Assembly: GCF_902769175.1 (NCBI RefSeq)
Contig: NZ_CACXNW010000003.1
Location: forward strand, 1 to 64,000
Direction: 5' to 3'
Origin: an uncultured Methanobrevibacter sp.
GTDB taxonomy: Archaea > Methanobacteriota > Methanobacteria > Methanobacteriales > Methanobacteriaceae
Length of the DNA stretch: 64,000 bases
Below the pieces are notes generated by a model. The model saw only the letters and a list, made by a program, of their open reading frames with translations, was not told the origin of the DNA and ran no database searches. Positions 1 to 64,000 of the stretch are shown here, piece after piece; position 1 is the first letter of the stretch; each line of letters begins with the position of its first letter. A program made the position numbers and the translations under genes.

Positions 1-269
1 TCTATAATAATAGATTGTACTTCATTGTATATAAATTTAAAGGAAAATAAGTTAAGAAAAAAAGTGACTGATGGTCATAATCGTGACACACCCTCAAATA
101 TTGAAAAAAAATTATTAAATTAATAAAAAAAACTGAAAAATAAATCTTAATTGTTTAAATATGGAAAATAGGGAGAGATAAAAAGATAATGAAAAATTTT
201 TTTAATAATTAAATTAAATATTAATATATTGAATAATCTTATAGGAGTATAATTTATAAGGTGTAATCC

Positions 270-2021
270 ATGGATGCAAAATTGGAAAGGAAATATACAT
301 TTTTAACAAACAAATATAACGAGCTGCTATTGCCAACATTCTTTATGGTAATGTCTGAAAAGGAATGTGCAGTAATTGACGTTATTATCATAGGTTTTCT
401 ATTGGGACCTGTACAATTATCAGTAGTTAATTTAGCGTCTCCAATGACTTACCTTACCGGTATTTTCTATATTCTATTTGGTCAAGGAGGAAACTTATTA
501 GCGCTTAGGGCCCAATCACAGCTGCAGCATGAGAAAGTGAATTATTATTTCACCCTTTCGATTGTTGGAATATTGGCATTTACCTTATTATATGTTTTGT
601 GTATCTTTCTTTTCGTTGACAATATACTGATGTTTTTCAATACACCTCAACAGATCTTTAATATAAGTAAGGAATATCTATTGATGCTGATGTTCTATTA
701 TCCATTGAATTGTTACATTTTGGTTATTTCATTCTTCATTCGTGGAGACGGATTCCCAAAAATGCCATTTTATGCAGTATTGATAGCAAATATCGTAAAC
801 ATCATTTTCGATTTGGTCTTCCTTACGGTCTTCCACATGGGAATTGCCTACACTGCTTTAGCATCTGTAATATGATATCTTGTTGGTGCAATTTACATTA
901 CCACATACCTGTTTAGAAAGAATGCTTCCTATAAATTGATTTCACTTGCAAAATTCAAGATTAAAGAGATTTTAATTTCATTAAAGGAAATCGTACTCAA
1001 TACTCCAGAGGTTATTGGAACAATATTCTTTGCATCTAAAATGGGCTTATTGACCTATTTATGTTCAAGCTATTTAGGTGTAGCAGGGCTTTTGGCATTT
1101 TTAGTTTATGACAATAGTGAAACCTTTGTTTACATATTCCTGTCTGGAATCATGAAAACCATGTCTCCAATTGTAGAGGTACTGCATAAAGAGCGGGATT
1201 TTGAAGCGGTGCAATATATCATTTCACGTTCATTGAAACATGTGCTTCTTATCTCTTTGCCAGTGAGCATAATATTCTTTATTTACCCGGAAATATTGTT
1301 GACATTATTCAATATTGTTGACCCCTATTACAGCGAAGTGATTTGTTTAGCTATACGTATTACTTCATTTTCATTAGTGGGCCGTTGCATGTCTTACCTG
1401 ATGGCAAATTACACCCAAGCAATTGAACAGAACAGAATTTCCTCCATAATCACATTTTTAGAGGAATTCGTCTTTGCAGTTGGCGGTGCATTAATATTGA
1501 CAAGACTTGTTGGTGGAATAGGAATTTGGATTTCCATATTAATAGCAGAATGTCTCCCAGTATTGGTTTATGTTATTTACGTAGTTAGACAACAGTACAA
1601 ATATAAGGATATTATACACAGATTCTTCATGCTTCAAAATTCAAATCTAATCACATTTACATTAAATAGAGATATGATGGGACATGCTGATGATTATATA
1701 AATGATGAAACCCATCAAAGAATGAACTACATTGGAAATGCTTTTGGAGAGAATGCTACACTCATTAGAAAATGCCTTAGGGAATTAAGCAAGGATATCT
1801 TTAAACATGATGAGGACCTATAGGATATAGATTTCACAATAAGGACAGTGGATGATTATCTTTATATTGTATTGACCAATGAGGGAATACTATATAATCC
1901 TTATTCAAATGAGAACACAATGAAATCAGACAATTTCACAGAATTAACCAAATTAAACTGTAAATTTGATTATGATGAAATCCTCGGATTCAATAAAACA
2001 TATATCATATTTAAGAAGTAA
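270..2021 (+). pseudogene. MATE-family exporter fused to an RsbW-like domain, interrupted by two in-frame stops
   Basis: The frame opened by ATG 270 (GGTG ribosome site just upstream) stays open to TAA 2019-2021, 583 codons, except for TGA at 873-875 and TAG at 1821-1823. Residues 1 to about 450 are a multidrug and toxin extrusion (MATE) transporter with about 12 membrane segments. The last ~130 residues resemble a GHKL/RsbW-type ATPase: an N-box-like stretch ELSKDIFKH and a G1-box-like NEGILYNP. The canonical Asn and Asp of these boxes are replaced, so ATP binding is doubtful. The paralogue at 19977 has Gly where the TGA lies, which suggests GGA to TGA. MATE proteins export drugs or metabolites by Na+ or H+ antiport; export of the NRPS product encoded downstream is inference. 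Two nonsense codons without any frameshift make true inactivation more likely here than for the other broken genes. Confidence 0.8.
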
Positions 2022-2080
2022 ATATTATGATGAAATCCTCAGATTCAATAAAACATATATCATTTTTAAGAAGTAAATAT
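1971..2080 (+). repeat. 55-bp tandem duplication of the MATE 3' end
   Basis: Two adjacent 55-bp copies (1971-2025 and 2026-2080) differ at only two or three bases. The first copy contains the last codons and the TAA stop (2019-2021) of the MATE gene, so the second copy is a duplicated gene end lying in the spacer. Confidence 0.9.
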
Positions 2081-2306
2081 TAATTTATTTTCTTTTTTAC
2101 TTTTTTATTCTCTTATTTGATAAATTAAGCCTTAATTTTAATTTTTTCTATTTTTAATCCATTTTCTTTTATTTTCTCATCTGCATAAATTTAAGCTGTT
2201 TTTAATCCTATCTTCTTTTTTAAAAAAAAAAAAATCTTTTATTGATCTACTTTTTATTCTATTTTTACAAAAATTATAAATAAAAACTGCTGTTTTAAAA
2301 AATATA

Positions 2307-2375
2307 TTAACAATCGTTAGTTTTATATACTGATTTTTTCATAATATAATATGAATTTAACTAACAAGTGTTAGT
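2307..2375 (+). promoter_or_regulatory. Promoter and paired TetR-type operators upstream of the TetR-acetyltransferase gene
   Basis: A 16-bp palindrome with 7-bp arms, ACTAACA-AG-TGTTAGT, lies at 2360-2375. A related, weaker copy (TTAACAATCGTTAG) lies at 2307-2320. A TATA-like TTTATATA (2321-2328) sits between them, which would place transcription start at or next to the second palindrome. Palindromes of this kind overlapping the start of a tetR gene are typical of autorepression. Binding by the adjacent protein is inference. The rest of the 1824-2417 spacer is AT-rich with no gene. Confidence 0.6.
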
Positions 2376-2417
2376 TTAATAAAAATTTCATTTAAATAAA
2401 ACCATTAAGAGGAGAAT

Positions 2418-3800
2418 ATGGCTAAAAAGAATACAAAAGAAAGGATATTTGAAGTTTCTATTGATTTATTCTCACAAAATGGATACGATGGAGTTTCCAT
2501 ACGACAAATAGCTAAGGAAGTAGGAATAAAGGAAAGCTCCATATATAACCATTACCAAAGCAAGGAACTTATTTTGGAATCGATATTAAGCTATTACATT
2601 AATGAAATGCTTAAAGAAGAAGCACCTATAATGCAATCTGGGGATAAATTAGAAAGGGATTTTGACCAATTCTACAAGGAAGGGAGCAATCGATTCATAT
2701 CAAAACTCTCTGAAGAGAAAATGATGAAAATTACAAGAATTTTCTTAGTTGAATCATATCATAATGAAAAAATAAAGAATTTTGTAAAGAAAGCGATTAT
2801 AGAATATGCAATTGATGGATGGAAAGAGATATTTGAATTGATGAAGGAAAAGAACTTCATAAAAAGGGATGCTGACATCAAGCAGCTTGCAGAATCATTT
2901 TACTATTATGGATTATTCCTATTATACGAGCATTTCATAATAAATTATCCGGAAGATGATGAAAAATTCCTTAAGGATTTCGAAAGAAGAACAACAAACC
3001 ATATGAAAATTATCTTTAATTCTGTAAAGACAGATAGGGAAAATAATGACAGCCATTATCTAAAAGAAAATGAATCATCTGAAAGCACTAAATTAGAAGA
3101 GGAAACACTTGATAAAAACATTAAATCAGAAGAAGAAATGTCTGATAAAACCATTAGATTGGAAGAGGAAAGAGACTATTCAAAAGTGGAAAATCTGGTA
3201 AGGGATGCATTTTGGAATGTTTATCGGCCAGGAGCTTATGAACATTATATTGTGCACAATCTAAGAAATGATTCAAGCTTTATAAAAGACTTGGCATATG
3301 TAATAGAGGAAAATGACGATATTCTTGGACATATAAACTATTCCAATGGACAATTGAACCTTTATAAGGAAAATAGGTATGGAGTGGAAATCAAGCTAAA
3401 TGAAGGAAGCCAAAAGGCCACTGTTCTTGGCCCATTAGCTATAAAAAATGATTGTCAAAACCAAGGATATGGGTCAAAATTAATCAAATTCACTTTAAGG
3501 CTTGTTCAAGAAAAGAACATTCCCTTTGTTTTTGTAATAGGTGATGAAGATTATTACAGAAGATTTGGATTTGAAAGCGCTTCCAAATACAAGTTTTTCT
3601 TGGAAGGAACAGATACCAATGATGAAAATTCCTTCTTCATGATAAAGGTCTTTGAAAAGAATTTCAAGAATATTGATTATGATAAGGGAATATTCTACAA
3701 TCCAAAAGTCTTTGATGTTGATGAAAATCAGATAGAGGAGTTTGATAAAAACTTTGAATATAAGGAAAAGAAGGTCCTTGAAGGACAATTGGAATTTTAA
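2418..3800 (+). CDS. TetR-family regulator fused to a GNAT acetyltransferase
   Basis: A 460-residue protein. Residues 5-60 carry a TetR helix-turn-helix (GVSIRQIAKEVGIKESSIYNHY) followed by an all-helical ligand domain to about 200. Residues 200-250 are an acidic linker with three degenerate repeats of the type S-x-x-x-x-LEEE. Residues 250-410 are a GNAT N-acetyltransferase of the YhbS type, with the acetyl-CoA loop around NQGYGSKL and a YYRRFGF motif near the end. TetR proteins usually repress an adjacent exporter or modifying enzyme and are released by the exported compound. Here the sensor and a possible modifying enzyme are one polypeptide. Start chosen from the GAGGAGA ribosome site 4 bases upstream. 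It follows the MATE gene and precedes the NRPS, so a role in handling a toxic peptide or drug is plausible but unproven. Confidence 0.8.
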   Translation: MAKKNTKERIFEVSIDLFSQNGYDGVSIRQIAKEVGIKESSIYNHYQSKELILESILSYYINEMLKEEAPIMQSGDKLERDFDQFYKEGSNRFISKLSEEKMMKITRIFLVESYHNEKIKNFVKKAIIEYAIDGWKEIFELMKEKNFIKRDADIKQLAESFYYYGLFLLYEHFIINYPEDDEKFLKDFERRTTNHMKIIFNSVKTDRENNDSHYLKENESSESTKLEEETLDKNIKSEEEMSDKTIRLEEERDYSKVENLVRDAFWNVYRPGAYEHYIVHNLRNDSSFIKDLAYVIEENDDILGHINYSNGQLNLYKENRYGVEIKLNEGSQKATVLGPLAIKNDCQNQGYGSKLIKFTLRLVQEKNIPFVFVIGDEDYYRRFGFESASKYKFFLEGTDTNDENSFFMIKVFEKNFKNIDYDKGIFYNPKVFDVDENQIEEFDKNFEYKEKKVLEGQLEF

Positions 3801-3949
3801 AAAAAGGTCTAAACTACAATTAGAATTTGAGGATAATTAGAATTATAATAAAGACTATACAATTAGAATACTAAGAACTAAAAAAGGTCGGCAATTAAAA
3901 TTATAAAATAATTAATTAAAAAAGAGCAAAAGATTAAAAGGGTGTGAAA

Positions 3950-4687
3950 ATGAAATATCTGATAATAAATGGATCTCCAAGAAAGAAAAATACATGGAGC
4001 ATGGTAAAACAGGCTAAAAGCAATTTAGGAGAAGATGCAGAATTTGAAGAAATCCAATTGATGAAGGAAAAGATACCTCTATGCAATGGCTGCTTTAAGT
4101 GCATTATGGAAGGAGAGGAAAACTGTCCCCACTATGAACAAATCAATCAGATTATTGAAAAAATAAGAGATTGTGACGGTTTGATAATAGCTTGTCCAGT
4201 ATATGCAATGAATGTGACTGCATTGCTTAAAAACTTATTTGACCATACAGCCTACATATACCATAGGCCAGAATTCTTTGACAAGAAGGCATTGGTTGTC
4301 GTATCTACAGCAGGAGCTGGTCAGAAAAAGGTAGCAAACTACATTGATGAAACCTTAAGGCATTGGGGATTCAATAAAATATATCAAATAACTTATGCAT
4401 TTGGTGGAAATGAAGACATCAGCATTGAAGAGATAAACAAGGTCTCCCAAAAATTCCACAAGGATGTTAGCAGCAAAAAGCTACATTCTCCAAAATTTGG
4501 AGATATAATATTTTACAATGTTTGGAGAACTATTACTCCAAAAAGCGAATCAATGAAAAAAGATAAGGAATATTGGGAAAGGACTGGTTTAGTAAACTAT
4601 GAATTTGCTCCAAATGTAAAATTAGGATTCATTAAAAAGTGCTTTGGGAAGATAATGTATTTTATCCTCAATAAAGTTATAAAATAA
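3950..4687 (+). CDS. NADPH-dependent FMN reductase / iron-sulfur flavoprotein-like protein
   Basis: A flavodoxin-fold protein of about 245 residues. The N-terminal beta strand and phosphate loop read LIINGSPRKKNTW, typical of FMN-binding reductases. A cysteine cluster (CNGCFKC plus a later Cys before PHYEQ) matches the Fe-S or disulfide region of archaeal flavoproteins of this family. The central ACPVYAMNVTALLKNLFDH segment is the second FMN contact. The start at ATG 3950 is preferred over the in-frame GTG at 3944 because GGTGTGA just upstream fits a ribosome site. The protein probably passes electrons to a small-molecule acceptor; the substrate cannot be inferred. It is single-standing between the TetR fusion and ung. 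Confidence 0.8.
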   Translation: MKYLIINGSPRKKNTWSMVKQAKSNLGEDAEFEEIQLMKEKIPLCNGCFKCIMEGEENCPHYEQINQIIEKIRDCDGLIIACPVYAMNVTALLKNLFDHTAYIYHRPEFFDKKALVVVSTAGAGQKKVANYIDETLRHWGFNKIYQITYAFGGNEDISIEEINKVSQKFHKDVSSKKLHSPKFGDIIFYNVWRTITPKSESMKKDKEYWERTGLVNYEFAPNVKLGFIKKCFGKIMYFILNKVIK

Positions 4688-4765
4688 AAATAATCCATAC
4701 ATTGCAATCAATGAAAACAAATAACATGATAGATTTATTGAATAATGACTAAAAATATCAATTGC

Positions 4766-4821
<56 letters not shown>

Positions 4822-4895
4822 AATGCTTAACAATAAAAATATCAAATGCATTTAAAAAAATCATGATTTAACAATATAATAAAACAAGTGATTAT

Positions 4896-5579
4896 ATGAT
4901 TGGAAACAGTTGGGATAATGTTTTAGAGGAAGAATTTAAAAAGGAATACTTCATAAGGATAAGGGAATTTGTAGACGAGGAATATAAAACCAAAACAATC
5001 TATCCCCCATATGAAGATATCTTCAACGCCTTTAAGTTATGCCCAATTGACAATGTGAAAGTGGTCATCTTAGGCCAAGACCCTTATCACGAAGAAGGAC
5101 AGGCTCATGGACTTGCATTCTCAACTCCAGAAGGCCATCCAATACCAAGATCCTTGAAAAACATATTTAAGGAAATCCAATCAGAATACGGATATCCAAT
5201 TCCAGATTCCGGATGCCTTGAATCATGGGCAAAGCAAGGAGTGTTTTTGCTCAATACTGTGCTTACTGTTGAAGAGGGAAATGCAAACTCTCACAGCAAA
5301 TGCGGATGGCAGACCTTTACAGACAATGTAATCAAAATATTGAATGAAGAAAATCATCCAATCGTATTCCTGCTATGGGGAAAGCAGGCAGAACTTAAAA
5401 AGGAATTGATTACAAATCCTAATCATTTAGTCCTTATATCCTCACACCCTTCACCATTCTCAGCAAGAAGAGGATTCTTTGGATGCAATCATTTTAGATT
5501 AGCTAATGAATTCCTAAAGGAAAATAATCAAAAGGAAATTGATTGGCAAATCCAAAATATACAGCAAAAATTGATTTAA
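4896..5579 (+). CDS. ung: Uracil-DNA glycosylase, family 1
   Basis: Removes uracil from DNA as the first step of base excision repair. The 227-residue length is normal for family 1. The water-activating loop GQDPYH is at residues 60-65 with catalytic Asp62. The uracil-stacking segment GLAFSTPEGHPIPRSLKNIF follows, and the minor-groove loop HPSPFSARRGFFGCNHF near residue 185 contains the catalytic His. A GTGAT ribosome site precedes the ATG. Family 1 enzymes are unusual in archaea, which mostly use family 4 to 6 enzymes, so bacterial ancestry is likely. All key residues are present and the gene is intact. Confidence 0.95.
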   Translation: MIGNSWDNVLEEEFKKEYFIRIREFVDEEYKTKTIYPPYEDIFNAFKLCPIDNVKVVILGQDPYHEEGQAHGLAFSTPEGHPIPRSLKNIFKEIQSEYGYPIPDSGCLESWAKQGVFLLNTVLTVEEGNANSHSKCGWQTFTDNVIKILNEENHPIVFLLWGKQAELKKELITNPNHLVLISSHPSPFSARRGFFGCNHFRLANEFLKENNQKEIDWQIQNIQQKLI

Positions 5580-5607
5580 TTTCATAAAACCAATATATGC
5601 ATCCTTT

Positions 5608-8532
5608 TCAAACTAATTTAGCTATGAATTGAGATATTTTATAAGGAGTTCTTCCTTTAAAAATATCTTTAACATCTACATAAATAGATCTTTCAGCTAA
5701 TTTTAATTTTATTCCAAGAGCAGTTAATGAATCACCGCCTAAGTGAATGAAATCATCATGAATGCCAATTTTCTGATTAAATATCTCTTCGAATACCTCA
5801 ACTACTACTTTTTCACTTTCATTTCTAGCATCTGCGCATTCAGATAAACTATCAGAGATAGCACCATTTTCATTTCTAGAATCAGGATATTCAGATAAAA
5901 TACCAGAAACCCCATCCTTTTCAATTATAGCATCTGTACATTCAGATAAAATACCAGAAACATTACCTTCCGTATCAGATACATCTTCAGAAACTTTAAT
6001 TTTTCCCTCTAAAATATCAAAAGGACCATAATCAATATCATCAAGCTCCTCTTTATACAATATCTGAATAAATATTTCTTTAATCACATTTACAAATCGT
6101 ATGATATTCTCTCTTGAATATTTATCTGAATAATCAACATTAACCAGATATCCATCTTCTAAATCATTTATAACACAGAACAATTCGCAGAATAGGTCTC
6201 TTTTATCTTCAAAGAACATTTCATCACCTATTTCTGGCAAATCATTTAAATCGTAAAGGTATGCAAACATTATATCCCTATTTAGATTAAATTCATTGGA
6301 TAATAAACTATAAGGATAAACAGAATATTTCATAGAATCTATAAGCAAGTTTGAAACATCAGTCAAATATTCCCTTATAGGTTTATTGCTGCAGTCAATG
6401 ACAATCGGTACTGTGCGAGCAAATGAGTCAAAGGATTGGAGAACATATGATTCCTGACGACCATTTTCAATGAAAGAGAAGAATGATGTATCGCTTCCAG
6501 TAACTCTGGATAATGCATATGCAAATATTGCATGCAACAAGATACCTGGAGTGATTCTACATTCCTGAGCAAACTCTTCAAATTCTTTCCTTATGCCTCT
6601 GATTGGAAGACAGACGCTTGCTCCTGAACCTCCAATATCTTCCAATAATGGCTTTGAATCTCCAATATTGGAAAGATTTTTCTTATAGAATTCATATGCT
6701 TCCTGATAAATGTTTTCAAATTGAACCTCAAATGAGTCCCAACTATTATATAGAAAACCTAAATCAATTGTTTCATCCAATTCTCCATTAAGGGACTCTT
6801 CTAGTCCTTTTAAAAGAACTTTTGCACTTGTAGCATCATTGATTAAATGATGAACATCAACAAATATTGACTTTTCCCCATCATCATCTATTATATAGAA
6901 ACGAGCAAGGTATTTTGTCAAATCAAATGGTTTTACAAGTTTCGAATAGTCAATTTCATCTGCCCTATCAATCAATGGGTAGGAACCGCATATTATCAAA
7001 GGAATATCCGGGCTCTCAAGTACTCTTCCCTTTAAAATAGGATACTTGTCAATAAATCTGAAAATGGCATTTTCTATTTCCTCAAATGACTTTTCACCAC
7101 AAGAAAGGATAGTTGGAGTTGCATAGGCAAGCCCTCTATCATACAATATTTCATCTAAATAAACGCCTAATTCCGCTTCTGACATTTGATAAACCAAAGC
7201 GTCTTCAAACTTATAATTGCCTAAAAATTCCAATTCATATTTGATATTTCGAATGAATTCGCTAAATCCATCCCCAAGATATGTGTCTTGGGCATAAATT
7301 CCATCAATTAAGTAGGAGTCATTTAAACGAGATATGTTGAAGGTAATTCCATAAGCAACTTGGTCCTTTTTAAGGTCCAATGCCAGATTTTCACCTATAG
7401 ATTCAAACATTTCATTTTTAAATGTAAATTCTGTGCTTAAGAAGTTGAATGAAACTGGACAATGCCTATAATCCAATTCATTTGACTCATAAATTAATGA
7501 TTGGTAATTCAATCCTAAATGTTTGATGCTCTTAAGTGCAGTTTTTAATTTATAAACATCCTTAACTAAAGAGACATTGTCATATTCGGCATTGACATTT
7601 ACCTTAACAGGGTACTGGCTAGTAAACCATGCTATAGTATGTGAAACATCTGCTAAACTTTCATCACGACCATAAGACTCACGATTGAAAATTATATCTT
7701 GATTAAAAGTATTTTTATATGCTCTAGCTATAGCAAATGCCCAATACTCTTCTTCAGATAATCCTAATAAATTATCTAGATTAAACTGAACATCAACATT
7801 AAAGTTAAAGCTTTTTGAATCTCCTTTTATTAATGAATCATCCAGCATATTATTTACTTCAATCCAATGTTCCTTTTCCTCAACGGAAATATTTTCAGCT
7901 AATTTCTTAACATCGCAAACCCATGATTTGTAAGGATATGGCCTTAAAATATCAATTTCCATATCTTTTTCCATGGAATTATAGATGTGAGTTAGATCAT
8001 CTATCAAAATACTCCAACTCACTCCATCAATAATTAAATGATGAATAACCATTATGAGATATGATTCATCATTATAATGAAGGAGATTGACTTTAATCAG
8101 ACTATCCTTTAAATCTATTGACATTTTGGATTTGCTAATGATTTCTGAAATATTTTCTTCAAAGCCATCATTGATTTCAATTTCATTTATTTTAGATATT
8201 TGAGCATCAACAGGCCTAATCTCCTGAATAACATCCAAACCATTCACATCAACAGACCTAAACTCCCCAACAACATCCAAACCATCCACATCAACTGACC
8301 TAAACTCCCCAACAACATCCAAACCATCCACATCACTATCTGATGGTTTGATTTCTTGAATTGTAGATTTTCCTATTGAATAACTTGCCCTTAACATATC
8401 ATGAATATTGGTTAACTTATCAAAGGATTTCTGCAAAACATTAATGTCCAATTTCTTATTTGCCTTTAAGACAAACTCTTGTGTAAAGTCATTTGCATTT
8501 ATTTCTTCAAAGAAGAATTTTTGAATAGGCAA
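5608..8532 (-). CDS. NRPS segment 5: E3, C4 and terminal carrier T4 with no adenylation domain
   Basis: E3 begins at LPIQKFFF (about 8518-8533) and has HHLIIDGVSWSIL (His codons 8038-8043), ESYGRDES, HTIAWFTSQYPV and LGLNYQSL. Its RT(I/V)GWF motif is altered to HTIAWF, so activity may be reduced. C4 has HHLINDA (6847-6852). After C4, where modules 2 and 3 have an adenylation domain, there are only about 80 residues with three 17-residue repeats (GxxSGILSEC-type, DNA 5838-5990), then T4 (LGGDSLTALGIKL, Ser 5728-5730), ending KISQFIAKLV. A 14-residue in-frame repeat (8230-8340) lies before the E3 active site. T4 might be loaded in trans, or C4-T4 might act in release. Confidence 0.88.
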   Translation of the reverse strand: MPIQKFFFEEINANDFTQEFVLKANKKLDINVLQKSFDKLTNIHDMLRASYSIGKSTIQEIKPSDSDVDGLDVVGEFRSVDVDGLDVVGEFRSVDVNGLDVIQEIRPVDAQISKINEIEINDGFEENISEIISKSKMSIDLKDSLIKVNLLHYNDESYLIMVIHHLIIDGVSWSILIDDLTHIYNSMEKDMEIDILRPYPYKSWVCDVKKLAENISVEEKEHWIEVNNMLDDSLIKGDSKSFNFNVDVQFNLDNLLGLSEEEYWAFAIARAYKNTFNQDIIFNRESYGRDESLADVSHTIAWFTSQYPVKVNVNAEYDNVSLVKDVYKLKTALKSIKHLGLNYQSLIYESNELDYRHCPVSFNFLSTEFTFKNEMFESIGENLALDLKKDQVAYGITFNISRLNDSYLIDGIYAQDTYLGDGFSEFIRNIKYELEFLGNYKFEDALVYQMSEAELGVYLDEILYDRGLAYATPTILSCGEKSFEEIENAIFRFIDKYPILKGRVLESPDIPLIICGSYPLIDRADEIDYSKLVKPFDLTKYLARFYIIDDDGEKSIFVDVHHLINDATSAKVLLKGLEESLNGELDETIDLGFLYNSWDSFEVQFENIYQEAYEFYKKNLSNIGDSKPLLEDIGGSGASVCLPIRGIRKEFEEFAQECRITPGILLHAIFAYALSRVTGSDTSFFSFIENGRQESYVLQSFDSFARTVPIVIDCSNKPIREYLTDVSNLLIDSMKYSVYPYSLLSNEFNLNRDIMFAYLYDLNDLPEIGDEMFFEDKRDLFCELFCVINDLEDGYLVNVDYSDKYSRENIIRFVNVIKEIFIQILYKEELDDIDYGPFDILEGKIKVSEDVSDTEGNVSGILSECTDAIIEKDGVSGILSEYPDSRNENGAISDSLSECADARNESEKVVVEVFEEIFNQKIGIHDDFIHLGGDSLTALGIKLKLAERSIYVDVKDIFKGRTPYKISQFIAKLV

Positions 8533-11500
8533 TAAATCAATGCTACCTTCAACAGCATCATAGGATACCTTATTACTTTCGGATATGTTTTGAGCTATTA
8601 AATATGGAGTTTTATAATCTAATATATCCTTAGCAGTGCAAAAGATATTATTTTTTGAAACAATGAAATAATACGAATAGACGATATAGAATCACCACCC
8701 AAACGCATAAAGTCATCATTTAATCCAATGTCCTTTTGATTAAACACTATATTAAATGCATCCACAATTGCCCTTTCATTTTCAGTGCTTGGTGGAACAT
8801 AATCTGTACGCAAAGCATTTATGTCTACTTTAGGCAAAGCTTGCCTATTGACTTTGGCATTAATGGTTAATGGAATTTCATCTAATTTAATTACAAATGA
8901 AGGAACCATATAATCAGGTTTAGATTCTGCAATATACTCACATATTGAATCTTTTAAATCTCCAGCTTTACCACTTACCACATAGGCAACCAATTCATTA
9001 TTGCTTCCATTTTTGATAGTTTGAACTGTAACATCTTCCACATAATCTATTTCACGAATAATCTTTTCAACTTGAGACAGTTCAACACGATTTCCCCTGA
9101 TTTTTACTTGGCTATCTTGACGGCCAACAAATGCAAATGAACCATCTGACAATACTCTCACCAGATCTCCAGTGCGATACAATAAACTGTATTCTTCATT
9201 ATTGTCAAATGGATTGCTAATGAATGACTTTATGTTTTCATCTTCACGATTCAAATAGCCTGCAGCCACTTGATATCCAGATATGCATAATTCCCCTACT
9301 GCCCCAATTGGGACACGCCTTAATTCCTTATCTATGACATAAGCTTAGTGTTGTAATTTAGCTTACCTATTGATGATGGGTCTATCTTATCTGAATTGTC
9401 TATAGATGTTACAAATGAAAATGTCTCTGTAGGTCCGAATCCATCAACTAACTGATAATTATTAGTGTTATCATATTCCCCTAATTTTTCACCTCCTACA
9501 AGCAAAACCTTTAATGAATCATTTTCAACATTTTCCATGAAAAGCTTTCCTAATTGAGTGGTCATCATAGTATGGGTGACCCCTTGTTTAATTAGGTAAT
9601 CGTTTAATTCATGGACATTTAGCTTAATGTTTTCAGGGATAACTGATAGACAGGATCCTGAATAGATGGATTGGCCTATAGCTAGTGTTCCTGCATCAAA
9701 ACCGATTGCAGCATACAATCCATAAACATCATCATTGCCAATGCCATAAGTGTCTTCATAATATTGTGAAATATTAAGGAGGGATTTTCTAGTGACTTTA
9801 ACTCCTTTTGGAATGCCAGTGGTACCGCTAGTGTATAAAATGCAAGCCACATCCCCATAAACAATAGGCAGGCTTGATAAAGAGCCAATATTCCCCTTAA
9901 TATCTGAAATATTTAAAAGAATGATATCATCATTTATTAGATTAGCAGCCCTCTCATAAGTGATGTCACTGACAATGAGCACTTTAACCTCTGAATCATT
10001 TAATATGAATTTTATTCTCTCATCTGGAAGGGCTTCATCTAAAGGAACATAAACTGCCCCAATTGACATTATTCCCAAAGCAAGCAATAAGTACCACTGA
10101 GACCTTTCAACTAAAAATGCTATGGCATTCTGTTTTTTTACCTTTAACTCAACCAATTGTTTGGCTATTTTTTCTGCAATAAAAGCCCCTTCACCATAGG
10201 ACAATGAAATATCATCATATTTGACAAGCTCACCATCAGAATGCTCACTAAATTTGACAAACTCACCATCAGAATGCTCACTAAATTTGACAAGCCCACC
10301 ATCAGAATGCTCACTAAATTTGACAAGCTCACTTTCAGGATGCTTGCTAAGATGGTCATTGAATGCATCTAAAATGTCTTCATATTTCAAATCATATTCT
10401 GTCTGATTATAACTATCCAACAGTTTTAAGTCCCTATCTGAAATATAATCAATCTCGGATAAGTTTTCCTTTTCTAAAATTTGGATTATGATTGCCCTAA
10501 AGCTTTCTAAAAATCTTATAACAAGCTCATCAGAATATTTGTCACATGAATCTATTCTGATTAAATAGCCGTCATCCAGATCATTTACAACACATAGAAA
10601 GTCTGAAATCAAATCCATGCCCATATCTTCAATCACCAACTCATCGCCAATGTCAGAAACATCATTTAAATTGTAGTTATACTCAAATGCAAGATCCATA
10701 TGTAAATTAAATTCATTGGCAAGCAATCTGTAAGGATAAACACTATGTTTCATTGAGTCGATAATCAAATCGGAAACATTGTTGAGATAGTCTTTAACAG
10801 AATCATTGCTGCAATCAACAATTATTGGAATTGTGCGGACAAACATTCCTACAGCATTTTGAGAATGGGGTTCATTGCGCCCATGCTGAGTGTATGTGTA
10901 AAATACTTTGTCACTAGCTGCAAATCTGGAACAGGTATATGCAAAAGTTGCATTTAGGAAGTTGCCTATGGTGATTCCAGTGCTATGGCAAAATTCTTCA
11001 ACAGGATTTTTAATGCCATGAATAGGAAGCATAATACGATTTTCACTACCTCCACCATCAAACAATATGGAATTTACCTCATCAATATCTGAAAGGTTTT
11101 TAGCATGGAAATCATGTGCCCTTTCATAGGATGGATCAAATTTGGATTCAAATGAGTAAAAGCTTTCAATGGCAAAGCCTAAATCAATAGTATCATCAAA
11201 TTCGCCATTAAATATCTCATCCAGTTCCTTTAAAATCAGCATTCCAGTTGTCGCGTCATTGATGATATGGTGCATATCATAAAATATGAACTTTCCATCA
11301 TCATTTGCAGCTATGAAAAATCTAGCTAAGGACTTATCCAAGTCAAAAGGCTTGATAAGTGATGAATAATCATCAGTTTCGACTATTTCAATTGAAGGAT
11401 AAGAATCACATACCACAAGAGGAATTTCTCCATCAACAATCCTGCTCTTTAAGATTGGATGCTTTTTGATAAGGCAATGAATGGCATTTTCCATTTCCTC

Positions 11501-14500
11501 CATTGAACTGTTGGATTCACATTTATAAATTCCAGAAGCAGAATATGCAGTGCCCTTATCATTTACCTTTTCATCTAAGTAAAGCCCTAATTGAGATTCG
11601 GACAATGGGCAAATAATTTCCTTAAATTCATATTGGCCTATGAATTCAAGTTCATATTCAATGTTTCCAACAAAGTCTTCAAATTTCCAAGCAAGATATG
11701 TGTCTTCAGGATAATCTCCATTGAATATGTACTTATCCTCCAAGCGTGAAACATTCAAGGTGATTCCATATGAAATGGAATCGAAGTTTCCTATTTTAAT
11801 TTCATCCTTAGATGATAAATAATCATTAATGGTTTGGAAAATATCATTTTTAAATACAAATTCATTGCTTAAAAAATTAAATGTCACTGGACAATGCTTA
11901 TATTCCAATTCATTAAGGATATAAACTAAAGATCCATAATTCAAGCCTAAATGATTAAGATTTTTAAATGCATTCTTTAAGGTACATACATCATTAACCA
12001 ATGAAATGCCATCATATTGACAGTTAACTTCAACATTAACTGAGAATTGGCTTGTAAACCATCCCACTGTTCTTGAAACATCAGCTATATTCTCATCACG
12101 ACCATGTGATTCCCTATTGAATATGATATCCTTGCCATAAGTCTTCTTATAGGCTCTAGCAATAGCCAAACCTAAATATTCCTCTTCTGTTAATCTTAAT
12201 TGATTATCAATCCTGAAATCTCCTTTGATATTCAAAGCAAAAACATTTGATTTGCCTTTGATTAAGGAATCATCCCACATCTTATCCAGTTCTATCCAAT
12301 GCTTCCTCTCATTTTCAGAAATCTTTGAAGACAATTCCTTAATATCCTCAACCCATAGCTTATATGGATAAGGCCTTAGGATATCGATTTCTGAACTTTC
12401 CTTAATGAGATTGTAAATATGTGACAAATCATCTATCAAAATACTCCAGCTCACTCCATCAATGATTAAATGATGTATAACAAAAATCAGATAAGATTCA
12501 TCATTGTAATGTACTAAATTGATTTTTATTAGCTCTTTTTCAATGTCAAGACTATTAAATGACTTAAAAATAATTCTTCCCAAATCATTTACAAAATCAT
12601 CAATAGTGTTCTCTTCGATTTCACAAACACGTGTATTTAGAGGTAATATTTCCTGAATAACTTTTCCGTTTTCTCGCCTATATACTGCCATTAGCATATC
12701 ATGAAGATTGGACAGCTCATCAAATGCTTTTTGCAAATCTTCCAAATCAAAGTCAATTGCAGACTTTAAAATAAATTCCTGAGAATATTGATTCTTGTTT
12801 ATATTATCAAAGAAAAATCCTTGAATTGGGTGCAATTCCACTTTTCCTTCAACTTCATTATAAATAACCTGTTCTACATCCCTAATGTTTTTAGCTATTG
12901 AATATGGTGTTTTATAAGTCAAGATATCTCGCGGAGTGCAAGTTATTCCTTCTTTCTGAAGTAAAGCTATAAGACGAATAACTGAAATGGAATCTCCTCC
13001 AAGGCGAACAAAGTCATCATATATTCCTATGCCTTCCTGATTGAAAACCCTTTCAAATGATTTCACTATCTTCCTTTCATTTTTATTTGTTGGAGCTGCA
13101 TAATCACTGCGCAAGCTATTCAAATCGATTTCAGGCAGTGCATATCGGTCAACTTTACCATTGACATTTAATGGAATCTTATCCAAGGAGACAATGTGTG
13201 AAGGGACCATATAATCTGGTTTGCATTCGCTGACATAATCCCAAACCCGTTCCCTAAGATTATCAATCGGCTCTGATGTGACTAGATATGCAACAAGCTC
13301 ATAATTTCCATGATTTCTTATTGTTTGAACAGTAACATCACTAATATAATCTATCTCACGAATAACTTCTTCCACTTCCAATAGTTCTACACGGTTTCCT
13401 CTGATTTTTACTTGACTGTCACGACGGCCGATAATTCCCAAGGAACCGTCAGCCAATATACGAACAATATCCCCAGTACAGTATAATCTATTGTAATCCC
13501 CATCCACATCAAATGGATTTTCAATGAATGCCTTTGCATTTTCATCATCACGGTTCAAGTAGCCTTGAGCAATCTGATAACCTGCCAAGTATAACTCACC
13601 TGCTGCACCAATAGGGACCGGATTCATATTGTTGTCCAATACATATGCTTTGGTATTGTATATCAAATGCCCAATTGAAGAGGCATCGATCTTATCCGCT
13701 TTTTCAATGCAGCTTACATCAACGCAAGCTTCTGTAGGACCATATGAATCAATGAAATGGTAATTGGAGGATATGTTGATTTCCCCTAACTTTTCTCCTC
13801 CTGTGAATAGGTATTTTAGAGTATTGTTTTCCACTTGGCTTATGAATAGTTTTGCAACTTGTGTTGGAAGATCTGCAAATGTAACTTCATGTTCAATTAG
13901 ATGATTGTTTAATCTATACATATCCAGCTTAACGTCATCTGGTATGATGTCTAGTGCTGCACCACAGCATATTGGAGCAAACATACACTTTATTGCAACA
14001 TCAAAGCCTATTGATGCAAATAGACCATATACATCAGATTCTGTTAAGTTATAATAGTCTGAAGGGTATGTGGAAATATTCAAAATGGATTTTCTAGTAA
14101 TTTTAACCCCTTTAGGAACACCAGTAGTACCACTAGTGTATAAAATACATGCCAAATCATTATAAGTTACATCTAAAGAAGATAAACCACCAACAACACC
14201 AGAACCAGAACCAACACCTAAAGAAGATAAACTATCAATACCACCAACAACACCAGAACCAGAACCAACACCTAAAGAAGATAAAGATTTAAGATTCTCA
14301 GCAATATGAGATTCATTTAAAATAACCAAATCATCCGAGATGCTTTTTGCCCGTTCATAGGCACTATCGCTTACGATTAGAACCTTAACTTCAGTATCCT
14401 CTAATATGAACTCAATCCGTTCATCAGGATGGCTTGTATCAAGAGGAACATAAACTGCACCTAATGATAATATAGCTAAGGCATCAAAGAGATACCATTC

Positions 14501-17500
14501 AGACCTTTCAGTTAAGAATGCAACTGCATCATTTTGTTTTACACCTAATTCGCTTAATTCATTAGCGATTTTATCCACTATAAAAGCCACATCAGCATAT
14601 GTATAAGCCTTATCCTTAAATGATACCAACTTATTGCTTGGATACTTAGCCAAATTATCATTAAATGCATCCATTATATCCTCATATTCCAATGGATGCT
14701 CTGTTTGATTATAGCTATCCAAAAGATTTAGATCTTCCTCTGAAATATAATCAATATCTGATAAATTTTCCTTATCTGAAATTTGGATTAGAATTTCCTT
14801 AAATACGTTTAAAAATCTGATTATCAGTTCATTTGAATATTTTTCATCCGAATCTATTCTGAGTAGATATCCATCATCCAAATCATTTACCACACATATA
14901 AAGTCAGAGATTAAATTAATTTCCAGATTCTCTATAATCAATTCATCTCCAACATCACTTACATCATTTAAATTGTAGTTATATTCAAATGCCCCATTAA
15001 GATTTAAATCATATTCATTAGCAAGCAACCTAAAAGGATAAACGCTATATCTCATTGAATCTAAAATCAGCTCTGAAGTCCTTTCTAAAAAATCATCTAC
15101 AGAACTGCTGCTGCAATCGACAATTATTGGAACTGTTCGAGCAAACATTCCAAAAGCCTTTTGAGCATAAGGCTCATAACGTCCATGTTGAGTATATGTG
15201 TAGAAAACCTTATCATCACCTGTGAAGCGAGAATAAGTGTAAGCAAAGACTGAATTGAAAAAAGTGTTTACTGTGATTCCCTTTTTATGGCAAAATCCTC
15301 TAATTTTATTTTTAATGCCACGAATCGGAAGCATTATACGATTTTCCATTCCCAAGTAATCATATGGCAATGGAGACACATCATCAATATCCGAAAGGTT
15401 TCTATTGAAAAAATCATGCCCCTCCTTATAAATATCCTTATATTGTGCCTCAAAGGAATTATTGCTTTCATAAACAAATCCCAAATCAATGCTATAATCC
15501 ATATTGCCTTCAAAAATATTATCTAATTCCCTGTGAATCAAATGCCTATTGGTACCATCACTGATTATATGGTGAATATCAAATAATATGGACTTTTCAT
15601 CCCCATTGCATATTATATAGAAACGTGCCAAATATTCATCTAAATTAAATGGTGCAATCAAGTCTCGATAATTATCAGCATCTCTAAATTCAATCAATGG
15701 ATAGCTATCACATACCAAAAGAAGATTTTCATCCTCAACAATGCGACCTTTTAATATAGGGTGCCTATTGATCAATTCGTCAATGACTTCCCTAATCTCA
15801 TCAACAGACTTATCCAGAGGACACTTGTAAATGCCTGCAGTAGAGTATGCAGTACCCATATCACGAACCTTTTCATCTAAATAAATAGCTAATTGGGTTT
15901 CAGACAAGCAAGATACAATGTTTTCCTTTTCCAATGAGTAATTGCCTAAAAACTCTAACTCATTTTTCATATTTGCAATGAACTCTTCAAATTTATCCCC
16001 TAAGTATGTGTCTTTAGCATAATTCCCAACAATGACATAATTGTTTCCGACACGGGAAATCTTTAAACTAATTCCATATGTTGTTGATTCATACATACTC
16101 ATATCAAGATTATCATTTGAAGTGAGATACACATCAAGGGATTCGAAAATCTCATTTCTGTAAACAAACTCATCGCTTAAGAAGTTTAAAGTCACAGGAC
16201 AAGACTTAAATTCCAATTCATTGCTGCCATAAATGAGAGAGCCATAATTTAGCCCTAAATGTTCAACATCCTTAAATGCATTCTTAAGGCTATAGACATC
16301 ATTCACTATGGAAATACTGTCATATCCATTGTTTACATTAACAGGCACAGGGAATTGGCTTGTAAACCAGCCGATAGTCCTATTGACATCTGCTAAACTT
16401 TCATCCCTACCATAAGACTCCTTATTAAAAATGATATCTTCACCATAGGTTTTCTTATATGCGCGGGCAATGCCTAAAGCAAGGTATTCCTCTTCCCTCA
16501 TCATCAATAGGTTATTTGCATCAAATGATGATTCAATATTAAAACCGAAAATTTGGACTTTACCCTTAATTTTTGAATCGTTTAAACGACTATTTATTTC
16601 AAGCCAATGCTTCTTTTCACTTTCTGAAATATTTGAAGCCAAATTTTTCACATCTTCAACCCATGACTTATATGGGTAAGGCTTTACTAAATTAGCATCT
16701 TCATTTTCTAAAAATAGGGCATATAAATATGTCAGATCATCAATTAAAATACTCCAGCTAACTCCATCTATAATCAAATGGTGAATAACGAAAATTAGGT
16801 AAGATTCTCTCTTGTGATGCAGCAAATTAACTTTTATTAATGATTCGTTAATGTCAAGTGAAGCATTGGATTCGAAAATGATTTTTCCTATTTCCCTTTT
16901 CAAATCACCATCTTCCATATGAATCTCATTAATTTCACAAACTCGAGTATCAGCTGGAAGTATTTCCTGGATTGGCTTGCATCCATCATCATGCCTATAA
17001 GTTGCCCTTAACATATCATGGGTTTTGGACACGCCATCAAAAGCCTTTTGAAGAATGTCCTTATCCAATTTAAAATTTGATTTTAAAATGTATTCCTGGG
17101 AATATTCATTGGCATTGACCTTATCAAAGAAGTAACTTTGAATAGGGAGCAAATCAACTTCCCCTTCTGTTTCATCATAAGAAACATGCTTGATTTCCTG
17201 GATATTTTGGGCAATTGAAAATGGAGTCTGATAATTGATTATGTCTCTTGCATTACATGTAATGCCTTCTTTTTGAAGAAGGGATAAGACACGAATGGCA
17301 GAAACGGAATCTCCACCTAAACGTATGAAATCATCATATAAACTAATTTTTTCCTGATTCAAGACCTTTTCAAAGGCATTGACTATAATCTTTTCCCTTT
17401 TGGTTTTTGGAGCAACATAATCTGCATGAAAACCACTTAAATCCACATCAGGCAAACTGTTCTTATCAACTTTGCCGTTAATGTTTAATGGGATGGAATC

Positions 17501-19478
17501 CACCTCAATGACATATGAAGGAACCATATAGTTTGGCTTAGAGATACTGACATATTTCCTGATTATCTCATCAAGATTGTCTACCTCAATATTGCTGACA
17601 ACATAAGCCACCAATTCATGTTTGCCATTATTCCTAACTGTTTGAACAGTCACATCCTTTATGTAATTTGATTCGCGAATGACAGACTCAACTTCAGATA
17701 GCTCTACACGATTTCCCATAATCTTCACTTGGCTGTCACGACGACCGATAATGGCGATTGAACCATCAGGCAAAATCCTCACCATATCACCGGTACGGTA
17801 TAGCACATCATATCCTTTACCATTATCAAAGGGATTCAATAAGAAGGCACCTTTTGTTTTTTCTTCATTGTTTAGATACCCTTCAGCTATCTGATAGCCA
17901 GACAAATATAATTCTCCAACTGCACCTATCGGCACACGTCTACCTTCATCATCTAAAACATAAGCTTTTGTGTTGTAATTCAAATGTCCTATTGCGGAAG
18001 AATCTATCTTTTCGGAATTTTTAATGGAAACTACGTGTTCAAATGCTTCTGTAGGACCGCAAACATCAATCAAGGTATAACCTTTAGGACTTTCAAAGTC
18101 TCCTACTTTTCACCGCCAACCATTAAAACATCAAGGGAAGTGGAATCATTGCTTTGCATAAATAATTTGGCTACTTGTGTAGTGATCCATGTATGTGTTA
18201 CAGATTGGTTTATGAAATATTCATTTAATCTCAGCATATCTGTTTTATAATCATCAGGAACAACAGAAAGACAAGCTCAGGAATATAAAGCCACATTAAT
18301 ATTGAAACTGGCTACATCAAAGCCAATGGAAGAGAATAATCCATATACGTCACCATTATTTAGACCATATTTGTCAACATACCAATCACAAACATTTAGA
18401 ATGGATTTTCTAGTGATGTTTATTCCTTTAGGAGTGCCAGTTGTACCGCTAGTATATAATACACAAGCAACATTGCCACAGATTGAATTCAAATGAGAAG
18501 CTTCCCCAATATTCTCTTTAAGAATATCTGAAGCATTTAAGATAATGGCTTTGCCAGATAAATTCTTAGCACGTTCATAAGTTTCATCAGTGACAATAAG
18601 CACTTTAGAACCAGTATCTTCCAATATGAATTCTATACGTTCATCAGGGAGATTAAAGTCAAGAGGGACATAAATGGCACCTACAGATAAAATACTTAAA
18701 ATGTTAAACACATACCACTCTGACCTTTCAGTTAAAAAAGCAACAGAGTCCTGTACTCCAATGCCTTGGTCATTTAGCATTTTAGCTATTTTATCTGCAA
18801 TGAAAGCCCCTTGAGAATAACTGTAATTTCTATCTTTAAAGGATACAAGCTTATTTTTGGGATATTTTTTAAGATTATCATTGAATGAATCCAATATGTC
18901 AGCATATTTTAAAGGATGTTCCGTTTGATTATAAGAGTCTAATTGCTTTAAATCAGAAATACTGGTATAATCATATCTTTTAATACATCAACATTTAAAA
19001 TATCATGCAATATTGATTTAAATGAATATAAAAAACGATTAATGGTATTTTGAGAATATTTTTCTGAGGAACTAAGCTTCAAAACATAATCTTTATCCTT
19101 TTGGAGGATATTTGCATTAAAATCATATGATTCTATTTCTTCGGACATTAAGTTAAAAACAATGTTTGATGATTCATCAACCCTATTTTGATCATAATAA
19201 TCAATAGATTCCTTTACACTATCAATAAAAGCAGACACCTTTTGGTTTTCGCAATTAACAAACAAGGGGAGAGGATCTGAATTTTCATCAATAATATCAA
19301 ACAATACCTTGTCACTGCAGACAAATCTGGATAATGTATATGCAAAAGCACTTATGAATAGGATATCTTTATTTTCATTAAAGGTTTCACTGTTCAAATC
19401 CAAATCAATGAAACTGAAAGAAGGAGAATTTTCCCCTACATCACTTAATAATACCCCCACTTCTTCAATATCAAACAT
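5608..19478 (-). CDS. Non-ribosomal peptide synthetase, about 4,600 residues, reading frame broken in this assembly
   Basis: Read from 19478 downwards the order is: C-terminal half of a condensation domain, A1-T1-E1, C2-A2-T2-E2, C3-A3-T3-E3, C4-T4. The phosphopantetheine serines in LGGDS are at 17306-17308, 12989-12991, 8688-8690 and 5728-5730. The frame is interrupted by four one-base deletions near 18972, 18108, 9345 and 8653, and by one TGA at 18277-18279. In every case the neighbouring module shows what was lost, and the two sides join without missing protein. The product would be a peptide of three activated residues, each with an epimerase, so probably all D. No thioesterase, reductase or terminal condensation domain of the cyclizing type follows T4. 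A TATA-like box at 19535-19542 and GTGAT before ATG 19478 support the start. A phosphopantetheinyl transferase must be supplied from outside the window. Confidence 0.9.
5838..5990 (-). repeat. 3 x 51-bp in-frame repeat between C4 and T4
   Basis: The plus-strand motif ATTCAGATAAA recurs at 5838, 5889 and 5940, exactly 51 bp apart. It encodes three degenerate 17-residue repeats rich in Ser, Asp and Glu. It sits where an adenylation domain is expected. Confidence 0.85.
8230..8340 (-). repeat. 42-bp in-frame repeats in the E3 domain
   Basis: Copies start at 8230, 8272 and 8314 (42-bp period) and are nearly identical. They encode SVDVDGLDVVGEFR repeated about 2.6 times. The insertion follows IQEI(K/R)P, at a loop that is only a few residues long in E1 and E2. 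Confidence 0.9.
8619..9269 (-). CDS. NRPS segment 4: C-terminal subdomain of A3 and carrier domain T3
   Basis: The true frame is open from about 9345. It holds GELCISGYQVAAGYLN, the A7-A8 region YRTGDLVRVLSDGSFAFVGR-type segment and a degenerate A10 motif NAKVNR that keeps the catalytic Lys (the other modules have NGKVDK/R). T3 follows with LGGDSISSIRI, Ser at 8688-8690. The frame is lost at a run of six A (plus-strand T 8651-8656) where seven would give LFQKNNIFCTAKDIL, matching the other T domains. Confidence 0.85.
   Translation of the reverse strand: MAAGYLNREDENIKSFISNPFDNNEEYSLLYRTGDLVRVLSDGSFAFVGRQDSQVKIRGNRVELSQVEKIIREIDYVEDVTVQTIKNGSNNELVAYVVSGKAGDLKDSICEYIAESKPDYMVPSFVIKLDEIPLTINAKVNRQALPKVDINALRTDYVPPSTENERAIVDAFNIVFNQKDIGLNDDFMRLGGDSISSIRIISLFQKIISFALLRIY
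9332..18073 (-). CDS. NRPS segment 3: end of A1, T1-E1, C2-A2-T2-E2, C3 and most of A3
   Basis: This 2,913-residue stretch is open throughout. After A1 (NGKVDK) come T1 and E1. E1 and E2 have the epimerase signatures HHLIIDGVSWSIL, ESYGRDES or ESHGRDEN, RT(I/V)GWFTSQF and LGLNYGSL, which separate epimerization from condensation domains. C2 has HHIISDG. C3 has HHIINDA, where Gly of HHxxxDG is Ala but the catalytic His and Asp remain. A2 and A3 contain YTSGTTG(V/I)PKG. Hand-derived pocket codes are A2 D-V-K-D-F-G-S-V-D-K, resembling basic-residue codes (Orn/Arg type), and A3 D-A-L-M-L-G-G-S-F-K, resembling Val-type codes; both are tentative. In-frame repeats interrupt A2 (about 14165-14288) and the C3-A3 junction (10221-10330). 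The segment ends at a lost G (AAGCTT for AAGGCTT) near 9345. Confidence 0.9.
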   Translation of the reverse strand: MIDVCGPTEAFEHVVSIKNSEKIDSSAIGHLNYNTKAYVLDDEGRRVPIGAVGELYLSGYQIAEGYLNNEEKTKGAFLLNPFDNGKGYDVLYRTGDMVRILPDGSIAIIGRRDSQVKIMGNRVELSEVESVIRESNYIKDVTVQTVRNNGKHELVAYVVSNIEVDNLDEIIRKYVSISKPNYMVPSYVIEVDSIPLNINGKVDKNSLPDVDLSGFHADYVAPKTKREKIIVNAFEKVLNQEKISLYDDFIRLGGDSVSAIRVLSLLQKEGITCNARDIINYQTPFSIAQNIQEIKHVSYDETEGEVDLLPIQSYFFDKVNANEYSQEYILKSNFKLDKDILQKAFDGVSKTHDMLRATYRHDDGCKPIQEILPADTRVCEINEIHMEDGDLKREIGKIIFESNASLDINESLIKVNLLHHKRESYLIFVIHHLIIDGVSWSILIDDLTYLYALFLENEDANLVKPYPYKSWVEDVKNLASNISESEKKHWLEINSRLNDSKIKGKVQIFGFNIESSFDANNLLMMREEEYLALGIARAYKKTYGEDIIFNKESYGRDESLADVNRTIGWFTSQFPVPVNVNNGYDSISIVNDVYSLKNAFKDVEHLGLNYGSLIYGSNELEFKSCPVTLNFLSDEFVYRNEIFESLDVYLTSNDNLDMSMYESTTYGISLKISRVGNNYVIVGNYAKDTYLGDKFEEFIANMKNELEFLGNYSLEKENIVSCLSETQLAIYLDEKVRDMGTAYSTAGIYKCPLDKSVDEIREVIDELINRHPILKGRIVEDENLLLVCDSYPLIEFRDADNYRDLIAPFNLDEYLARFYIICNGDEKSILFDIHHIISDGTNRHLIHRELDNIFEGNMDYSIDLGFVYESNNSFEAQYKDIYKEGHDFFNRNLSDIDDVSPLPYDYLGMENRIMLPIRGIKNKIRGFCHKKGITVNTFFNSVFAYTYSRFTGDDKVFYTYTQHGRYEPYAQKAFGMFARTVPIIVDCSSSSVDDFLERTSELILDSMRYSVYPFRLLANEYDLNLNGAFEYNYNLNDVSDVGDELIIENLEINLISDFICVVNDLDDGYLLRIDSDEKYSNELIIRFLNVFKEILIQISDKENLSDIDYISEEDLNLLDSYNQTEHPLEYEDIMDAFNDNLAKYPSNKLVSFKDKAYTYADVAFIVDKIANELSELGVKQNDAVAFLTERSEWYLFDALAILSLGAVYVPLDTSHPDERIEFILEDTEVKVLIVSDSAYERAKSISDDLVILNESHIAENLKSLSSLGVGSGSGVVGGIDSLSSLGVGSGSGVVGGLSSLDVTYNDLACILYTSGTTGVPKGVKITRKSILNISTYPSDYYNLTESDVYGLFASIGFDVAIKCMFAPICCGAALDIIPDDVKLDMYRLNNHLIEHEVTFADLPTQVAKLFISQVENNTLKYLFTGGEKLGEINISSNYHFIDSYGPTEACVDVSCIEKADKIDASSIGHLIYNTKAYVLDNNMNPVPIGAAGELYLAGYQIAQGYLNRDDENAKAFIENPFDVDGDYNRLYCTGDIVRILADGSLGIIGRRDSQVKIRGNRVELLEVEEVIREIDYISDVTVQTIRNHGNYELVAYLVTSEPIDNLRERVWDYVSECKPDYMVPSHIVSLDKIPLNVNGKVDRYALPEIDLNSLRSDYAAPTNKNERKIVKSFERVFNQEGIGIYDDFVRLGGDSISVIRLIALLQKEGITCTPRDILTYKTPYSIAKNIRDVEQVIYNEVEGKVELHPIQGFFFDNINKNQYSQEFILKSAIDFDLEDLQKAFDELSNLHDMLMAVYRRENGKVIQEILPLNTRVCEIEENTIDDFVNDLGRIIFKSFNSLDIEKELIKINLVHYNDESYLIFVIHHLIIDGVSWSILIDDLSHIYNLIKESSEIDILRPYPYKLWVEDIKELSSKISENERKHWIELDKMWDDSLIKGKSNVFALNIKGDFRIDNQLRLTEEEYLGLAIARAYKKTYGKDIIFNRESHGRDENIADVSRTVGWFTSQFSVNVEVNCQYDGISLVNDVCTLKNAFKNLNHLGLNYGSLVYILNELEYKHCPVTFNFLSNEFVFKNDIFQTINDYLSSKDEIKIGNFDSISYGITLNVSRLEDKYIFNGDYPEDTYLAWKFEDFVGNIEYELEFIGQYEFKEIICPLSESQLGLYLDEKVNDKGTAYSASGIYKCESNSSMEEMENAIHCLIKKHPILKSRIVDGEIPLVVCDSYPSIEIVETDDYSSLIKPFDLDKSLARFFIAANDDGKFIFYDMHHIINDATTGMLILKELDEIFNGEFDDTIDLGFAIESFYSFESKFDPSYERAHDFHAKNLSDIDEVNSILFDGGGSENRIMLPIHGIKNPVEEFCHSTGITIGNFLNATFAYTCSRFAASDKVFYTYTQHGRNEPHSQNAVGMFVRTIPIIVDCSNDSVKDYLNNVSDLIIDSMKHSVYPYRLLANEFNLHMDLAFEYNYNLNDVSDIGDELVIEDMGMDLISDFLCVVNDLDDGYLIRIDSCDKYSDELVIRFLESFRAIIIQILEKENLSEIDYISDRDLKLLDSYNQTEYDLKYEDILDAFNDHLSKHPESELVKFSEHSDGGLVKFSEHSDGEFVKFSEHSDGELVKYDDISLSYGEGAFIAEKIAKQLVELKVKKQNAIAFLVERSQWYLLLALGIMSIGAVYVPLDEALPDERIKFILNDSEVKVLIVSDITYERAANLINDDIILLNISDIKGNIGSLSSLPIVYGDVACILYTSGTTGIPKGVKVTRKSLLNISQYYEDTYGIGNDDVYGLYAAIGFDAGTLAIGQSIYSGSCLSVIPENIKLNVHELNDYLIKQGVTHTMMTTQLGKLFMENVENDSLKVLLVGGEKLGEYDNTNNYQLVDGFGPTETFSFVTSIDNSDKIDPSSIGKLNYNTKLMS
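10221..10330 (-). repeat. 33-bp in-frame repeats at the C3-A3 junction
   Basis: TTGACAA recurs at 10221, 10254, 10287 and 10320, exactly 33 bp apart. The repeats encode 11-residue units of the type GELVKFSEHSD just before the first strand of A3. A2 and A1 have a single unit-length segment (KLVSFKD) at this place. Confidence 0.9.
14165..14288 (-). repeat. In-frame Gly/Ser repeat inside adenylation domain A2
   Basis: Two near-identical copies encode SLSSLGVGSGSGVVGG, the second with an extra three residues, followed by a partial third (LSSLDV). The insertion lies just before the ATP-binding YTSGTTG loop, at a surface loop of the fold, and has the composition of a flexible linker. Confidence 0.85.
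18277..18894 (-). CDS. NRPS segment 2: N-terminal part of adenylation domain A1
   Basis: Contains the A1 core up to the pocket-lining region: VPLDFNLPDERIEFIL, the ATP loop YTSGTTGTPKG (about 18424-18459) and FDVASFNINVALYS. The frame then meets TGA at 18277-18279 exactly where the other two A domains have Gly or a small residue (YSGSCLSVIP in A3), and continues in the same frame as ACLSVVPDD through VGGEK. It shifts by one at a run of four A (plus-strand T at 18107-18110) where five are needed to give GEKVGDF. A hand-read binding-pocket code is D-V-F-W-M-G-V-E-H-K, which I cannot match to a known substrate. Confidence 0.85.
   Translation of the reverse strand: MDSFNDNLKKYPKNKLVSFKDRNYSYSQGAFIADKIAKMLNDQGIGVQDSVAFLTERSEWYVFNILSILSVGAIYVPLDFNLPDERIEFILEDTGSKVLIVTDETYERAKNLSGKAIILNASDILKENIGEASHLNSICGNVACVLYTSGTTGTPKGINITRKSILNVCDWYVDKYGLNNGDVYGLFSSIGFDVASFNINVALYS
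18948..19478 (-). CDS. NRPS segment 1: C-terminal lobe of a condensation domain at the synthetase N-terminus
   Basis: The protein starts in the middle of a condensation fold. Its first residues align with the linker between the two lobes of C2 and C3 in this synthetase (DIDDV in C2, FDIEEV here), and AFAYTLSRFVCSDKVLF matches FAYTYSRFTGDDKVFY of C2. The N-terminal lobe with HHxxxDG is absent, and there is no coding sequence upstream, so the piece cannot condense. It may be a structural cap for A1 or a relic of an internal deletion. The frame ends at a lost G: ATGAT is read where ATGGAT (Met-Asp) is expected, near 18970-18974. Confidence 0.8.
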   Translation of the reverse strand: MFDIEEVGVLLSDVGENSPSFSFIDLDLNSETFNENKDILFISAFAYTLSRFVCSDKVLFDIIDENSDPLPLFVNCENQKVSAFIDSVKESIDYYDQNRVDESSNIVFNLMSEEIESYDFNANILQKDKDYVLKLSSSEKYSQNTINRFLYSFKSILHDILNVDVLKDMIIPVFLI

Positions 19479-19976
19479 TTTTCATCACTTCACTAAAAAT
19501 AAATTTTAAAGAGCATTTTACGAATAGGACATAATATAAAAATTCTGCAAAGATTCAGATTATATCTCTTAAAAAAACCATTTATTTCTAACAACTAATT
19601 TATTTATCATAAATAAAAATAATTGTTTTATCAAGAACGAATGATTTTTTATACCTTATTTAAAAAAATAAGGAGAAAAATATAAAGTTATTAAGAAATG
19701 CTAATTCTTACTTTATATAAATTTTTAATTTTATATAATATATTAATATCTAATTTTATAAAAATTGTCCATATCCAGCTAAAAATCACCCACATCTAAT
19801 ATAAAAATCACATATCCCTTATAAAAATCTCCTAAATTCATTATAAAAATTGTTCATACCCATCATAAAGCAATCGTGTAAATATTGCTTTTTATAATAA
19901 TTTATTAATTTAAACAAACAGAACTATTGATAGAACTTATTGAATTTACATTAACAAGAATTTTCGAGTTAAAAAC
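19479..19976. promoter_or_regulatory. Divergent NRPS/MATE promoter region with 21-bp iterons
   Basis: The 498-bp spacer separates the divergent NRPS and MATE genes. A TATA-like box for the NRPS is at 19535-19542. T-A-rich boxes near 19890-19900 may serve the MATE gene. Between them the motif TATAAAAAT (once CTAAAAAT) recurs at 19757, 19779, 19800, 19820 and 19842, with a weaker CATAAAGC-like copy near 19864. The 20-22 bp spacing is two helical turns. No gene is seen. Confidence 0.6.
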
Positions 19977-21745
19977 ATGGCTTATGAAAGAAACTACGAT
20001 TTAATCAATAGGAAATTTAAGGAATTGTTTTTTCCAACAATGGGAGTTGTAGTGGCAGGAAATTTTGCCATACTAATTGATGCGATTCTAATCAGCTTAA
20101 TTTTAGGTCCAAATTATCTCTCTGTCATCCAGTGTGTGGAACCATTTGCATTATTTTTCACAGTCATCTATTGGATGATTGGAATGGGAGGCAGCATTTT
20201 ATGTTCCATTGCCAAAGCGGAATTTGATGATGAAAAAGGCAATGCATTGTTTACAGTTTCTCTTCTTAGTGTAGTGGCACTGTCATTAACCATAGTAGGG
20301 CTTTCATTATTATTCCCAGATTCCATTGCTCAAATACTATGCAATTCAGTTCAATTAAGACCTTTAGTTAATCAATATATTAGCGCATATTTAATAGGAG
20401 TGCCCTTTTTTTGTTATATGATTGTAACAGCATATTTCATTAAATCATTTGGATTTATTAAACTGCAATTTTGGGCATATTTATTATGCAATATTGTAAA
20501 CATAACCTGCGATATTGTCTTTATGAACTATCTTGATCTTAGCATTGCAGGTGCAGGATTAGCTACCACTACTGGATATATAGTATCTGCAATAATCATA
20601 TCCTACTATTTCATAAGTCCTAAAAAGTCATTGAAACTTATAAAAGTAAAATTGTCATCAATGCTTGGTTATTTTGTAGAAATCTGTAAAACTGGAATAT
20701 CCATTGCATCAACCCAATTATACGCATCCATCAAATTTTTATTTGTAAATGCCTTAATATTAACAATTGCAGGAGAAATGGGATTGGCTGCAATGAATAT
20801 TTGTTATAATGTATTGTTTTTAGTATTGATATTCCTTCTCGCCGTTACACAGTCAATTTTACCTATTGTTTCTGTATATTATAAAGAAGAAGACTTTAAT
20901 GGGGTAGATTATGTGACACATAAATCATTGAAAATTGTCATTGCCCTTGGAATCTTTTTCTCATTGCTGTTTATTGCATATCCAGAAACCATATTAACCA
21001 TATTCATTTTAAATAGTCCTGCAGAGATTCCAATGGTAGTGGAGTCTGTCAGATTATTTTCATTATGCTTTGTAAGTTATGCAATATGCTATTTATATAT
21101 CTTTTATGCACAATCAGTCCAATATAATAAATTGGCAAATCTGATTTCACTTTTGGAAGGTCTGATTCTTCCTATAATCATTACCTATCTTTTTGGGTAT
21201 TTATGGGGAATCAAAGGAATATGGATTGGATTTACAGTTGCTGAATCTTTAACTGTGCTGTTTATTTATATCTATTCAAAATATTATACTAAAAAATCCA
21301 ATCATGAATATTCTGGCTTTTTCCTAAATAAAAGCAGTGATGAGGGAGAAGTATGGGAATTTATGTTAAAAGGAACAGAAGAGGATGTTTCAAAACTGAG
21401 TGAAGAAATTAAAGATCATTTGCATGAATCAGAATCTGGAATGAAAGTTTGCTTAGCAATGAAGAGATGCTAAGTCACATTATTGAATTGAACGAAGAAG
21501 TGGATTTAATCGATATCCTCATTAGAAACAAAGAGGACAAAGTATTAATTTCAATAAAATATTCAGGAATCCCATGCAACCCATTAGAATATGAAAACTT
21601 AAAAAATAGGGAAGATGAAGAGTTGAATAGAATCATAAATTCAATGGACCTTTCTAAAATGAAAGATTTATTGGAAATTGCTGACAATATTGACTATTCC
21701 CAAATACTGGAATTAAATAATGTTTTAATTACAATCAAACACTAA
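19977..21745 (+). CDS. MATE-family exporter fused to a degenerate RsbW-like domain, one frameshift
   Basis: Residues 1 to about 445 form a 12-segment MATE transporter, paralogous to the gene at 270. The tail continues as an RsbW/SpoIIAB-like fold: KVCLAM, then after a one-base shift near 21461 EEMLSHIIELN (N-box region) and ISIKYSGIPCNP (G1-box region). Restoring one G (ATGGAAGAG for ATGAAGAG) joins the two frames seamlessly into a protein of about 590 residues. The N-box Asn is His and the G1-box Asp is not conserved, so the tail may bind a partner rather than phosphorylate. The gene is divergent from the NRPS. Export of the NRPS product with some switch through the tail is inferred. A similar linkage of NRPS, MatE and anti-sigma-type proteins was reported in M. 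ruminantium M1. Confidence 0.85.
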
Positions 21746-21834
21746 ACACAATAAAACAAAAAAAAACACCACAATAAAAATATTTTAATTACAAACAAAC
21801 ACCAAACACAATAAAACAAAAAACGCCACAATAT
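21721..21834 (+). repeat. 60-bp tandem duplication spanning the MATE stop codon
   Basis: The segment starting at 21721 (which contains the stop at 21743-21745) recurs at 21781 with a few substitutions and a short deletion. It is another gene-end duplication. Confidence 0.85.
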
Positions 21835-21849
21835 TGTTTATCAATAAAC

Positions 21850-21938
21850 TGTTTCTTAGGAAACATTTATAAATGACAAAAATCATAAAATCTAATAGAC
21901 TAAAGTATCGTTCATTTATAAACAGTTTCTCAAGAAAC
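21850..21938 (+). promoter_or_regulatory. Two MarR-type operators flanking TATA boxes
   Basis: Palindromes GTTTCTTAGGAAAC (21851-21864) and GTTTCTCAAGAAAC (21925-21938) share the consensus GTTTCYYNRGAAAC. Each lies beside a TTTATAAA box (21867-21873 and 21915-21921). The second lies between its TATA box and the preferred start codon at 21963, a classical repressor position. Binding by the adjacent MarR protein is inferred. Confidence 0.65.
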
Positions 21939-21962
21939 ATTAAAAAAACAAAATGTGATAAT

Positions 21963-22409
21963 ATGAAAGACTATTCACAATTAGATAAATTTGATTCAAT
22001 GCCTTTTATAGCACTAATTCATCACATATCCAGAAATAAATTAAGATATGCTCAGAAAAACCCAAACCGCATAGATATGGTTCATGAAGGCCAATATTTA
22101 ATGGCAATATATAATAGAAAAAACCTATCTCAAGATGATTTGGCAACACTTTTTGGTCAAAGCAAGGGAACAATAGCTAAAGCTTTAAGAAAATTGGAAG
22201 ACCAGGAATATGTTGAACGGATCATTGATGAAAACAATAGAAGGAAATACATATTGAAAACAACAGAAAAGGGAGAAATACTAGCTATCCTATTAGAAAA
22301 TGATTTAAAGGAATGGGAAGAGCAAGTTGGAATAGACAAATTAGATGAAAATGCAAAAAATCAGCTAAGGGAAATAGCTAGAAAAACAGAGGAAATACTT
22401 GAAGAATAA
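21963..22409 (+). CDS. MarR-family transcriptional regulator
   Basis: About 148 residues from ATG 21963. An upstream in-frame ATG at 21873 exists, but the extra 30 residues cover the operator region and are unlikely to be translated. The winged helix is clear: NLSQDDLATLFGQSKGTIAKALRKLEDQEYVERIIDENNRRKYILKTTEKG, with the recognition helix at SKGTIAKALRKL and the wing at DENNRRKY. MarR proteins repress adjacent transport genes and are released by phenolic or drug ligands. The MATE exporter at 22483 follows in the same direction 73 bp later, so this is probably its repressor and also autoregulatory. Confidence 0.85.
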   Translation: MKDYSQLDKFDSMPFIALIHHISRNKLRYAQKNPNRIDMVHEGQYLMAIYNRKNLSQDDLATLFGQSKGTIAKALRKLEDQEYVERIIDENNRRKYILKTTEKGEILAILLENDLKEWEEQVGIDKLDENAKNQLREIARKTEEILEE

Positions 22410-22482
22410 AGTATCAACATATATTTCAGAATAAAAATTATTCATAACACTTACAAACAGGGATTAAAATGGCAATAAAAAT

Positions 22483-23832
22483 GTGGAATTAATGAGAGGA
22501 GCACCAGAAATAGCTGTTAAAAAGCTTGCTATACCAATTATGATTTCAATGCTTTTAACAGCATCATACAACATCATCGATGGAATATTTGTAGCAGGAC
22601 TTGGACAAGCTGCAATAGCAGGTATGGGATTTGTAACACCTATATTTATGATATTGAATGGTGTAAGCGTAGGTCTTGGAAGCGGTGCTACAAGCAGCAT
22701 CAGTCGTTTTGTAGGAGCAAAAAACCACGATGGGGCAAACCAGTCTGCAGCACATTCCCTTTTAATATTCTTGATTGCTTCAATAATCCTTACAGCAGTA
22801 TTGATTTTTGTCCAAGAGCCTTTGCTTAGAACCTATGGAGCAAGTGGCCAGTCCTTAGCAGAAGGTATAAAATATGGTACACCTCTATTTTTAGGATTAT
22901 TCACATTCATATTTGCAAATGGTGGAAGCGGAATCCTTAGGGGAGAAGGAGATATGAAAAGAGCTATGTATGCTGTTATCGTTTCTGTTTTATTGAATGC
23001 AATACTTGACCCTCTATTCATTTACACACTTGGACTTGGTTCAGCAGGAGCTTCCCTTGCAACCATTGTAAGCTCAGTCGGATCTGCTACAGTAATCCTA
23101 TACTGGATTCTTATTAAAAAGGACACTTGGGTTCAAGTGGATTTAAAAAACTTTAAATTCAATCCAGAAATAGCTAAAGACATTCTAAAGGTAGGTATTC
23201 CTGCTTCAATGGATATGTTTATGATGTCCTTTGCAGTTAGCTTATACTTGATATTCATATCTACAATCGGTGGAGAATATGGAATAGCTGCATTTACATC
23301 AGGTCAAAGGCTATACCTATTTGCAATTATGCCTCTTACATCAATCGGTACTGCAGTAGCTGCAGTAAGTGGAAGCGCATATGGAGCAAGAAATGGAGAT
23401 TACCTTTCAAGAACTCACCTTTATGGGGTTAAATTTGGAATAGCCTTTGGAACAGCAGTTACAATAATCCTTGTAGGATTTGCACCTCAGCTTTCAACCA
23501 TATTTGCGTATACTCCTGAAACTGCACCATTAGTTCCTGAAATTACTAGATTCCTGCAAATAGCTTGCTTATGTCTTCCATTAACTGGAGCAGGAATGAC
23601 TTCAAGCTTCCTATATCAAGGAATTGGAAAGGGAACAATAAGCTTAATGTGGACAATCATCAGAGAGGTCATCTTTACAGTCACTGCTACATACACCCTT
23701 GGAATAGTATTAGGATGGGGACTTGTTGGTATTTGGACTGGACTCTTCTTAGGAAGAGCCTTAGCAAGTATTCTAAACTTCCTCTTTGCAAGATTCACCA
23801 TCAAGAAAGTAAGAGAAGAATTCGGCAATTAG
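22483..23832 (+). CDS. MATE-family multidrug exporter
   Basis: A 449-residue MATE protein with 12 predicted membrane segments and no RsbW-like tail. It starts MELMRGAPEIAVKKLAIPIM, typical of archaeal MATE proteins. The annotated start is GTG 22483, but an ATG at 22469 with GGGA 6 bases upstream would be in frame if one A were restored in the A run at 22477-22481, giving MAIKNVELMRGAPE. This aligns with the N-terminus of the MATE gene at 63450 (NIEMITGDPKKA), so a one-base deletion is likely here too. Co-directional with the MarR gene, probably one operon controlled by the GTTTC operators. Confidence 0.85.
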   Translation: MELMRGAPEIAVKKLAIPIMISMLLTASYNIIDGIFVAGLGQAAIAGMGFVTPIFMILNGVSVGLGSGATSSISRFVGAKNHDGANQSAAHSLLIFLIASIILTAVLIFVQEPLLRTYGASGQSLAEGIKYGTPLFLGLFTFIFANGGSGILRGEGDMKRAMYAVIVSVLLNAILDPLFIYTLGLGSAGASLATIVSSVGSATVILYWILIKKDTWVQVDLKNFKFNPEIAKDILKVGIPASMDMFMMSFAVSLYLIFISTIGGEYGIAAFTSGQRLYLFAIMPLTSIGTAVAAVSGSAYGARNGDYLSRTHLYGVKFGIAFGTAVTIILVGFAPQLSTIFAYTPETAPLVPEITRFLQIACLCLPLTGAGMTSSFLYQGIGKGTISLMWTIIREVIFTVTATYTLGIVLGWGLVGIWTGLFLGRALASILNFLFARFTIKKVREEFGN

Positions 23833-24146
23833 TTCTGCTTATATTTAATTGATTACTGTTTTAGCAAAGTATGAAATCTTTAAAATTAGTTAATTAAATA
23901 CAACAAGAAAAAAGAATAAAATCTCAAAAAAAAATCCAATAAAAATAGATAAAACATAAAAATCTTAAAAATTAGCCAATAAAATAAAACAAGAATAAAA
24001 TCTCAAAAAAAATCCAATAAAAATAGATAAAGCGTGAAAATCTTAAAAATTAGTTAATAAAATAAAACAAGATAAAAATTATTTAAAAAAAAAATAAAAA
24101 AAAAGAAAGAAAATTTAGGGAATTAAAACATTCCACGTAAATTTAT
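23833..24146. repeat. AT-rich spacer with ~84-bp degenerate tandem repeats
   Basis: The block around AATAAAATCTCAAAAAAAA, ATCCAATAAAAATAGATAAA and TCTTAAAAATTAG occurs about two and a half times between 23870 and 24080. No gene or RNA is visible. It lies between convergent genes. Confidence 0.7.
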
Positions 24147-24506
24147 TTAATTTAACATGTCAGAATCGAGAGATTTGACGATTTCACCAGATGGGCTGAT
24201 GTAATTAATTTTTACATAAGCGTCTTCACTTTGTTTGAGGAAAGAGAAGTAAACAGTTCCGGAAGAACCACAGGTATTTAGGTGATCTTGAACATATTTT
24301 TTGGTCATGAGAGTTACACCGTGAGTTTCTGGAGCAACTTCCCAGTGATAACCGGTTCCTGCGTTATATTTTGCTGACATTTTTATTACGTTGTTGTTTG
24401 GTCCAATTTGACTTGCGTCAATCTCTGCAGCTGCAACACAACTTAAACCTACAAATAATGAAAATAGTACTAATACTACAGCTATTTTATTGAGTTGTAA
24501 TTTCAT
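24147..24506 (-). CDS. Secreted chagasin-like (I42) cysteine peptidase inhibitor, probable
   Basis: A 119-residue protein. Residues 1-27 are a signal peptide (basic start, VVLVLFSLFVGLSCVAAA). The mature part has the chagasin-type loop NAGTGYHWEV (family consensus NPTTGYxW), then a GxxG-type loop CGSSGTVYFSFL and a final beta strand AYVKINYISPSG. The RPW loop of canonical members is not obvious, so inhibition of papain-like peptidases is likely but not certain. Methanobrevibacter species meet papain-like pseudomurein endopeptidases from their phages and foreign peptidases from bacteria, either of which could be a target (inference). The ATG has a strong GGAGGT ribosome site 9 bases upstream. 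Confidence 0.6.
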   Translation of the reverse strand: MKLQLNKIAVVLVLFSLFVGLSCVAAAEIDASQIGPNNNVIKMSAKYNAGTGYHWEVAPETHGVTLMTKKYVQDHLNTCGSSGTVYFSFLKQSEDAYVKINYISPSGEIVKSLDSDMLN

Positions 24507-24543
24507 TTTTTTTTACCTCCATAGTTATCAAACATATTAAAGT

Positions 24544-24632
24544 ATTAACATATTCAATCACCTAAATTGGAAGTGATTTCATGTGATAATTTTTTAATAT
24601 GTTAATCATAGTTTATTTTGATAATATATAAA
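24544..24632 (-). promoter_or_regulatory. Promoter and structured leader of the chagasin-like gene
   Basis: A TATA-like box (AATATATAAA on the plus strand, 24623-24632) is followed on the minus strand by a perfect 11-bp inverted repeat, ATTAACATATT (24544-24554) with AATATGTTAAT (24596-24606). Nested inside is a second perfect stem, AATCAC (24556-24561) with GTGATT (24573-24578). The outer arm falls at the predicted transcription start, so the nested stems would form the start of the 5' untranslated RNA, or else a large operator. Confidence 0.5.
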
Positions 24633-25335
24633 GTTTATCGCATGCAAGTGCTTACTTTCATAAAAAAAGAACAATTTAACGTTTATATTAATCAAATCAA
24701 ATGAAAAATAGAGTATTAGTGATTTAAAGGATTTAAAATAAGGAAACAAATAGGATTTAGGCCAACCTAAAAGAAGATATATTCAAAAAAAATTCAAACT
24801 ATAAGACTTTTAAAATTTTGCCACCCCGAAACTTTTTTTAGAAAATACACCCTCCAATAATCAATTGTTTTTTCATAAAAATTTTAGGAATGACTAAATC
24901 TAAAATAACTTACAAGACATGACATCATCTTGAATTCCACAAGCTAAAAAACCATATTGGTAAAAAATTTAAAGAAATAATTATAAATTATTTAATAATA
25001 ACTAAAAATTTTAAATGAATATTTAAAAAAAAACTAAAAAATATGAAAATAATATAATATTAAATAAAAATTTACTTAAATCGTTCAAATAAAAAATATG
25101 AAAAACAATATAATTTTAAACAAAAATTAAATGAATCACTCAAATAATAAATAAAAGAATAATTTAAGATAACATATATACCATAATATTAAACAAAAAT
25201 TAAATGAAAAACTCGAATAATAAATAAAAAAATAAATTAAAATAATTATAATATAATATTAAACAACTAAACTATCTATTCAAATATCTTTAGAATAAAT
25301 GTTAAGACAAAAAAGATGAAAAGCGGGATGAAAAT
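24633..25335. repeat. Long gene-free AT-rich spacer with ~65-bp repeats
   Basis: Together with the leader above this is an 829-bp spacer without a credible gene. From about 25000 to 25270 a unit containing TAAACAAAAATTAAATGAA and AATAATAAATAAAA recurs about four times. A short palindrome, TTTAGG-CCAA-CCTAAA, lies at 24756-24771. Confidence 0.6.
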
Positions 25336-26807
25336 ATGACAAATGATAATGCCATGCATAAAAAAACTTTAGATACGAAAACACGTAACTTAATACTTGT
25401 TCTATTTTTAATAGGAGTTTTTATGGGATCATTGGATACTGGAATTATAGGTCCTGTCCTTCCTTCAATTGAGCAAACCTTACATCTGACAAGTAGAGAA
25501 TCAAGCTGGATATTTACACTTTTTGTAATGGCATTTATGATTGGATCTCCAGTTATGGCTAAGTTTTCAGACTTTTATGGAAGAAGAAAGATCTTTATAT
25601 TAGATGTGATACTGTTTGGAATAGGCTCCTGCCTAATTGCATTTTCCATGAACATAGAATCAATATTTTTAGGCAGAATCATACAGGGATTTGGCTGTGG
25701 AGGAATATTCCCTGTAGGTGCAGCATTCATCGGTGATGAATTTCCATTGGAAGAGCGTGGAAAAGCGTTAGGAATTCTTGGAAGCGTCTTTGGAATATCT
25801 GCAATCGGAGGACCATTGATTGGAGCAGCTTTAATACCCTATGGATGGAATTGGTGCTTTACAATAAACATTCTAATTGCAATTTTCATCATAATATTCG
25901 CATGGCATATCCTTCCAGAAGTGGAGAATGAAAGAAAACTGAAAATCGATTACTTGGGAATCATTACATTAAGCCTTATTTCCATATTCCTATCCTACGG
26001 GTTGAATCAAATAGACTCAAGCAATTTCATAAATAGCCTATTCTCTATGAAAGTGCTTCCATTTTTAATAATATTCATCATTTTAATCCCAATTTTCTTT
26101 AAAGTGGAAAAAAGAGCAGAAGAATCTCTTGTAGCAATACATATACTTAAAAATAGGGAAATACGTATTGCATGTATTGAAACTTTATCTTATGGAATAG
26201 TATACTCCTCAGCAATATTCATCCCATCATTAGTTATCCTTTCAATGGGCTTAAACGACCAGCTTGCAAGTTTAATGCTGATTCCAATTTTAGGAGCCAA
26301 TGCAATTGGAGCACCAATACTTGGAAAGATATTGGATTATGTAGGATCACGTAAAATCATGATGGTTGGAACCATATTGCTAACCATTGGCTTGATTGCA
26401 ATTGCAATATATCCTAGCAACTTTATACTCTTCCTTATAGCAGGCCTTTTAATTGGAATAGGGCTTATCACCCTCATTGGAGCTCCTTTAAGATATATCG
26501 TACTTACTGAAGCAAAACCATATGAAAGAGGGCCAACATCCTTGAGTTTGTCTTGGGTGTTAGTGTTATCAACGAAGCAAAACCATATGAAAGAGGGCCA
26601 GGCCAGGCAATTGTGAATATGCTATCAAGTGCAGGGCAATTGATAGGAGGAGCCCTTATTGGAGGAGTAATTGCATCATTTTCAGGCATTTTAGGTTATA
26701 ATCTTAGTTTATTATTAGCAGCAGTGGTTTCATTCATTGCATTCCTATTCACTTTAAGATTGAAAAGCCGAGACGAACAGATAGCAACCATGAAAGCAAA
26801 CCAATAA
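25336..26807 (+). pseudogene. MFS drug exporter (DHA2/EmrB type) with a 65-bp insertion
   Basis: A 14-segment-type major facilitator protein. The N-terminus has LDTGIIGPVLPSIEQTL, the motif between segments 2 and 3 is KFSDFYGRRK, and antiporter motif C is GISAIGGPLIGA. The frame runs to 26616, but the genuine C-terminus (GQAIVNMLSSAGQLIGGALIGG onward) lies in another frame ending at 26807. The cause is a local 65-bp insertion: GAAGCAAAACCATATGAAAG and the following bases (27 bp in all) occur at 26509-26535 and again at 26574-26600. Deleting 65 bp restores LTEAKPYERGPGQAIVNML, a normal MFS sequence. So the gene is probably truncated in its last segments. Drug or metabolite efflux is the family role; the substrate is unknown. 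Confidence 0.8.
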
Positions 26808-26866
26808 CCCACACACTAAAAAAACAAAAAACAGAAACATATAGCAACCATGAAAGCAAACCAATA
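26779..26866 (+). repeat. 60-bp-offset duplication of the MFS gene end
   Basis: ATAGCAACCATGAAAGCAAA followed by CCAATAA, the last codons and stop of the MFS gene, occurs at 26781 and again at 26841, 60 bp apart. The remaining spacer to 27111 is AT-rich, without a gene. Confidence 0.85.
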
Positions 26867-27040
26867 AAAAATTAATTTAAAAATCAACCTCTCTATGCTA
26901 AATAAAAACTCAATTTAAAAATCAAGCATTCTATGCTAATTAAAATATATAATTTGATTATTATTAAGTTAATATTGAACTAGAAAAAACAATTTTTGCA
27001 AAAAACATATATTTAATATCAAATAAATATAAAGAAATAG

Positions 27041-27059
27041 TTAACTTAATTTAGGTTAA
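27041..27059 (+). promoter_or_regulatory. Operator-like inverted repeat before the first NSS gene
   Basis: TTAACTTAATTTAGGTTAA is an imperfect inverted repeat of the TTAACCT/AGGTTAA type, about 50 bases before the start codon. It resembles the perfect palindrome at 28655-28680 between the two NSS genes. Confidence 0.35.
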
Positions 27060-27111
27060 ATAAAATTAATAAATTTTGCGACTCTGAAAAAAATAAGGTT
27101 TAGTGTGAATT

Positions 27112-28604
27112 ATGTCTAATGGTAATAAAAATCAATGGGGCAGCAACATGTCATTTATCTTGGCTATGATTGGTTCAGCTGTCGGTCTTGGAAATATTTG
27201 GAGATATCTGTATGTTTTGTACTATAATGGAGGTGGAGCATTCTATATCCCTTATCTAGTCGCCATTTTGCTTTAGGTCTTCCATTTTTAATCTTGGAAT
27301 ATGGTGTAGGATACCATTTCAGTTCATCATTTGCAAAAGCAATTAAGACAATACATTCCAAATGCGAATATCTTGGATGGTTATTGCCAGTAGCCGTATT
27401 CATTATCATGATTTACTATTCTGCCATTCTCGGTTGGGACGGTATTTACATACTTTTAAGCTTTTTTAAAGGATGGGGATCAAATCCAAATGCTTTCTTT
27501 AATGGTTCACTTTTACAAGTTTCAGAATCTCCTATGGGCTTGCTGACATTTATTCCATTAATTGCCCTTGCCATGCTTATTGGCTGGGGAATGATTTGGT
27601 CCATTTCTCACCGTGACCTTGGGTCAGGTTTAGGTAAGGTATCCAAGGTTTTAGTGCCATTGCTCTTTGTCATTATGGTTATTGTAGTTGCAAGCTCTCT
27701 TATGCTCCCAGGAGCAGGGATTGGATTGCAGGAATTGTTCAGTCCAGAATGGGAATCACTATCTAACTTTGGCATTTGGCTAGGAGCATTTGGTCAAATA
27801 GTATTCTCCTTAAGTTTAGGAATGTCCATTGCATTTACTTATGCCAGTTATACACAAGACAATACTGACTTAGTTACAAATACATTTACTGTTGCCTTTG
27901 CAAATGTTCTCTTTGAAAATTTCTCTGCTTTAGGAGTATTTTCAATTCTTGGCTATATGTCACTTCAAACAGGCACTCCAGTAGAGCAATTGGTAACCCA
28001 AGGAGCAGGATTGATATTTGTAGTTTATCCTACCGCATTTAATGCATTAGGCAGTTGGGCTAGCATATTAGGTCCAATGTTTTTCATTGCAGTTTACATT
28101 GCAGGAATTACCAGTATTTTATCCACAATTGAACCTTTATCATCTTCAATTCAGGATAAGTTCGGATTAACCCGTAAAAAGACAATGACCATCTTATGTG
28201 TTGTTGGAGCAATATTGTCCATGCTATATGTAACTGCATATGGTGAATTGCTCTTGGATGCTGTAGACACAATCATCAATCAGGGAGCAATAGTTTTCAG
28301 TGTCATTATTGAATGTATCGTATTTGCTTGGATATATAAGGCTGAAAAACTGACTTATCTACTGAATGCCCACAGTAAAACAATCAAAGTAGGGCGAAAA
28401 TGGTTGATTACTGTTAAATACATCTTGCCGATATTCCTATCAATTGTCTGGATAGGTGGTTTAATGGACTTATTCCACAACGAAACCCCAAGTGCACTAA
28501 TAATGATGGCTATTACATTGGCGATACTGATATTAACAACAGTCATATTAACTCGCCTTCCTGCGAAAAACCCAGATTGGGAAATTGAAGAGAAAAGATG
28601 TTAA
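27112..28604 (+). pseudogene. Sodium:neurotransmitter symporter family (NSS) transporter, frameshifted
   Basis: Na+-coupled uptake of amino acids or related solutes is the family role. The first frame from ATG 27112 reads [20 protein letters not shown] and IPYLVAIL, the sodium-binding first helix of the family, and stops at TAG 27274-27276. The second frame, 27276-28604, continues GLPFLILEYGVGYHF. Comparison with the intact paralogue at 28914 (IPYIVAILIMGIPFLILEYG) shows that one base is missing at about 27274. The total length of about 497 residues is normal for prokaryotic NSS proteins, which usually have 11-12 membrane segments. Probably functional in the organism if the deletion is an assembly error. 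Confidence 0.85.
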
Positions 28605-28614
28605 AAGAAAATCC

Positions 28615-28680
28615 TCAATGGATTTTGATTTCTCAATCAAAGAATCCATGAATGTTTTAGGTTAATTTATTAACCTAAAA
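28615..28680 (+). terminator. Hairpin and perfect palindrome after the first NSS gene
   Basis: An imperfect hairpin (about 28615-28651, arms around CAATGGATT and AATCCATG) is followed by a near-perfect palindrome with 12-bp arms, TTTTAGGTTAAT (28655-28666) and ATTAACCTAAAA (28669-28680), then a T-rich tract. It could terminate transcription or act as an operator. The spacer to 28913 also has a ~42-bp duplication (about 28795-28880) containing GTAAAACACTATTTG. Confidence 0.55.
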
Positions 28681-28913
28681 AACTATTTTTTTTAACTTTT
28701 TTAAAAAAAGATAACCAAATACTAAACTTATTTTTAAATAGGATAAATAAAACCAATTCAAGAAAAATAAACCATTAAATAAAAATATTAGTGTGTTTTT
28801 TAAAGTAAAACACTATTTGAAACAAATTATTAATAGTTTTTTAAAGTAAAACACTATTTGAAACAAATTTATTAATAGTTTTTTAAGAAAAAATATTATC
28901 TGGTGCAATACAT

Positions 28914-30368
28914 ATGAATCATAAAAACCAATGGAACTCACGAATAGTCTTTCTTTTATCTATGATTGGTGCCGCAGTTGGATTAGGCAATATTTGGAGA
29001 TACAGTTATGTTGTCTATTCAAATGGTGGAGGCACATTCTTCATCCCATATATAGTGGCAATCCTAATCATGGGAATCCCATTTCTCATATTGGAATATG
29101 GCATTGGATTTAAGCACAAAGACTCATATTCAAATATTCTAAAGGGAATCCATCCAAAATTAGAGTATCTGTCTTGGGCATTGGTTTTGGTAATCTATTT
29201 TGTGGTGATCTATTATCTGGTTATTGTTAGCTGGGATTTGGTTTACCTCGGATCAAGCATAAATTTCAATTGGGGAAGCGATGCTTCACTCTATTTTGTA
29301 AATGTTGTTGGAGGTAGCTCAAATCTATCAAATATGACAACATTTCTTCTCCCTACAACCATTTCCATGGTTATTGTATGGTTTAGCGTATGGTATATTT
29401 CACATAAGGACTTGAATGAAGGAATAGGAAAGGCGTCTAAAATCCTCATCCCATTGCTTTTTGTATTGATGACATTCATCATCATCATCATCTATGCATT
29501 GACCCTTCCAGGAGCGTATATAGGTATAGAAACATTGCTGAAGCCTGACTGGAATATGCTTTGGAACATAAACATTTGGCTTGCTGCATTTTCACAAATA
29601 ATCTTCTCTTTAAGTATGGGAGAATCCATTTCACTAACATATGCAAGCTATTTGCCTCAAGGATCCAAATTGACAGACAATGTTTTGATTGTTGTCTTTG
29701 CAAATTGTGCATTTGAAGTCTGCACTGCATTTGGAGTTTTTTCAATTCTTGGTTACATGTCATATTCCTCTGGAACACCTATGATTGAATTAATCAGTGA
29801 AGGTACAGGGCTAGTATTTGTAGTTTTCCCAAGAATCTTTAATGTTATGGGACCTATTGGACATATAATTGCTCCATTATTATTCTTAGCAATTCTCTTT
29901 GCAGGAATAACTTCAGCCGTTGCAGTATTTGAACCAATGATAAATTCAACTAGAATGAAATTGAATTGGTCTCGTAAAAAGACAGTTACTGTATTGTCTA
30001 TAATAGGATGCCTAATATCAGTATTGTTTACATCAGGAATCAGCAGTTATATAGTTGGAAAGGTAGATGGATTTATAACAGAGTTTTGTATCCTTCTTAT
30101 GATTGCTCTTCAAAGCGTCATGTTTACATGGTTCTACGATATTGAAGGATTGATTCCAATATTAAATGAAAACAACAGAGTTAAAGTGGGAAAATGGTGG
30201 ATAGTTATCCTAAAATATATATTGCCAGTTTTCCTATTCATTATGTGGTTTAGCGGAGTGTATGACCTGCTTTTAAACATCAATCAGTTTGAAATTATTG
30301 TTTATAGCAGTATAGCCATTTCCATTTTAGTTACAAGCTATGTCTTTACAAAGATAGACTTTAACTAA
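28914..30368 (+). CDS. Sodium:neurotransmitter symporter family (NSS) transporter
   Basis: A 484-residue intact paralogue of the gene at 27112. The first helix [20 protein letters not shown] carries the unwound Na+ and substrate site of LeuT-like transporters. About 11-12 membrane segments follow, including MGESISLTYASYLP (helix 6 region) and the GLVFVVFPRIFN segment (helix 8 region, Na+ site). GGTG 9 bases before ATG 28914 supports the start. Bacterial and archaeal members mostly import amino acids such as Leu, Trp or Tyr with sodium; the substrate here is not predictable. Two neighbouring paralogues suggest different but related substrates. Confidence 0.88.
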   Translation: MNHKNQWNSRIVFLLSMIGAAVGLGNIWRYSYVVYSNGGGTFFIPYIVAILIMGIPFLILEYGIGFKHKDSYSNILKGIHPKLEYLSWALVLVIYFVVIYYLVIVSWDLVYLGSSINFNWGSDASLYFVNVVGGSSNLSNMTTFLLPTTISMVIVWFSVWYISHKDLNEGIGKASKILIPLLFVLMTFIIIIIYALTLPGAYIGIETLLKPDWNMLWNINIWLAAFSQIIFSLSMGESISLTYASYLPQGSKLTDNVLIVVFANCAFEVCTAFGVFSILGYMSYSSGTPMIELISEGTGLVFVVFPRIFNVMGPIGHIIAPLLFLAILFAGITSAVAVFEPMINSTRMKLNWSRKKTVTVLSIIGCLISVLFTSGISSYIVGKVDGFITEFCILLMIALQSVMFTWFYDIEGLIPILNENNRVKVGKWWIVILKYILPVFLFIMWFSGVYDLLLNINQFEIIVYSSIAISILVTSYVFTKIDFN

Positions 30369-30695
30369 AAATTTTATTTTTTTTTTTCAACTTTAAATAA
30401 CTTTTATAATACAAATTCAACTCAAAACTAATTTTACAATAAAGAATAAAACTTAAAACCATTTTTACAATACATATTCAACTTAAAACTATTTTTAGAA
30501 AAAAGAATTAAACTAAAAATAAATCCAAGATGATTTTAAATTTTTTTCAACAAAATAATAAATGAGTTATTTTATTTTAAGCTAAAACCCATTTTACAAC
30601 ATTTTCATAAAAATCTTAAATAGTAAAATTAATACATTAATTTTTATAAATAAGAAAATATAGTTAAATGAGTAAAGATTATCTGAGGGAAAACT
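30369..30695. repeat. AT-rich spacer with ~35-40-bp degenerate repeats
   Basis: Units around ATTCAACTTAAAACTATTTTTA recur about four times between 30395 and 30510. No gene is seen. A probable promoter for the adhesin-like gene lies near 30640-30660. Confidence 0.55.
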
Positions 30696-32162
30696 ATGAA
30701 AAATAAAAAACTATTCTTATTTTCAATATTTTTCATCTTCATAATTAGTCTTGGGGCGGCATCTGCATCTGAGGATATGGCATCTGAGAATATGCTGAAT
30801 GATGATCTAAGCATGAATCCAATAGATCAAAGCATAGATGAAAGTATTGACTTAAACATAAACACAGATTTTCAAAGCGGAAACAATGAATTGATTGGCT
30901 CAGATTCAGATTCCCAATCCAATGCAGATACAGAACCTGCAAGTGATGGAAATGAGGGAGAAACTGCAAACACTGGTGGAAACGCTAGTACAAACACTAT
31001 CCAAACAAACAAAAAAAGTTTCGAATACATTCAAGAACTGATTGATAATGCAGCACCAGGATCAACAATCAAGCTTAGCGGAAGCTATGCTGGAACAGGA
31101 AAACAAATTGTAATCAATAAGGCAATAACCATAAGGGAATTGGTGGAAAAGCCACATTAAATGCCAAAGGGCTTTCTAGAATATTTTACATAAAATCCAA
31201 AGGAGTCCTTTTGGAAGACTTGAACCTAATCAATGGTAAAGCAAATAAGGGTGGAGCAATCTATGTCGAAAGCAATAATGCAAAGGTATATTCCACAAAA
31301 ATCCACAAGTGCATATTCAGAAACAATACTGGAAAAAGCGGTGGTGCAATCTACTCTGGAGCAAACATAAAGATTACAAGAACAAGATTTAACTTAAACA
31401 CTGCAAAAAGCGGAGGAGCCATCTGCTGTGAAGATGATGATGACATCAACAAGGACATAATGTACATAAACAATTCAGTCTTCTATAAGAATAAAATCTA
31501 TAAGGAAAATCGCGCAAATGGACGTGAAGTTACCTATAACTCTGGAGGAGCTGTATTGACAGACTTCAAAAAATCATATATCTTCAATTGCAAATTCAGT
31601 CAAAATAGAGCAACAACAAAAGGAGGAGCAATAGGTCTTACAAGAAATCTCAATTGCATAAACTGCAAATTCTATAAAAATTATGCAAGCACTGGATCAG
31701 TTATTGATGTGACTCCAAATATAATCGATTTTGAGGAATACAGTTTTGACGGAATAATAAATGTTAAGAATTGTGTTTTAAGCAAAAACAGTGCAAAAAA
31801 TAAGATATTGCTACGTTGCGATTATTTAACTGCTAAAATGAACATAGTCAATCTTGTTATCAGCAACTACAAATATACCATAACAAATAAGAAAAACCAT
31901 TATTTCTATGTTAAAATAATTAATAAAAAGACTAAAAAAGCAGTTAGAGGAGCGAAAATAAGATTCAAGATAAAACCTTATTCAGAATCAAGCAAAACCA
32001 CAATTAACCCTTAAAAAGACCAATAAAAAAGGTAAAATAACCTTTAATGCCCGTTCCCTTATTAGAAATAAGTACTTATATGACTCATGCTATTTCTACT
32101 TAAGCTTTGTAAATTCAAAAAATTATTTCTATATGAATTCAGGCATTATAGATAGGGTTTAG
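30696..32162 (+). pseudogene. Secreted adhesin-like protein with GGAI beta-helix repeats, two frameshifts
   Basis: A signal peptide (KKLFLFSIFFIFIISLGAASAS) is followed by a Ser/Asp/Asn-rich region and then a right-handed beta-helix with repeated GGAI motifs (KGGAIYVES, SGGAIYSGAN, SGGAICCED, SGGAVLTD, KGGAIGLTR), typical of Methanobrevibacter adhesin-like surface proteins. The C-terminus looks like a Big/transthyretin-like domain (KKAVRGAKIRFKI, then TLKTNKKGKITFNA). Two indels break the frame: a lost G at 31135-31137 (AGGGAATT for AGGGGAATT restores RGIGGKATLNAKG) and an extra A at 32002-32003 (restores KTTLTLKTNKKG). The restored stop is at 32160-32162. At about 490 residues this is small for the family. 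The likely role is cell-surface contact or protection. Confidence 0.8.
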
Positions 32163-32335
32163 ATTTGTTAAAGAATCTTGAAAAAAAGACTTTGATAATT
32201 TGCTAAAAAAAATCATGAAAACAAAAGCAGAAAAAATAAAAATAAAAAAAATATGAAAATCTGCTAAAAAAAAAATCATGAAAATAACAGAAAAAAATAT
32301 AAGAAAAAAAGTATTAAAATTATTGAAAGTTGCTA

Positions 32336-33117
32336 TTATAAAATAGCATCTTTCATTGATTTGACATAATTTACAAGAGGTTCTCTTGCATTTTCTCCAT
32401 GCTCTGCAATAATATTAACAATTGCACTTCCTACAATAAACACCATCTGCTACTTTTGAGATATTTTCTGCCTGTTCAGGTGTGTTTATGCCAAAACCAA
32501 CTGCTGCAGGAACATCAGTAACTTCTTTTATATCACTTATTATTGATTTTAAATCAGTTTTAATCTCACTGCGCATTCCAGTAACCCCTAATGATGAAAC
32601 AACATAGATAAAACCACTTGCTTCCTTGGCAATCATTTGTATACGCTCTTTTGAAGTAGGTGCAATCAAGCGGATGATGTCAATGCCATACTTTTGGGTA
32701 ACTTCAAGGATTTCATCCTTTTCATCATAAGGAAGGTCAGGAGAAATAATTCCGCAAACGTTTTAATTCCTGACATCTCTTAAAGAACTTATCATATCCA
32801 TAATAGAATACAGGATTAATATAAGTCAAGAATACCAACGGAACATCAGACTTTTCCCTTATTTGTCTGATTGCCTCAAAAACATCCTCAGTATTTGTAT
32901 TGTTTGAAAGAGCCCTTAGGTTTGCCTCTTGAATTACAGGGCCTTCTGCTACAGGGTCTGAAAATGGAATTCCAATTTCAACAAGGTCACAGCCTGCTTC
33001 AGCCATAGCCAATACATATTCAACAGTCTTTTCAATTGTAGGGTCACCTGCAGTTAAAAATCCGATAAAAGCCTTTCCATTGGAGAATGCATCACTGATT
33101 TTAATTTCATTACTCAT
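32336..33117 (-). pseudogene. trpA: Tryptophan synthase alpha chain, two single-base insertions
   Basis: Cleaves indole-3-glycerol phosphate to indole, which is tunnelled to TrpB. The N-terminal part has AFIGFLTAGDPTIEKT and LVEIGIPFSDPVAEGP, with the catalytic Glu and Asp regions. The frame breaks at an extra A (plus-strand TTTT, 32761-32764); restoring it gives CQELNVCGIISPDLPYDE. It breaks again at an extra T (plus-strand AAA, 32438-32440); restoring it gives ADGVIVGSAIVNII and a stop at 32336-32338. About 260 residues in all, normal for TrpA. The start is ATG 33117 (or 33120), because GGTGAT lies just upstream; the in-frame TTG at 33132 is not supported. Last gene of the trp operon. Confidence 0.9.
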
Positions 33118-33147
33118 CATATCACCTTTCAAAATCCATTCCTACAA

Positions 33148-34331
33148 TTATTCGTATAATTCAACTCCCTTATATCGAGCAATAGCTGCTACATCCTTGT
33201 CTCCACGACCTGAGACAGTAATGACAATTATGTCATCCTTATCCATATCTCCTGCAATTCTCATGGCATGGGCTATTGCATGAGATGATTCAATAGCTGG
33301 AATGATTCCTTCCATTCTTGACAAGTACTCAAATGCTTCAACTGCTTCATCATCTGTAGCACTTACATATTCTGCCCTTCCAATATCATGCAAATAAGCA
33401 TGTTCAGGACCAATTCCAGGATAGTCAAGACCTGCAGAGATTGAATATACTGGAGAGATCGGTCCATAGTTTCCTTGACAGAAATAGGATTTCATACCAT
33501 GGAAAATACCTAATTCCCCTTTTGCAATTGTTGCTGCATGGAATTCTGTATCAATTCCCTTTCCTGCAGCTTCAACACCGACAAGCTTTACATCTTCATC
33601 ATCTAGGAAGTTGTAAAAGGAACCCATTGCATTGCTTCCACCTCCAACACAAGCAATAACCATATCCGGAAGTCTTCCTTCCAATTCCAATGTCTGCTCC
33701 TTTATCTCTTCACTGATTACTGCCTGAAAATCCCTTACGATTGTTGGAAATGGATGAGGATCCATAGTGGATCCGATTACATAATGAGTGTCATCAACTC
33801 TTGAAATCCATTCTCTAAAGGCATCATTAACTGCATCCTTAATGACTTTTGAGCCTGTTGTAACTGTATGGACCTTTGCTCCAAGAAGCTCCATCCTAAA
33901 TACATTCAATGCTTGACGTTTAGTGTCTTTTTCACCCATAAAGACTTCACATTCCATTCCAAGCAATGCTGCTGCAGTTGCAGTAGCCACACCATGCTGA
34001 CCTGCACCTGTTTCTGCAATTACCCTTGTCTTACCCATCTTCTTTGCAAGAAGGCATTGTCCAAGCACATTGTTTATCTTGTGAGCTCCAGTATGATTCA
34101 AGTCTTCACGCTTTAGATATTCTTTGCTCCGCCAAGGTCCTCTGTCATTCTCTTTGCATAGTATAATAAAGAAGGTCTTCCTGCATATTCCTTTAAAAGA
34201 GTGTTTAACTCTTCTACAAATTCAGGATCTTCTTTAAAATGATTATATTGTTCTTCTAAGTTCAGGAGCTCATTCATTAGTGTTTCAGACATGTATTGTC
34301 CACCATGAACTCCAAATCTTCCTCTGCTCAT
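33148..34331 (-). pseudogene. trpB: Tryptophan synthase beta chain, one single-base deletion
   Basis: Joins indole and serine with pyridoxal phosphate. The first frame (34331-34113) is the N-terminal 72 residues, and the second (34101-33148) begins at [10 protein letters not shown], where Lys binds the cofactor. It continues with [10 protein letters not shown] and the phosphate-binding GGGSNAMG. The junction near 34115-34122 reads AAGAATATCTAAAG where one more base would give a Leu-Lys-Arg-Glu-Asp continuation as in other TrpB proteins. This is the standard TrpB1 form and would be about 394 residues once repaired. A GGAGAT ribosome site precedes ATG 34331. It lies 30 bp upstream of trpA. Confidence 0.92.
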
Positions 34332-34363
34332 ATTTTATCTCCTGTTTATGGTCTATTAATTAA

Positions 34364-34470
34364 TCTGTAATTATCAACAATTCTCCAATTAAAGTTCAAT
34401 AAAAATTATCTGTAATTATAAACAATTCTCCAATTAAAGTTCAATAAAAATTATCTGTAATTATCAACAA
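34364..34470 (-). repeat. 45-bp tandem repeats copying the trpF end
   Basis: TCTGTAATTAT recurs at 34364, 34409 and 34454 (45-bp period). The copy at 34454 lies in the last codons of trpF (stop 34451-34453), so the two others are downstream duplicates of a gene end inside the operon spacer. Confidence 0.9.
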
Positions 34471-35101
34471 TTTTCATTATTTCCATGATTTTTTCTTCAT
34501 CCTTAAATCCATCTGTTTCGACTGAGCTGCTTAAATCAACTGCAAATGGATTGAATTCTTCAATAGCTGAACTTAAGTTTTCACTATTCAAGCCACCAGC
34601 TAAAAATATGGAATTTTTAAAGAATTCGCTGTTCTTATCAATCAAGCTCCAGTCAAATGTTTTGCCGGAACCTTTTCCACTATCCAATATGAAATAGTCA
34701 GATGCAGAATCTCGCCACTCCAACAGTTTTTCATTGAAATCATTATTCCTTTCAGTGTCTTTAATTTCAATTGCATTGATAACAGGTATTTCCTTTCCAG
34801 TCTCTTCAATTGATTTATCTTTTAAATCATTTATATAATTTTCATCTTCATCTCCATGAAGCTGAGCGATTTCAATAATTCCATCCTTGAATAAGTCTAC
34901 AATAAGCTTCATATGTTCATTTACAAAGACACCTACAGGGACAATTTCCTCACTTAAACTGTTTGATAATGTTCTAGCTTGCTCATATGATACCTTACGT
35001 GGACTTTCAGCAAAAACAAAACCTATATAATCCGGCTTATAATTATTTGCCATTTCAATATCTTCCAGGCGTCTCATTCCACAAATCTTAATCTTAACCA
35101 T
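34451..35101 (-). CDS. trpF: Phosphoribosylanthranilate isomerase
   Basis: Third step of tryptophan synthesis: Amadori rearrangement of phosphoribosylanthranilate. A TIM barrel of 216 residues starting KIKICGMRRLED, with the catalytic Cys in KICG. It has IGFVFAESPRKVS, the VGVFVNE strand, QLHGDE, the catalytic Asp in YFILDSGKGSGKTFDW, and the phosphate-binding FLAGGLNSEN. All family hallmarks are present and the frame is intact. A GGAG ribosome site precedes the ATG. Middle gene of trpEGDCFBA. Confidence 0.95.
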   Translation of the reverse strand: MVKIKICGMRRLEDIEMANNYKPDYIGFVFAESPRKVSYEQARTLSNSLSEEIVPVGVFVNEHMKLIVDLFKDGIIEIAQLHGDEDENYINDLKDKSIEETGKEIPVINAIEIKDTERNNDFNEKLLEWRDSASDYFILDSGKGSGKTFDWSLIDKNSEFFKNSIFLAGGLNSENLSSAIEEFNPFAVDLSSSVETDGFKDEEKIMEIMKIVDNYR

Positions 35102-35230
35102 TATAAAACTCCAAAATCAAAGACTTACTCAACAAATCATTAACCATTTTTCAATTCAACAACTAAAGACTATTAGCTGCAATCCTAACCATTCTTCAAG
35201 TCAAAGATCAAAGAATATCAACCAATGAAC

Positions 35231-36007
35231 TTATCCATTCTTCAACTCAAATATCATAGACTTCTTATCATCACTTTTCATTAAAGTTTCGCCAATTAAA
35301 ACTGCATCAACATTATTTTCCTTTAATCTGGTCACATCTTCAGCTGTTTTAATGCCGCTTTCAGAAATAAAAATTATATCTTCACTGACTAATCCCCTTA
35401 AGTTAATGCTGTTTTCAATATCCACTGTAAAATCTGCTAAATTCCTATTGTTTACTCCAATTATCCCTGTACCAGCATTCATTGCAGTTTCAATTTCAGT
35501 TACATCATGTGTTTCAACAATTGCAGAAAGACCTAAGTTATGAGCTAAATCCAAATATTCCTTCAATTGATCATCATCCAGTATTGAAACAATCAAAAGA
35601 ATGGCAGAAGCGCCTAAAAGTTTAGCTTCACAAATCATATATTCATCTATTGTAAAATCCTTTCTCAATAGGGGGATTAATACGTTTTCAGAAATTTCCC
35701 TTAAGAAATCATTTGATCCTTGGAAAAAATAGGGTTCTGTTAAAACGGATATTGCAGAAGCTCCAGCTTGCTCATAATCCTTTGCTATTTCAATATAATC
35801 AAAATCCTCAGCAATCAGTCCTTTTGAAGGAGAAGCCCTTTTGACTTCAGCAATGATTGCAATTTCAGGATCTTTTAATGCTTCCTTAAATGGAAAATCC
35901 TCACTGATTTCTAATTTTGACGCTTCTTCCTTTAGTTCATCTAAAGACTTTTTGCTTTTAGCTTCAATCAATCTTTCCTTAGTCTTTGCAACAATCTTTT
36001 CCAACAT
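35231..36007 (-). CDS. trpC: Indole-3-glycerol phosphate synthase
   Basis: Closes the indole ring from CdRP. The protein is about 258 residues, a TIM barrel with EVKRASPSKG (catalytic Lys), AISVLTEPYFFQGS, LLRKDFTIDEYMI (catalytic Lys), LLIVSILDD, the IIGVNNRNLADF strand and FISESGIKT. ATG 36007 is preferred to the upstream TTG 36019 because MLEKIVAKTKERL is the usual start of the family. The spacer towards trpF contains degenerate copies of its own 3' end (CCATTCTTCAA at 35140-35250), like several other genes here. Confidence 0.93.
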   Translation of the reverse strand: MLEKIVAKTKERLIEAKSKKSLDELKEEASKLEISEDFPFKEALKDPEIAIIAEVKRASPSKGLIAEDFDYIEIAKDYEQAGASAISVLTEPYFFQGSNDFLREISENVLIPLLRKDFTIDEYMICEAKLLGASAILLIVSILDDDQLKEYLDLAHNLGLSAIVETHDVTEIETAMNAGTGIIGVNNRNLADFTVDIENSINLRGLVSEDIIFISESGIKTAEDVTRLKENNVDAVLIGETLMKSDDKKSMIFELKNG

Positions 36008-36094
36008 AATAATCATCAATCATAACATAGGTGAATTAAAAGTACATCAACAATCAACTATTTCTAACTTCTTGACTTTATAATTATCCTACAA

Positions 36095-37105
36095 TTATTC
36101 TCTGTTTGTAACTTCAATGAACTTTTCAAGCTGATTCAATGCCTTTCCAGAATCAATTACCTCTTCAGCTAACTTGATTCCCTCTTCTAATGAATCCACT
36201 TTTCCTGCAACATATAATCCAGCTGCAGAATTCAATAGAACTGCATTTCTTTTAGGACCTTTTTCCCCATTTAAAACAGCTAATGTAATCATTGCATTTT
36301 CCTTAGCATCTCCTCCAACAAGGTCTTCTTTGGAAGATATATCCATACCAAAATCATCAGGAGAAAGTTCATAGGTCATGGTTTCGCCATCCTTAAGCTC
36401 ACATACTGCAGTCTTATCACTAGCTGAAATCTCATCCATTCCATCCAATCCATAAACAACCATTGCAGATTTAACTCCTAAATTCTTTAAAACATCAGTG
36501 AGAGGTTCTATAAGTTCCTTTTCATACACTCCCAAAACTTCCATTGATGCACCTGCAGGACTGGTCAATGGTCCTAAAATATTGAATATTGTTCTAATTG
36601 AAAGTTCTTTTCGAACTCCTGCAACATATTTCATTGACAAATGATAATTTTGAGCAAATAGGAAACATAGGTTAATTTCCTTTAAGCAGCTTAAGCTCTT
36701 TTCAGGGCTTATGTGAATATTGACTCCTAATTCTTCCAATACATCTGCAGCACCACATTTGCTTGAAGCAGATCTGTTTCCATGCTTAGCTACTGGAACC
36801 CCTGCTGCTGAAATGACAATTGATGAGGTGGTTGAAATATTGAATGTGTTTGAACCGTCTCCACCAGTTCCAACAATTTCCAAAACGTCTTCATCATTCA
36901 ATAGCCTTACACAATGAGCCCTCATCGCTTCTGCAGATGCTGTGATTTCATCAATTGTTTCGCCTTTCATTGACATTGCAGTTAAATAAGCGCTCATTTG
37001 AACTTCACTTGCTTTACCGCTCATGATTTCATCCATTGTTGCATAAGCTTCATCATAAGTTAAATCTTCATGTTTATACACTTTTAAAATAGCTTCCTTA
37101 ATCAT
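36095..37105 (-). CDS. trpD: Anthranilate phosphoribosyltransferase
   Basis: Transfers phosphoribosyl from PRPP to anthranilate. Begins MIKEAILKVYKHEDLTYDEAYATM, and the PRPP loop GTGGDGSNTFNIST is complete. The anthranilate-binding region KHGNRSASSKCGAADVLEELG is also intact. 336 residues, normal length. ATG 37105 is chosen because AGGGAT lies 4 bases upstream; the in-frame ATG 37120 lacks a site. The leader region (about 37105-37200) is itself duplicated with a ~46-bp period. Confidence 0.95.
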   Translation of the reverse strand: MIKEAILKVYKHEDLTYDEAYATMDEIMSGKASEVQMSAYLTAMSMKGETIDEITASAEAMRAHCVRLLNDEDVLEIVGTGGDGSNTFNISTTSSIVISAAGVPVAKHGNRSASSKCGAADVLEELGVNIHISPEKSLSCLKEINLCFLFAQNYHLSMKYVAGVRKELSIRTIFNILGPLTSPAGASMEVLGVYEKELIEPLTDVLKNLGVKSAMVVYGLDGMDEISASDKTAVCELKDGETMTYELSPDDFGMDISSKEDLVGGDAKENAMITLAVLNGEKGPKRNAVLLNSAAGLYVAGKVDSLEEGIKLAEEVIDSGKALNQLEKFIEVTNRE

Positions 37106-37109
37106 AAAA

Positions 37110-37200
37110 TCCCTTTTCATATCTTTTCAAATCAATTCTTCTATAATTATAAAATCCCATTTTATATCTTTCAAATCAATTCTTCTATAATTATAAAAAT
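37110..37200 (-). repeat. ~46-bp duplication at the trpD 5' end
   Basis: The stretch with AAATCAATTCTTCTATAATT and ATAAAATCCC occurs twice in a row, upstream of and overlapping the trpD ribosome site. The second copy is an untranslated relic of the gene start. Confidence 0.8.
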
Positions 37201-37325
37201 TTTTTCTGTTTTTTTTTCATTTTTAATTATTAAATCATTTAAATTTTTAAACATTCTTAAACATTTCTTTGTTCCTACATTACCAATAATTAAATCTTTT
37301 TAAACCTTCTTAAAAAACTATCCTT

Positions 37326-37949
37326 TTATTGGATTTTTAAAAAATTCTCTATAATTGCCATTCCATCAGGAGTCAAAACGGATTCTGGATGGAATTGCAG
37401 TCCATAAATATTAAAATCATTATGCTTTACAGCCATTATCTCATCATCATCTGCCTTTGCCAAAATATTCAATTCACTTGATAATGTGTCCTCATCAACT
37501 GCTAAAGAATGATAACGGGCTATTTGAATAGGACCTTTAATCCCTGCAAAAAGATTATCATCATTAAGTTCAATGACAGATGTCTTGCCGTGCATCAATT
37601 CTTTGGCATGTATGATATCAGATCCAAATGCTTCACAAATGGCTTGATGTCCAAGGCATACACCTAAAATTGGAACATTAAACTGATTATACTCCTTTAC
37701 AATATCCTTACAAATCCCTGCATCCTTTGGCTTGCCAGGTCCAGGAGACAAGATAATATAATCTGGATTTAAGTCCTTGACCTCTCCAACAGTCAATTCA
37801 TCATTTCGAATGACCTTTATCTCATCGTAAATCTTAGCCAAATCATCCTTATTTCCCAAATCATAACCATTTATATTAGCTAAAGCTTCCCCTACAAATT
37901 GATATAAGTTATAGACAAAGCTATCATAATTATCAACCAATAGAATCAT
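37326..37949 (-). CDS. trpG: Anthranilate synthase glutamine amidotransferase subunit
   Basis: Supplies ammonia to TrpE. 207 residues starting MILLVDNYDSFVYNLYQ. The class I amidotransferase triad is present: Cys98 in GVCLGHQAI, and His and Glu in LQFHPESVLTPDG. The oxyanion segment is LSPGPGKPKDAG. An AAGGTGAT ribosome site precedes the ATG. It lies directly downstream of trpE and would form the TrpE2G2 complex. In archaea this subunit may also serve para-aminobenzoate-type synthases. Confidence 0.95.
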   Translation of the reverse strand: MILLVDNYDSFVYNLYQFVGEALANINGYDLGNKDDLAKIYDEIKVIRNDELTVGEVKDLNPDYIILSPGPGKPKDAGICKDIVKEYNQFNVPILGVCLGHQAICEAFGSDIIHAKELMHGKTSVIELNDDNLFAGIKGPIQIARYHSLAVDEDTLSSELNILAKADDDEIMAVKHNDFNIYGLQFHPESVLTPDGMAIIENFLKIQ

Positions 37950-37987
37950 AGAATCACCTTTTATGCTAATTGAACCTACTGATTCAA

Positions 37988-39640
37988 TTATTCAATTCCT
38001 CCGTCTGCAAGTTTCAAGGCATTCATCACTGCCTTTGCCTTATTGTTGCATTCTACAAACTCATTCTCTGGAACGCTATCTGCAACTATTCCTGCACCAA
38101 CTCTAATGAAGACCTTTTTATCCCTTGCAAATGCTATTCTGATTGCTATGCAAGTGTCTAAATTCCCTGTCAAGTCAATGTATCCAATGGCACCGCCATA
38201 AATTCCTCTTTTATTGTCTTCAAGCTCATTGATAATCTCACATGCCCTTATCTTAGGAGCTCCGGATAATGTTCCAGCAGGCAATATGGAATCAATAGCT
38301 GAGAGATAGTCACAGTCTTCCCTAAGACTTGCTTCAACTGTAGAGCCAATATGCATCACATGGGAAAAGCGGACAATGTCCATATATCTGTTTACCTTCA
38401 CTGATCCTATTTCACTTATCTTTCCAATGTCATTTCTTCCTAAATCAACAAGCATATTATGCTCTGCCCTTTCCTTTTCATCTGCAAGGAGTTCCTCTTC
38501 CAATGCAATGTCTTCTTCATCTGTCTTTCCTCTTGGACGGGTTCCAGCAAGTGGGAAAGTGTATACATCATTATCTACAAGCTTTACAAGAGTTTCAGGA
38601 CTTGCTCCTGCTATCTCTATATCATCACTTGAGAAATAGAACATATATGGAGAAGGATTTGTAGTTCTAAGAACCCTATAAACATCAAATAAGCTTCCTT
38701 CAATGTCTGCCTCTATCCTATTTGACAGCACCACCTGGAAAATGTCTCCTTCCCTAATGTAATCCTTAGCCTTTTCCACCATTTGACAATACTCTTCCTT
38801 GGAGAAAAGGTATCTGAAATCGGATTTTAACTCAATAGGCAAATGCTTGGTGATTTCCTTTCGACACTTATCCCTTTCTTCCATAGAGGTGATTTCCTTC
38901 ATTTTCTGACTTGCCTTGATTGTCTTCTTATTGGTTAGATGGTGATTGAATTCATCATCCAATAATTCAACAATGTTGTCTGCCTTAATGACACTGATTA
39001 TGTCCATTATATCATTGCAAGCTTTTTTATAGTTTTCTTCAATGGAATTGCCTTCATCTTCTTCGCCGTTTATTGGCATATTTACAATAACAACTATCTT
39101 TTGCTTATAGTTGTCAAAGGCGATTACCTTATCAAAAAGCATAAGGTCTACATCCTTAAAGGCATCCTGATTTTGAGCGTCCAAATTAAGTGACTTTTCA
39201 CTGTACTTAATGTAGTCATAAGAGAAGTAGCCTACCAATCCACCTGAAAATGGAGGAATGTTTTCCAGTTTAGGAGACTTGTTTTCAGCAATTATTTGCC
39301 TTATATACTTGCCAGGATTGTCGGTTTTGATGGAAAAGCATTGGTCTTCCCCATCCTCTATTTCACAATCACTAAAGCTTGACTTGCCTTTGATTGTAAG
39401 ATTTCCATCCTGACAGGTCAATTCAAGTATTGGATTGAATCCAAGAAAGCTGTATCTACCCCAATTTTTAGAATCCTCTACACTTTCAAGCATGTAGCAA
39501 TGGTTGCTTAAAATTTTAAGTCTTCTTAAAACTTCTATTGAAGTCTTTGTGTCTGAAAATATTTCATAGCGAATTGGAATCATCTTATATGATTTGTCCT
39601 TAGCTATCTCTTTTGCCTCTTCAAGATTGGGATAAAACAC
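37988..39640 (-). CDS. trpE: Anthranilate synthase component I
   Basis: Converts chorismate to anthranilate with TrpG. A 550-residue protein with the chorismate-utilizing core: FQVVLSNRIEADIEG, PSPYMFYFSSDDIEIAGASPE, FPLAGTRPRGKTDEED, DLGRNDIGKIS, and IDSILPAGTLSGAPKIRACEIINELE. The regulatory N-terminal segment LESVEDSKNWGRYSFLG includes the LLES-like tryptophan feedback site region. Start is GTG 39640, 6 bases after a strong GGAGGT. First gene of the operon, with a long leader carrying tandem repeats. Confidence 0.95.
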   Translation of the reverse strand: MFYPNLEEAKEIAKDKSYKMIPIRYEIFSDTKTSIEVLRRLKILSNHCYMLESVEDSKNWGRYSFLGFNPILELTCQDGNLTIKGKSSFSDCEIEDGEDQCFSIKTDNPGKYIRQIIAENKSPKLENIPPFSGGLVGYFSYDYIKYSEKSLNLDAQNQDAFKDVDLMLFDKVIAFDNYKQKIVVIVNMPINGEEDEGNSIEENYKKACNDIMDIISVIKADNIVELLDDEFNHHLTNKKTIKASQKMKEITSMEERDKCRKEITKHLPIELKSDFRYLFSKEEYCQMVEKAKDYIREGDIFQVVLSNRIEADIEGSLFDVYRVLRTTNPSPYMFYFSSDDIEIAGASPETLVKLVDNDVYTFPLAGTRPRGKTDEEDIALEEELLADEKERAEHNMLVDLGRNDIGKISEIGSVKVNRYMDIVRFSHVMHIGSTVEASLREDCDYLSAIDSILPAGTLSGAPKIRACEIINELEDNKRGIYGGAIGYIDLTGNLDTCIAIRIAFARDKKVFIRVGAGIVADSVPENEFVECNNKAKAVMNALKLADGGIE

Positions 39641-39695
39641 TTCTAAACCTCCTTTTTTAAATATTCAATAATTTTTTAAAATAAATTATTCGTAT

Positions 39696-39855
39696 ATGAC
39701 AAATACCATTATTAAATTTCTTTTGCAATTTATTTTTTAAAATAATTTTTTAATAAATGACAAATACCATTATTAAATTTCTTTTGCAATTTATTTTTTT
39801 AAAATAATTTTTTAATAAATGACAAATACCATTATTAAATTTGTTTATGCAATTT
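39696..39855 (-). repeat. 61-62-bp tandem repeats in the trpE leader
   Basis: ATGACAAATACCATTATTAA recurs at 39696, 39757 and 39819. Two full units and one partial unit lie between the predicted trp promoter and the trpE start. They are nearly identical, so recent. Confidence 0.92.
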
Positions 39856-39943
39856 AAAAAACTTGTGAAAGAATCAAGCATTCCTATTGAAATTTTTTAA
39901 ATAAACAAATAATTTTTTGACAATAATACAAACTTTCAATTAA

Positions 39944-40000
39944 TGTATAATTTATTATGTATAATGTACTATTTAAATCTTTGTTGTACAAAAATATACA
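39944..40000 (-). promoter_or_regulatory. Probable trp promoter with TRP-box-like hexamers
   Basis: A TATA-like TTTAAATA (plus-strand 39971-39977, minus-strand reading) is flanked by TGTACT (39965-39970) and TGTACA (39985-39990). TGTATA occurs at 39944-39949 and 39958-39963, and its reverse complement at 39995-40000. TGTACA is the TRP box bound by the TrpY repressor of Methanothermobacter. The predicted transcription start falls on the 39944 copy. The leader would be about 300 nt. The rest of the 39641-40246 spacer holds the repeats and the TrkH promoter. Confidence 0.55.
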
Positions 40001-40246
40001 TTTTATTTTAATTTAAAATAATGAAAATCATAAAAGAAAAAGGAGTTTTAAAAAATATAGAGGAATAAGCTTAAATACTAAATCCTAAAAATAAAAAAAT
40101 TTATATAATCTTCGAACTAATCTATATAACAATATTATATTTAAAAATATTAAATTAATTTTAATTATATAGATTTAAACATTTGATTTATGTTTAATAG
40201 ATTTATTAAAGTATTGTTTTATCCAATTTAACTAAAAAGGCATCAT

Positions 40247-41716
40247 ATGAGATTTAATTACCTATCAAGACAAGATATGAAAATCATATTGCACTATCTT
40301 GGAATACTTATGGAGGGAATAGGATTTATATTGTTAATCCCAGTTTTAGTGGATTTCTACTACTATGAATTCATTTACCCAAATGGAATAATCTCTCCAT
40401 TGATTTCAATAGGATTAGGTTTCATGTTATATGAAAAATTCAAGCAATATGATAAGCTTAAGTTTAAGCATAGTATGATCATATCAAGCCTTGCATGGCT
40501 GTGGGCAGGATTTACGGCAGCGATCATAATGGCCCTGGTCATAGACATATCCTTTTTAGACGCTTTTTTTGAAAACATTTCTGCTTGGACAGGAAGTGGT
40601 TTGACATTAATCAGTGATGTGGAATCATTGCCTCATTCCATCCTATTTTTAAGAAGCCTGGAACAGTGGGTAGGTGGACTTGGAGTGGTGATTGTTTTTA
40701 TAGGAGCGCTTATAAAACCTGGAACTTCTGCATATAGATTATACAGGTCTGAAGCAAGGGATGAGAAAATAAAGCCAAACATAAGAAATACCCTTAGAAA
40801 TACAATAAGAATTTATGTATTTTACACGGCTTTAGGAATTGTACTATACTATTTGGCTGGGCTTCCATTATTCGATTCTGTAAATCTAACATTTACAACC
40901 ATATCCACTGGTGGAATGTCAATAAAAAATGCCAACATTGGATTTTACCATAACAATATCATCTATTTAATCACAATGTTTATAATGATTTTAGGTGCTA
41001 CAAGCTTTACAGTCCATTATAGAATGATTAAAACAAGAGGAAAATCCTTGATAAAGGATATCCAATTCCAATTTATGATTATAGCAGTCATAATTAGTGG
41101 ACTGTTGATTATGCATATAGCAAATTTAGCTCCAATTGATGCAATGTTCCATGTTATTTCTGCAATAACAACAACTGGAGCAAATATAGCAAGCCCAGAT
41201 GATATGGTTGGATGGGCTCCTTCAGCCTTAATAATTATAATGATCTTAATGGCAATGGGTGGTTCTTCAAGTTCTACAGTAGGTGCTATAAAGCTCGTTA
41301 GAGTCATAACATTCCTAAAAGGAATTCATCTTACTGTTAAGAATCTAATAACCCCTATGAGAGTTGAAACCACAAAAATCAATAACAAGAAACTTGGTGA
41401 AACAGAGATTAAGGAAGCTTCAACATATATTGCGGTTTACCTGTTCTTCCTGATAGTCGCTTGGATAATATTGACTTTCTATACCAATGACCCAATTATG
41501 ACATTATTTGACGTGACTTCTACAATAGGTAACGTTGGATTAAGTACAGGTATAGTGAATGGAAGTTTGGATCCATTTCCAAAATTGGTTTTAATCTTCT
41601 TGATGTGGTTAGGAAGATTAGAGATAATCCCTATCCTATTAACAATCAGATTAGGATTTGGAACATTTGGACAGAGCCTTAAATTAGTAAAAAGGACAAT
41701 AAGAAAAAGGATATAG
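40247..41716 (+). CDS. trkH: Potassium uptake protein, TrkH family
   Basis: Membrane subunit of a Trk/Ktr K+ uptake system. The 489-residue length is normal. The four pore loops are recognisable by their filter glycines: SAWTGSGLTLI, TTISTGGMSI, ITTTGANIAS and STIGNVGLSTG. About 10 membrane segments. It needs a cytosolic TrkA regulator, which is not in this window. Divergent from trpE. Confidence 0.92.
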   Translation: MRFNYLSRQDMKIILHYLGILMEGIGFILLIPVLVDFYYYEFIYPNGIISPLISIGLGFMLYEKFKQYDKLKFKHSMIISSLAWLWAGFTAAIIMALVIDISFLDAFFENISAWTGSGLTLISDVESLPHSILFLRSLEQWVGGLGVVIVFIGALIKPGTSAYRLYRSEARDEKIKPNIRNTLRNTIRIYVFYTALGIVLYYLAGLPLFDSVNLTFTTISTGGMSIKNANIGFYHNNIIYLITMFIMILGATSFTVHYRMIKTRGKSLIKDIQFQFMIIAVIISGLLIMHIANLAPIDAMFHVISAITTTGANIASPDDMVGWAPSALIIIMILMAMGGSSSSTVGAIKLVRVITFLKGIHLTVKNLITPMRVETTKINNKKLGETEIKEASTYIAVYLFFLIVAWIILTFYTNDPIMTLFDVTSTIGNVGLSTGIVNGSLDPFPKLVLIFLMWLGRLEIIPILLTIRLGFGTFGQSLKLVKRTIRKRI

Positions 41717-42047
41717 TTTAATTATTGAAAAAAAGCAAAAAATAAACTTATTTAATTTATTATCCTTAAGGTAATAATTAAATAGAAAATTAACTATTAT
41801 TCCTTTTTTTAAAGCTAAACTATTAAAAATAGAAAAATAAACTAATTATTCCTTTTTTAAAAACAGATCCTATTGATTAAAAATAAAAAAATAAACTAAT
41901 TATTCCTTTTTTTAAAATAGTTTTTGATTAAAATAGAAAATAAAATCCACTTCCACCATACAAAAATAGCTAATAAAAAATAGAAAATAAAATTCTATTA
42001 GTTTAATTAAACCAACGATTAATTAAACAATAGAATCATTATAAAAC
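41717..42047. repeat. Convergent spacer with ~54-bp repeats
   Basis: The unit AATAAACTAATTATTCCTTT recurs, exactly or degenerately, about three times between 41780 and 41930. T-rich tracts could terminate both convergent genes. No gene is seen. Confidence 0.65.
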
Positions 42048-44522
42048 TTATCTTTTAATTGGTGGTACGTAGCGTTTTAAGAGCAGTGACAAACTAATTA
42101 CAGTAACTGAACTTAATGCCATAGCTAAACCAGCCCATTCTGGACGGAAAACTATACCAAAGAGTAGGAAAAGTAAACCTGCAGCTGCTGGAACAAGTAG
42201 CATATTATATGCAAATGCCCAAAATAGGTTTTCCTTAATCCTTGTCATTACCTTTTTAGAGAACTGAATGGAAGCAACAACATTTTCAAGGTCTCCTTCC
42301 ATAATTACAATGTCTCCGCTTTCCATTGCAATGTCTGTACCATTTCCCATTGCAACACCAACATCTGCTTGAGAAAGTGCAGGAGCATCGTTGATTCCGT
42401 CACCAACAAATAAAACTCTTTTTCCTTCTTTTTGAAGAGCGCTTACCTTATCAAGCTTGTCATTAGGCAAGACATTTGCCATTACATTATCAATGCCAAC
42501 AGCATTTGCTACAGCAGAAGCTGTTTTCTCATTGTCTCCTGTAAGCATATAAGTTTCAATGCCCATCTTATGCAATTCATCAATAGCATTTCTGGAAGAT
42601 GGCTTAATCTTGTCCATCAAAGTGATGATTCCATTTATTTCACCATCAACAGCCATTGCAATAGTTGTTTTTGCTTCACTTACAAATACATCAAACTTAT
42701 TTAAAACATCTTCAGTTACAGAAACTCCTTCTGCTTCCATTAATTTAAGGTTTCCAGCGAATACTGGTTTTAATTCACCATCAATAGCCACATTTGCCTT
42801 AAGTCCCTTACCTGTAATGTTTTCAAAGTCTTCAACATTGAGAAGAGGCAGATCATCCTTTCCTTCATTTGCCAATTTAAGGTTATCCTCCTTAAATCTG
42901 CTTAAAATGGATTTTGCTATTGGATGGTTTGAATTGTTTTCAACACTTGACAATATTTGAAGGAACTTGTCCTCATCAATACCAAATGTTTCAATATCCT
43001 CCACTTCAGGCTTTCCTTCTGTAATAGTTCCAGTCTTATCAAATACAAATACATCAACATCTTTAGAGCTTTCTAAAGTTTCTCCGTTTTTAATAAGGAT
43101 TCCATATTCTGCTGCCCTTCCAACACCTACAGTAACTGCTGTTGGAGTAGCAAGACCTAATGAACATGGACATGCAACTACAAGAACTGAAATAAGGCAA
43201 GTCAATGCAAATAGCAAGCCTGAATGTGCTACAAAGTACCATAATAGGAATACAATAATAGCTATGGTCAATATTACAGGTATGAACCATGAAACTATCT
43301 TGTTTGCCAATCTCTGTACAGGAGGCTTAGATCCTTGAGCCTTTTCCACAAGCTGGATGATTTGTGACAATACAGTTTCGCTTCCAATCTTTTGTGCTTC
43401 AATCTTTAAGGCACCATCCTGATTTATAGTACCTGAGAAAACATCCACTCCTGCCTTCTTAAGTTTTGGAACAGGCTCTCCTGTAATCATTGCCTCATCA
43501 ACATAGCTTTCACCATCAACTACAATTGAGTCTGCAGGAATCTTTTCACCTGGCTTTACAAGCAAAATATCTCCGATATTGATGTCTTCAATATCAATCT
43601 CCTTTTCAACATTGTTTCCTTCATCATCAACTGTTATTAATGTAGCAGTCTTTGGCTGAAGGCCAATAAGCTCCTTGATTGATGAGGAAGTTTTTCTTTT
43701 AGCCCTTGCTTCAAGATAACGCCCTATTGTTAAAAATGAAGGCAACATGACTGCAGATTCATAAAACATAAAGCTAGAGTCTAATACTATATTGAATGTG
43801 CCTAGAACACTTGATACGAAAGCAACTAGAATACCCATTGAATACATTACATCCATATCCAGATTCTTATGTTTAAATGAGTTCCAGCCTGCCTTTAAGA
43901 TAGGATAGCTTACATAACAGAATGGGAAAATAGCTATAATCAATGACAATTGTCCCATAGTCAAAGGAGGTATTGTAAACTTAAAGTGCATAATTGCCAT
44001 CAATATTGCTGCAGATACAAGACCAACAACGATTCTGTATAATTTGCCTCGTAAATCCTGCTGATACCTTTCCTCCTCATCCATTACATCAAGCTCGCCA
44101 TCAAGGCCAATGTATTCAAATCCCAAGAATTCAATGGTCTTTTGAATCTCCTTAAGATTCAACATATCCCTGTAATACTTAATGGTGACCTTTTGATTAG
44201 ATAAATTGGCATTTGCTTCCACTACCCCATCAACACGTTTAGGCAGAAACTTTTCCACATTATTTACACATGAAGCAAAATGCATGCCATCAATTTGAAT
44301 AACAACCTCATCTTTTGGAACTGTAAATCCTACAGATTCAACTGTCTGATCTATCAAATCTGGAGATAGGTTATTGTTAAGAACCATATGAGCCTTATTA
44401 GTGTTTAAGTCTACATTGATGGATTCAACTTCATCAAGCTTGCCAAGTGATTTTTCAACAAGAAGGGAGCATGATGAACAGTGCATACCATCAACGGGAA
44501 TATCCAATTCTTTTTGAGCCAT
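42048..44522 (-). CDS. copA: Copper-exporting P1B-type ATPase
   Basis: Pumps Cu(I) out of the cell at the expense of ATP. 824 residues. Two N-terminal heavy-metal domains: the first with GMHCSSC (Cys15, Cys18), the second degenerate with GMHFASC, so only one Cys and probably no metal binding. The membrane metal site CPC (VVACPCSLGLATPTA) is near residue 450, and the actuator is TGEPVPK. The phosphorylation motif DKTGT is near residue 494, the nucleotide site SNHPIA, and the hinge GDGINDAPA near residue 705. A GGAGGA ribosome site is present. It lies 240 bp downstream of the copZ-like gene on the same strand. Confidence 0.95.
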   Translation of the reverse strand: MAQKELDIPVDGMHCSSCSLLVEKSLGKLDEVESINVDLNTNKAHMVLNNNLSPDLIDQTVESVGFTVPKDEVVIQIDGMHFASCVNNVEKFLPKRVDGVVEANANLSNQKVTIKYYRDMLNLKEIQKTIEFLGFEYIGLDGELDVMDEEERYQQDLRGKLYRIVVGLVSAAILMAIMHFKFTIPPLTMGQLSLIIAIFPFCYVSYPILKAGWNSFKHKNLDMDVMYSMGILVAFVSSVLGTFNIVLDSSFMFYESAVMLPSFLTIGRYLEARAKRKTSSSIKELIGLQPKTATLITVDDEGNNVEKEIDIEDINIGDILLVKPGEKIPADSIVVDGESYVDEAMITGEPVPKLKKAGVDVFSGTINQDGALKIEAQKIGSETVLSQIIQLVEKAQGSKPPVQRLANKIVSWFIPVILTIAIIVFLLWYFVAHSGLLFALTCLISVLVVACPCSLGLATPTAVTVGVGRAAEYGILIKNGETLESSKDVDVFVFDKTGTITEGKPEVEDIETFGIDEDKFLQILSSVENNSNHPIAKSILSRFKEDNLKLANEGKDDLPLLNVEDFENITGKGLKANVAIDGELKPVFAGNLKLMEAEGVSVTEDVLNKFDVFVSEAKTTIAMAVDGEINGIITLMDKIKPSSRNAIDELHKMGIETYMLTGDNEKTASAVANAVGIDNVMANVLPNDKLDKVSALQKEGKRVLFVGDGINDAPALSQADVGVAMGNGTDIAMESGDIVIMEGDLENVVASIQFSKKVMTRIKENLFWAFAYNMLLVPAAAGLLFLLFGIVFRPEWAGLAMALSSVTVISLSLLLKRYVPPIKR

Positions 44523-44761
44523 ATAATCCTCCTAATAATAGTTAATGAATAATAATTTTTTTAAAAAACATTCCTAAAATGTGATAAAAAAGTGATTATT
44601 CTTAAAAACATTTCTTAATATACGAATTAATATATCTATTGTTATACCATTTTTTTAAAAAAATATAAAATAATTAAAAAAACAGCATTAGAATACAAAT
44701 TAGTCAAGTTTTAAAAAGAAATGAAAAAATAAGAAAAAATAATTAAAGATAACTATTGAAC

Positions 44762-44974
44762 TTATTCCACTTCAAATCCTGCTTCTTTTACAGCACCTGC
44801 TAAGTCTACATCAGAAACTTTTTCATTGTCGTATTCTACTTCAACCTTATTTGCATCTAAATCGACAACAGCAGATTCTACACCATCTAAATCCATCATG
44901 CAAAGTTCAACAGCTTTTGCACATGAAGGACAGTGCATTCCTACAACTTTTACTTCTTTTTTATCAATTGCCAT
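44762..44974 (-). CDS. copZ: Copper chaperone-like heavy-metal-associated protein
   Basis: A 70-residue single HMA domain with GMHCPSCAKAVE (two Cu(I)-binding Cys) and the usual beta-alpha-beta-beta-alpha-beta pattern ending AGFEVE. It delivers Cu(I) to the downstream CopA ATPase. A GGTGAG ribosome site is 4 bases upstream. The intact CxxC here may compensate for the defective second HMA domain of CopA. Confidence 0.9.
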   Translation of the reverse strand: MAIDKKEVKVVGMHCPSCAKAVELCMMDLDGVESAVVDLDANKVEVEYDNEKVSDVDLAGAVKEAGFEVE

Positions 44975-45195
44975 ATTCTCACCTATAAAAAAATATTACT
45001 TAAAAGCATTAGTATTATATTATTATATGTATTTAGCATAATATAAGTTTTTGGTATGCCTAAAAAACAATTTAAATTAACATTCAATAAAATAAGGAAT
45101 AAAATCATAAATAATGCAAAAAATTTAAAAATCTTTTCAAAGAATAATAAAAAATTTAAATAAAACTGAAAATAAATCAGTTGAATATTAATAGT

Positions 45196-45468
45196 ATGAA
45201 AAACATACAATATAGTATGAACGAAGCAGACTTTATCCAACAAATTATGTCACAAGCTAACTTGAATGAGGAACAAGGAGGTATGGTTAACGAAATTTTC
45301 CAAAATAACTTTATCGGTGGGGAAAAAAACAAAAACATGATAGTTAACTTGATTGCTGAAAGATTAGGTATAGACAAGGCACAAGCTGAAATGATCTATA
45401 CTATCGGTGCAGGTCTTCTTGCAACCGGTGTCTTAAACAAAATCATGGGAATATTTAAGAGAAAATAG
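45196..45468 (+). CDS. Small conserved-looking protein of unknown function
   Basis: About 90 residues from ATG 45196 (a TTG 15 bases upstream is also in frame). Middle part is acidic and Gln/Asn-rich (NEADFIQQIMSQANLNEEQG), followed by a helical region with IAERLGIDKAQAEMIYTI. A short hydrophobic C-terminus, GAGLLATGVLNKIMGIFKRK, could insert in the membrane. No clear ribosome site; a TTTAAATA box about 35 bases upstream suggests a nearly leaderless message. I do not recognise the family. Confidence 0.65.
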   Translation: MKNIQYSMNEADFIQQIMSQANLNEEQGGMVNEIFQNNFIGGEKNKNMIVNLIAERLGIDKAQAEMIYTIGAGLLATGVLNKIMGIFKRK

Positions 45469-45519
45469 GTTTATTTTCTCTTCTTTTCTTTTTTAATGAA
45501 TATTTAAATATCTGCCATC

Positions 45520-45640
45520 ATTACTCTTTTTACTAATAAATAATTATAACATCAATTATTTACCCATTACTCTTTTTACTAATAAATAATTTAACATCTA
45601 TTATTTACCCATTACTCTTTTAAAAAAAAATATTTATCTT
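45520..45640. repeat. ~50-bp repeats between convergent genes
   Basis: CATTACTCTTTTTACTAATA and CCCATTACTCTTTT blocks recur three times (about 45518, 45568 and 45608) between the small protein and the amidohydrolase gene. Confidence 0.8.
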
Positions 45641-45655
45641 ATGCAACTACCCCAT

Positions 45656-46894
45656 TTAAAAAATAGGCTTATGCTTTAAGATTCTTCCATCTTGGATTAC
45701 TGTTAAAACATTATCACTATCTGCTAATGACTCTATTTTTTCAATAGGATTCTCCTTAACAATAATCATGTCGGCTAATTTTCCTTCTTCAATAGAACCT
45801 AATATGTTTTCCTGATTGAAGAACTTAGCACCTTCAATGGTTCCTGCTTGAATAGCTTCAAGCGGGCTTAATCCTACATCAACAAGCTGTTTCAATTCAC
45901 CAAGGTTTCTTCCATGATCTATTACACCTCTATCAGAACCCATCAGGAAGTTTACTCCTTCTTCATAAGCTATAGCAATGTTTTCCTCTTGGATTTTCGC
46001 AACTTCCTTAAGCTTTTTGATTTTGCTTTCTGCAAATCCATCCCAAGCAGGGAATCCTTCCTTGATAAGGACATGATGAACAATCAATGTCGGTGTGAGA
46101 TACATTCTCTTTTTGGCAAGCAATTGAGCTGCATTCCTATCAATGAAAGTACCATGCTCAATTGATTTTATCCCTGCCTTTGCACATCTTTCAATTCCTT
46201 CCAAACTATGGCAATGGGCAGCTACCTTTAAATTATTGTTTTCTGCCTCATCAACAATTGTTTTCAATTCCTTTTTATTGAATTGTGCAAAATCTGGAGA
46301 AGTGTATGGAGAGAGAATTCCTCCACTTGCCATAATCTTAATAAAGTCAGCACGTGCCCTTATGACTTCACGGGTTTTCCTTAATACCCCTTCTACACCA
46401 TCACAGGTTCCTGCAGGAAACCCAGGATATGTTATTTCCATATCATGGCCTGAATTCAAGTAATGGTCAAAATGGCCTCCAGTGATTGCTAAAGGCTTTA
46501 TTGAAATGTTCAATCTTGGAGCAGGGAATATTTTCTTCTCTTGAGCCATCTTAACTCCAATGTCTGCAAGTCCAGTATCACGAACAGTTGTTACTCCTGC
46601 ATCAATTGTTGCCTTCATGTTTGCAATAGCATCATAAAAATGCAAGGCAAGAGGATCCTTCATTACATCTTCCTTATGAAATCCGTTTGCCATGATATGA
46701 GAATGGGAATCTATAAATCCTGGCAAAAGATAATCGTCTTCACCATCGATTACTATATGGTCCTTGTATAATGAGGATTCCTTTGTATGCATAGACTTTA
46801 TCTTGCCATTTTCAATTAAAACATGTCTTTCGGGAATAGGCTCTTCACTGAAAGGATTTATAATATTTACGTTTTTAATGTATATAGAAGACAT
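45656..46894 (-). CDS. Metal-dependent amidohydrolase
   Basis: A 412-residue protein of the imidazolonepropionase/prolidase-like branch. Small composite beta domain at the ends, TIM barrel between. The metal ligands are visible: HSH at residues 64-66 (GFIDSHSHIMANG), the probable carboxylated Lys in ADFIKIMASGG, His in VAAHCHSLEGIE, His in IEHGTFID, and the catalytic Asp in MGSDRGVIDHG. The closing ADMIIVKENPIE strand is typical. The substrate is probably a cyclic amide or dipeptide, not predictable. A GGTGAT site precedes the ATG. Stands alone. Confidence 0.88.
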   Translation of the reverse strand: MSSIYIKNVNIINPFSEEPIPERHVLIENGKIKSMHTKESSLYKDHIVIDGEDDYLLPGFIDSHSHIMANGFHKEDVMKDPLALHFYDAIANMKATIDAGVTTVRDTGLADIGVKMAQEKKIFPAPRLNISIKPLAITGGHFDHYLNSGHDMEITYPGFPAGTCDGVEGVLRKTREVIRARADFIKIMASGGILSPYTSPDFAQFNKKELKTIVDEAENNNLKVAAHCHSLEGIERCAKAGIKSIEHGTFIDRNAAQLLAKKRMYLTPTLIVHHVLIKEGFPAWDGFAESKIKKLKEVAKIQEENIAIAYEEGVNFLMGSDRGVIDHGRNLGELKQLVDVGLSPLEAIQAGTIEGAKFFNQENILGSIEEGKLADMIIVKENPIEKIESLADSDNVLTVIQDGRILKHKPIF

Positions 46895-47079
46895 TTAATC
46901 ACCCTCTTAAATAATAAATTAATTAAAACAATTACTCCAAAATATAAGTTTTAAAGCTGTTTAAAAACTGTTAAAAAGACAATACTCAAGTTTTAAAAAC
47001 TATTTAAACAAATAATTCAAATTGTTTGCAATAAAATGCTAAACAAGTTTTTAAAAGCCCTTTTAAACAAAAACACAAA

Positions 47080-47469
47080 TTATAATAAAGTTATTTTACC
47101 ATTATCACTATCTACTTCAACTACTTTACCATTGACCAATTCTTCAACACTTGATGGAGAATCAACCATTGGAATATCAGACATAATAGCTCCAGTTGCT
47201 ATAATTGGCTCTACCTTTAAGCAGATGATTGCCTTTGGAGCAGTATTGTTTTTCATCATTTGGAAAATAACATAGGACCCTACAGTAGATCCTTTTCCTC
47301 CTGGAATGAAAAGCACTTTGTCCTTAATGGATTCTCCTTTCAATTCATGATTAGGGTCAATTACAATACCGGTTTCAGGGTCTACTCCACCTAAAAAACT
47401 AATTGCTTCATTAGAGACTATTAATTCCCCTTCCGCTTTTCCTTTAGAAATATTTCTGCATTCAATCAT
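47080..47469 (-). CDS. Phosphomevalonate dehydratase small subunit (DUF126, aconitase X swivel domain)
   Basis: A 129-residue swivel domain. Motifs: ECRNISKGKAEGELIVS, FLGGVDPETGIVIDPNHELKG, the conserved FIPGGKGSTVGSYV with the active-site Ser, and EPIIATGAIMSDIPMVD. In archaea this subunit and a DUF521 large subunit dehydrate 5-phosphomevalonate in the modified mevalonate pathway to isoprenoid lipids. The large subunit is not adjacent. A GTGAT ribosome site is present. Confidence 0.9.
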   Translation of the reverse strand: MIECRNISKGKAEGELIVSNEAISFLGGVDPETGIVIDPNHELKGESIKDKVLFIPGGKGSTVGSYVIFQMMKNNTAPKAIICLKVEPIIATGAIMSDIPMVDSPSSVEELVNGKVVEVDSDNGKITLL

Positions 47470-47696
47470 AAAATCACATGTGAAAATAAATTTAATTATT
47501 AAAATATATGATAACTCTTTAAAAATTATCGTTAATTATAATTAATTTATCAGTTCTATTATAAAAATTTTAAAAAAGGATAGGCAAATCTAATAAAACA
47601 GAATGACAAGAAAAAAAAGTTTTCAAAAAATTTATAAATAATTAAAATATATTTAAAAATAATAGTCATAAAAATATGACTAAATTAGGTGATAAC

Positions 47697-48497
47697 ATGA
47701 ATCGTTTAGAAAATAAAATAGCAATTGTAACAGGTTCAACAAGCGGTATAGGAATAGGAATAGCAAAACTCTATGCTGCTGAAGGTGCAACAGTGGTTAT
47801 CTGTGGAAGAAGAGAGGAAAAAGGTCAGGAAATCGTTGATAAAATCAAGGAAGCAGGAGGAGAAGCATTCTTCCACTTTATGGATCTTGATGACATATCT
47901 TCAATTGAAGCATTATTCAAAGATGTAGATGAAAAATGTGGAAAAATTGACATTCTCGTAAATAATGCTACAAATGTTAGCCTACAAGACGGCTCTGTAA
48001 CCGAATTAACCCTTGAAATGTGGGACGCTATGTTTACAAGCGACCTTAGAGGAACATTCTTTGCCATAAAAACAGTTATTCCATACATGCAGAAAAATGG
48101 TGGAGGCTCAATAGTCAATATTGGTTCTATGGCATCAACTGGTGGAGACCTCGGAGCAACCGCATATGCTTGTGCAAAAGCAGGAATTGACATGTTAACC
48201 TCATGTGTAGCACTCCAATATGGTAAGGACGATATTCGCTGCAACTGTGTTCATCCAGGACTTATTGTAACTCCCCAAAATGAGGCATTTGTTGCACAAG
48301 AATTAAAAGACATCTTCCTTAGCAATATTGAAGTGAATAGATACGGTTGCCCAGAGGATATTGGACATGCATGCGTATTCTTTGGATCAGATGAAAGTGC
48401 ATACGTAACAGGCCAAATCATAAATGTTGATGGCGGTATGAACTCACACGTACCTACTGTAGCACAATTCCGTGAACTTGGATCTAGAACTTGGTAA
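47697..48497 (+). CDS. Short-chain dehydrogenase/reductase
   Basis: A Rossmann-fold NAD(P)H oxidoreductase of about 266 residues. The cofactor loop TGSTSGIGIG is at residues 12-21, with NNAT in the middle. The catalytic tetrad region contains Ser in GSMASTGG, Tyr157 and Lys161 in YACAKAG. The C-terminal GQIINVDGGM is typical of the classical family. CGRREE after strand 2 suggests NADPH preference. ATG 47697 is preferred over 47676 because GGTGAT lies 4 bases upstream. The MarR gene follows in the same direction, which suggests regulated expression. Substrate unknown. Confidence 0.9.
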   Translation: MNRLENKIAIVTGSTSGIGIGIAKLYAAEGATVVICGRREEKGQEIVDKIKEAGGEAFFHFMDLDDISSIEALFKDVDEKCGKIDILVNNATNVSLQDGSVTELTLEMWDAMFTSDLRGTFFAIKTVIPYMQKNGGGSIVNIGSMASTGGDLGATAYACAKAGIDMLTSCVALQYGKDDIRCNCVHPGLIVTPQNEAFVAQELKDIFLSNIEVNRYGCPEDIGHACVFFGSDESAYVTGQIINVDGGMNSHVPTVAQFRELGSRTW

Positions 48498-48586
48498 TTC
48501 AAACTGAGCCAAATGGATTGATTAAAGAAACTGAATGAAAAATATTAATAAGATTAATGCCTAATATTTTTATAGGTGAAATTTCT

Positions 48587-49012
48587 ATGACTGATGCAGA
48601 ATTAGCTTTTAAAACTGGAAGCATATTTAATAAAAAGATCACTTCCGCCTTTTGGTCCTCATTCAAGGGCAAATATGGAAGGGTTCAAGTTGAAGTATTA
48701 GTATTTCTTTCAGAAGTTGAATCTGCTCAGGCATCAGAAATTGTAAGGGAATTAAACATTTCCAAACAGCATGTTTCACTTATTCTAAAAGAATTCATTT
48801 CAGACGGATATGTGAAAGTGGTCAGCAATCCAAATGATAAACGAGCAAACCTTGTTTCAATTACCCCCTCTGGACAGGAATTCCTAAATGAGCATATCGA
48901 AATAAGTAATCAAGTCTTTAATGATATCGTTTCAAAAATGAATAAAGATGAAAAAGAGAGATTTCTTGAAGCAATGGATACAGTATATACCATACTCAAT
49001 AATGTGGATTAA
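48587..49012 (+). CDS. MarR-family transcriptional regulator
   Basis: About 141 residues from ATG 48587, chosen because AGGTGA lies 7 bases upstream; an earlier ATG (48557) is less likely. Winged helix: SAQASEIVRELNISKQHVSLILKEFISDGYVKVVSNPNDKRANLVSITPSGQEF, with recognition helix SKQHVSLILKEF and wing NPNDKRAN. Lies 90 bp downstream of the SDR gene and probably controls that pair. Flanking helices form the dimer interface as in other MarR proteins. Confidence 0.88.
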   Translation: MTDAELAFKTGSIFNKKITSAFWSSFKGKYGRVQVEVLVFLSEVESAQASEIVRELNISKQHVSLILKEFISDGYVKVVSNPNDKRANLVSITPSGQEFLNEHIEISNQVFNDIVSKMNKDEKERFLEAMDTVYTILNNVD

Positions 49013-49364
49013 AACTATATTTCCATATAGATTTAAGTCTTATTTTATTAAAAATAATTCTCTTTAACTGGATTTAAATCTTATTTTATTAAAAATAATT
49101 CTTTTTAACCCTATTAAAAAAATAATAAAAAAAATACTTATTTTGTTAAAAATAATTCATTTTACCCCTATTTTTTTAAAAAATATAAAAAAATCATTAG
49201 TTTATTAAAAATTAACCATTTTAACTATAATTTTAAATATCATAAATAACATAACAATTGTTATAAATGATTACGGTATATTAACTTAATTTAGAAAATA
49301 AATATATATTAAAAATAAAATACAAATTAACTGTAATCATTTAAAAATATTTAGGATTGAAATA
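49013..49364 (+). promoter_or_regulatory. Promoter region of the kinase/CytX genes with facing repeats
   Basis: After ~50-bp duplications (TTATTTTATTAAAAATAATT at about 49032 and 49081), a perfect 10-bp inverted repeat AAATGATTAC (49265-49274) and GTAATCATTT (49333-49342) brackets a TATA-like AATATATATT (49301-49310). The downstream copy falls at the expected transcription start. This suggests a regulator, possibly thiamin- or vitamin-responsive. No TPP riboswitch elements are visible and no gene is present. Confidence 0.45.
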
Positions 49365-50210
49365 ATGAGCGAAACTATAAAAATTTTAACAATTCAAGAC
49401 ATTTCATGTTATGGACAGTGTTCAATAACAGTTGCACTTCCTGTTGTTTCCGCTTTTGGAATAGAAACTGCAATTCTTCCAGCTGCTGTTCTATCTACAC
49501 ACACTTCAGGATTTACTGATTTTACTGTTAGAGACTTGACTGAAGACCTTCCAGAAATTAGAAAACATTGGGAAAAGGAAGGAATTTCATTTGATGCCAT
49601 TTATACTGGTTTTATTGCATCAAAAGAACAATTGGATTACATTAAAGACATTATCGACTCAAGATTAAAGCCAAATGGACTTGTATTTGTTGACCCTGCT
49701 ATGGCAGATCATGGCGAATTCTATAATGGATTTGACCAGGAATTTGCAGATGCAATGGGAGAGCTTTGTAAATTAGGAGATTTTATCCTCCCTAACACAA
49801 CTGAAGCATGCTATATATTACATAAGCCTTGGAAAGAAACATTTTCAAAAGAGGAAATGTTGGAAATGGCTAAAGAGCTTTCATCATTTACAAACAGATA
49901 TGTTATCCTAAAAGGATACGAAAATGATAACCATGAAATGGGAATGATTATTTTCGACAAGGAAGATGAATCCATTGAAATCGTATACAATGATAAGGTG
50001 GATTACGTTTCTCATGGAACTGGAGATGTCTTCGCCTCATCCTTTGTAGGATCAACCATGTTAGGCAAATCACCTTCATCTGCAGCAAAAATTGCTGGAG
50101 AATTTACCAAAAAGGCAATTGAAAAAACTGTTGGTGATGAAACCCATACATATGGAGTTAAATTTGAACAGGCAATTCCTGAACTTTACGATTTGCTGAA
50201 AACATTTTAA
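49365..50210 (+). CDS. pdxY: Pyridoxal/pyridoxamine (or HMP) kinase of the ribokinase-like family
   Basis: Phosphorylates vitamin B6 vitamers in salvage. 281 residues: ILTIQDISCYGQCSITVALPVVSAFG at the N-terminus, TYTGF-like YTGFIASKEQ, VDPAMADHGEFY, LPNTTEACYIL, and the phosphate-binding and catalytic SHGTGDVFASSF near residue 220. The family is close to HMP (ThiD) kinases. The next gene is a CytX-like transporter, usually linked to hydroxymethylpyrimidine uptake, so the true substrate could be the thiamin precursor HMP. The 3' end including the stop is repeated downstream. Confidence 0.85.
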   Translation: MSETIKILTIQDISCYGQCSITVALPVVSAFGIETAILPAAVLSTHTSGFTDFTVRDLTEDLPEIRKHWEKEGISFDAIYTGFIASKEQLDYIKDIIDSRLKPNGLVFVDPAMADHGEFYNGFDQEFADAMGELCKLGDFILPNTTEACYILHKPWKETFSKEEMLEMAKELSSFTNRYVILKGYENDNHEMGMIIFDKEDESIEIVYNDKVDYVSHGTGDVFASSFVGSTMLGKSPSSAAKIAGEFTKKAIEKTVGDETHTYGVKFEQAIPELYDLLKTF

Positions 50211-50318
50211 ATGGACTTAAACTTGAAAATCCTGAACTTTAGGATTTAATGAAAACATTTTAAATGGACTTAAACTTGAAAATCCTGAACTTTAAGATTT
50301 AATGAAAACATTTAAAAT
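50178..50318 (+). repeat. 53-bp tandem repeats spanning the kinase stop codon
   Basis: CCTGAACTTTA recurs at 50178, 50231 and 50284, exactly 53 bp apart. The first copy contains the last 11 codons of the kinase; the second and third are untranslated copies. Confidence 0.93.
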
Positions 50319-50412
50319 CATTCCAACTTTTGATTGGAAAAATAAATTAAAATATTAAAAATTTAAAAAATATTAAAAAAATTAATTAATCTACCTTTAA
50401 TGTGGGCATAAT

Positions 50413-51621
50413 ATGGAATATCGAACTGGTCTTTTTTCAAATGCAGTTATTTGGTTTGGAGTTGCAATATCCGTTTCTGAAATAGAAGTGGGGATACAAC
50501 TTGCCACTTCAGCTCCAATTGATTCCATATGGCTGCCATTGATACTTGGCCACATTATAGGTGGAATACTACTATTTTTTACTGGGCTTGTAGGTGCACG
50601 TCTTCGAGTGAATGCAATGGAGACCATCAGGTCTACTTTCGGCAATTTTGGATCTAAATTCTTTTCATCACTGAATGTAATGCAGCTTATAGCATGGGTT
50701 GCTGTCTTAAATGCCCAAGGAGCTGCAGCGATGATGGGATTGAACTTGCCTATATCCTTTGCAATGACCTGCATTATCCTTTCAGCAATCATTGCAGTAT
50801 GGGTTTATGTTGGACTAAGGCGTTCATCAAAAATCACAACTGTCATGATGGTAGTCCTTACTGCTTTGCTTGTAATATTATCTGTTAAGTTGTTGGGAGT
50901 CCATATATCAAATGCCTTGCCTATTGCAGGAAAGATAGACTCTACAGCATTAAGCTTTTGGAATATTTTTGAAATATCAATAGCTATGCCAATTTCATGG
51001 CTTCCTGTAATTTCAGACTATACAAAGGATGTTGAAAACCCAATTAATGGCACATTGATTTCCGCAGTTGCATACACTATAGCAAGCCTTTGGATGTATT
51101 TCTTAGGTATAGAAATCGTTGGAATTGGAACAACCAGCATTGCACAATCAATTCTCATTGCAGGCCTTGGAGCCCAAGGAGTGCTGATCCTTGTTCTTTC
51201 AACTGTAACCTCCAACTTTGTAGCAGCAAATTCAGCAGGAGAATCAGCAAAGGCAATTTACAATAGGATCAATCCAAGAATAGCTGGAGTTGTAGTGAGT
51301 TTCTTAAGTGCAGTCCTTGCAATTTCTGGAATTATGGACCACTACATTGGATTTTTATATCTTATCGCTTCAGTATTTGCTCCTATGGCTGCAGTGCTTA
51401 TGGTTTCATTCTATCTTTCAAAAGAGGAAACAACAAATGCCAAGACTTGGTACTGGAACATATTTGCATGGCTTGCAGGTTTTATCGTTTATCAATTGAC
51501 AGTGAACATGAATTCAATTTTCTTAGGACCAACATTGCTTGCTATCATCACATCAGCTATACTTGCATATATTCCAATTTTAGCAAGAAAAAAGACTCAA
51601 TTAAATTTTACTGGAAAATAA
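50413..51621 (+). CDS. cytX: NCS1-family permease, CytX-like
   Basis: A 402-residue membrane protein of the nucleobase:cation symporter 1 family with about 12 segments. N-terminal YRTGLFSNAVIWFGVAISVSEIEVGIQLA and the loop GARLRVNAMETIRSTFGNFGS fit the CytX/CodB branch. ISIAMPISWLPVISDYTKD is the conserved middle region. Members named CytX are thought to import hydroxymethylpyrimidine for thiamin synthesis. Placement next to a ribokinase-type B6/HMP kinase supports a salvage pair. No strong ribosome site is seen before ATG 50413. Confidence 0.8.
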   Translation: MEYRTGLFSNAVIWFGVAISVSEIEVGIQLATSAPIDSIWLPLILGHIIGGILLFFTGLVGARLRVNAMETIRSTFGNFGSKFFSSLNVMQLIAWVAVLNAQGAAAMMGLNLPISFAMTCIILSAIIAVWVYVGLRRSSKITTVMMVVLTALLVILSVKLLGVHISNALPIAGKIDSTALSFWNIFEISIAMPISWLPVISDYTKDVENPINGTLISAVAYTIASLWMYFLGIEIVGIGTTSIAQSILIAGLGAQGVLILVLSTVTSNFVAANSAGESAKAIYNRINPRIAGVVVSFLSAVLAISGIMDHYIGFLYLIASVFAPMAAVLMVSFYLSKEETTNAKTWYWNIFAWLAGFIVYQLTVNMNSIFLGPTLLAIITSAILAYIPILARKKTQLNFTGK

Positions 51622-51835
51622 ACCCAAATTAAACCTATTAAAAAGATCCATTAAATTTACAGAGAAATAATTCCAAATTAAACCTTTAAGAAATAAGTTT
51701 CAATTAAATTTTTCTTGGAAATATGCTCAATAAAAAAACATTAGTTTACAAATCTAAAAAAAATAACCTAGTTTACAAATCTAAAAAAAAAAAATAACCT
51801 AGTTTACAAATCTATAAAAGTTATTAAAAAAAAAT
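51590..51835 (+). repeat. Duplicated CytX gene end and a ~28-bp spacer repeat
   Basis: The last codons and stop of the permease plus CCAAATTAAACCT recur about 51 bp downstream in a degenerate copy. Further on, CCTAGTTTACAAATCTA is repeated two to three times (51735-51820). Confidence 0.7.
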
Positions 51836-51843
51836 AATATTAC

Positions 51844-52425
51844 ATGAGTGAAGAAAATTTAATGGAAACCGGTAGGCTTGAAGCATTTTATGATGCGATC
51901 ATTGCAATTATTGTAACTGTGCTTGTTTTAGAATTGCCACAAACTGCAACTGCATCCCTTGCATCAATTTGGGCTTTGAAAACATCTTATTTTGCATATT
52001 TGATAAGTTTTTTAGTATGTGCTAACCTTTGGCAATACAATCATATAATCTACAATCATGTTGACAAAATCAATACTAAAATCATTTGGCAAAACATAGC
52101 ATTGATGTTTGTATTCTCCCTAGTTCCATACTTGACCATATTTGTTGCAAACTATCCTAACGAGTTTATTCCACAAGCATTATATGGTCTTGATTTCATT
52201 ATTGTAGATATAATCCTATACTTTATGGCAAAATCCCTACTTGAATTAAATCCTGAAAACGAAGAATACTTGAAAAGTGCATTGAATGTTAGAGATGCAT
52301 TGTATATTCCATTAGCAATATTCATTGTAGGATTCATTATAGCAATACTCGGATATCCTATTGCAATCATTATCTGTTGCTTAATCACAATTTTAAGGTC
52401 ATTATATTCTTCCTTGAAAGATTAA
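51844..52425 (+). CDS. TMEM175-like (DUF1211) membrane protein, putative K+ channel
   Basis: 193 residues with six predicted membrane segments. The first segment RLEAFYDAIIAIIVTVLVLEL corresponds to the pore-lining helix of TMEM175, whose hallmark is RxxxFSD near the start; here it reads R-x-x-x-F-Y-D. Prokaryotic members are tetrameric K+ leak channels with a hydrophobic gate. The Ser to Tyr change in FSD is notable. Stands alone after cytX. Confidence 0.8.
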   Translation: MSEENLMETGRLEAFYDAIIAIIVTVLVLELPQTATASLASIWALKTSYFAYLISFLVCANLWQYNHIIYNHVDKINTKIIWQNIALMFVFSLVPYLTIFVANYPNEFIPQALYGLDFIIVDIILYFMAKSLLELNPENEEYLKSALNVRDALYIPLAIFIVGFIIAILGYPIAIIICCLITILRSLYSSLKD

Positions 52426-52633
52426 ACAAAGGTCAATTAATGTTACAGGACAGAATTGATAATATTATGGGATTTATCCATTATCTAATTAAAAAATATT
52501 AAAAATAAATACTAAAATTAAATAATAAAAGTAAAATAATAAAAGTAAATAATAAAATTTAATTATAAAAACAAAATATAATTAAATCATTTACTGATTG
52601 TCGACAAATAATTAATTTTAAACAAGTGGAACC

Positions 52634-53480
52634 ATGTATATAACTAAGGATAATCGATTTGAAAAATACGAAATAATCAACAAGAATGTTTTAAAATATA
52701 TAGTGATTATTCTAATGCTAATCGATCATATATGCTCTTTTTTCCCATTCACAAGTACACCTGTTATTATTGTTGGAGTAATAAGCCGTTTAACAGCTCC
52801 GACAATGGCATTATCCATTGCTGAGGGGTATTATTATACAAGAGACATTAATAAGTATATGAAAAGGATGTTGATATTTTCAATAATATCATATATTCCA
52901 TATAATATGTGTCGTACAGCATATATTAATCCATTCCACCTGTATCCAGGTCCTATCATTCCAAAGTTCATGAGTGCCAGAGAAACTGTGTTTATAGATC
53001 CAAATGTATTCATATCATCTATAAATTCCACATTGGCCATCAATGAATCAAGTTATACTAACCTTATTCTTTGGTTTGATTACAATCTATTTATGGGATA
53101 AAATCAACATTTCCAAATATTGGAAATTGATTATCACACTATTTATTCTTTGGCTTTCAGCATTCTCTAACTGGGATTACTACATCATATTATTATGTTT
53201 AATCTTTTATTTCTTTAGGGAAGACCCTAAGAAAATGTGGGCTTTATATACAGTTGTAGCATTGCTCTATATATTTACAATAAGATTGTTTGCCAATCCA
53301 TTCCATTTTGCTTTTACCATGGACTTCCAAATACATAAGCTAGGAATGTTTTTAGTGCCATTGTTCTTCTTAATGTATAATGGTAAATCAGGAAAGAAAT
53401 CTGCATTCAATAAATGGTTCTTCTACATATTCTATCCAGGACATTTGCTTATTTTAGGCATTATTAGGTTCATTATGTGA
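52634..53480 (+). pseudogene. TraX-family membrane protein, one single-base insertion
   Basis: TraX family proteins are integral membrane proteins related to acyltransferases (TraX acetylates F pilin). The first frame (52634-53101) has LKYIVIILMLIDHICSFFPF and ISRLTAPTMALSIAEGYYYTRD, the second (53043-53480) ends FNKWFFYIFYPGHLLILGIIRFIM, both family hallmarks. Removing one A at 53050-53051 gives NESVILTLFFGLITIYLWDK and a continuous protein of about 281 residues with eight or so membrane segments. In archaea the role is unknown; there are no conjugation genes nearby. Confidence 0.85.
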
Positions 53481-53680
53481 AAAAAATAGCATAATAAGGA
53501 AAAAATAGATTAAAAAATTCTATTTAATTATGAATAATGAAAAAAATCGATAAATAGATTAAAAAAAAAAATGTTTTATTAATGAAATAATGAAAAAATG
53601 AAAAAATAGATAAAACAGATGTAAAAATTCTATTAATTAATAATATGATGAAAAAAAGATTTAAATTGAATAAAGGATGA

Positions 53681-55039
53681 TTAGTATACATCCTTTTTCA
53701 TAACTTCCCTTAGAACTGCTGTTGCATAAGACCCCTTATCAATGAAAAATTCACACATCACACCATCTTCAGTTGCCTTTGCACTTGCATCCCATACTTG
53801 GAATCTCATAGCTCTTCTAAGACCATGGCTTCCTAAACGAGGCATTTTAGGTACTTCAAAGTCATCCCTTGTTAATCCATAGCCAGTTAATATTTCCTCT
53901 TCCATTTTGCCAACTTCTCCACCAGCAAATGGAACCTTTGTACCATACAATGGACAGGTCTGATTTATTTCAAAGGAAGACACCATTTCCTGAAACTCTT
54001 CATTTGTTTTGTCTCTCACGATTCTTTCTTCCTTATCTATTACAATGTCTCCTTCAATGTATTTGTCCATTCCCATAGCTACCCTTTCGCTTACTGCTGC
54101 ATTGAATAAAAATGATTGATAAGCATGAACAAACATTCTTTGAAGAGGCTTTGGAAGTGCATGGATAGCATTCTTATATGCCTTGTCTGACAATTCCACT
54201 TTGGATTTATCCACTTCTTCTGGCTCTATTCCCTCTTTTTCTGCTATCTTTCTAATGGCTCTTCTTTCCTCTTTAATGAGAACCTTAAGCATCATCTTTT
54301 CATAGCGCATTCCAGGATGCATCAATTCCAATGACTTTTCCCAATCTCCATCATCATAAGCTTGACGAGCTGCTCTTGCTTCTTCACCTTCTTCTGGAGA
54401 AGGATTTCCAATATACCTTCTTACTGCTTCCTTTAAGTCATTTTGAATAAGGGCTTCTCCAACCAAATGTGTGTTGGTTCTTGGCTTACCGAATCTTTGC
54501 CATCCAAAGTAATTAGGAACTCCTGTCTTTTCAAGGGTCTTTAAGATGGCATCTGCCCTATTGGCTGCATCTTCAATAGCTGACTTTCTTATCTCTTCAT
54601 CTTCAGAATCCATTCCTTCAATATCCTTAACCAATATTCTAAACTTATTTCCCTTAAGCTGACCCATTCTTAACTTTTTTCTGGCTCTTATGAACTTTAA
54701 GAATTCAGTATTGTGAATGGTTCCTTCCAATGCCTTGACCTGATTGAACTGTTCTTCTGAGTCCATATTTGCTATACAAATCCATTGACGAGTGATGGCT
54801 TTCTTGTCCTTCATTCCTGCAAAGCCCATTCTTTTTCTATCAATATGAAGGTCTCTTGCAATATCAAGCAAAACGTCAAGGGTGGTTCTTCCTAATTTTT
54901 CAATCCAAATGTAAATGTTTGGACCTTCTCCATCAGGAATCACTTCTGGGATTTCCTCAACATAAAAGTCTTCCCATCTGTTTCTAATTGTTCCGCCGAT
55001 ACCTTCTTCCTTTGTAACATAAGTATTTGCATTAAGCAT
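53681..55039 (-). CDS. truD: tRNA pseudouridine synthase D
   Basis: Makes pseudouridine 13 in tRNA (and 35 in some archaeal tRNAs). 452 residues. The catalytic Asp78 lies in GFAGMKDKKAITRQ. The archaeal TruD-specific segments NYFGWQRFGKPRTNTHLVGEALI and QRMFVHAYQSFLFNAAVSERV are present, and the C-terminus has FEVPKMPRLGSHGLRRAM. A ribosome site AGGAATA precedes the ATG. The gene is immediately downstream of tRNA-Arg on the same strand, a suggestive neighbour. Intact. Confidence 0.95.
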   Translation of the reverse strand: MLNANTYVTKEEGIGGTIRNRWEDFYVEEIPEVIPDGEGPNIYIWIEKLGRTTLDVLLDIARDLHIDRKRMGFAGMKDKKAITRQWICIANMDSEEQFNQVKALEGTIHNTEFLKFIRARKKLRMGQLKGNKFRILVKDIEGMDSEDEEIRKSAIEDAANRADAILKTLEKTGVPNYFGWQRFGKPRTNTHLVGEALIQNDLKEAVRRYIGNPSPEEGEEARAARQAYDDGDWEKSLELMHPGMRYEKMMLKVLIKEERRAIRKIAEKEGIEPEEVDKSKVELSDKAYKNAIHALPKPLQRMFVHAYQSFLFNAAVSERVAMGMDKYIEGDIVIDKEERIVRDKTNEEFQEMVSSFEINQTCPLYGTKVPFAGGEVGKMEEEILTGYGLTRDDFEVPKMPRLGSHGLRRAMRFQVWDASAKATEDGVMCEFFIDKGSYATAVLREVMKKDVY

Positions 55040-55160
55040 GATATTCCTCTAAAAAGCCATTTTGAATTCTGATAACTAAAATAAGATAATTCATTCATAA
55101 TCTAAAAAATTTTAGAAAGAATTGTGAAAATAGTTAAAATCAGTCATTAAATATAAAAAA

Positions 55161-55234
55161 TGCCCTGGCCGGGATTTGAACCCGGGGAATGGGATCCGCA
55201 GTCCCGCGTGTTATCCAAGCTACACCACCAGGGC
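55161..55234 (-). tRNA. tRNA-Arg (anticodon GCG)
   Basis: A 74-nt cloverleaf on the minus strand: acceptor GCCCTGG/CCAGGGC with discriminator A, D stem GTGT/ACAC, anticodon loop CTGCGGA (anticodon GCG, plus-strand 55197-55199), T stem CCGGG/CCCGG with loop TTCAAAT. One mismatch (C-A) at the top of the anticodon stem. CCA is not encoded and no intron is present. It reads CGC and CGU codons. Confidence 0.95.
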
Positions 55235-55367
55235 AGGAACAAATGAAAAATAGTAAAAAATAGTTAAAATAAGTAATGTACTATTATAACATAATTATAT
55301 TTGTATATTCCAATATATAATGTTTTGGCTAAAATCATATAATAAAATAGAAATTTATAATTTTTGT

Positions 55368-55856
55368 TTATGTATTGGAAAAAGAATGAATTAAAATAAA
55401 TATTAGTTTATAGGAGTAGTTTCCATAGTTTCTAATAGCTACATTGACCCTATCAGCACTTAGATAATCCCCATTGGAAGATAAAACCTCTCCATCCAAT
55501 TGATTGGTTTCTGTAAAAGCATAAGGGTAATTCATTTCATCATCTAAGAGGTATCGGCTGAAAAAATCATCTAAAATCAACTTAACCTCTCTTTTTGAGG
55601 AAATTGAATTATTGTTTATAGATAAAATATAAGATATACTCTCCAATATAGAATGGTCTCTGCCATCAAGATTAGAGGACATGATTTCCATAATGTCTTG
55701 ACTTGTTTTAAAATCATTGTTTTCTTCACTTAAAGAGGGAATTTCAATGTCGGTTACCATATTAAATGCCATTAAAACCATAAATAGTATTAAAATTGAA
55801 AGCAATGCATCCACCAATGATACAAATCCCTCATTATCTTTAATTAAATTTTTCAT
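55368..55856 (-). CDS. Membrane-anchored pilin-like protein of unknown function
   Basis: 162 residues. The N-terminus KDNEGFVSLVDALLSILILFMVLMAFNMV is a short charged head followed by a long hydrophobic helix, as in archaeal type IV pilin-like proteins, with a possible prepilin cleavage before the hydrophobic stretch. The outer part is acidic and rich in Asn and Ser. No further domain is recognised. Neighbouring genes do not include a pilus assembly ATPase. It may be a surface or cell-wall-associated protein. Confidence 0.6.
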   Translation of the reverse strand: MKNLIKDNEGFVSLVDALLSILILFMVLMAFNMVTDIEIPSLSEENNDFKTSQDIMEIMSSNLDGRDHSILESISYILSINNNSISSKREVKLILDDFFSRYLLDDEMNYPYAFTETNQLDGEVLSSNGDYLSADRVNVAIRNYGNYSYKLIFILIHSFSNT

Positions 55857-56103
55857 AAACTCACATTAATGCTATTTTTAAGTTTATATTTTATTTTATA
55901 GTATAAAAAGTTATTTAAAGCACTTAAATGATTTTAATATTGATTTAAGATTGGAATATTTAGTTAAATTAGAAAATAATAATTGAATTGAAAAAAATAA
56001 TGAAACAATAAAAAAAACAATAGTTAATTAATTTCTTTAAACAATATATTGCTAAACTTAAATATTATGAAAACATATTATATCTTAAATAGGGGATGAA
56101 AAT

Positions 56104-56621
56104 ATGAATATGAAAAAATTTTTAATTTTAACATTAATAACAATATGCGCCCTAGGAATATTATGTGGAGCTGCAGAAGCAAACCATACATTCAAAAAAG
56201 GCGGATATAAAATGAAAGTAACAGACAAACAATATAAAAAACTCAAAAGATCCAGTCCTTATTCCGTTATCATATACAAAAGAAAGTAGGTACAAAAACA
56301 AAAAAAACATATAAATATAAGACAGTGAAAACCGAAACATACCGAACATATTATGATAAAAATGGAAATTACAAAGGATATAGGATATTCACACATCACA
56401 ATGGTTACTGAAATAACATTAATGCAAGATGGGTGGGAAATACATACAAATATAGAACATATTACAACAATGATGGAAGCTATTTCGAAGATGAGATATG
56501 CTACGATAAATGGGGATTCACCAAAAAGACTAAAAAGAATATTTGGATGGCTGCAATGAAAGATGCCAGATATGGTGATAGTAAAATCCATGTAGAAATC
56601 TATGATTTCAAACCATTTTGA
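56104..56621 (+). pseudogene. Small secreted Lys/Tyr-rich protein, frameshift plus in-frame TGA
   Basis: A signal peptide (KKFLILTLITICALGILCGAAEA) is followed by a basic, Tyr-rich repeat protein: YKTVKTETYRTYYDKNGNYKGYR and YKYRTYYNNDGSYFEDE are alike. The first frame stops at 56287-56289. Restoring one A at 56283-56286 continues it as KRKVGTKTKKTYKYK. That frame then meets TGA at 56409-56411 (after HHNGY, where Trp or Gly may be ancestral) and goes on in frame to the TGA at 56619-56621. The restored length is about 172 residues. Function unknown; a wall- or DNA-binding surface protein is possible. Confidence 0.65.
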
Positions 56622-56705
56622 AGTTTAATTAATTTTTTTAAAGTGTTGAAAACAGGATTATGTTTTCAAATCACTTCTCTTTTTTTTTAATCTGAGTCTT
56701 ATAAC

Positions 56706-57101
56706 TCACTTATCCTCAGAAGAAAATCTTAATCCCTCTGATTCCATAAACTTTACATTTTTATAACATTCGCTTTTATACCATTGCCTTAATTCCAACT
56801 CTTCTTCATCTAATGAATCAGTATTTTCCTTATCAAAAAATCTTATATTTCTTTCCATAATGCTTAAGTTATTGAGCATATTTGGAGAAACCTTTAAAGG
56901 ATTTTTCTTATAGAGACCAATAATATAAATAACCATAGCCCTGGAAGCAAAATAGGAATCAGGATAATGGTCTACAAATTTATCTGCAAATGATTTCATA
57001 TTCTCTAAATTATTGACTTCATATTCTGCTTTAAATCCTTTCGCCAAATCCAATTCATCATGCTTTTTAAAGCTTCCAGCAATCTTTTTTAATAATCCCA
57101 T
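56706..57101 (-). CDS. Hypothetical helical protein
   Basis: 131 residues from ATG 57101, chosen because AAGGAG lies 7 bases upstream; the longer frame to 57155 overlaps the upstream methyltransferase end and is unsupported. MGLLKKIAGSFKKHDELDLAKGF starts the protein, then mostly amphipathic helices (FADKFVDHYPDSYFASRAMVIYIIGLYKKNP), which look like TPR-like helical repeats. No known family recognised. Probably co-transcribed with the upstream methyltransferase, which ends 51 bp before it. Confidence 0.7.
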   Translation of the reverse strand: MGLLKKIAGSFKKHDELDLAKGFKAEYEVNNLENMKSFADKFVDHYPDSYFASRAMVIYIIGLYKKNPLKVSPNMLNNLSIMERNIRFFDKENTDSLDEEELELRQWYKSECYKNVKFMESEGLRFSSEDK

Positions 57102-57151
57102 AAAAATGCTCCTTTTTAAAAATAAGAAAGTGAATAATGAACTCTGTTTGC

Positions 57152-57844
57152 TCATTTAATAGCTGTTATAGTCATCCATTGAACAAACTTATCTGAAAAT
57201 GAAAAGTGATCATAATCATCCTCGATTTTTTTAGCCTTCCCATCAATTTTAATTATCTTCTTATTGGATTTTCCCTCTTTTAAATAAGTTTTAATGCCTT
57301 TATAATCATTGTTTGCTAAAAATTGGCACAATTGATCATCATCATATGCAGTCATTTTCATAAATCGTTCAAATAATTTTATTAAGAAAAAATCTGAACC
57401 ATTTGTTTCACAACTTATTAAAAACATTCCACCAGGCTTAAGAACCCTTTTAACTTCATCAAAGGATTTTTCAATATCAGGCCAAAAATAAACCGTTTCA
57501 AATGCAGTGACTATATCAAAGACATTATCTTCAAATGGCAAATCCAATACGTTTCCTTCTAAAACTTCAACATCCCCTTGCAAAATCAAATCCCTATTTA
57601 CTTCACGGGAAAGATTTACACTTTCAATACTATAATCTATGCCATAAACCTTCTTTGCACTTTGAGCCATCCGATTGATGTTTATTCCTCCACCACATCC
57701 TATGTCCAATATAACATCTTCTGGAGAAATATCCAAATGATTCAAACCCCATAGGGAAACTGGAGTGTGTTCCTTATTCATTGTTTTAAGTATAATATTA
57801 CCTAATTTCCCTTTCGGATTTCCCATATTTTCAAAGAATACCAT
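57152..57844 (-). CDS. SAM-dependent class I methyltransferase
   Basis: 230 residues. The SAM-binding motif I is VILDIGCGGGININRMA, the acidic motif II is VYGIDYSIESV, motif III is VLEGNVLDLPFEDNVFDIVTAFETVYFWPD, and motif IV has VLKPGGMFLISCE. This is the ubiE/methyltransferase-11 type; substrates range from quinones to small metabolites and cannot be told. GGTG precedes the ATG. The C-terminal part (KIDGKAKKIEDDYDHFSFSD) is a variable substrate domain. Confidence 0.88.
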   Translation of the reverse strand: MVFFENMGNPKGKLGNIILKTMNKEHTPVSLWGLNHLDISPEDVILDIGCGGGININRMAQSAKKVYGIDYSIESVNLSREVNRDLILQGDVEVLEGNVLDLPFEDNVFDIVTAFETVYFWPDIEKSFDEVKRVLKPGGMFLISCETNGSDFFLIKLFERFMKMTAYDDDQLCQFLANNDYKGIKTYLKEGKSNKKIIKIDGKAKKIEDDYDHFSFSDKFVQWMTITAIK

Positions 57845-58020
57845 TTTGACACCAAAAACGTATGATTTATGCTTATTTGAAAAAATAATGACTAATTAAA
57901 TATTTTTACCATATAAAACTTAAAGTTTTTTAATCCTATTTGAGTAATTGATTGATGAATTTCATAAAGTGAAAAAAATAGAAAGATTAAAAAATAAAAT
58001 AAAAAAATTATTAAAATAAT

Positions 58021-58135
58021 TTAAACAATAAAAACAACCATTAATCATTTATCATTGCTTAAAAAAAATTATTAAAATAATTTAAACAATAAAAATAATC
58101 ATTAATTATTTATTATTGCTTAAAATATAATCAAT
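58021..58135 (-). repeat. 61-bp duplication of the AIR-synthase-like gene end
   Basis: TTTAAACAATAAAAA and TTATTATTGCTTAAAA blocks recur at a 61-bp offset (58021 and 58082). The copy at 58082 overlaps the stop of the gene (58106-58108), the other lies in the spacer. Confidence 0.88.
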
Positions 58136-59479
58136 AACTCTTTCTTTTTTCTTGATTGAATTATCAGCTGCCTTTTGGACTTTTTCCTTCATGATTTCAA
58201 AGTCTTCAGGAGTTGTGTCTCCAACAAGCTTTTTGATTTTAGTGTATGCAGCTTCTCTAAATAGTGGAACAAGCTTTTCCACTTCTCCATCTTCCTTAAT
58301 GAGTCTTGGAGAGCCTTCATCGTCCACTTTACCGATTTCTGTAATGTATACTCCAACATCAGAAACGACTTTCTTAACATCTTCTGCAATTTCAGGAGGC
58401 ACTACAAGCATAAGGGAGTCAGTTGAAACACCAAGAGGATCAATATCCAAGTCTTCAAGCATATTCAATACATTTGGAGCTACAGTGGATTTAATCTTGT
58501 CATGATAGAACTCCAATCCTACACCAGTTGTTTCACAGATTTCATGAGCATCTCCTCTAAGACCACCATTGGTTACATCTGTCATTGCATGAACATCCTT
58601 AACAAGGTCTGCTGCAAACAATGCCTTGGAAGCCTTAACAAAGCTTATGTTCATTGTATCCCATACAACATCAAAGTATCCATTGTAAAGTGCAGTTGTG
58701 GTTATTGTTCCACCTCCAGCACCTTCAGTCATGAGAATTATGTCACCTTCAGTTGCTCCTTTTCTTGCAGTTGGAGGGTGCTGTGAAACACCTACGCTTC
58801 CTACACAGCTGACTAACCTGTCACCAAGAACCATATCTCCACCTACACGCAAAGTACTTCCTGCTACAAGAGGAACATCAATAAGCTCAGACACTGCACA
58901 TACACCTGCAGTATAATCAAACAATTTGCCTATATCACCATCATCAGCTAAATGCAAGTCACTTAAGATAGCTACAGGGTCGGCACCCATTACACATACA
59001 TCCCTTAAAGTAGCTCTGGTTACATGGAAACCACCTAAAAATGGATATTCACTAAGTCTTGAATGGATACCGTCTACAGCAGTGGTTATGTAAACGTCAT
59101 CTCCAGGAGCAGGGACCTTAACCACTCCACCATCATCTTGAGCATTAGGATCCACTACAGACTGAACCTTAGTACTTTTAACAATCTCTGCAATCTTTCT
59201 GTGTACAAAGAAGTCTCCTGCACCACGGGAACCTACACCCATTTTTCCCATTCCGACATTAGCCTTTGGCACAGTTATGATGTCCTTTAAAAATTCATCT
59301 TCAGTATTGTTAAGCTCAAGTGTAGTCTTGACCTCATCAATGACGCTTTCAGCCATCAAAATTGAATGTTCATCTGAAATGTCCTTAAATTCTCTTATTC
59401 TTTCTGCAAGGATAGACTTAAGCTCTTCTTCATCTTCGCCTTTGGTAAGCCTTCCTCTTACAAAACCTTCTATATCCAT
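58106..59479 (-). CDS. AIR-synthase-related protein (PurM/HypE superfamily)
   Basis: 457 residues. The first ~90 residues are a helical extension (EEELKSILAERIREFKD). The PurM/HypE/SelD core follows, with GSRGAGDFF, GDDVYITTAVDGIHSRLS (metal- and ATP-binding Asp residues), RDVCVMGADPVAILSDLHL, LTEGAGGGTITTT and DVTNGGLRGDAHEI. Archaeal members of this type are conserved in methanogens but poorly characterised; ATP-dependent activation or dehydration chemistry is the superfamily theme. A GGTG ribosome site is present. Intact. Confidence 0.85.
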   Translation of the reverse strand: MDIEGFVRGRLTKGEDEEELKSILAERIREFKDISDEHSILMAESVIDEVKTTLELNNTEDEFLKDIITVPKANVGMGKMGVGSRGAGDFFVHRKIAEIVKSTKVQSVVDPNAQDDGGVVKVPAPGDDVYITTAVDGIHSRLSEYPFLGGFHVTRATLRDVCVMGADPVAILSDLHLADDGDIGKLFDYTAGVCAVSELIDVPLVAGSTLRVGGDMVLGDRLVSCVGSVGVSQHPPTARKGATEGDIILMTEGAGGGTITTTALYNGYFDVVWDTMNISFVKASKALFAADLVKDVHAMTDVTNGGLRGDAHEICETTGVGLEFYHDKIKSTVAPNVLNMLEDLDIDPLGVSTDSLMLVVPPEIAEDVKKVVSDVGVYITEIGKVDDEGSPRLIKEDGEVEKLVPLFREAAYTKIKKLVGDTTPEDFEIMKEKVQKAADNSIKKKERVIDYILSNNK

Positions 59480-59563
59480 GTTTACACCATTAGAAATAAT
59501 TATAAATTTTTGAATTTTAAGTCTTATAAAAAATAATTATGTTAGAAATTATTATGAAAATAT

Positions 59564-59815
59564 TCAAAAGCTAACAAAATTTATGCATTCATTTGGACAA
59601 GCTGCAACACATACCTTACAGTCTCTACAAATGTAACCATCCTTTAGAGATGAATTACCATCCTTAATAATAAAACTGTTGTTTGGACAGACTGCAACGC
59701 ACCTCTCGCAAGCTTTACAATTTTCTCTATTAATCTCAATATGAGATTCTTCCTTAACTTCTTCAACCTTTTCTTCCTTAACCTTATCTTTCTTAAAAAA
59801 TGAAAATAATCCCAT
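59564..59815 (-). CDS. Ferredoxin with two [4Fe-4S] clusters
   Basis: 83 residues. A Lys/Glu-rich N-terminal extension (KKDKVKEEKVEEVKEE) precedes two complete cluster motifs, CKACERCVAVCP and CRDCKVCVAACP, each C-x2-C-x2-C-x3-C. A low-potential electron carrier. The charged extension is unusual and may dock it to a partner. The upstream spacer has 41-bp tandem repeats. Stands alone. Confidence 0.9.
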   Translation of the reverse strand: MGLFSFFKKDKVKEEKVEEVKEESHIEINRENCKACERCVAVCPNNSFIIKDGNSSLKDGYICRDCKVCVAACPNECINFVSF

Positions 59816-59882
59816 AAACTTACTTTATTAAAACAAATTAATAAGTTTTTATTAATGAATTTAAAAATAGGTGAAAAATAAA

Positions 59883-59985
59883 AAGAATCTAAAAGATAAA
59901 AAAAAGAAAAATTCAATAATGTTAAGAATCTAAAAGATAAAAAAAAGAAAAATTCAATAATGTTAAGAATCTAAAAGATAAAATC
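59883..59985 (-). repeat. 41-bp tandem repeats upstream of the ferredoxin
   Basis: AAGAATCTAAAAGATAAAA recurs at 59883, 59924 and 59965, exactly 41 bp apart. Two full units and a partial third, nearly identical. Confidence 0.92.
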
Positions 59986-60040
59986 AGAAAAAAAAAATGA
60001 AAAAATAATAAAAGAAAAAGAATAATCGAATTTAATCAAA

Positions 60041-61447
60041 TTATTCCTCAACTTGAGACTTATTTCTATACTTATAAATAAAAATCACACTTACAATAAC
60101 TGTTGCAACTACAGAAATTGAATTAGCAATGAATGGACTCAAACGGAACCCTTCTGGAGCTTGCAAGATATATCCGAATGTAATCAATGTACATAGGACT
60201 GCTGGAGCAAATGTAACAATATATGGTTTTTTCTTTCTCATCAGATATGCTGTTCCTGAAAGAAGGACTGCAGCACCTACCAATAATTGTGCCCAAGCAA
60301 CATATCTCCAAACCAAAGTGAAATCAACGAATGTCAATGCAAAACCGGCAATAAACAAAGGCAATGCAATTTTTAATCTGGAAGTTAATTTTCCCTGGTC
60401 TATATGCAATTCATCAGCTACAGTTATTCTAGAGCTTCTAAGTGCAGTGTCTCCTGTAGAAATTGGGCAAACAACAACACCAAGAATAATCAAGACCACA
60501 CCTATTGGATTAAGTAATTTTGTTGCCATTTCATAAACTGCCACTGTTGGAGCTGCTGCATATCCTGCAGCAAGTTGTGGTTGGACATGGAAAAATGCCA
60601 ATGCGATAGCTGCCCAACATAAAGCGGTTAAACCTTCTAAAACCATTGCTCCAAAGAACACTGGCCTTGCATCATTTTCATTTTTCATACATCGTGCAAC
60701 AATTGGTGATTGAGATGCATGAAAACCGGAAATAGCTCCACATGCGATTGTGACAAACAAATATGGGAAAATGTTTTTATCTGTTAAGTATAATCCTTGT
60801 GTTGTAAATTCTGGTATTGTATATGCTGGATTTAGAATTAATGCGCCAGTCATTAGTATTACCATTACTAAAAACAATATTCCGAAAAGAGGGTAAAATC
60901 TTCCAATAATCTTGTCAACTGGGAATAGTGTTGCAACCAAGAAATAGACAAATATTATCACTGTCCAATAAAATACAGGAGTGTTTGTCAAACTACCAAT
61001 TAATGCTGCAGATCCAGTTGAGAATACTGCCGCAACAAGAACCCCAGTGACGACAGTAACGATTGCAATAAATTTTTGAGCTGTTGTTCCTAAATACTTG
61101 GATATGATTCCAGGCATTGTAAGACCATCGTTTCTTAAAGAAAGAAAACCTGAAAAGAAATCATGAACAGCACCTACAAATATTGTACCGAATGTAATCC
61201 ATAAGAATGCTGAAGGACCAAATAATGCCCCTTGTATAACTCCAAATATAGGGCCTAAACCTGCTATATTTAAAAATTGAACTAAAAATGCTTTAAGTCT
61301 AGACATTGGCATATAGTCAACGCCATCTTCTAATCTCCACACAGGTGTTTGTCTATTTTCATCAACACCGACAAACCTTTCAAGGAGTTTTCCATAAATG
61401 AAATATGAACTTACCAGTAATACAAAACAAAGAATAAAACTATACAT
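60041..61447 (-). CDS. cstA: Carbon starvation protein CstA-like peptide/pyruvate transporter
   Basis: A 468-residue membrane protein with about 12-14 segments. Diagnostic stretches: the N-terminal YFIYGKLLERFVGVDENRQTP, MPMSRLKAFLVQFLNIAGLGPIFGVIQGALFGPSAFLWITFGTIFVGAVHDF and GFHASQSPIVARC. CstA proteins import peptides or pyruvate under starvation; this is the short archaeal form without the C-terminal domain of E. coli CstA. No regulator adjacent except the downstream-oriented MarR pair, which is separate. Confidence 0.92.
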   Translation of the reverse strand: MYSFILCFVLLVSSYFIYGKLLERFVGVDENRQTPVWRLEDGVDYMPMSRLKAFLVQFLNIAGLGPIFGVIQGALFGPSAFLWITFGTIFVGAVHDFFSGFLSLRNDGLTMPGIISKYLGTTAQKFIAIVTVVTGVLVAAVFSTGSAALIGSLTNTPVFYWTVIIFVYFLVATLFPVDKIIGRFYPLFGILFLVMVILMTGALILNPAYTIPEFTTQGLYLTDKNIFPYLFVTIACGAISGFHASQSPIVARCMKNENDARPVFFGAMVLEGLTALCWAAIALAFFHVQPQLAAGYAAAPTVAVYEMATKLLNPIGVVLIILGVVVCPISTGDTALRSSRITVADELHIDQGKLTSRLKIALPLFIAGFALTFVDFTLVWRYVAWAQLLVGAAVLLSGTAYLMRKKKPYIVTFAPAVLCTLITFGYILQAPEGFRLSPFIANSISVVATVIVSVIFIYKYRNKSQVEE

Positions 61448-61591
61448 AATCTAATATTAAATTTTTTAAAATTTAAATATTTCCTACTAAACCATATTAA
61501 TAGTTGAGAAAAGTATTTAAAAAAAGAATTTAAGAATGTCAAATTAAAAAAAAAAAAAGAACTAAAAAAAGAACTAAAAAAATAGATTAAA

Positions 61592-62005
61592 TCAAATCAA
61601 ACTATTGGAAATATTCATAAGAATGCTCCTAAAATGATCATACTCTTCAAGGCCTATGATTTCCTTAATCTTATTGTCCCACTGGACATGGTAATCCATA
61701 ACTTTTTGTGCTGTTTTTTTACCTTTTTCAGTAACCTTTATCAACTTTTTACGCTTTTGAGGAATTCTTTCAATGAATCCCTTTTCTTCCAGCTTTCTCA
61801 AGTTTCTTGTTATTGTACTTTCATTTAGATGAAAAGCTTGAGCCAAATCCTCTTGAATTATTCCCTCATTTTTATAGATTGTTATAAGAAGAGGGAAAAG
61901 ACCAAAGCTTAAGTCTTCACCCTTAATTTTTTCATTCAAGTATTTGGCATGTTCCCTATACAATATAGACACTAAAGGAACTGTTGGAACATCATCATCA
62001 ATCAT
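61592..62005 (-). CDS. MarR-family transcriptional regulator
   Basis: 137 residues. Winged helix: GIIQEDLAQAFHLNESTITRNLRKLEEKGFIERIPQKRKKLIKVTEKGKKTA, with recognition helix NESTITRNLRKL and a short basic wing. A GGAGGA ribosome site precedes ATG 62005. It lies 59 bp downstream of the MATE gene on the same strand, so the two are probably one operon repressed by this protein. The spacer contains a ~49-bp-offset copy of its 5' coding end (CTGTTGGAACATCA at 61981 and 62030). Confidence 0.88.
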   Translation of the reverse strand: MIDDDVPTVPLVSILYREHAKYLNEKIKGEDLSFGLFPLLITIYKNEGIIQEDLAQAFHLNESTITRNLRKLEEKGFIERIPQKRKKLIKVTEKGKKTAQKVMDYHVQWDNKIKEIIGLEEYDHFRSILMNISNSLI

Positions 62006-62064
62006 TCTAATTCCTCCACATTAAATGAACTGTTGGAACATCACCATCTATTTCCTTCACAAGA

Positions 62065-63450
62065 TTATGATGCAATAGCTTCATTATCATTCTTTGCTCC
62101 TTTAATCAATCTGCTGATATACCACTCAATGGCAGCATAACCGATTAGAGAACCAATTCCACCACCTAAAAGCATACCACAGTAGATTCCAAATTCTCCC
62201 ATATTGAATACAAATCCTAATAAATAGGAAAATATGAGAACCAATATGAATTCCCTAAATGCAGTTATACCAAAGGAGATTGTTCCCTTTCCAATTCCTT
62301 GGAAAACATTAGCGGCACTTGCACCAAATGGAACATAAAGGATGAACAGGCACATTATCTGTATAAAGCTTGTAATCAAAGGCTCTAATTGTGCACTGCT
62401 TTCTGAATATGAGAATACAAATGCAATTTGGTTTGCAAATACATTCAATAAAATGCAAACTATAATTGATGCAATCAATGCAACCTTAACAGCACATCTT
62501 GCAGTGACCCTTAGATTCTCGTACTTGCCAGCTCCAAATGCCACCCCTGCAACTGAAATTGAAGCAGTACCAATACCAATAGCTGGAAGCATACCTACTG
62601 TTATTATTCTCCAACCTGCAGTATAAACAGCAACAGCAATAGGTCCTGAAACTAATGTAAGCATGTAATTGACCACTATGGTTAATGCAGACAATATCAA
62701 TTGCTCTAAACTGGCAGGAATACCTACAACTAAAATGTCCTTATACATTGACAAGTCATTGTGGAAGCTTTCCCTATTGTATTCAAGGTATGTGTCCCTT
62801 TTTATAAGCATCCAATAAAGCATAGCGGCAAGGGAAAGAAAGTGTGCAATAATGGTTGCCCATGCAGCACCTGCCACACCTAAGCCAAATACATAAATGA
62901 AAATAGGATCTATGAACATGTTTATGATAGCTGTGATTGCAATAGGCAATGTTGCCCTTTTAACATCTCCTTCAGCCCTAAATGCTCCACCAAAGATAGG
63001 AGGAAGCAAGACTGCAAATGAAAAGGCAAAAATTATTTGTCCATATTGAATGGCATAATACAAAACGCTTGATGCTCCCATCAACTTAAGCAATGGCTCT
63101 AAAAATATAAGCAAAATTGCAGCAACAAATATGGAAATTATTATTCCTAAAATCAGGTTATGTATCGCAGCATTGTTTGCTGAAGATTTATTTTCAGCAC
63201 CGATATAACGGGAAATAAGGGAATTTCCCCCTGCACCGATACCATTTCCAATTCCAACAAGCACCATGAATAATGGTGTTATGTACCCAAGTGCAGCAAG
63301 TGGGTCTGGACCAAGTCCTGCAACCCATATACTGTCAATAATGTTGTTTGCAAATATTAAGAGCATACTTGCAATAATAGGTAGTGATAATTTGTTAATG
63401 GCCTTTTTAGGGTCTCCTGTAATCATTTCAATATTTGAATTTTTTTCCAT
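62065..63450 (-). CDS. MATE-family multidrug exporter
   Basis: A 461-residue MATE protein, 12 membrane segments, no RsbW-like tail. It begins MEKNSNIEMITGDPKKAINKLSLPIIAS, the usual archaeal DinF/NorM-branch start, and contains GNGIGAGGNSLISRYIGAE. A GAGG ribosome site is 9 bases before the ATG. It is the first gene of a two-gene unit with the MarR regulator, and its promoter carries a strong inverted repeat. It shares about the same architecture as the exporter at 22483; both are MarR-linked. Confidence 0.93.
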   Translation of the reverse strand: MEKNSNIEMITGDPKKAINKLSLPIIASMLLIFANNIIDSIWVAGLGPDPLAALGYITPLFMVLVGIGNGIGAGGNSLISRYIGAENKSSANNAAIHNLILGIIISIFVAAILLIFLEPLLKLMGASSVLYYAIQYGQIIFAFSFAVLLPPIFGGAFRAEGDVKRATLPIAITAIINMFIDPIFIYVFGLGVAGAAWATIIAHFLSLAAMLYWMLIKRDTYLEYNRESFHNDLSMYKDILVVGIPASLEQLILSALTIVVNYMLTLVSGPIAVAVYTAGWRIITVGMLPAIGIGTASISVAGVAFGAGKYENLRVTARCAVKVALIASIIVCILLNVFANQIAFVFSYSESSAQLEPLITSFIQIMCLFILYVPFGASAANVFQGIGKGTISFGITAFREFILVLIFSYLLGFVFNMGEFGIYCGMLLGGGIGSLIGYAAIEWYISRLIKGAKNDNEAIAS

Positions 63451-63535
63451 TGCTTGCCTCTTTATAAATAAATAAAAAAATAATAAAATAATAATTTTGA
63501 TAATAAGATAATTGAATAATTAATGCAAAGTATAT

Positions 63536-63591
63536 AACACTTGCATATGCAATTGTCCTATACTTGTATATGCAAGTGTTGATATATAAAA
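63536..63591 (-). promoter_or_regulatory. MATE promoter with large operator palindrome
   Basis: Arms AACACTTGCATATGCAA (63536-63552) and TTGTATATGCAAGTGTT (63564-63580) are inverted repeats with one mismatch and an 11-bp spacer. Each arm is itself nearly palindromic (TTGCATATGCAA). A TATA-like ATATATAAA at 63583-63591 (minus strand) places the transcription start in the middle of the pair. It is a probable binding site for two MarR dimers. Confidence 0.7.
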
Positions 63592-63679
63592 GTTTTGATT
63601 ATTAAAAATATGAAGAAATTCTAAAATCAGTAAAATTAGAAAAAAAATAAAAAAAGAATAGTTTAAAATATTATTTAAA

Positions 63680-64000
63680 CTATTTTAAAGCTTCCTCTAC
63701 AGCTACTGCAACAGCAACTGTTGCACCTACCATAGGGTTATTGCCCATACCGATTAATCCCATCATTTCCACGTGGGCAGGTACGGAACTTGAACCAGCA
63801 AATTGAGCATCAGAATGCATTCTTCCTAAAGTGTCAGTCATACCATAGGAAGCAGGACCTGCTGCCATATTGTCTGGGTGCAAGGTTCTTCCAGTTCCTC
63901 CACCAGATGCAACAGAGAAGTATTTTTTGCCTTCAAGAACACATTCCTTCTTATAGGTTCCAGCAACTGGGTGTTGGAATCTTGTAGGGTTGGTTGAGTT
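63680..64000 (-). CDS. C-terminal fragment of a conserved methanogen protein, possibly DUF2193 family
   Basis: The frame is open to the window edge, so only the last 106 residues are visible. They contain GGGTGRTLHPDNMAAGPASYG, DTLGRMHSDAQFAGSSSVPA and GLIGMGNNPMVGATVAVAVAVEE. The glycine- and methionine-rich, highly regular sequence suggests a conserved, abundant metabolic protein. From memory it fits the C-terminus of the methanogen DUF2193 family, but I am not certain. It does not match the ends of McrA, McrB or McrG. Confidence 0.5.
   Translation of the reverse strand, partial: NSTNPTRFQHPVAGTYKKECVLEGKKYFSVASGGGTGRTLHPDNMAAGPASYGMTDTLGRMHSDAQFAGSSSVPAHVEMMGLIGMGNNPMVGATVAVAVAVEEALK

Follow-up and report, generated by a model that had tools for sequence, protein, structure and literature searches.

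Three domains of a nonribosomal peptide synthetase (NRPS) encoded in an archaeal genome are, as judged by profile, tree, predicted fold, and catalytic His and Glu, epimerization (E) domains. The NRPS lies in the 64,000-nucleotide stretch of DNA analyzed here (the window), which comprises bases 1 to 64,000 of a 164-kb contig in a 3.12-Mb assembly of 65 contigs with 88% completeness. It occupies positions 5608 to 19478 of the minus strand and is a single modular NRPS, split over five open reading frames (ORFs) as assembled.

Domain order and typing of the epimerization domains

The coordinates, strand, and module order given in the sequence-only reading were borne out by the ORFs, by Pfam, and by iterated profiles. 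With profiles built here and iterated over relatives, the order was half-C/A1-T1-E1/C2-A2-T2-E2/C3-A3-T3-E3/C4-T4, followed by a stop (C, condensation; A, adenylation; T, carrier; Table 1). Four of the five NRPS ORFs matched the Pfam models Condensation, AMP-binding, AMP-binding_C, and PP-binding above cut-off, and the scores of the 2913–amino acid (aa) ORF were far beyond chance (Condensation, E = 1.1e-137; AMP-binding, E = 3.8e-122). The half-C ORF gave no Pfam match at 0.001 and was visible only with the iterated profile. Repeated C-A-T modules with a carrier serine mark the protein as a modular NRPS; the carrier motif LGGDS is present in T1 to T4. Each of E1, E2, and E3 sits between a T and a C domain, the placement of an E domain, so that every adenylating module does have its own epimerase, as had been proposed. 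The three E domains carry the motifs HHLIIDGVSWSIL, ESYGRDE or ESHGRDE, and GWFTSQF or AWFTSQY. The nearest solved relatives of A2 are the A domains of the linear gramicidin synthetase LgrA; a search for A-domain specificity patterns returned nothing.

Table 1. NRPS domains and neighboring genes, with positions in the window.
Feature	Position	Strand	Evidence and remarks
Half-C, C-terminal portion of a C domain, lacking HHxxxDG	18948–19478	−	Iterated C/E profile positions 228–403 of 409, 59 bits
A1, adenylation, in pieces (different frames)	17441–18936	−	Pfam AMP-binding 1.3e-35 on ORF 18277–18894
T1, carrier, LGGDS	17192–17410	−	
E1, epimerization	15869–17176	−	Profile, tree, catalytic residues
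C2, condensation, after E, HHIISDG	14729–15862	−	
A2, adenylation, whole	13124–14716	−	In-frame repeat 14169–14285
T2, carrier, LGGDS	12869–13108	−	
E2, epimerization	11567–12859	−	Profile, tree, catalytic residues, predicted fold matching E domains first
C3, condensation, after E, HHIINDA	10427–11560	−	
A3, adenylation, in pieces	8823–10414	−	In-frame repeat 10219–10344
T3, carrier, LGGDS, in pieces	8578–8786	−	
E3, epimerization	7150–8556	−	Profile, tree, catalytic residues; in-frame repeat 8205–8335
C4, condensation, after E, HHLINDA	6013–7140	−	
T4, terminal carrier, LGGDS, no A before it	5614–5865	−	In-frame repeat 5817–5962 in linker
MatE efflux transporter, divergent; candidate exporter	19977–21473	+	Pfam MatE 6.1e-18
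MarR-type regulator; role guessed from position	21873–22409	+	Pfam MarR 7.8e-12
Second MatE transporter; role guessed from position	22483–23832	+	Pfam MatE 5.7e-52

A profile built from the genome's six E domains, of which two are partial, scored 121 to 175 bits on ten E-containing Protein Data Bank (PDB) chains, among them bacitracin synthetase 3, gramicidin S synthetase 1, the tyrocidine synthetases, and PvdL, whereas the best chain without an E domain reached 37 bits. The top-scoring chain, from bacitracin synthetase 3, includes a C domain as well and scored 144 bits over its E part alone. For phylogenetic analysis, domains were typed by position alone: 276 position-typed domains (profile coverage of at least 75%) were reduced to 144 rows by taking no more than 20 to 22 per class and removing near-copies. 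All 44 E rows (22 bacterial, 18 from archaeal relatives, and 4 from this genome, including the window's three) were split from the 100 C rows with a support of 0.919. In a mixture-model tree of 66 rows drawn from these 144, with loci L126 and L223 left out beforehand, the 19 E rows formed one clade (100/100), and a single clade of archaeal E domains and archaeal C domains that follow E (post-E C domains) was rejected (p-AU 5.0e-4).

Nine positions were invariant in all 21 aligned E domains: H129, H130, and D134 (the His pair and Asp of HHxxxDG); E250, G253, and R254 (the E, G, and R of ExxGR); and W267, F268, and T269 (W-F-T). H130 and E250 are presumably the catalytic His and Glu of E domains. 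When a predicted model of E2 (mean pLDDT 79) was compared with solved structures, 13 E-containing PDB chains ranked ahead of any chain without an E domain, at 20 to 24% identity. Among the NCBIfam matches listed for the main ORF (the best 25 of 108), there was no E-specific model. The sequence-only reading had typed the three domains as epimerization rather than condensation domains; they neither group with the C clades nor lack the catalytic His or Glu, and profile, tree, fold, and catalytic residues uphold that typing, with epimerase activity as the prediction. The carrier motif was also considered as support. LGGDS is found in 78 of 78 T domains before E versus 2 of 59 before C in the bacterial set; in archaea, it hardly discriminates (47 of 49 versus 30 of 39), and we regard it as weak evidence.

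Predicted product and frame breaks

Two other NRPSs start with a half-C-like stub: the genome's unbroken 5880-aa NRPS (L010) and a 4202-aa NRPS of Methanobrevibacter ruminantium M1 (L134). Since this start recurs in other NRPSs, the chain likely begins at A1, without N-acylation; the half-C has no catalytic lobe. Domains A1 to A3 would load three amino acids. E1 would flip residue 1 to the D form, and C2 would join this D donor to residue 2 on T2, which would then be flipped by E2. With the cycle repeated by C3 and E3, a D-D-D tripeptide would stand on T3, and an all-D tripeptide core is a fair inference from the domain order; the peptidase resistance and the signaling or antimicrobial roles proposed for it in the sequence-only reading are conjectural. 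C4, followed by the A-less T4, may couple the tripeptide with an amino acid that T4 receives in trans, so that C4-T4 could add a fourth, non-epimerized residue after E3. Alternatively, C4 may hand the tripeptide to T4 for release by another protein.

T4 is the last domain, and the ORF ends within about five codons after it. Neither a thioesterase (TE) nor a reductase follows T4, and the NRPS thus has no release domain in cis. Genome-wide, two thioesterase matches were found, both weak, below cut-off, and away from the NRPS locus. The genome has one PPTase. The neighboring divergent MatE pump may export the product.

Overall, we favor with moderate confidence a working all-D assembly line, that is, an archaeal modular NRPS with its own epimerase in each loading module and with frame breaks that are not fatal in the cell. 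For this line, we infer D stereochemistry, use of D donors by C2 to C4, release, export, and the harmlessness of the breaks. It is quite possible, if somewhat short of probable, that the NRPS works and its product is not all-D, either because T4 receives an L residue in trans (yielding D-D-D-L) or because one or more E domains are idle. The A-less C4-T4 downstream of E3 points in this direction, as does the same A-less C-T end on the 5880-aa NRPS, and inactive E domains are described for glycopeptide NRPSs in the accessible part of one paper (PMC1894796). The catalytic residues, however, are retained in all three E domains of the window. If the all-D reading is true, the D-peptide, as a stable molecule, would be a candidate for mediating interactions between a rumen methanogen and its neighbors.

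As assembled, the NRPS gene is broken at five sites: the reading frame shifts near 18.96, 18.1, 9.33, and 8.65 kb, and a TGA interrupts it in frame near 18.28 kb. The breaks fall in the C1-A1 linker, in A1 (the 18.1-kb change and the TGA), in A3 (9.33 kb), and in T3 (8.65 kb), while E1 to E3, C2 to C4, T1, A2, T2, and T4 all lie within open frames. The ratio of nonsynonymous to synonymous changes (dN/dS) between E and C paralogues was 0.17 to 0.24 (with dS above 1), and the four tandem arrays of the gene have periods that are multiples of three (51 bp in the linker at T4, 42 bp in E3, 33 bp in A3, and 54 bp in A2, the last with 22% indels). These values indicate past selection on the frame and sequence of the gene. 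The E domain of L010 contains a similar in-frame repeat.

The gene could be a decaying pseudogene, a formerly working E-rich NRPS broken in the present strain, which we consider possible but lean against. Five breaks in 13.9 kb are many for a genome in which NRPS ORFs of 5880 and 3227 aa run uninterrupted. Together with these ORFs, an intact RNA polymerase Rpb2 (603 aa) and full-length frames in three of four tRNA synthetase matches argue against a uniform error rate; several further NRPS loci of the genome are also broken. The damage nevertheless extends to other genes. Compared with the genes of three congeners, 2 of 23, 3 of 16, and 3 of 14 window genes were broken, mostly by a frame change, whereas comparisons among the three congeners flagged 1 of 12, 0 of 12, and 2 of 24 genes, in every case for a stop symbol and never for a frame change (overlapping gene sets, genes of at least 120 aa aligned over at least 60% of their length). 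Two window genes showed stop symbols as well. Among the broken window genes are trpA and trpB (read by eye), an MFS gene, and a MatE gene that looks split (32339 to 34331, 25354 to 26804, and 270 to 1823). The fourth tRNA synthetase match is short (591 versus 677 to 698 aa), and a fifth is missing. Taken together, the frame changes in trpA, trpB, and the MFS gene, the split MatE gene, and the tRNA synthetase gaps fit assembly error in stretches. The open frames of the E domains, the full C domains, and T4, and the arrays that stay in frame, also speak against decay.

Condensation domains after epimerization domains

The archaeal post-E C domains form their own archaeal lineage, apart from the bacterial clade of post-E C domains (the DCL clade). 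C2 is 46 to 61% identical to five other aligned post-E C domains of this genome and 30 to 34% identical to six C domains that do not follow an E domain. In the 66-row tree, 11 of the 12 archaeal post-E C rows formed one clade (100/100), which grouped with nine other archaeal C rows, eight located after T plus L225 (100/99). The ten bacterial post-E C rows formed a separate clade (100/100), and four archaeal C-after-T rows fell among the bacterial C-after-T rows. Forcing the 11 archaeal and 10 bacterial post-E C rows together cost 69 log units under the mixture model (p-AU 5.4e-6); L225, archaeal and placed elsewhere, was left out of this test, and the group was named after the first tree. A six-state recoded tree agreed with a separate archaeal lineage.

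The His motifs tell the same two sets apart. All 22 bacterial post-E C rows have HHxxxDGW[CS], whereas 20 of 26 archaeal rows have HHxxxDA and only one has DGW[CS] (L126, which groups with bacteria). In the window, C2 has DG, and C3 and C4 have DA. C2, C3, and C4 thus stand directly after E, as DCL domains do, but do not form one clade with the bacterial post-E C domains, and their signatures differ as well. We suggest that they may work like DCL domains without being bacterial DCL domains, and that D-donor handling was probably taken up anew in archaea, beside an E domain of bacterial type. The Ala that C3 and C4 have at the Gly position of HHxxxDG counts against our best explanation, as do the five breaks and the missing A and release domains at T4. 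This Gly is listed as catalytic in VibH and yet is not invariant, according to the accessible part of PMC1894796. The best solved relatives of C4 are C domains, although weakly so (27.8 bits). A precedent for replacing DCL after E comes from fungi, which place another C lineage, CT-DCL, after E according to the part of PMC10212144 that was available.

A common origin of the archaeal post-E C domains and the bacterial DCL domains, masked by long branches and AT-rich composition, is unlikely. In its favor, many rows fail the composition test, branches are long, and the tested grouping was picked after the first tree. Against it, this grouping was rejected under the mixture model, the recoded tree also separates the lineages, composition alone does not cluster archaeal rows (four archaeal C rows join the bacterial C-after-T rows), and the DGW[CS] signature divides the two sets. 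Returning to a separate archaeal lineage, we tentatively propose, as a scenario less likely than not, that in gut Methanobrevibacter a bacterial-type E domain was paired with an archaeal C domain that became D-accepting independently (with HHxxxDA in place of HHxxxDGW), that in the window the pair multiplied until each loading module had an epimerase, and that an all-D peptide is made and exported. An independent D-accepting C lineage, if true, would represent a second way of reading donor stereochemistry and would be useful for NRPS engineering.

Distribution and comparison with known systems

The DNA flanking the NRPS matches four congeners (74 to 84% identity in the longest blocks). Condensation matches were found on nine contigs of the assembly, at ten places including the window's; some lie at contig ends and are perhaps pieces of one gene. 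The six E domains of the genome are the three in the window and one each on contigs C6, C15, and C17, of which those on C15 and C17 have broken frames. The sequence-only reading had called NRPSs rare in archaea. This view did not hold: besides the nine contigs noted above, 687 NRPS clusters in 125 archaeal genomes are counted in a rumen survey (PMC8241843, available part). NRPSs are common in rumen Methanobrevibacter, and E domains are less common. Archaeal NRPSs have thus been counted before; we found no description of epimerization in them among open-license PMC papers, and the available part of the rumen survey (PMC8241843) contains no such terms.

Strong E matches (at least 200 bits) were present in at least 19 of 138 Methanobacteriaceae genomes, and matches of at least 100 bits in at least 22, among the matches listed; no more than 12 candidates were scored in each genome, which makes the numbers for individual genomes lower bounds. 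Among the 19 genomes of the window's genus, this one alone reached 200 bits and one more reached 105 bits, again among the matches listed. The best 80 of 387 confirmed places of E relatives correspond to 77 loci, 20 in metagenome-assembled genomes (MAGs) of Methanobrevibacter and 57 in bacteria. Within these 80, the E domains of the Methanobrevibacter MAGs, several of which are named after ruminant gut samples, are 51 to 61% identical to those of the window, and the bacterial ones, mostly from Paenibacillus, 24 to 30%. A scan for relatives with E3-C4-T4 as one protein query gave no match. A second kind of E domain, of bacterial type, occurs in other Methanobacteriaceae (L126 in G119 and L223 in G129). 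In L126, the C domain that follows it likewise falls with the bacterial post-E C domains, suggesting that it was transferred separately.

Runs of consecutive E modules were counted along whole loci, many of which are cut by contig or locus ends. Among archaeal loci, three in a row were found in the window only, two in five others, and one in 31 strand-wise entries; among the 57 bacterial loci, 39 have a single E module, 15 have two in a row, and 3 (L157, L189, and L210) have three. A run of three is therefore not unique to the window. Counted within single ORFs, bacterial runs do not exceed two E modules (two in 13 ORFs, one in 44). Elsewhere, L116-L117 (G042) encodes 10,816 aa in one uninterrupted frame, in which modules alternate and three matches to E occur.

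Some relatives have split E domains. In L147 (5871 to 8783), an inserted C-T pair separates an N-lobe with HHxxxDG from a C-lobe with ExxGR and WFT, and a C domain closes the line. The same split was seen in L148, L149, L150, and L154 and in L123, L124, L128, L214 to L217, and L219 (overlapping genomes); in L125/L151, the lobes are parted by C-A-T. In four ortholog pairs of the split E domain, dN/dS was 0.16 to 0.22 for the N-lobe, 0.10 to 0.19 for the C-lobe, and 0.14 to 0.24 for the inserted C domain. Archaeal lines ending in E-C with no carrier after it occur in L121, L123 to L125, L128, L214 to L216, and L219.

The closest solved E structures are those of GrsA, TycA, and TycB3, which share the E fold and motifs with the window. 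In GrsA and TycA, the chain starts at an A-T-E unit, and the window NRPS is likewise read as starting at one. The window differs from the GrsA and Tyc synthetases in sequence (20 to 24% identity in fold alignments), in having an E domain in every loading module and no terminal TE, and in its post-E C domains, which lie outside the bacterial post-E clade. The fungal CT-DCL domains (PMC10212144, in the part available) are, like the archaeal post-E C domains, a C lineage found after E, distinct from bacterial DCL and a possible replacement for it; they also end some lines, and by analogy, release by the terminal C domain is possible in the carrier-less E-C lines.

Whether the window NRPS is one of the two described in M. 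ruminantium M1 had been left undecided, and the comparison shows that it is a Methanobrevibacter NRPS but neither of those two. The two M1 NRPS ORFs contain no domain typed as E, with E profile scores of at most 21 bits, and the best M1 match of E3-C4-T4 has 28% identity over a C domain, so the window NRPS is not an ortholog of either. The M1 NRPSs, mru0068 and mru0351, are adjoined by MatE genes, as in the window (PMC2812497, accessible part), and the 4202-aa one shares the half-C start. Their sequences continue past the last T, unlike the window's, and their ends are described as thioesterase or thioester reductase in the same portion of that paper (PMC2812497).

Closer likeness is found in the NRPSs of Methanobrevibacter MAGs (RUG13476, RGIG4535, RUI021, and others), whose E domains show the identities given above and whose post-E C domains belong to the same clade as those of the window. 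The A1 to A3 pieces share 55 to 72% identity with their best matches in archaea, mostly in E-containing loci of such MAGs. The MAG loci read, many cut by contig ends, have no more than two E modules in a row and line ends other than that of the window. The bacterial loci L157 (a Halothermothrix MAG), L189, and L210 (Paenibacillus) share the order A-T-E-C-A-T-E-C-A-T-E with the window; in the stretches read, further C-A modules follow there, whereas the E run of the window takes in all of its A-containing modules.
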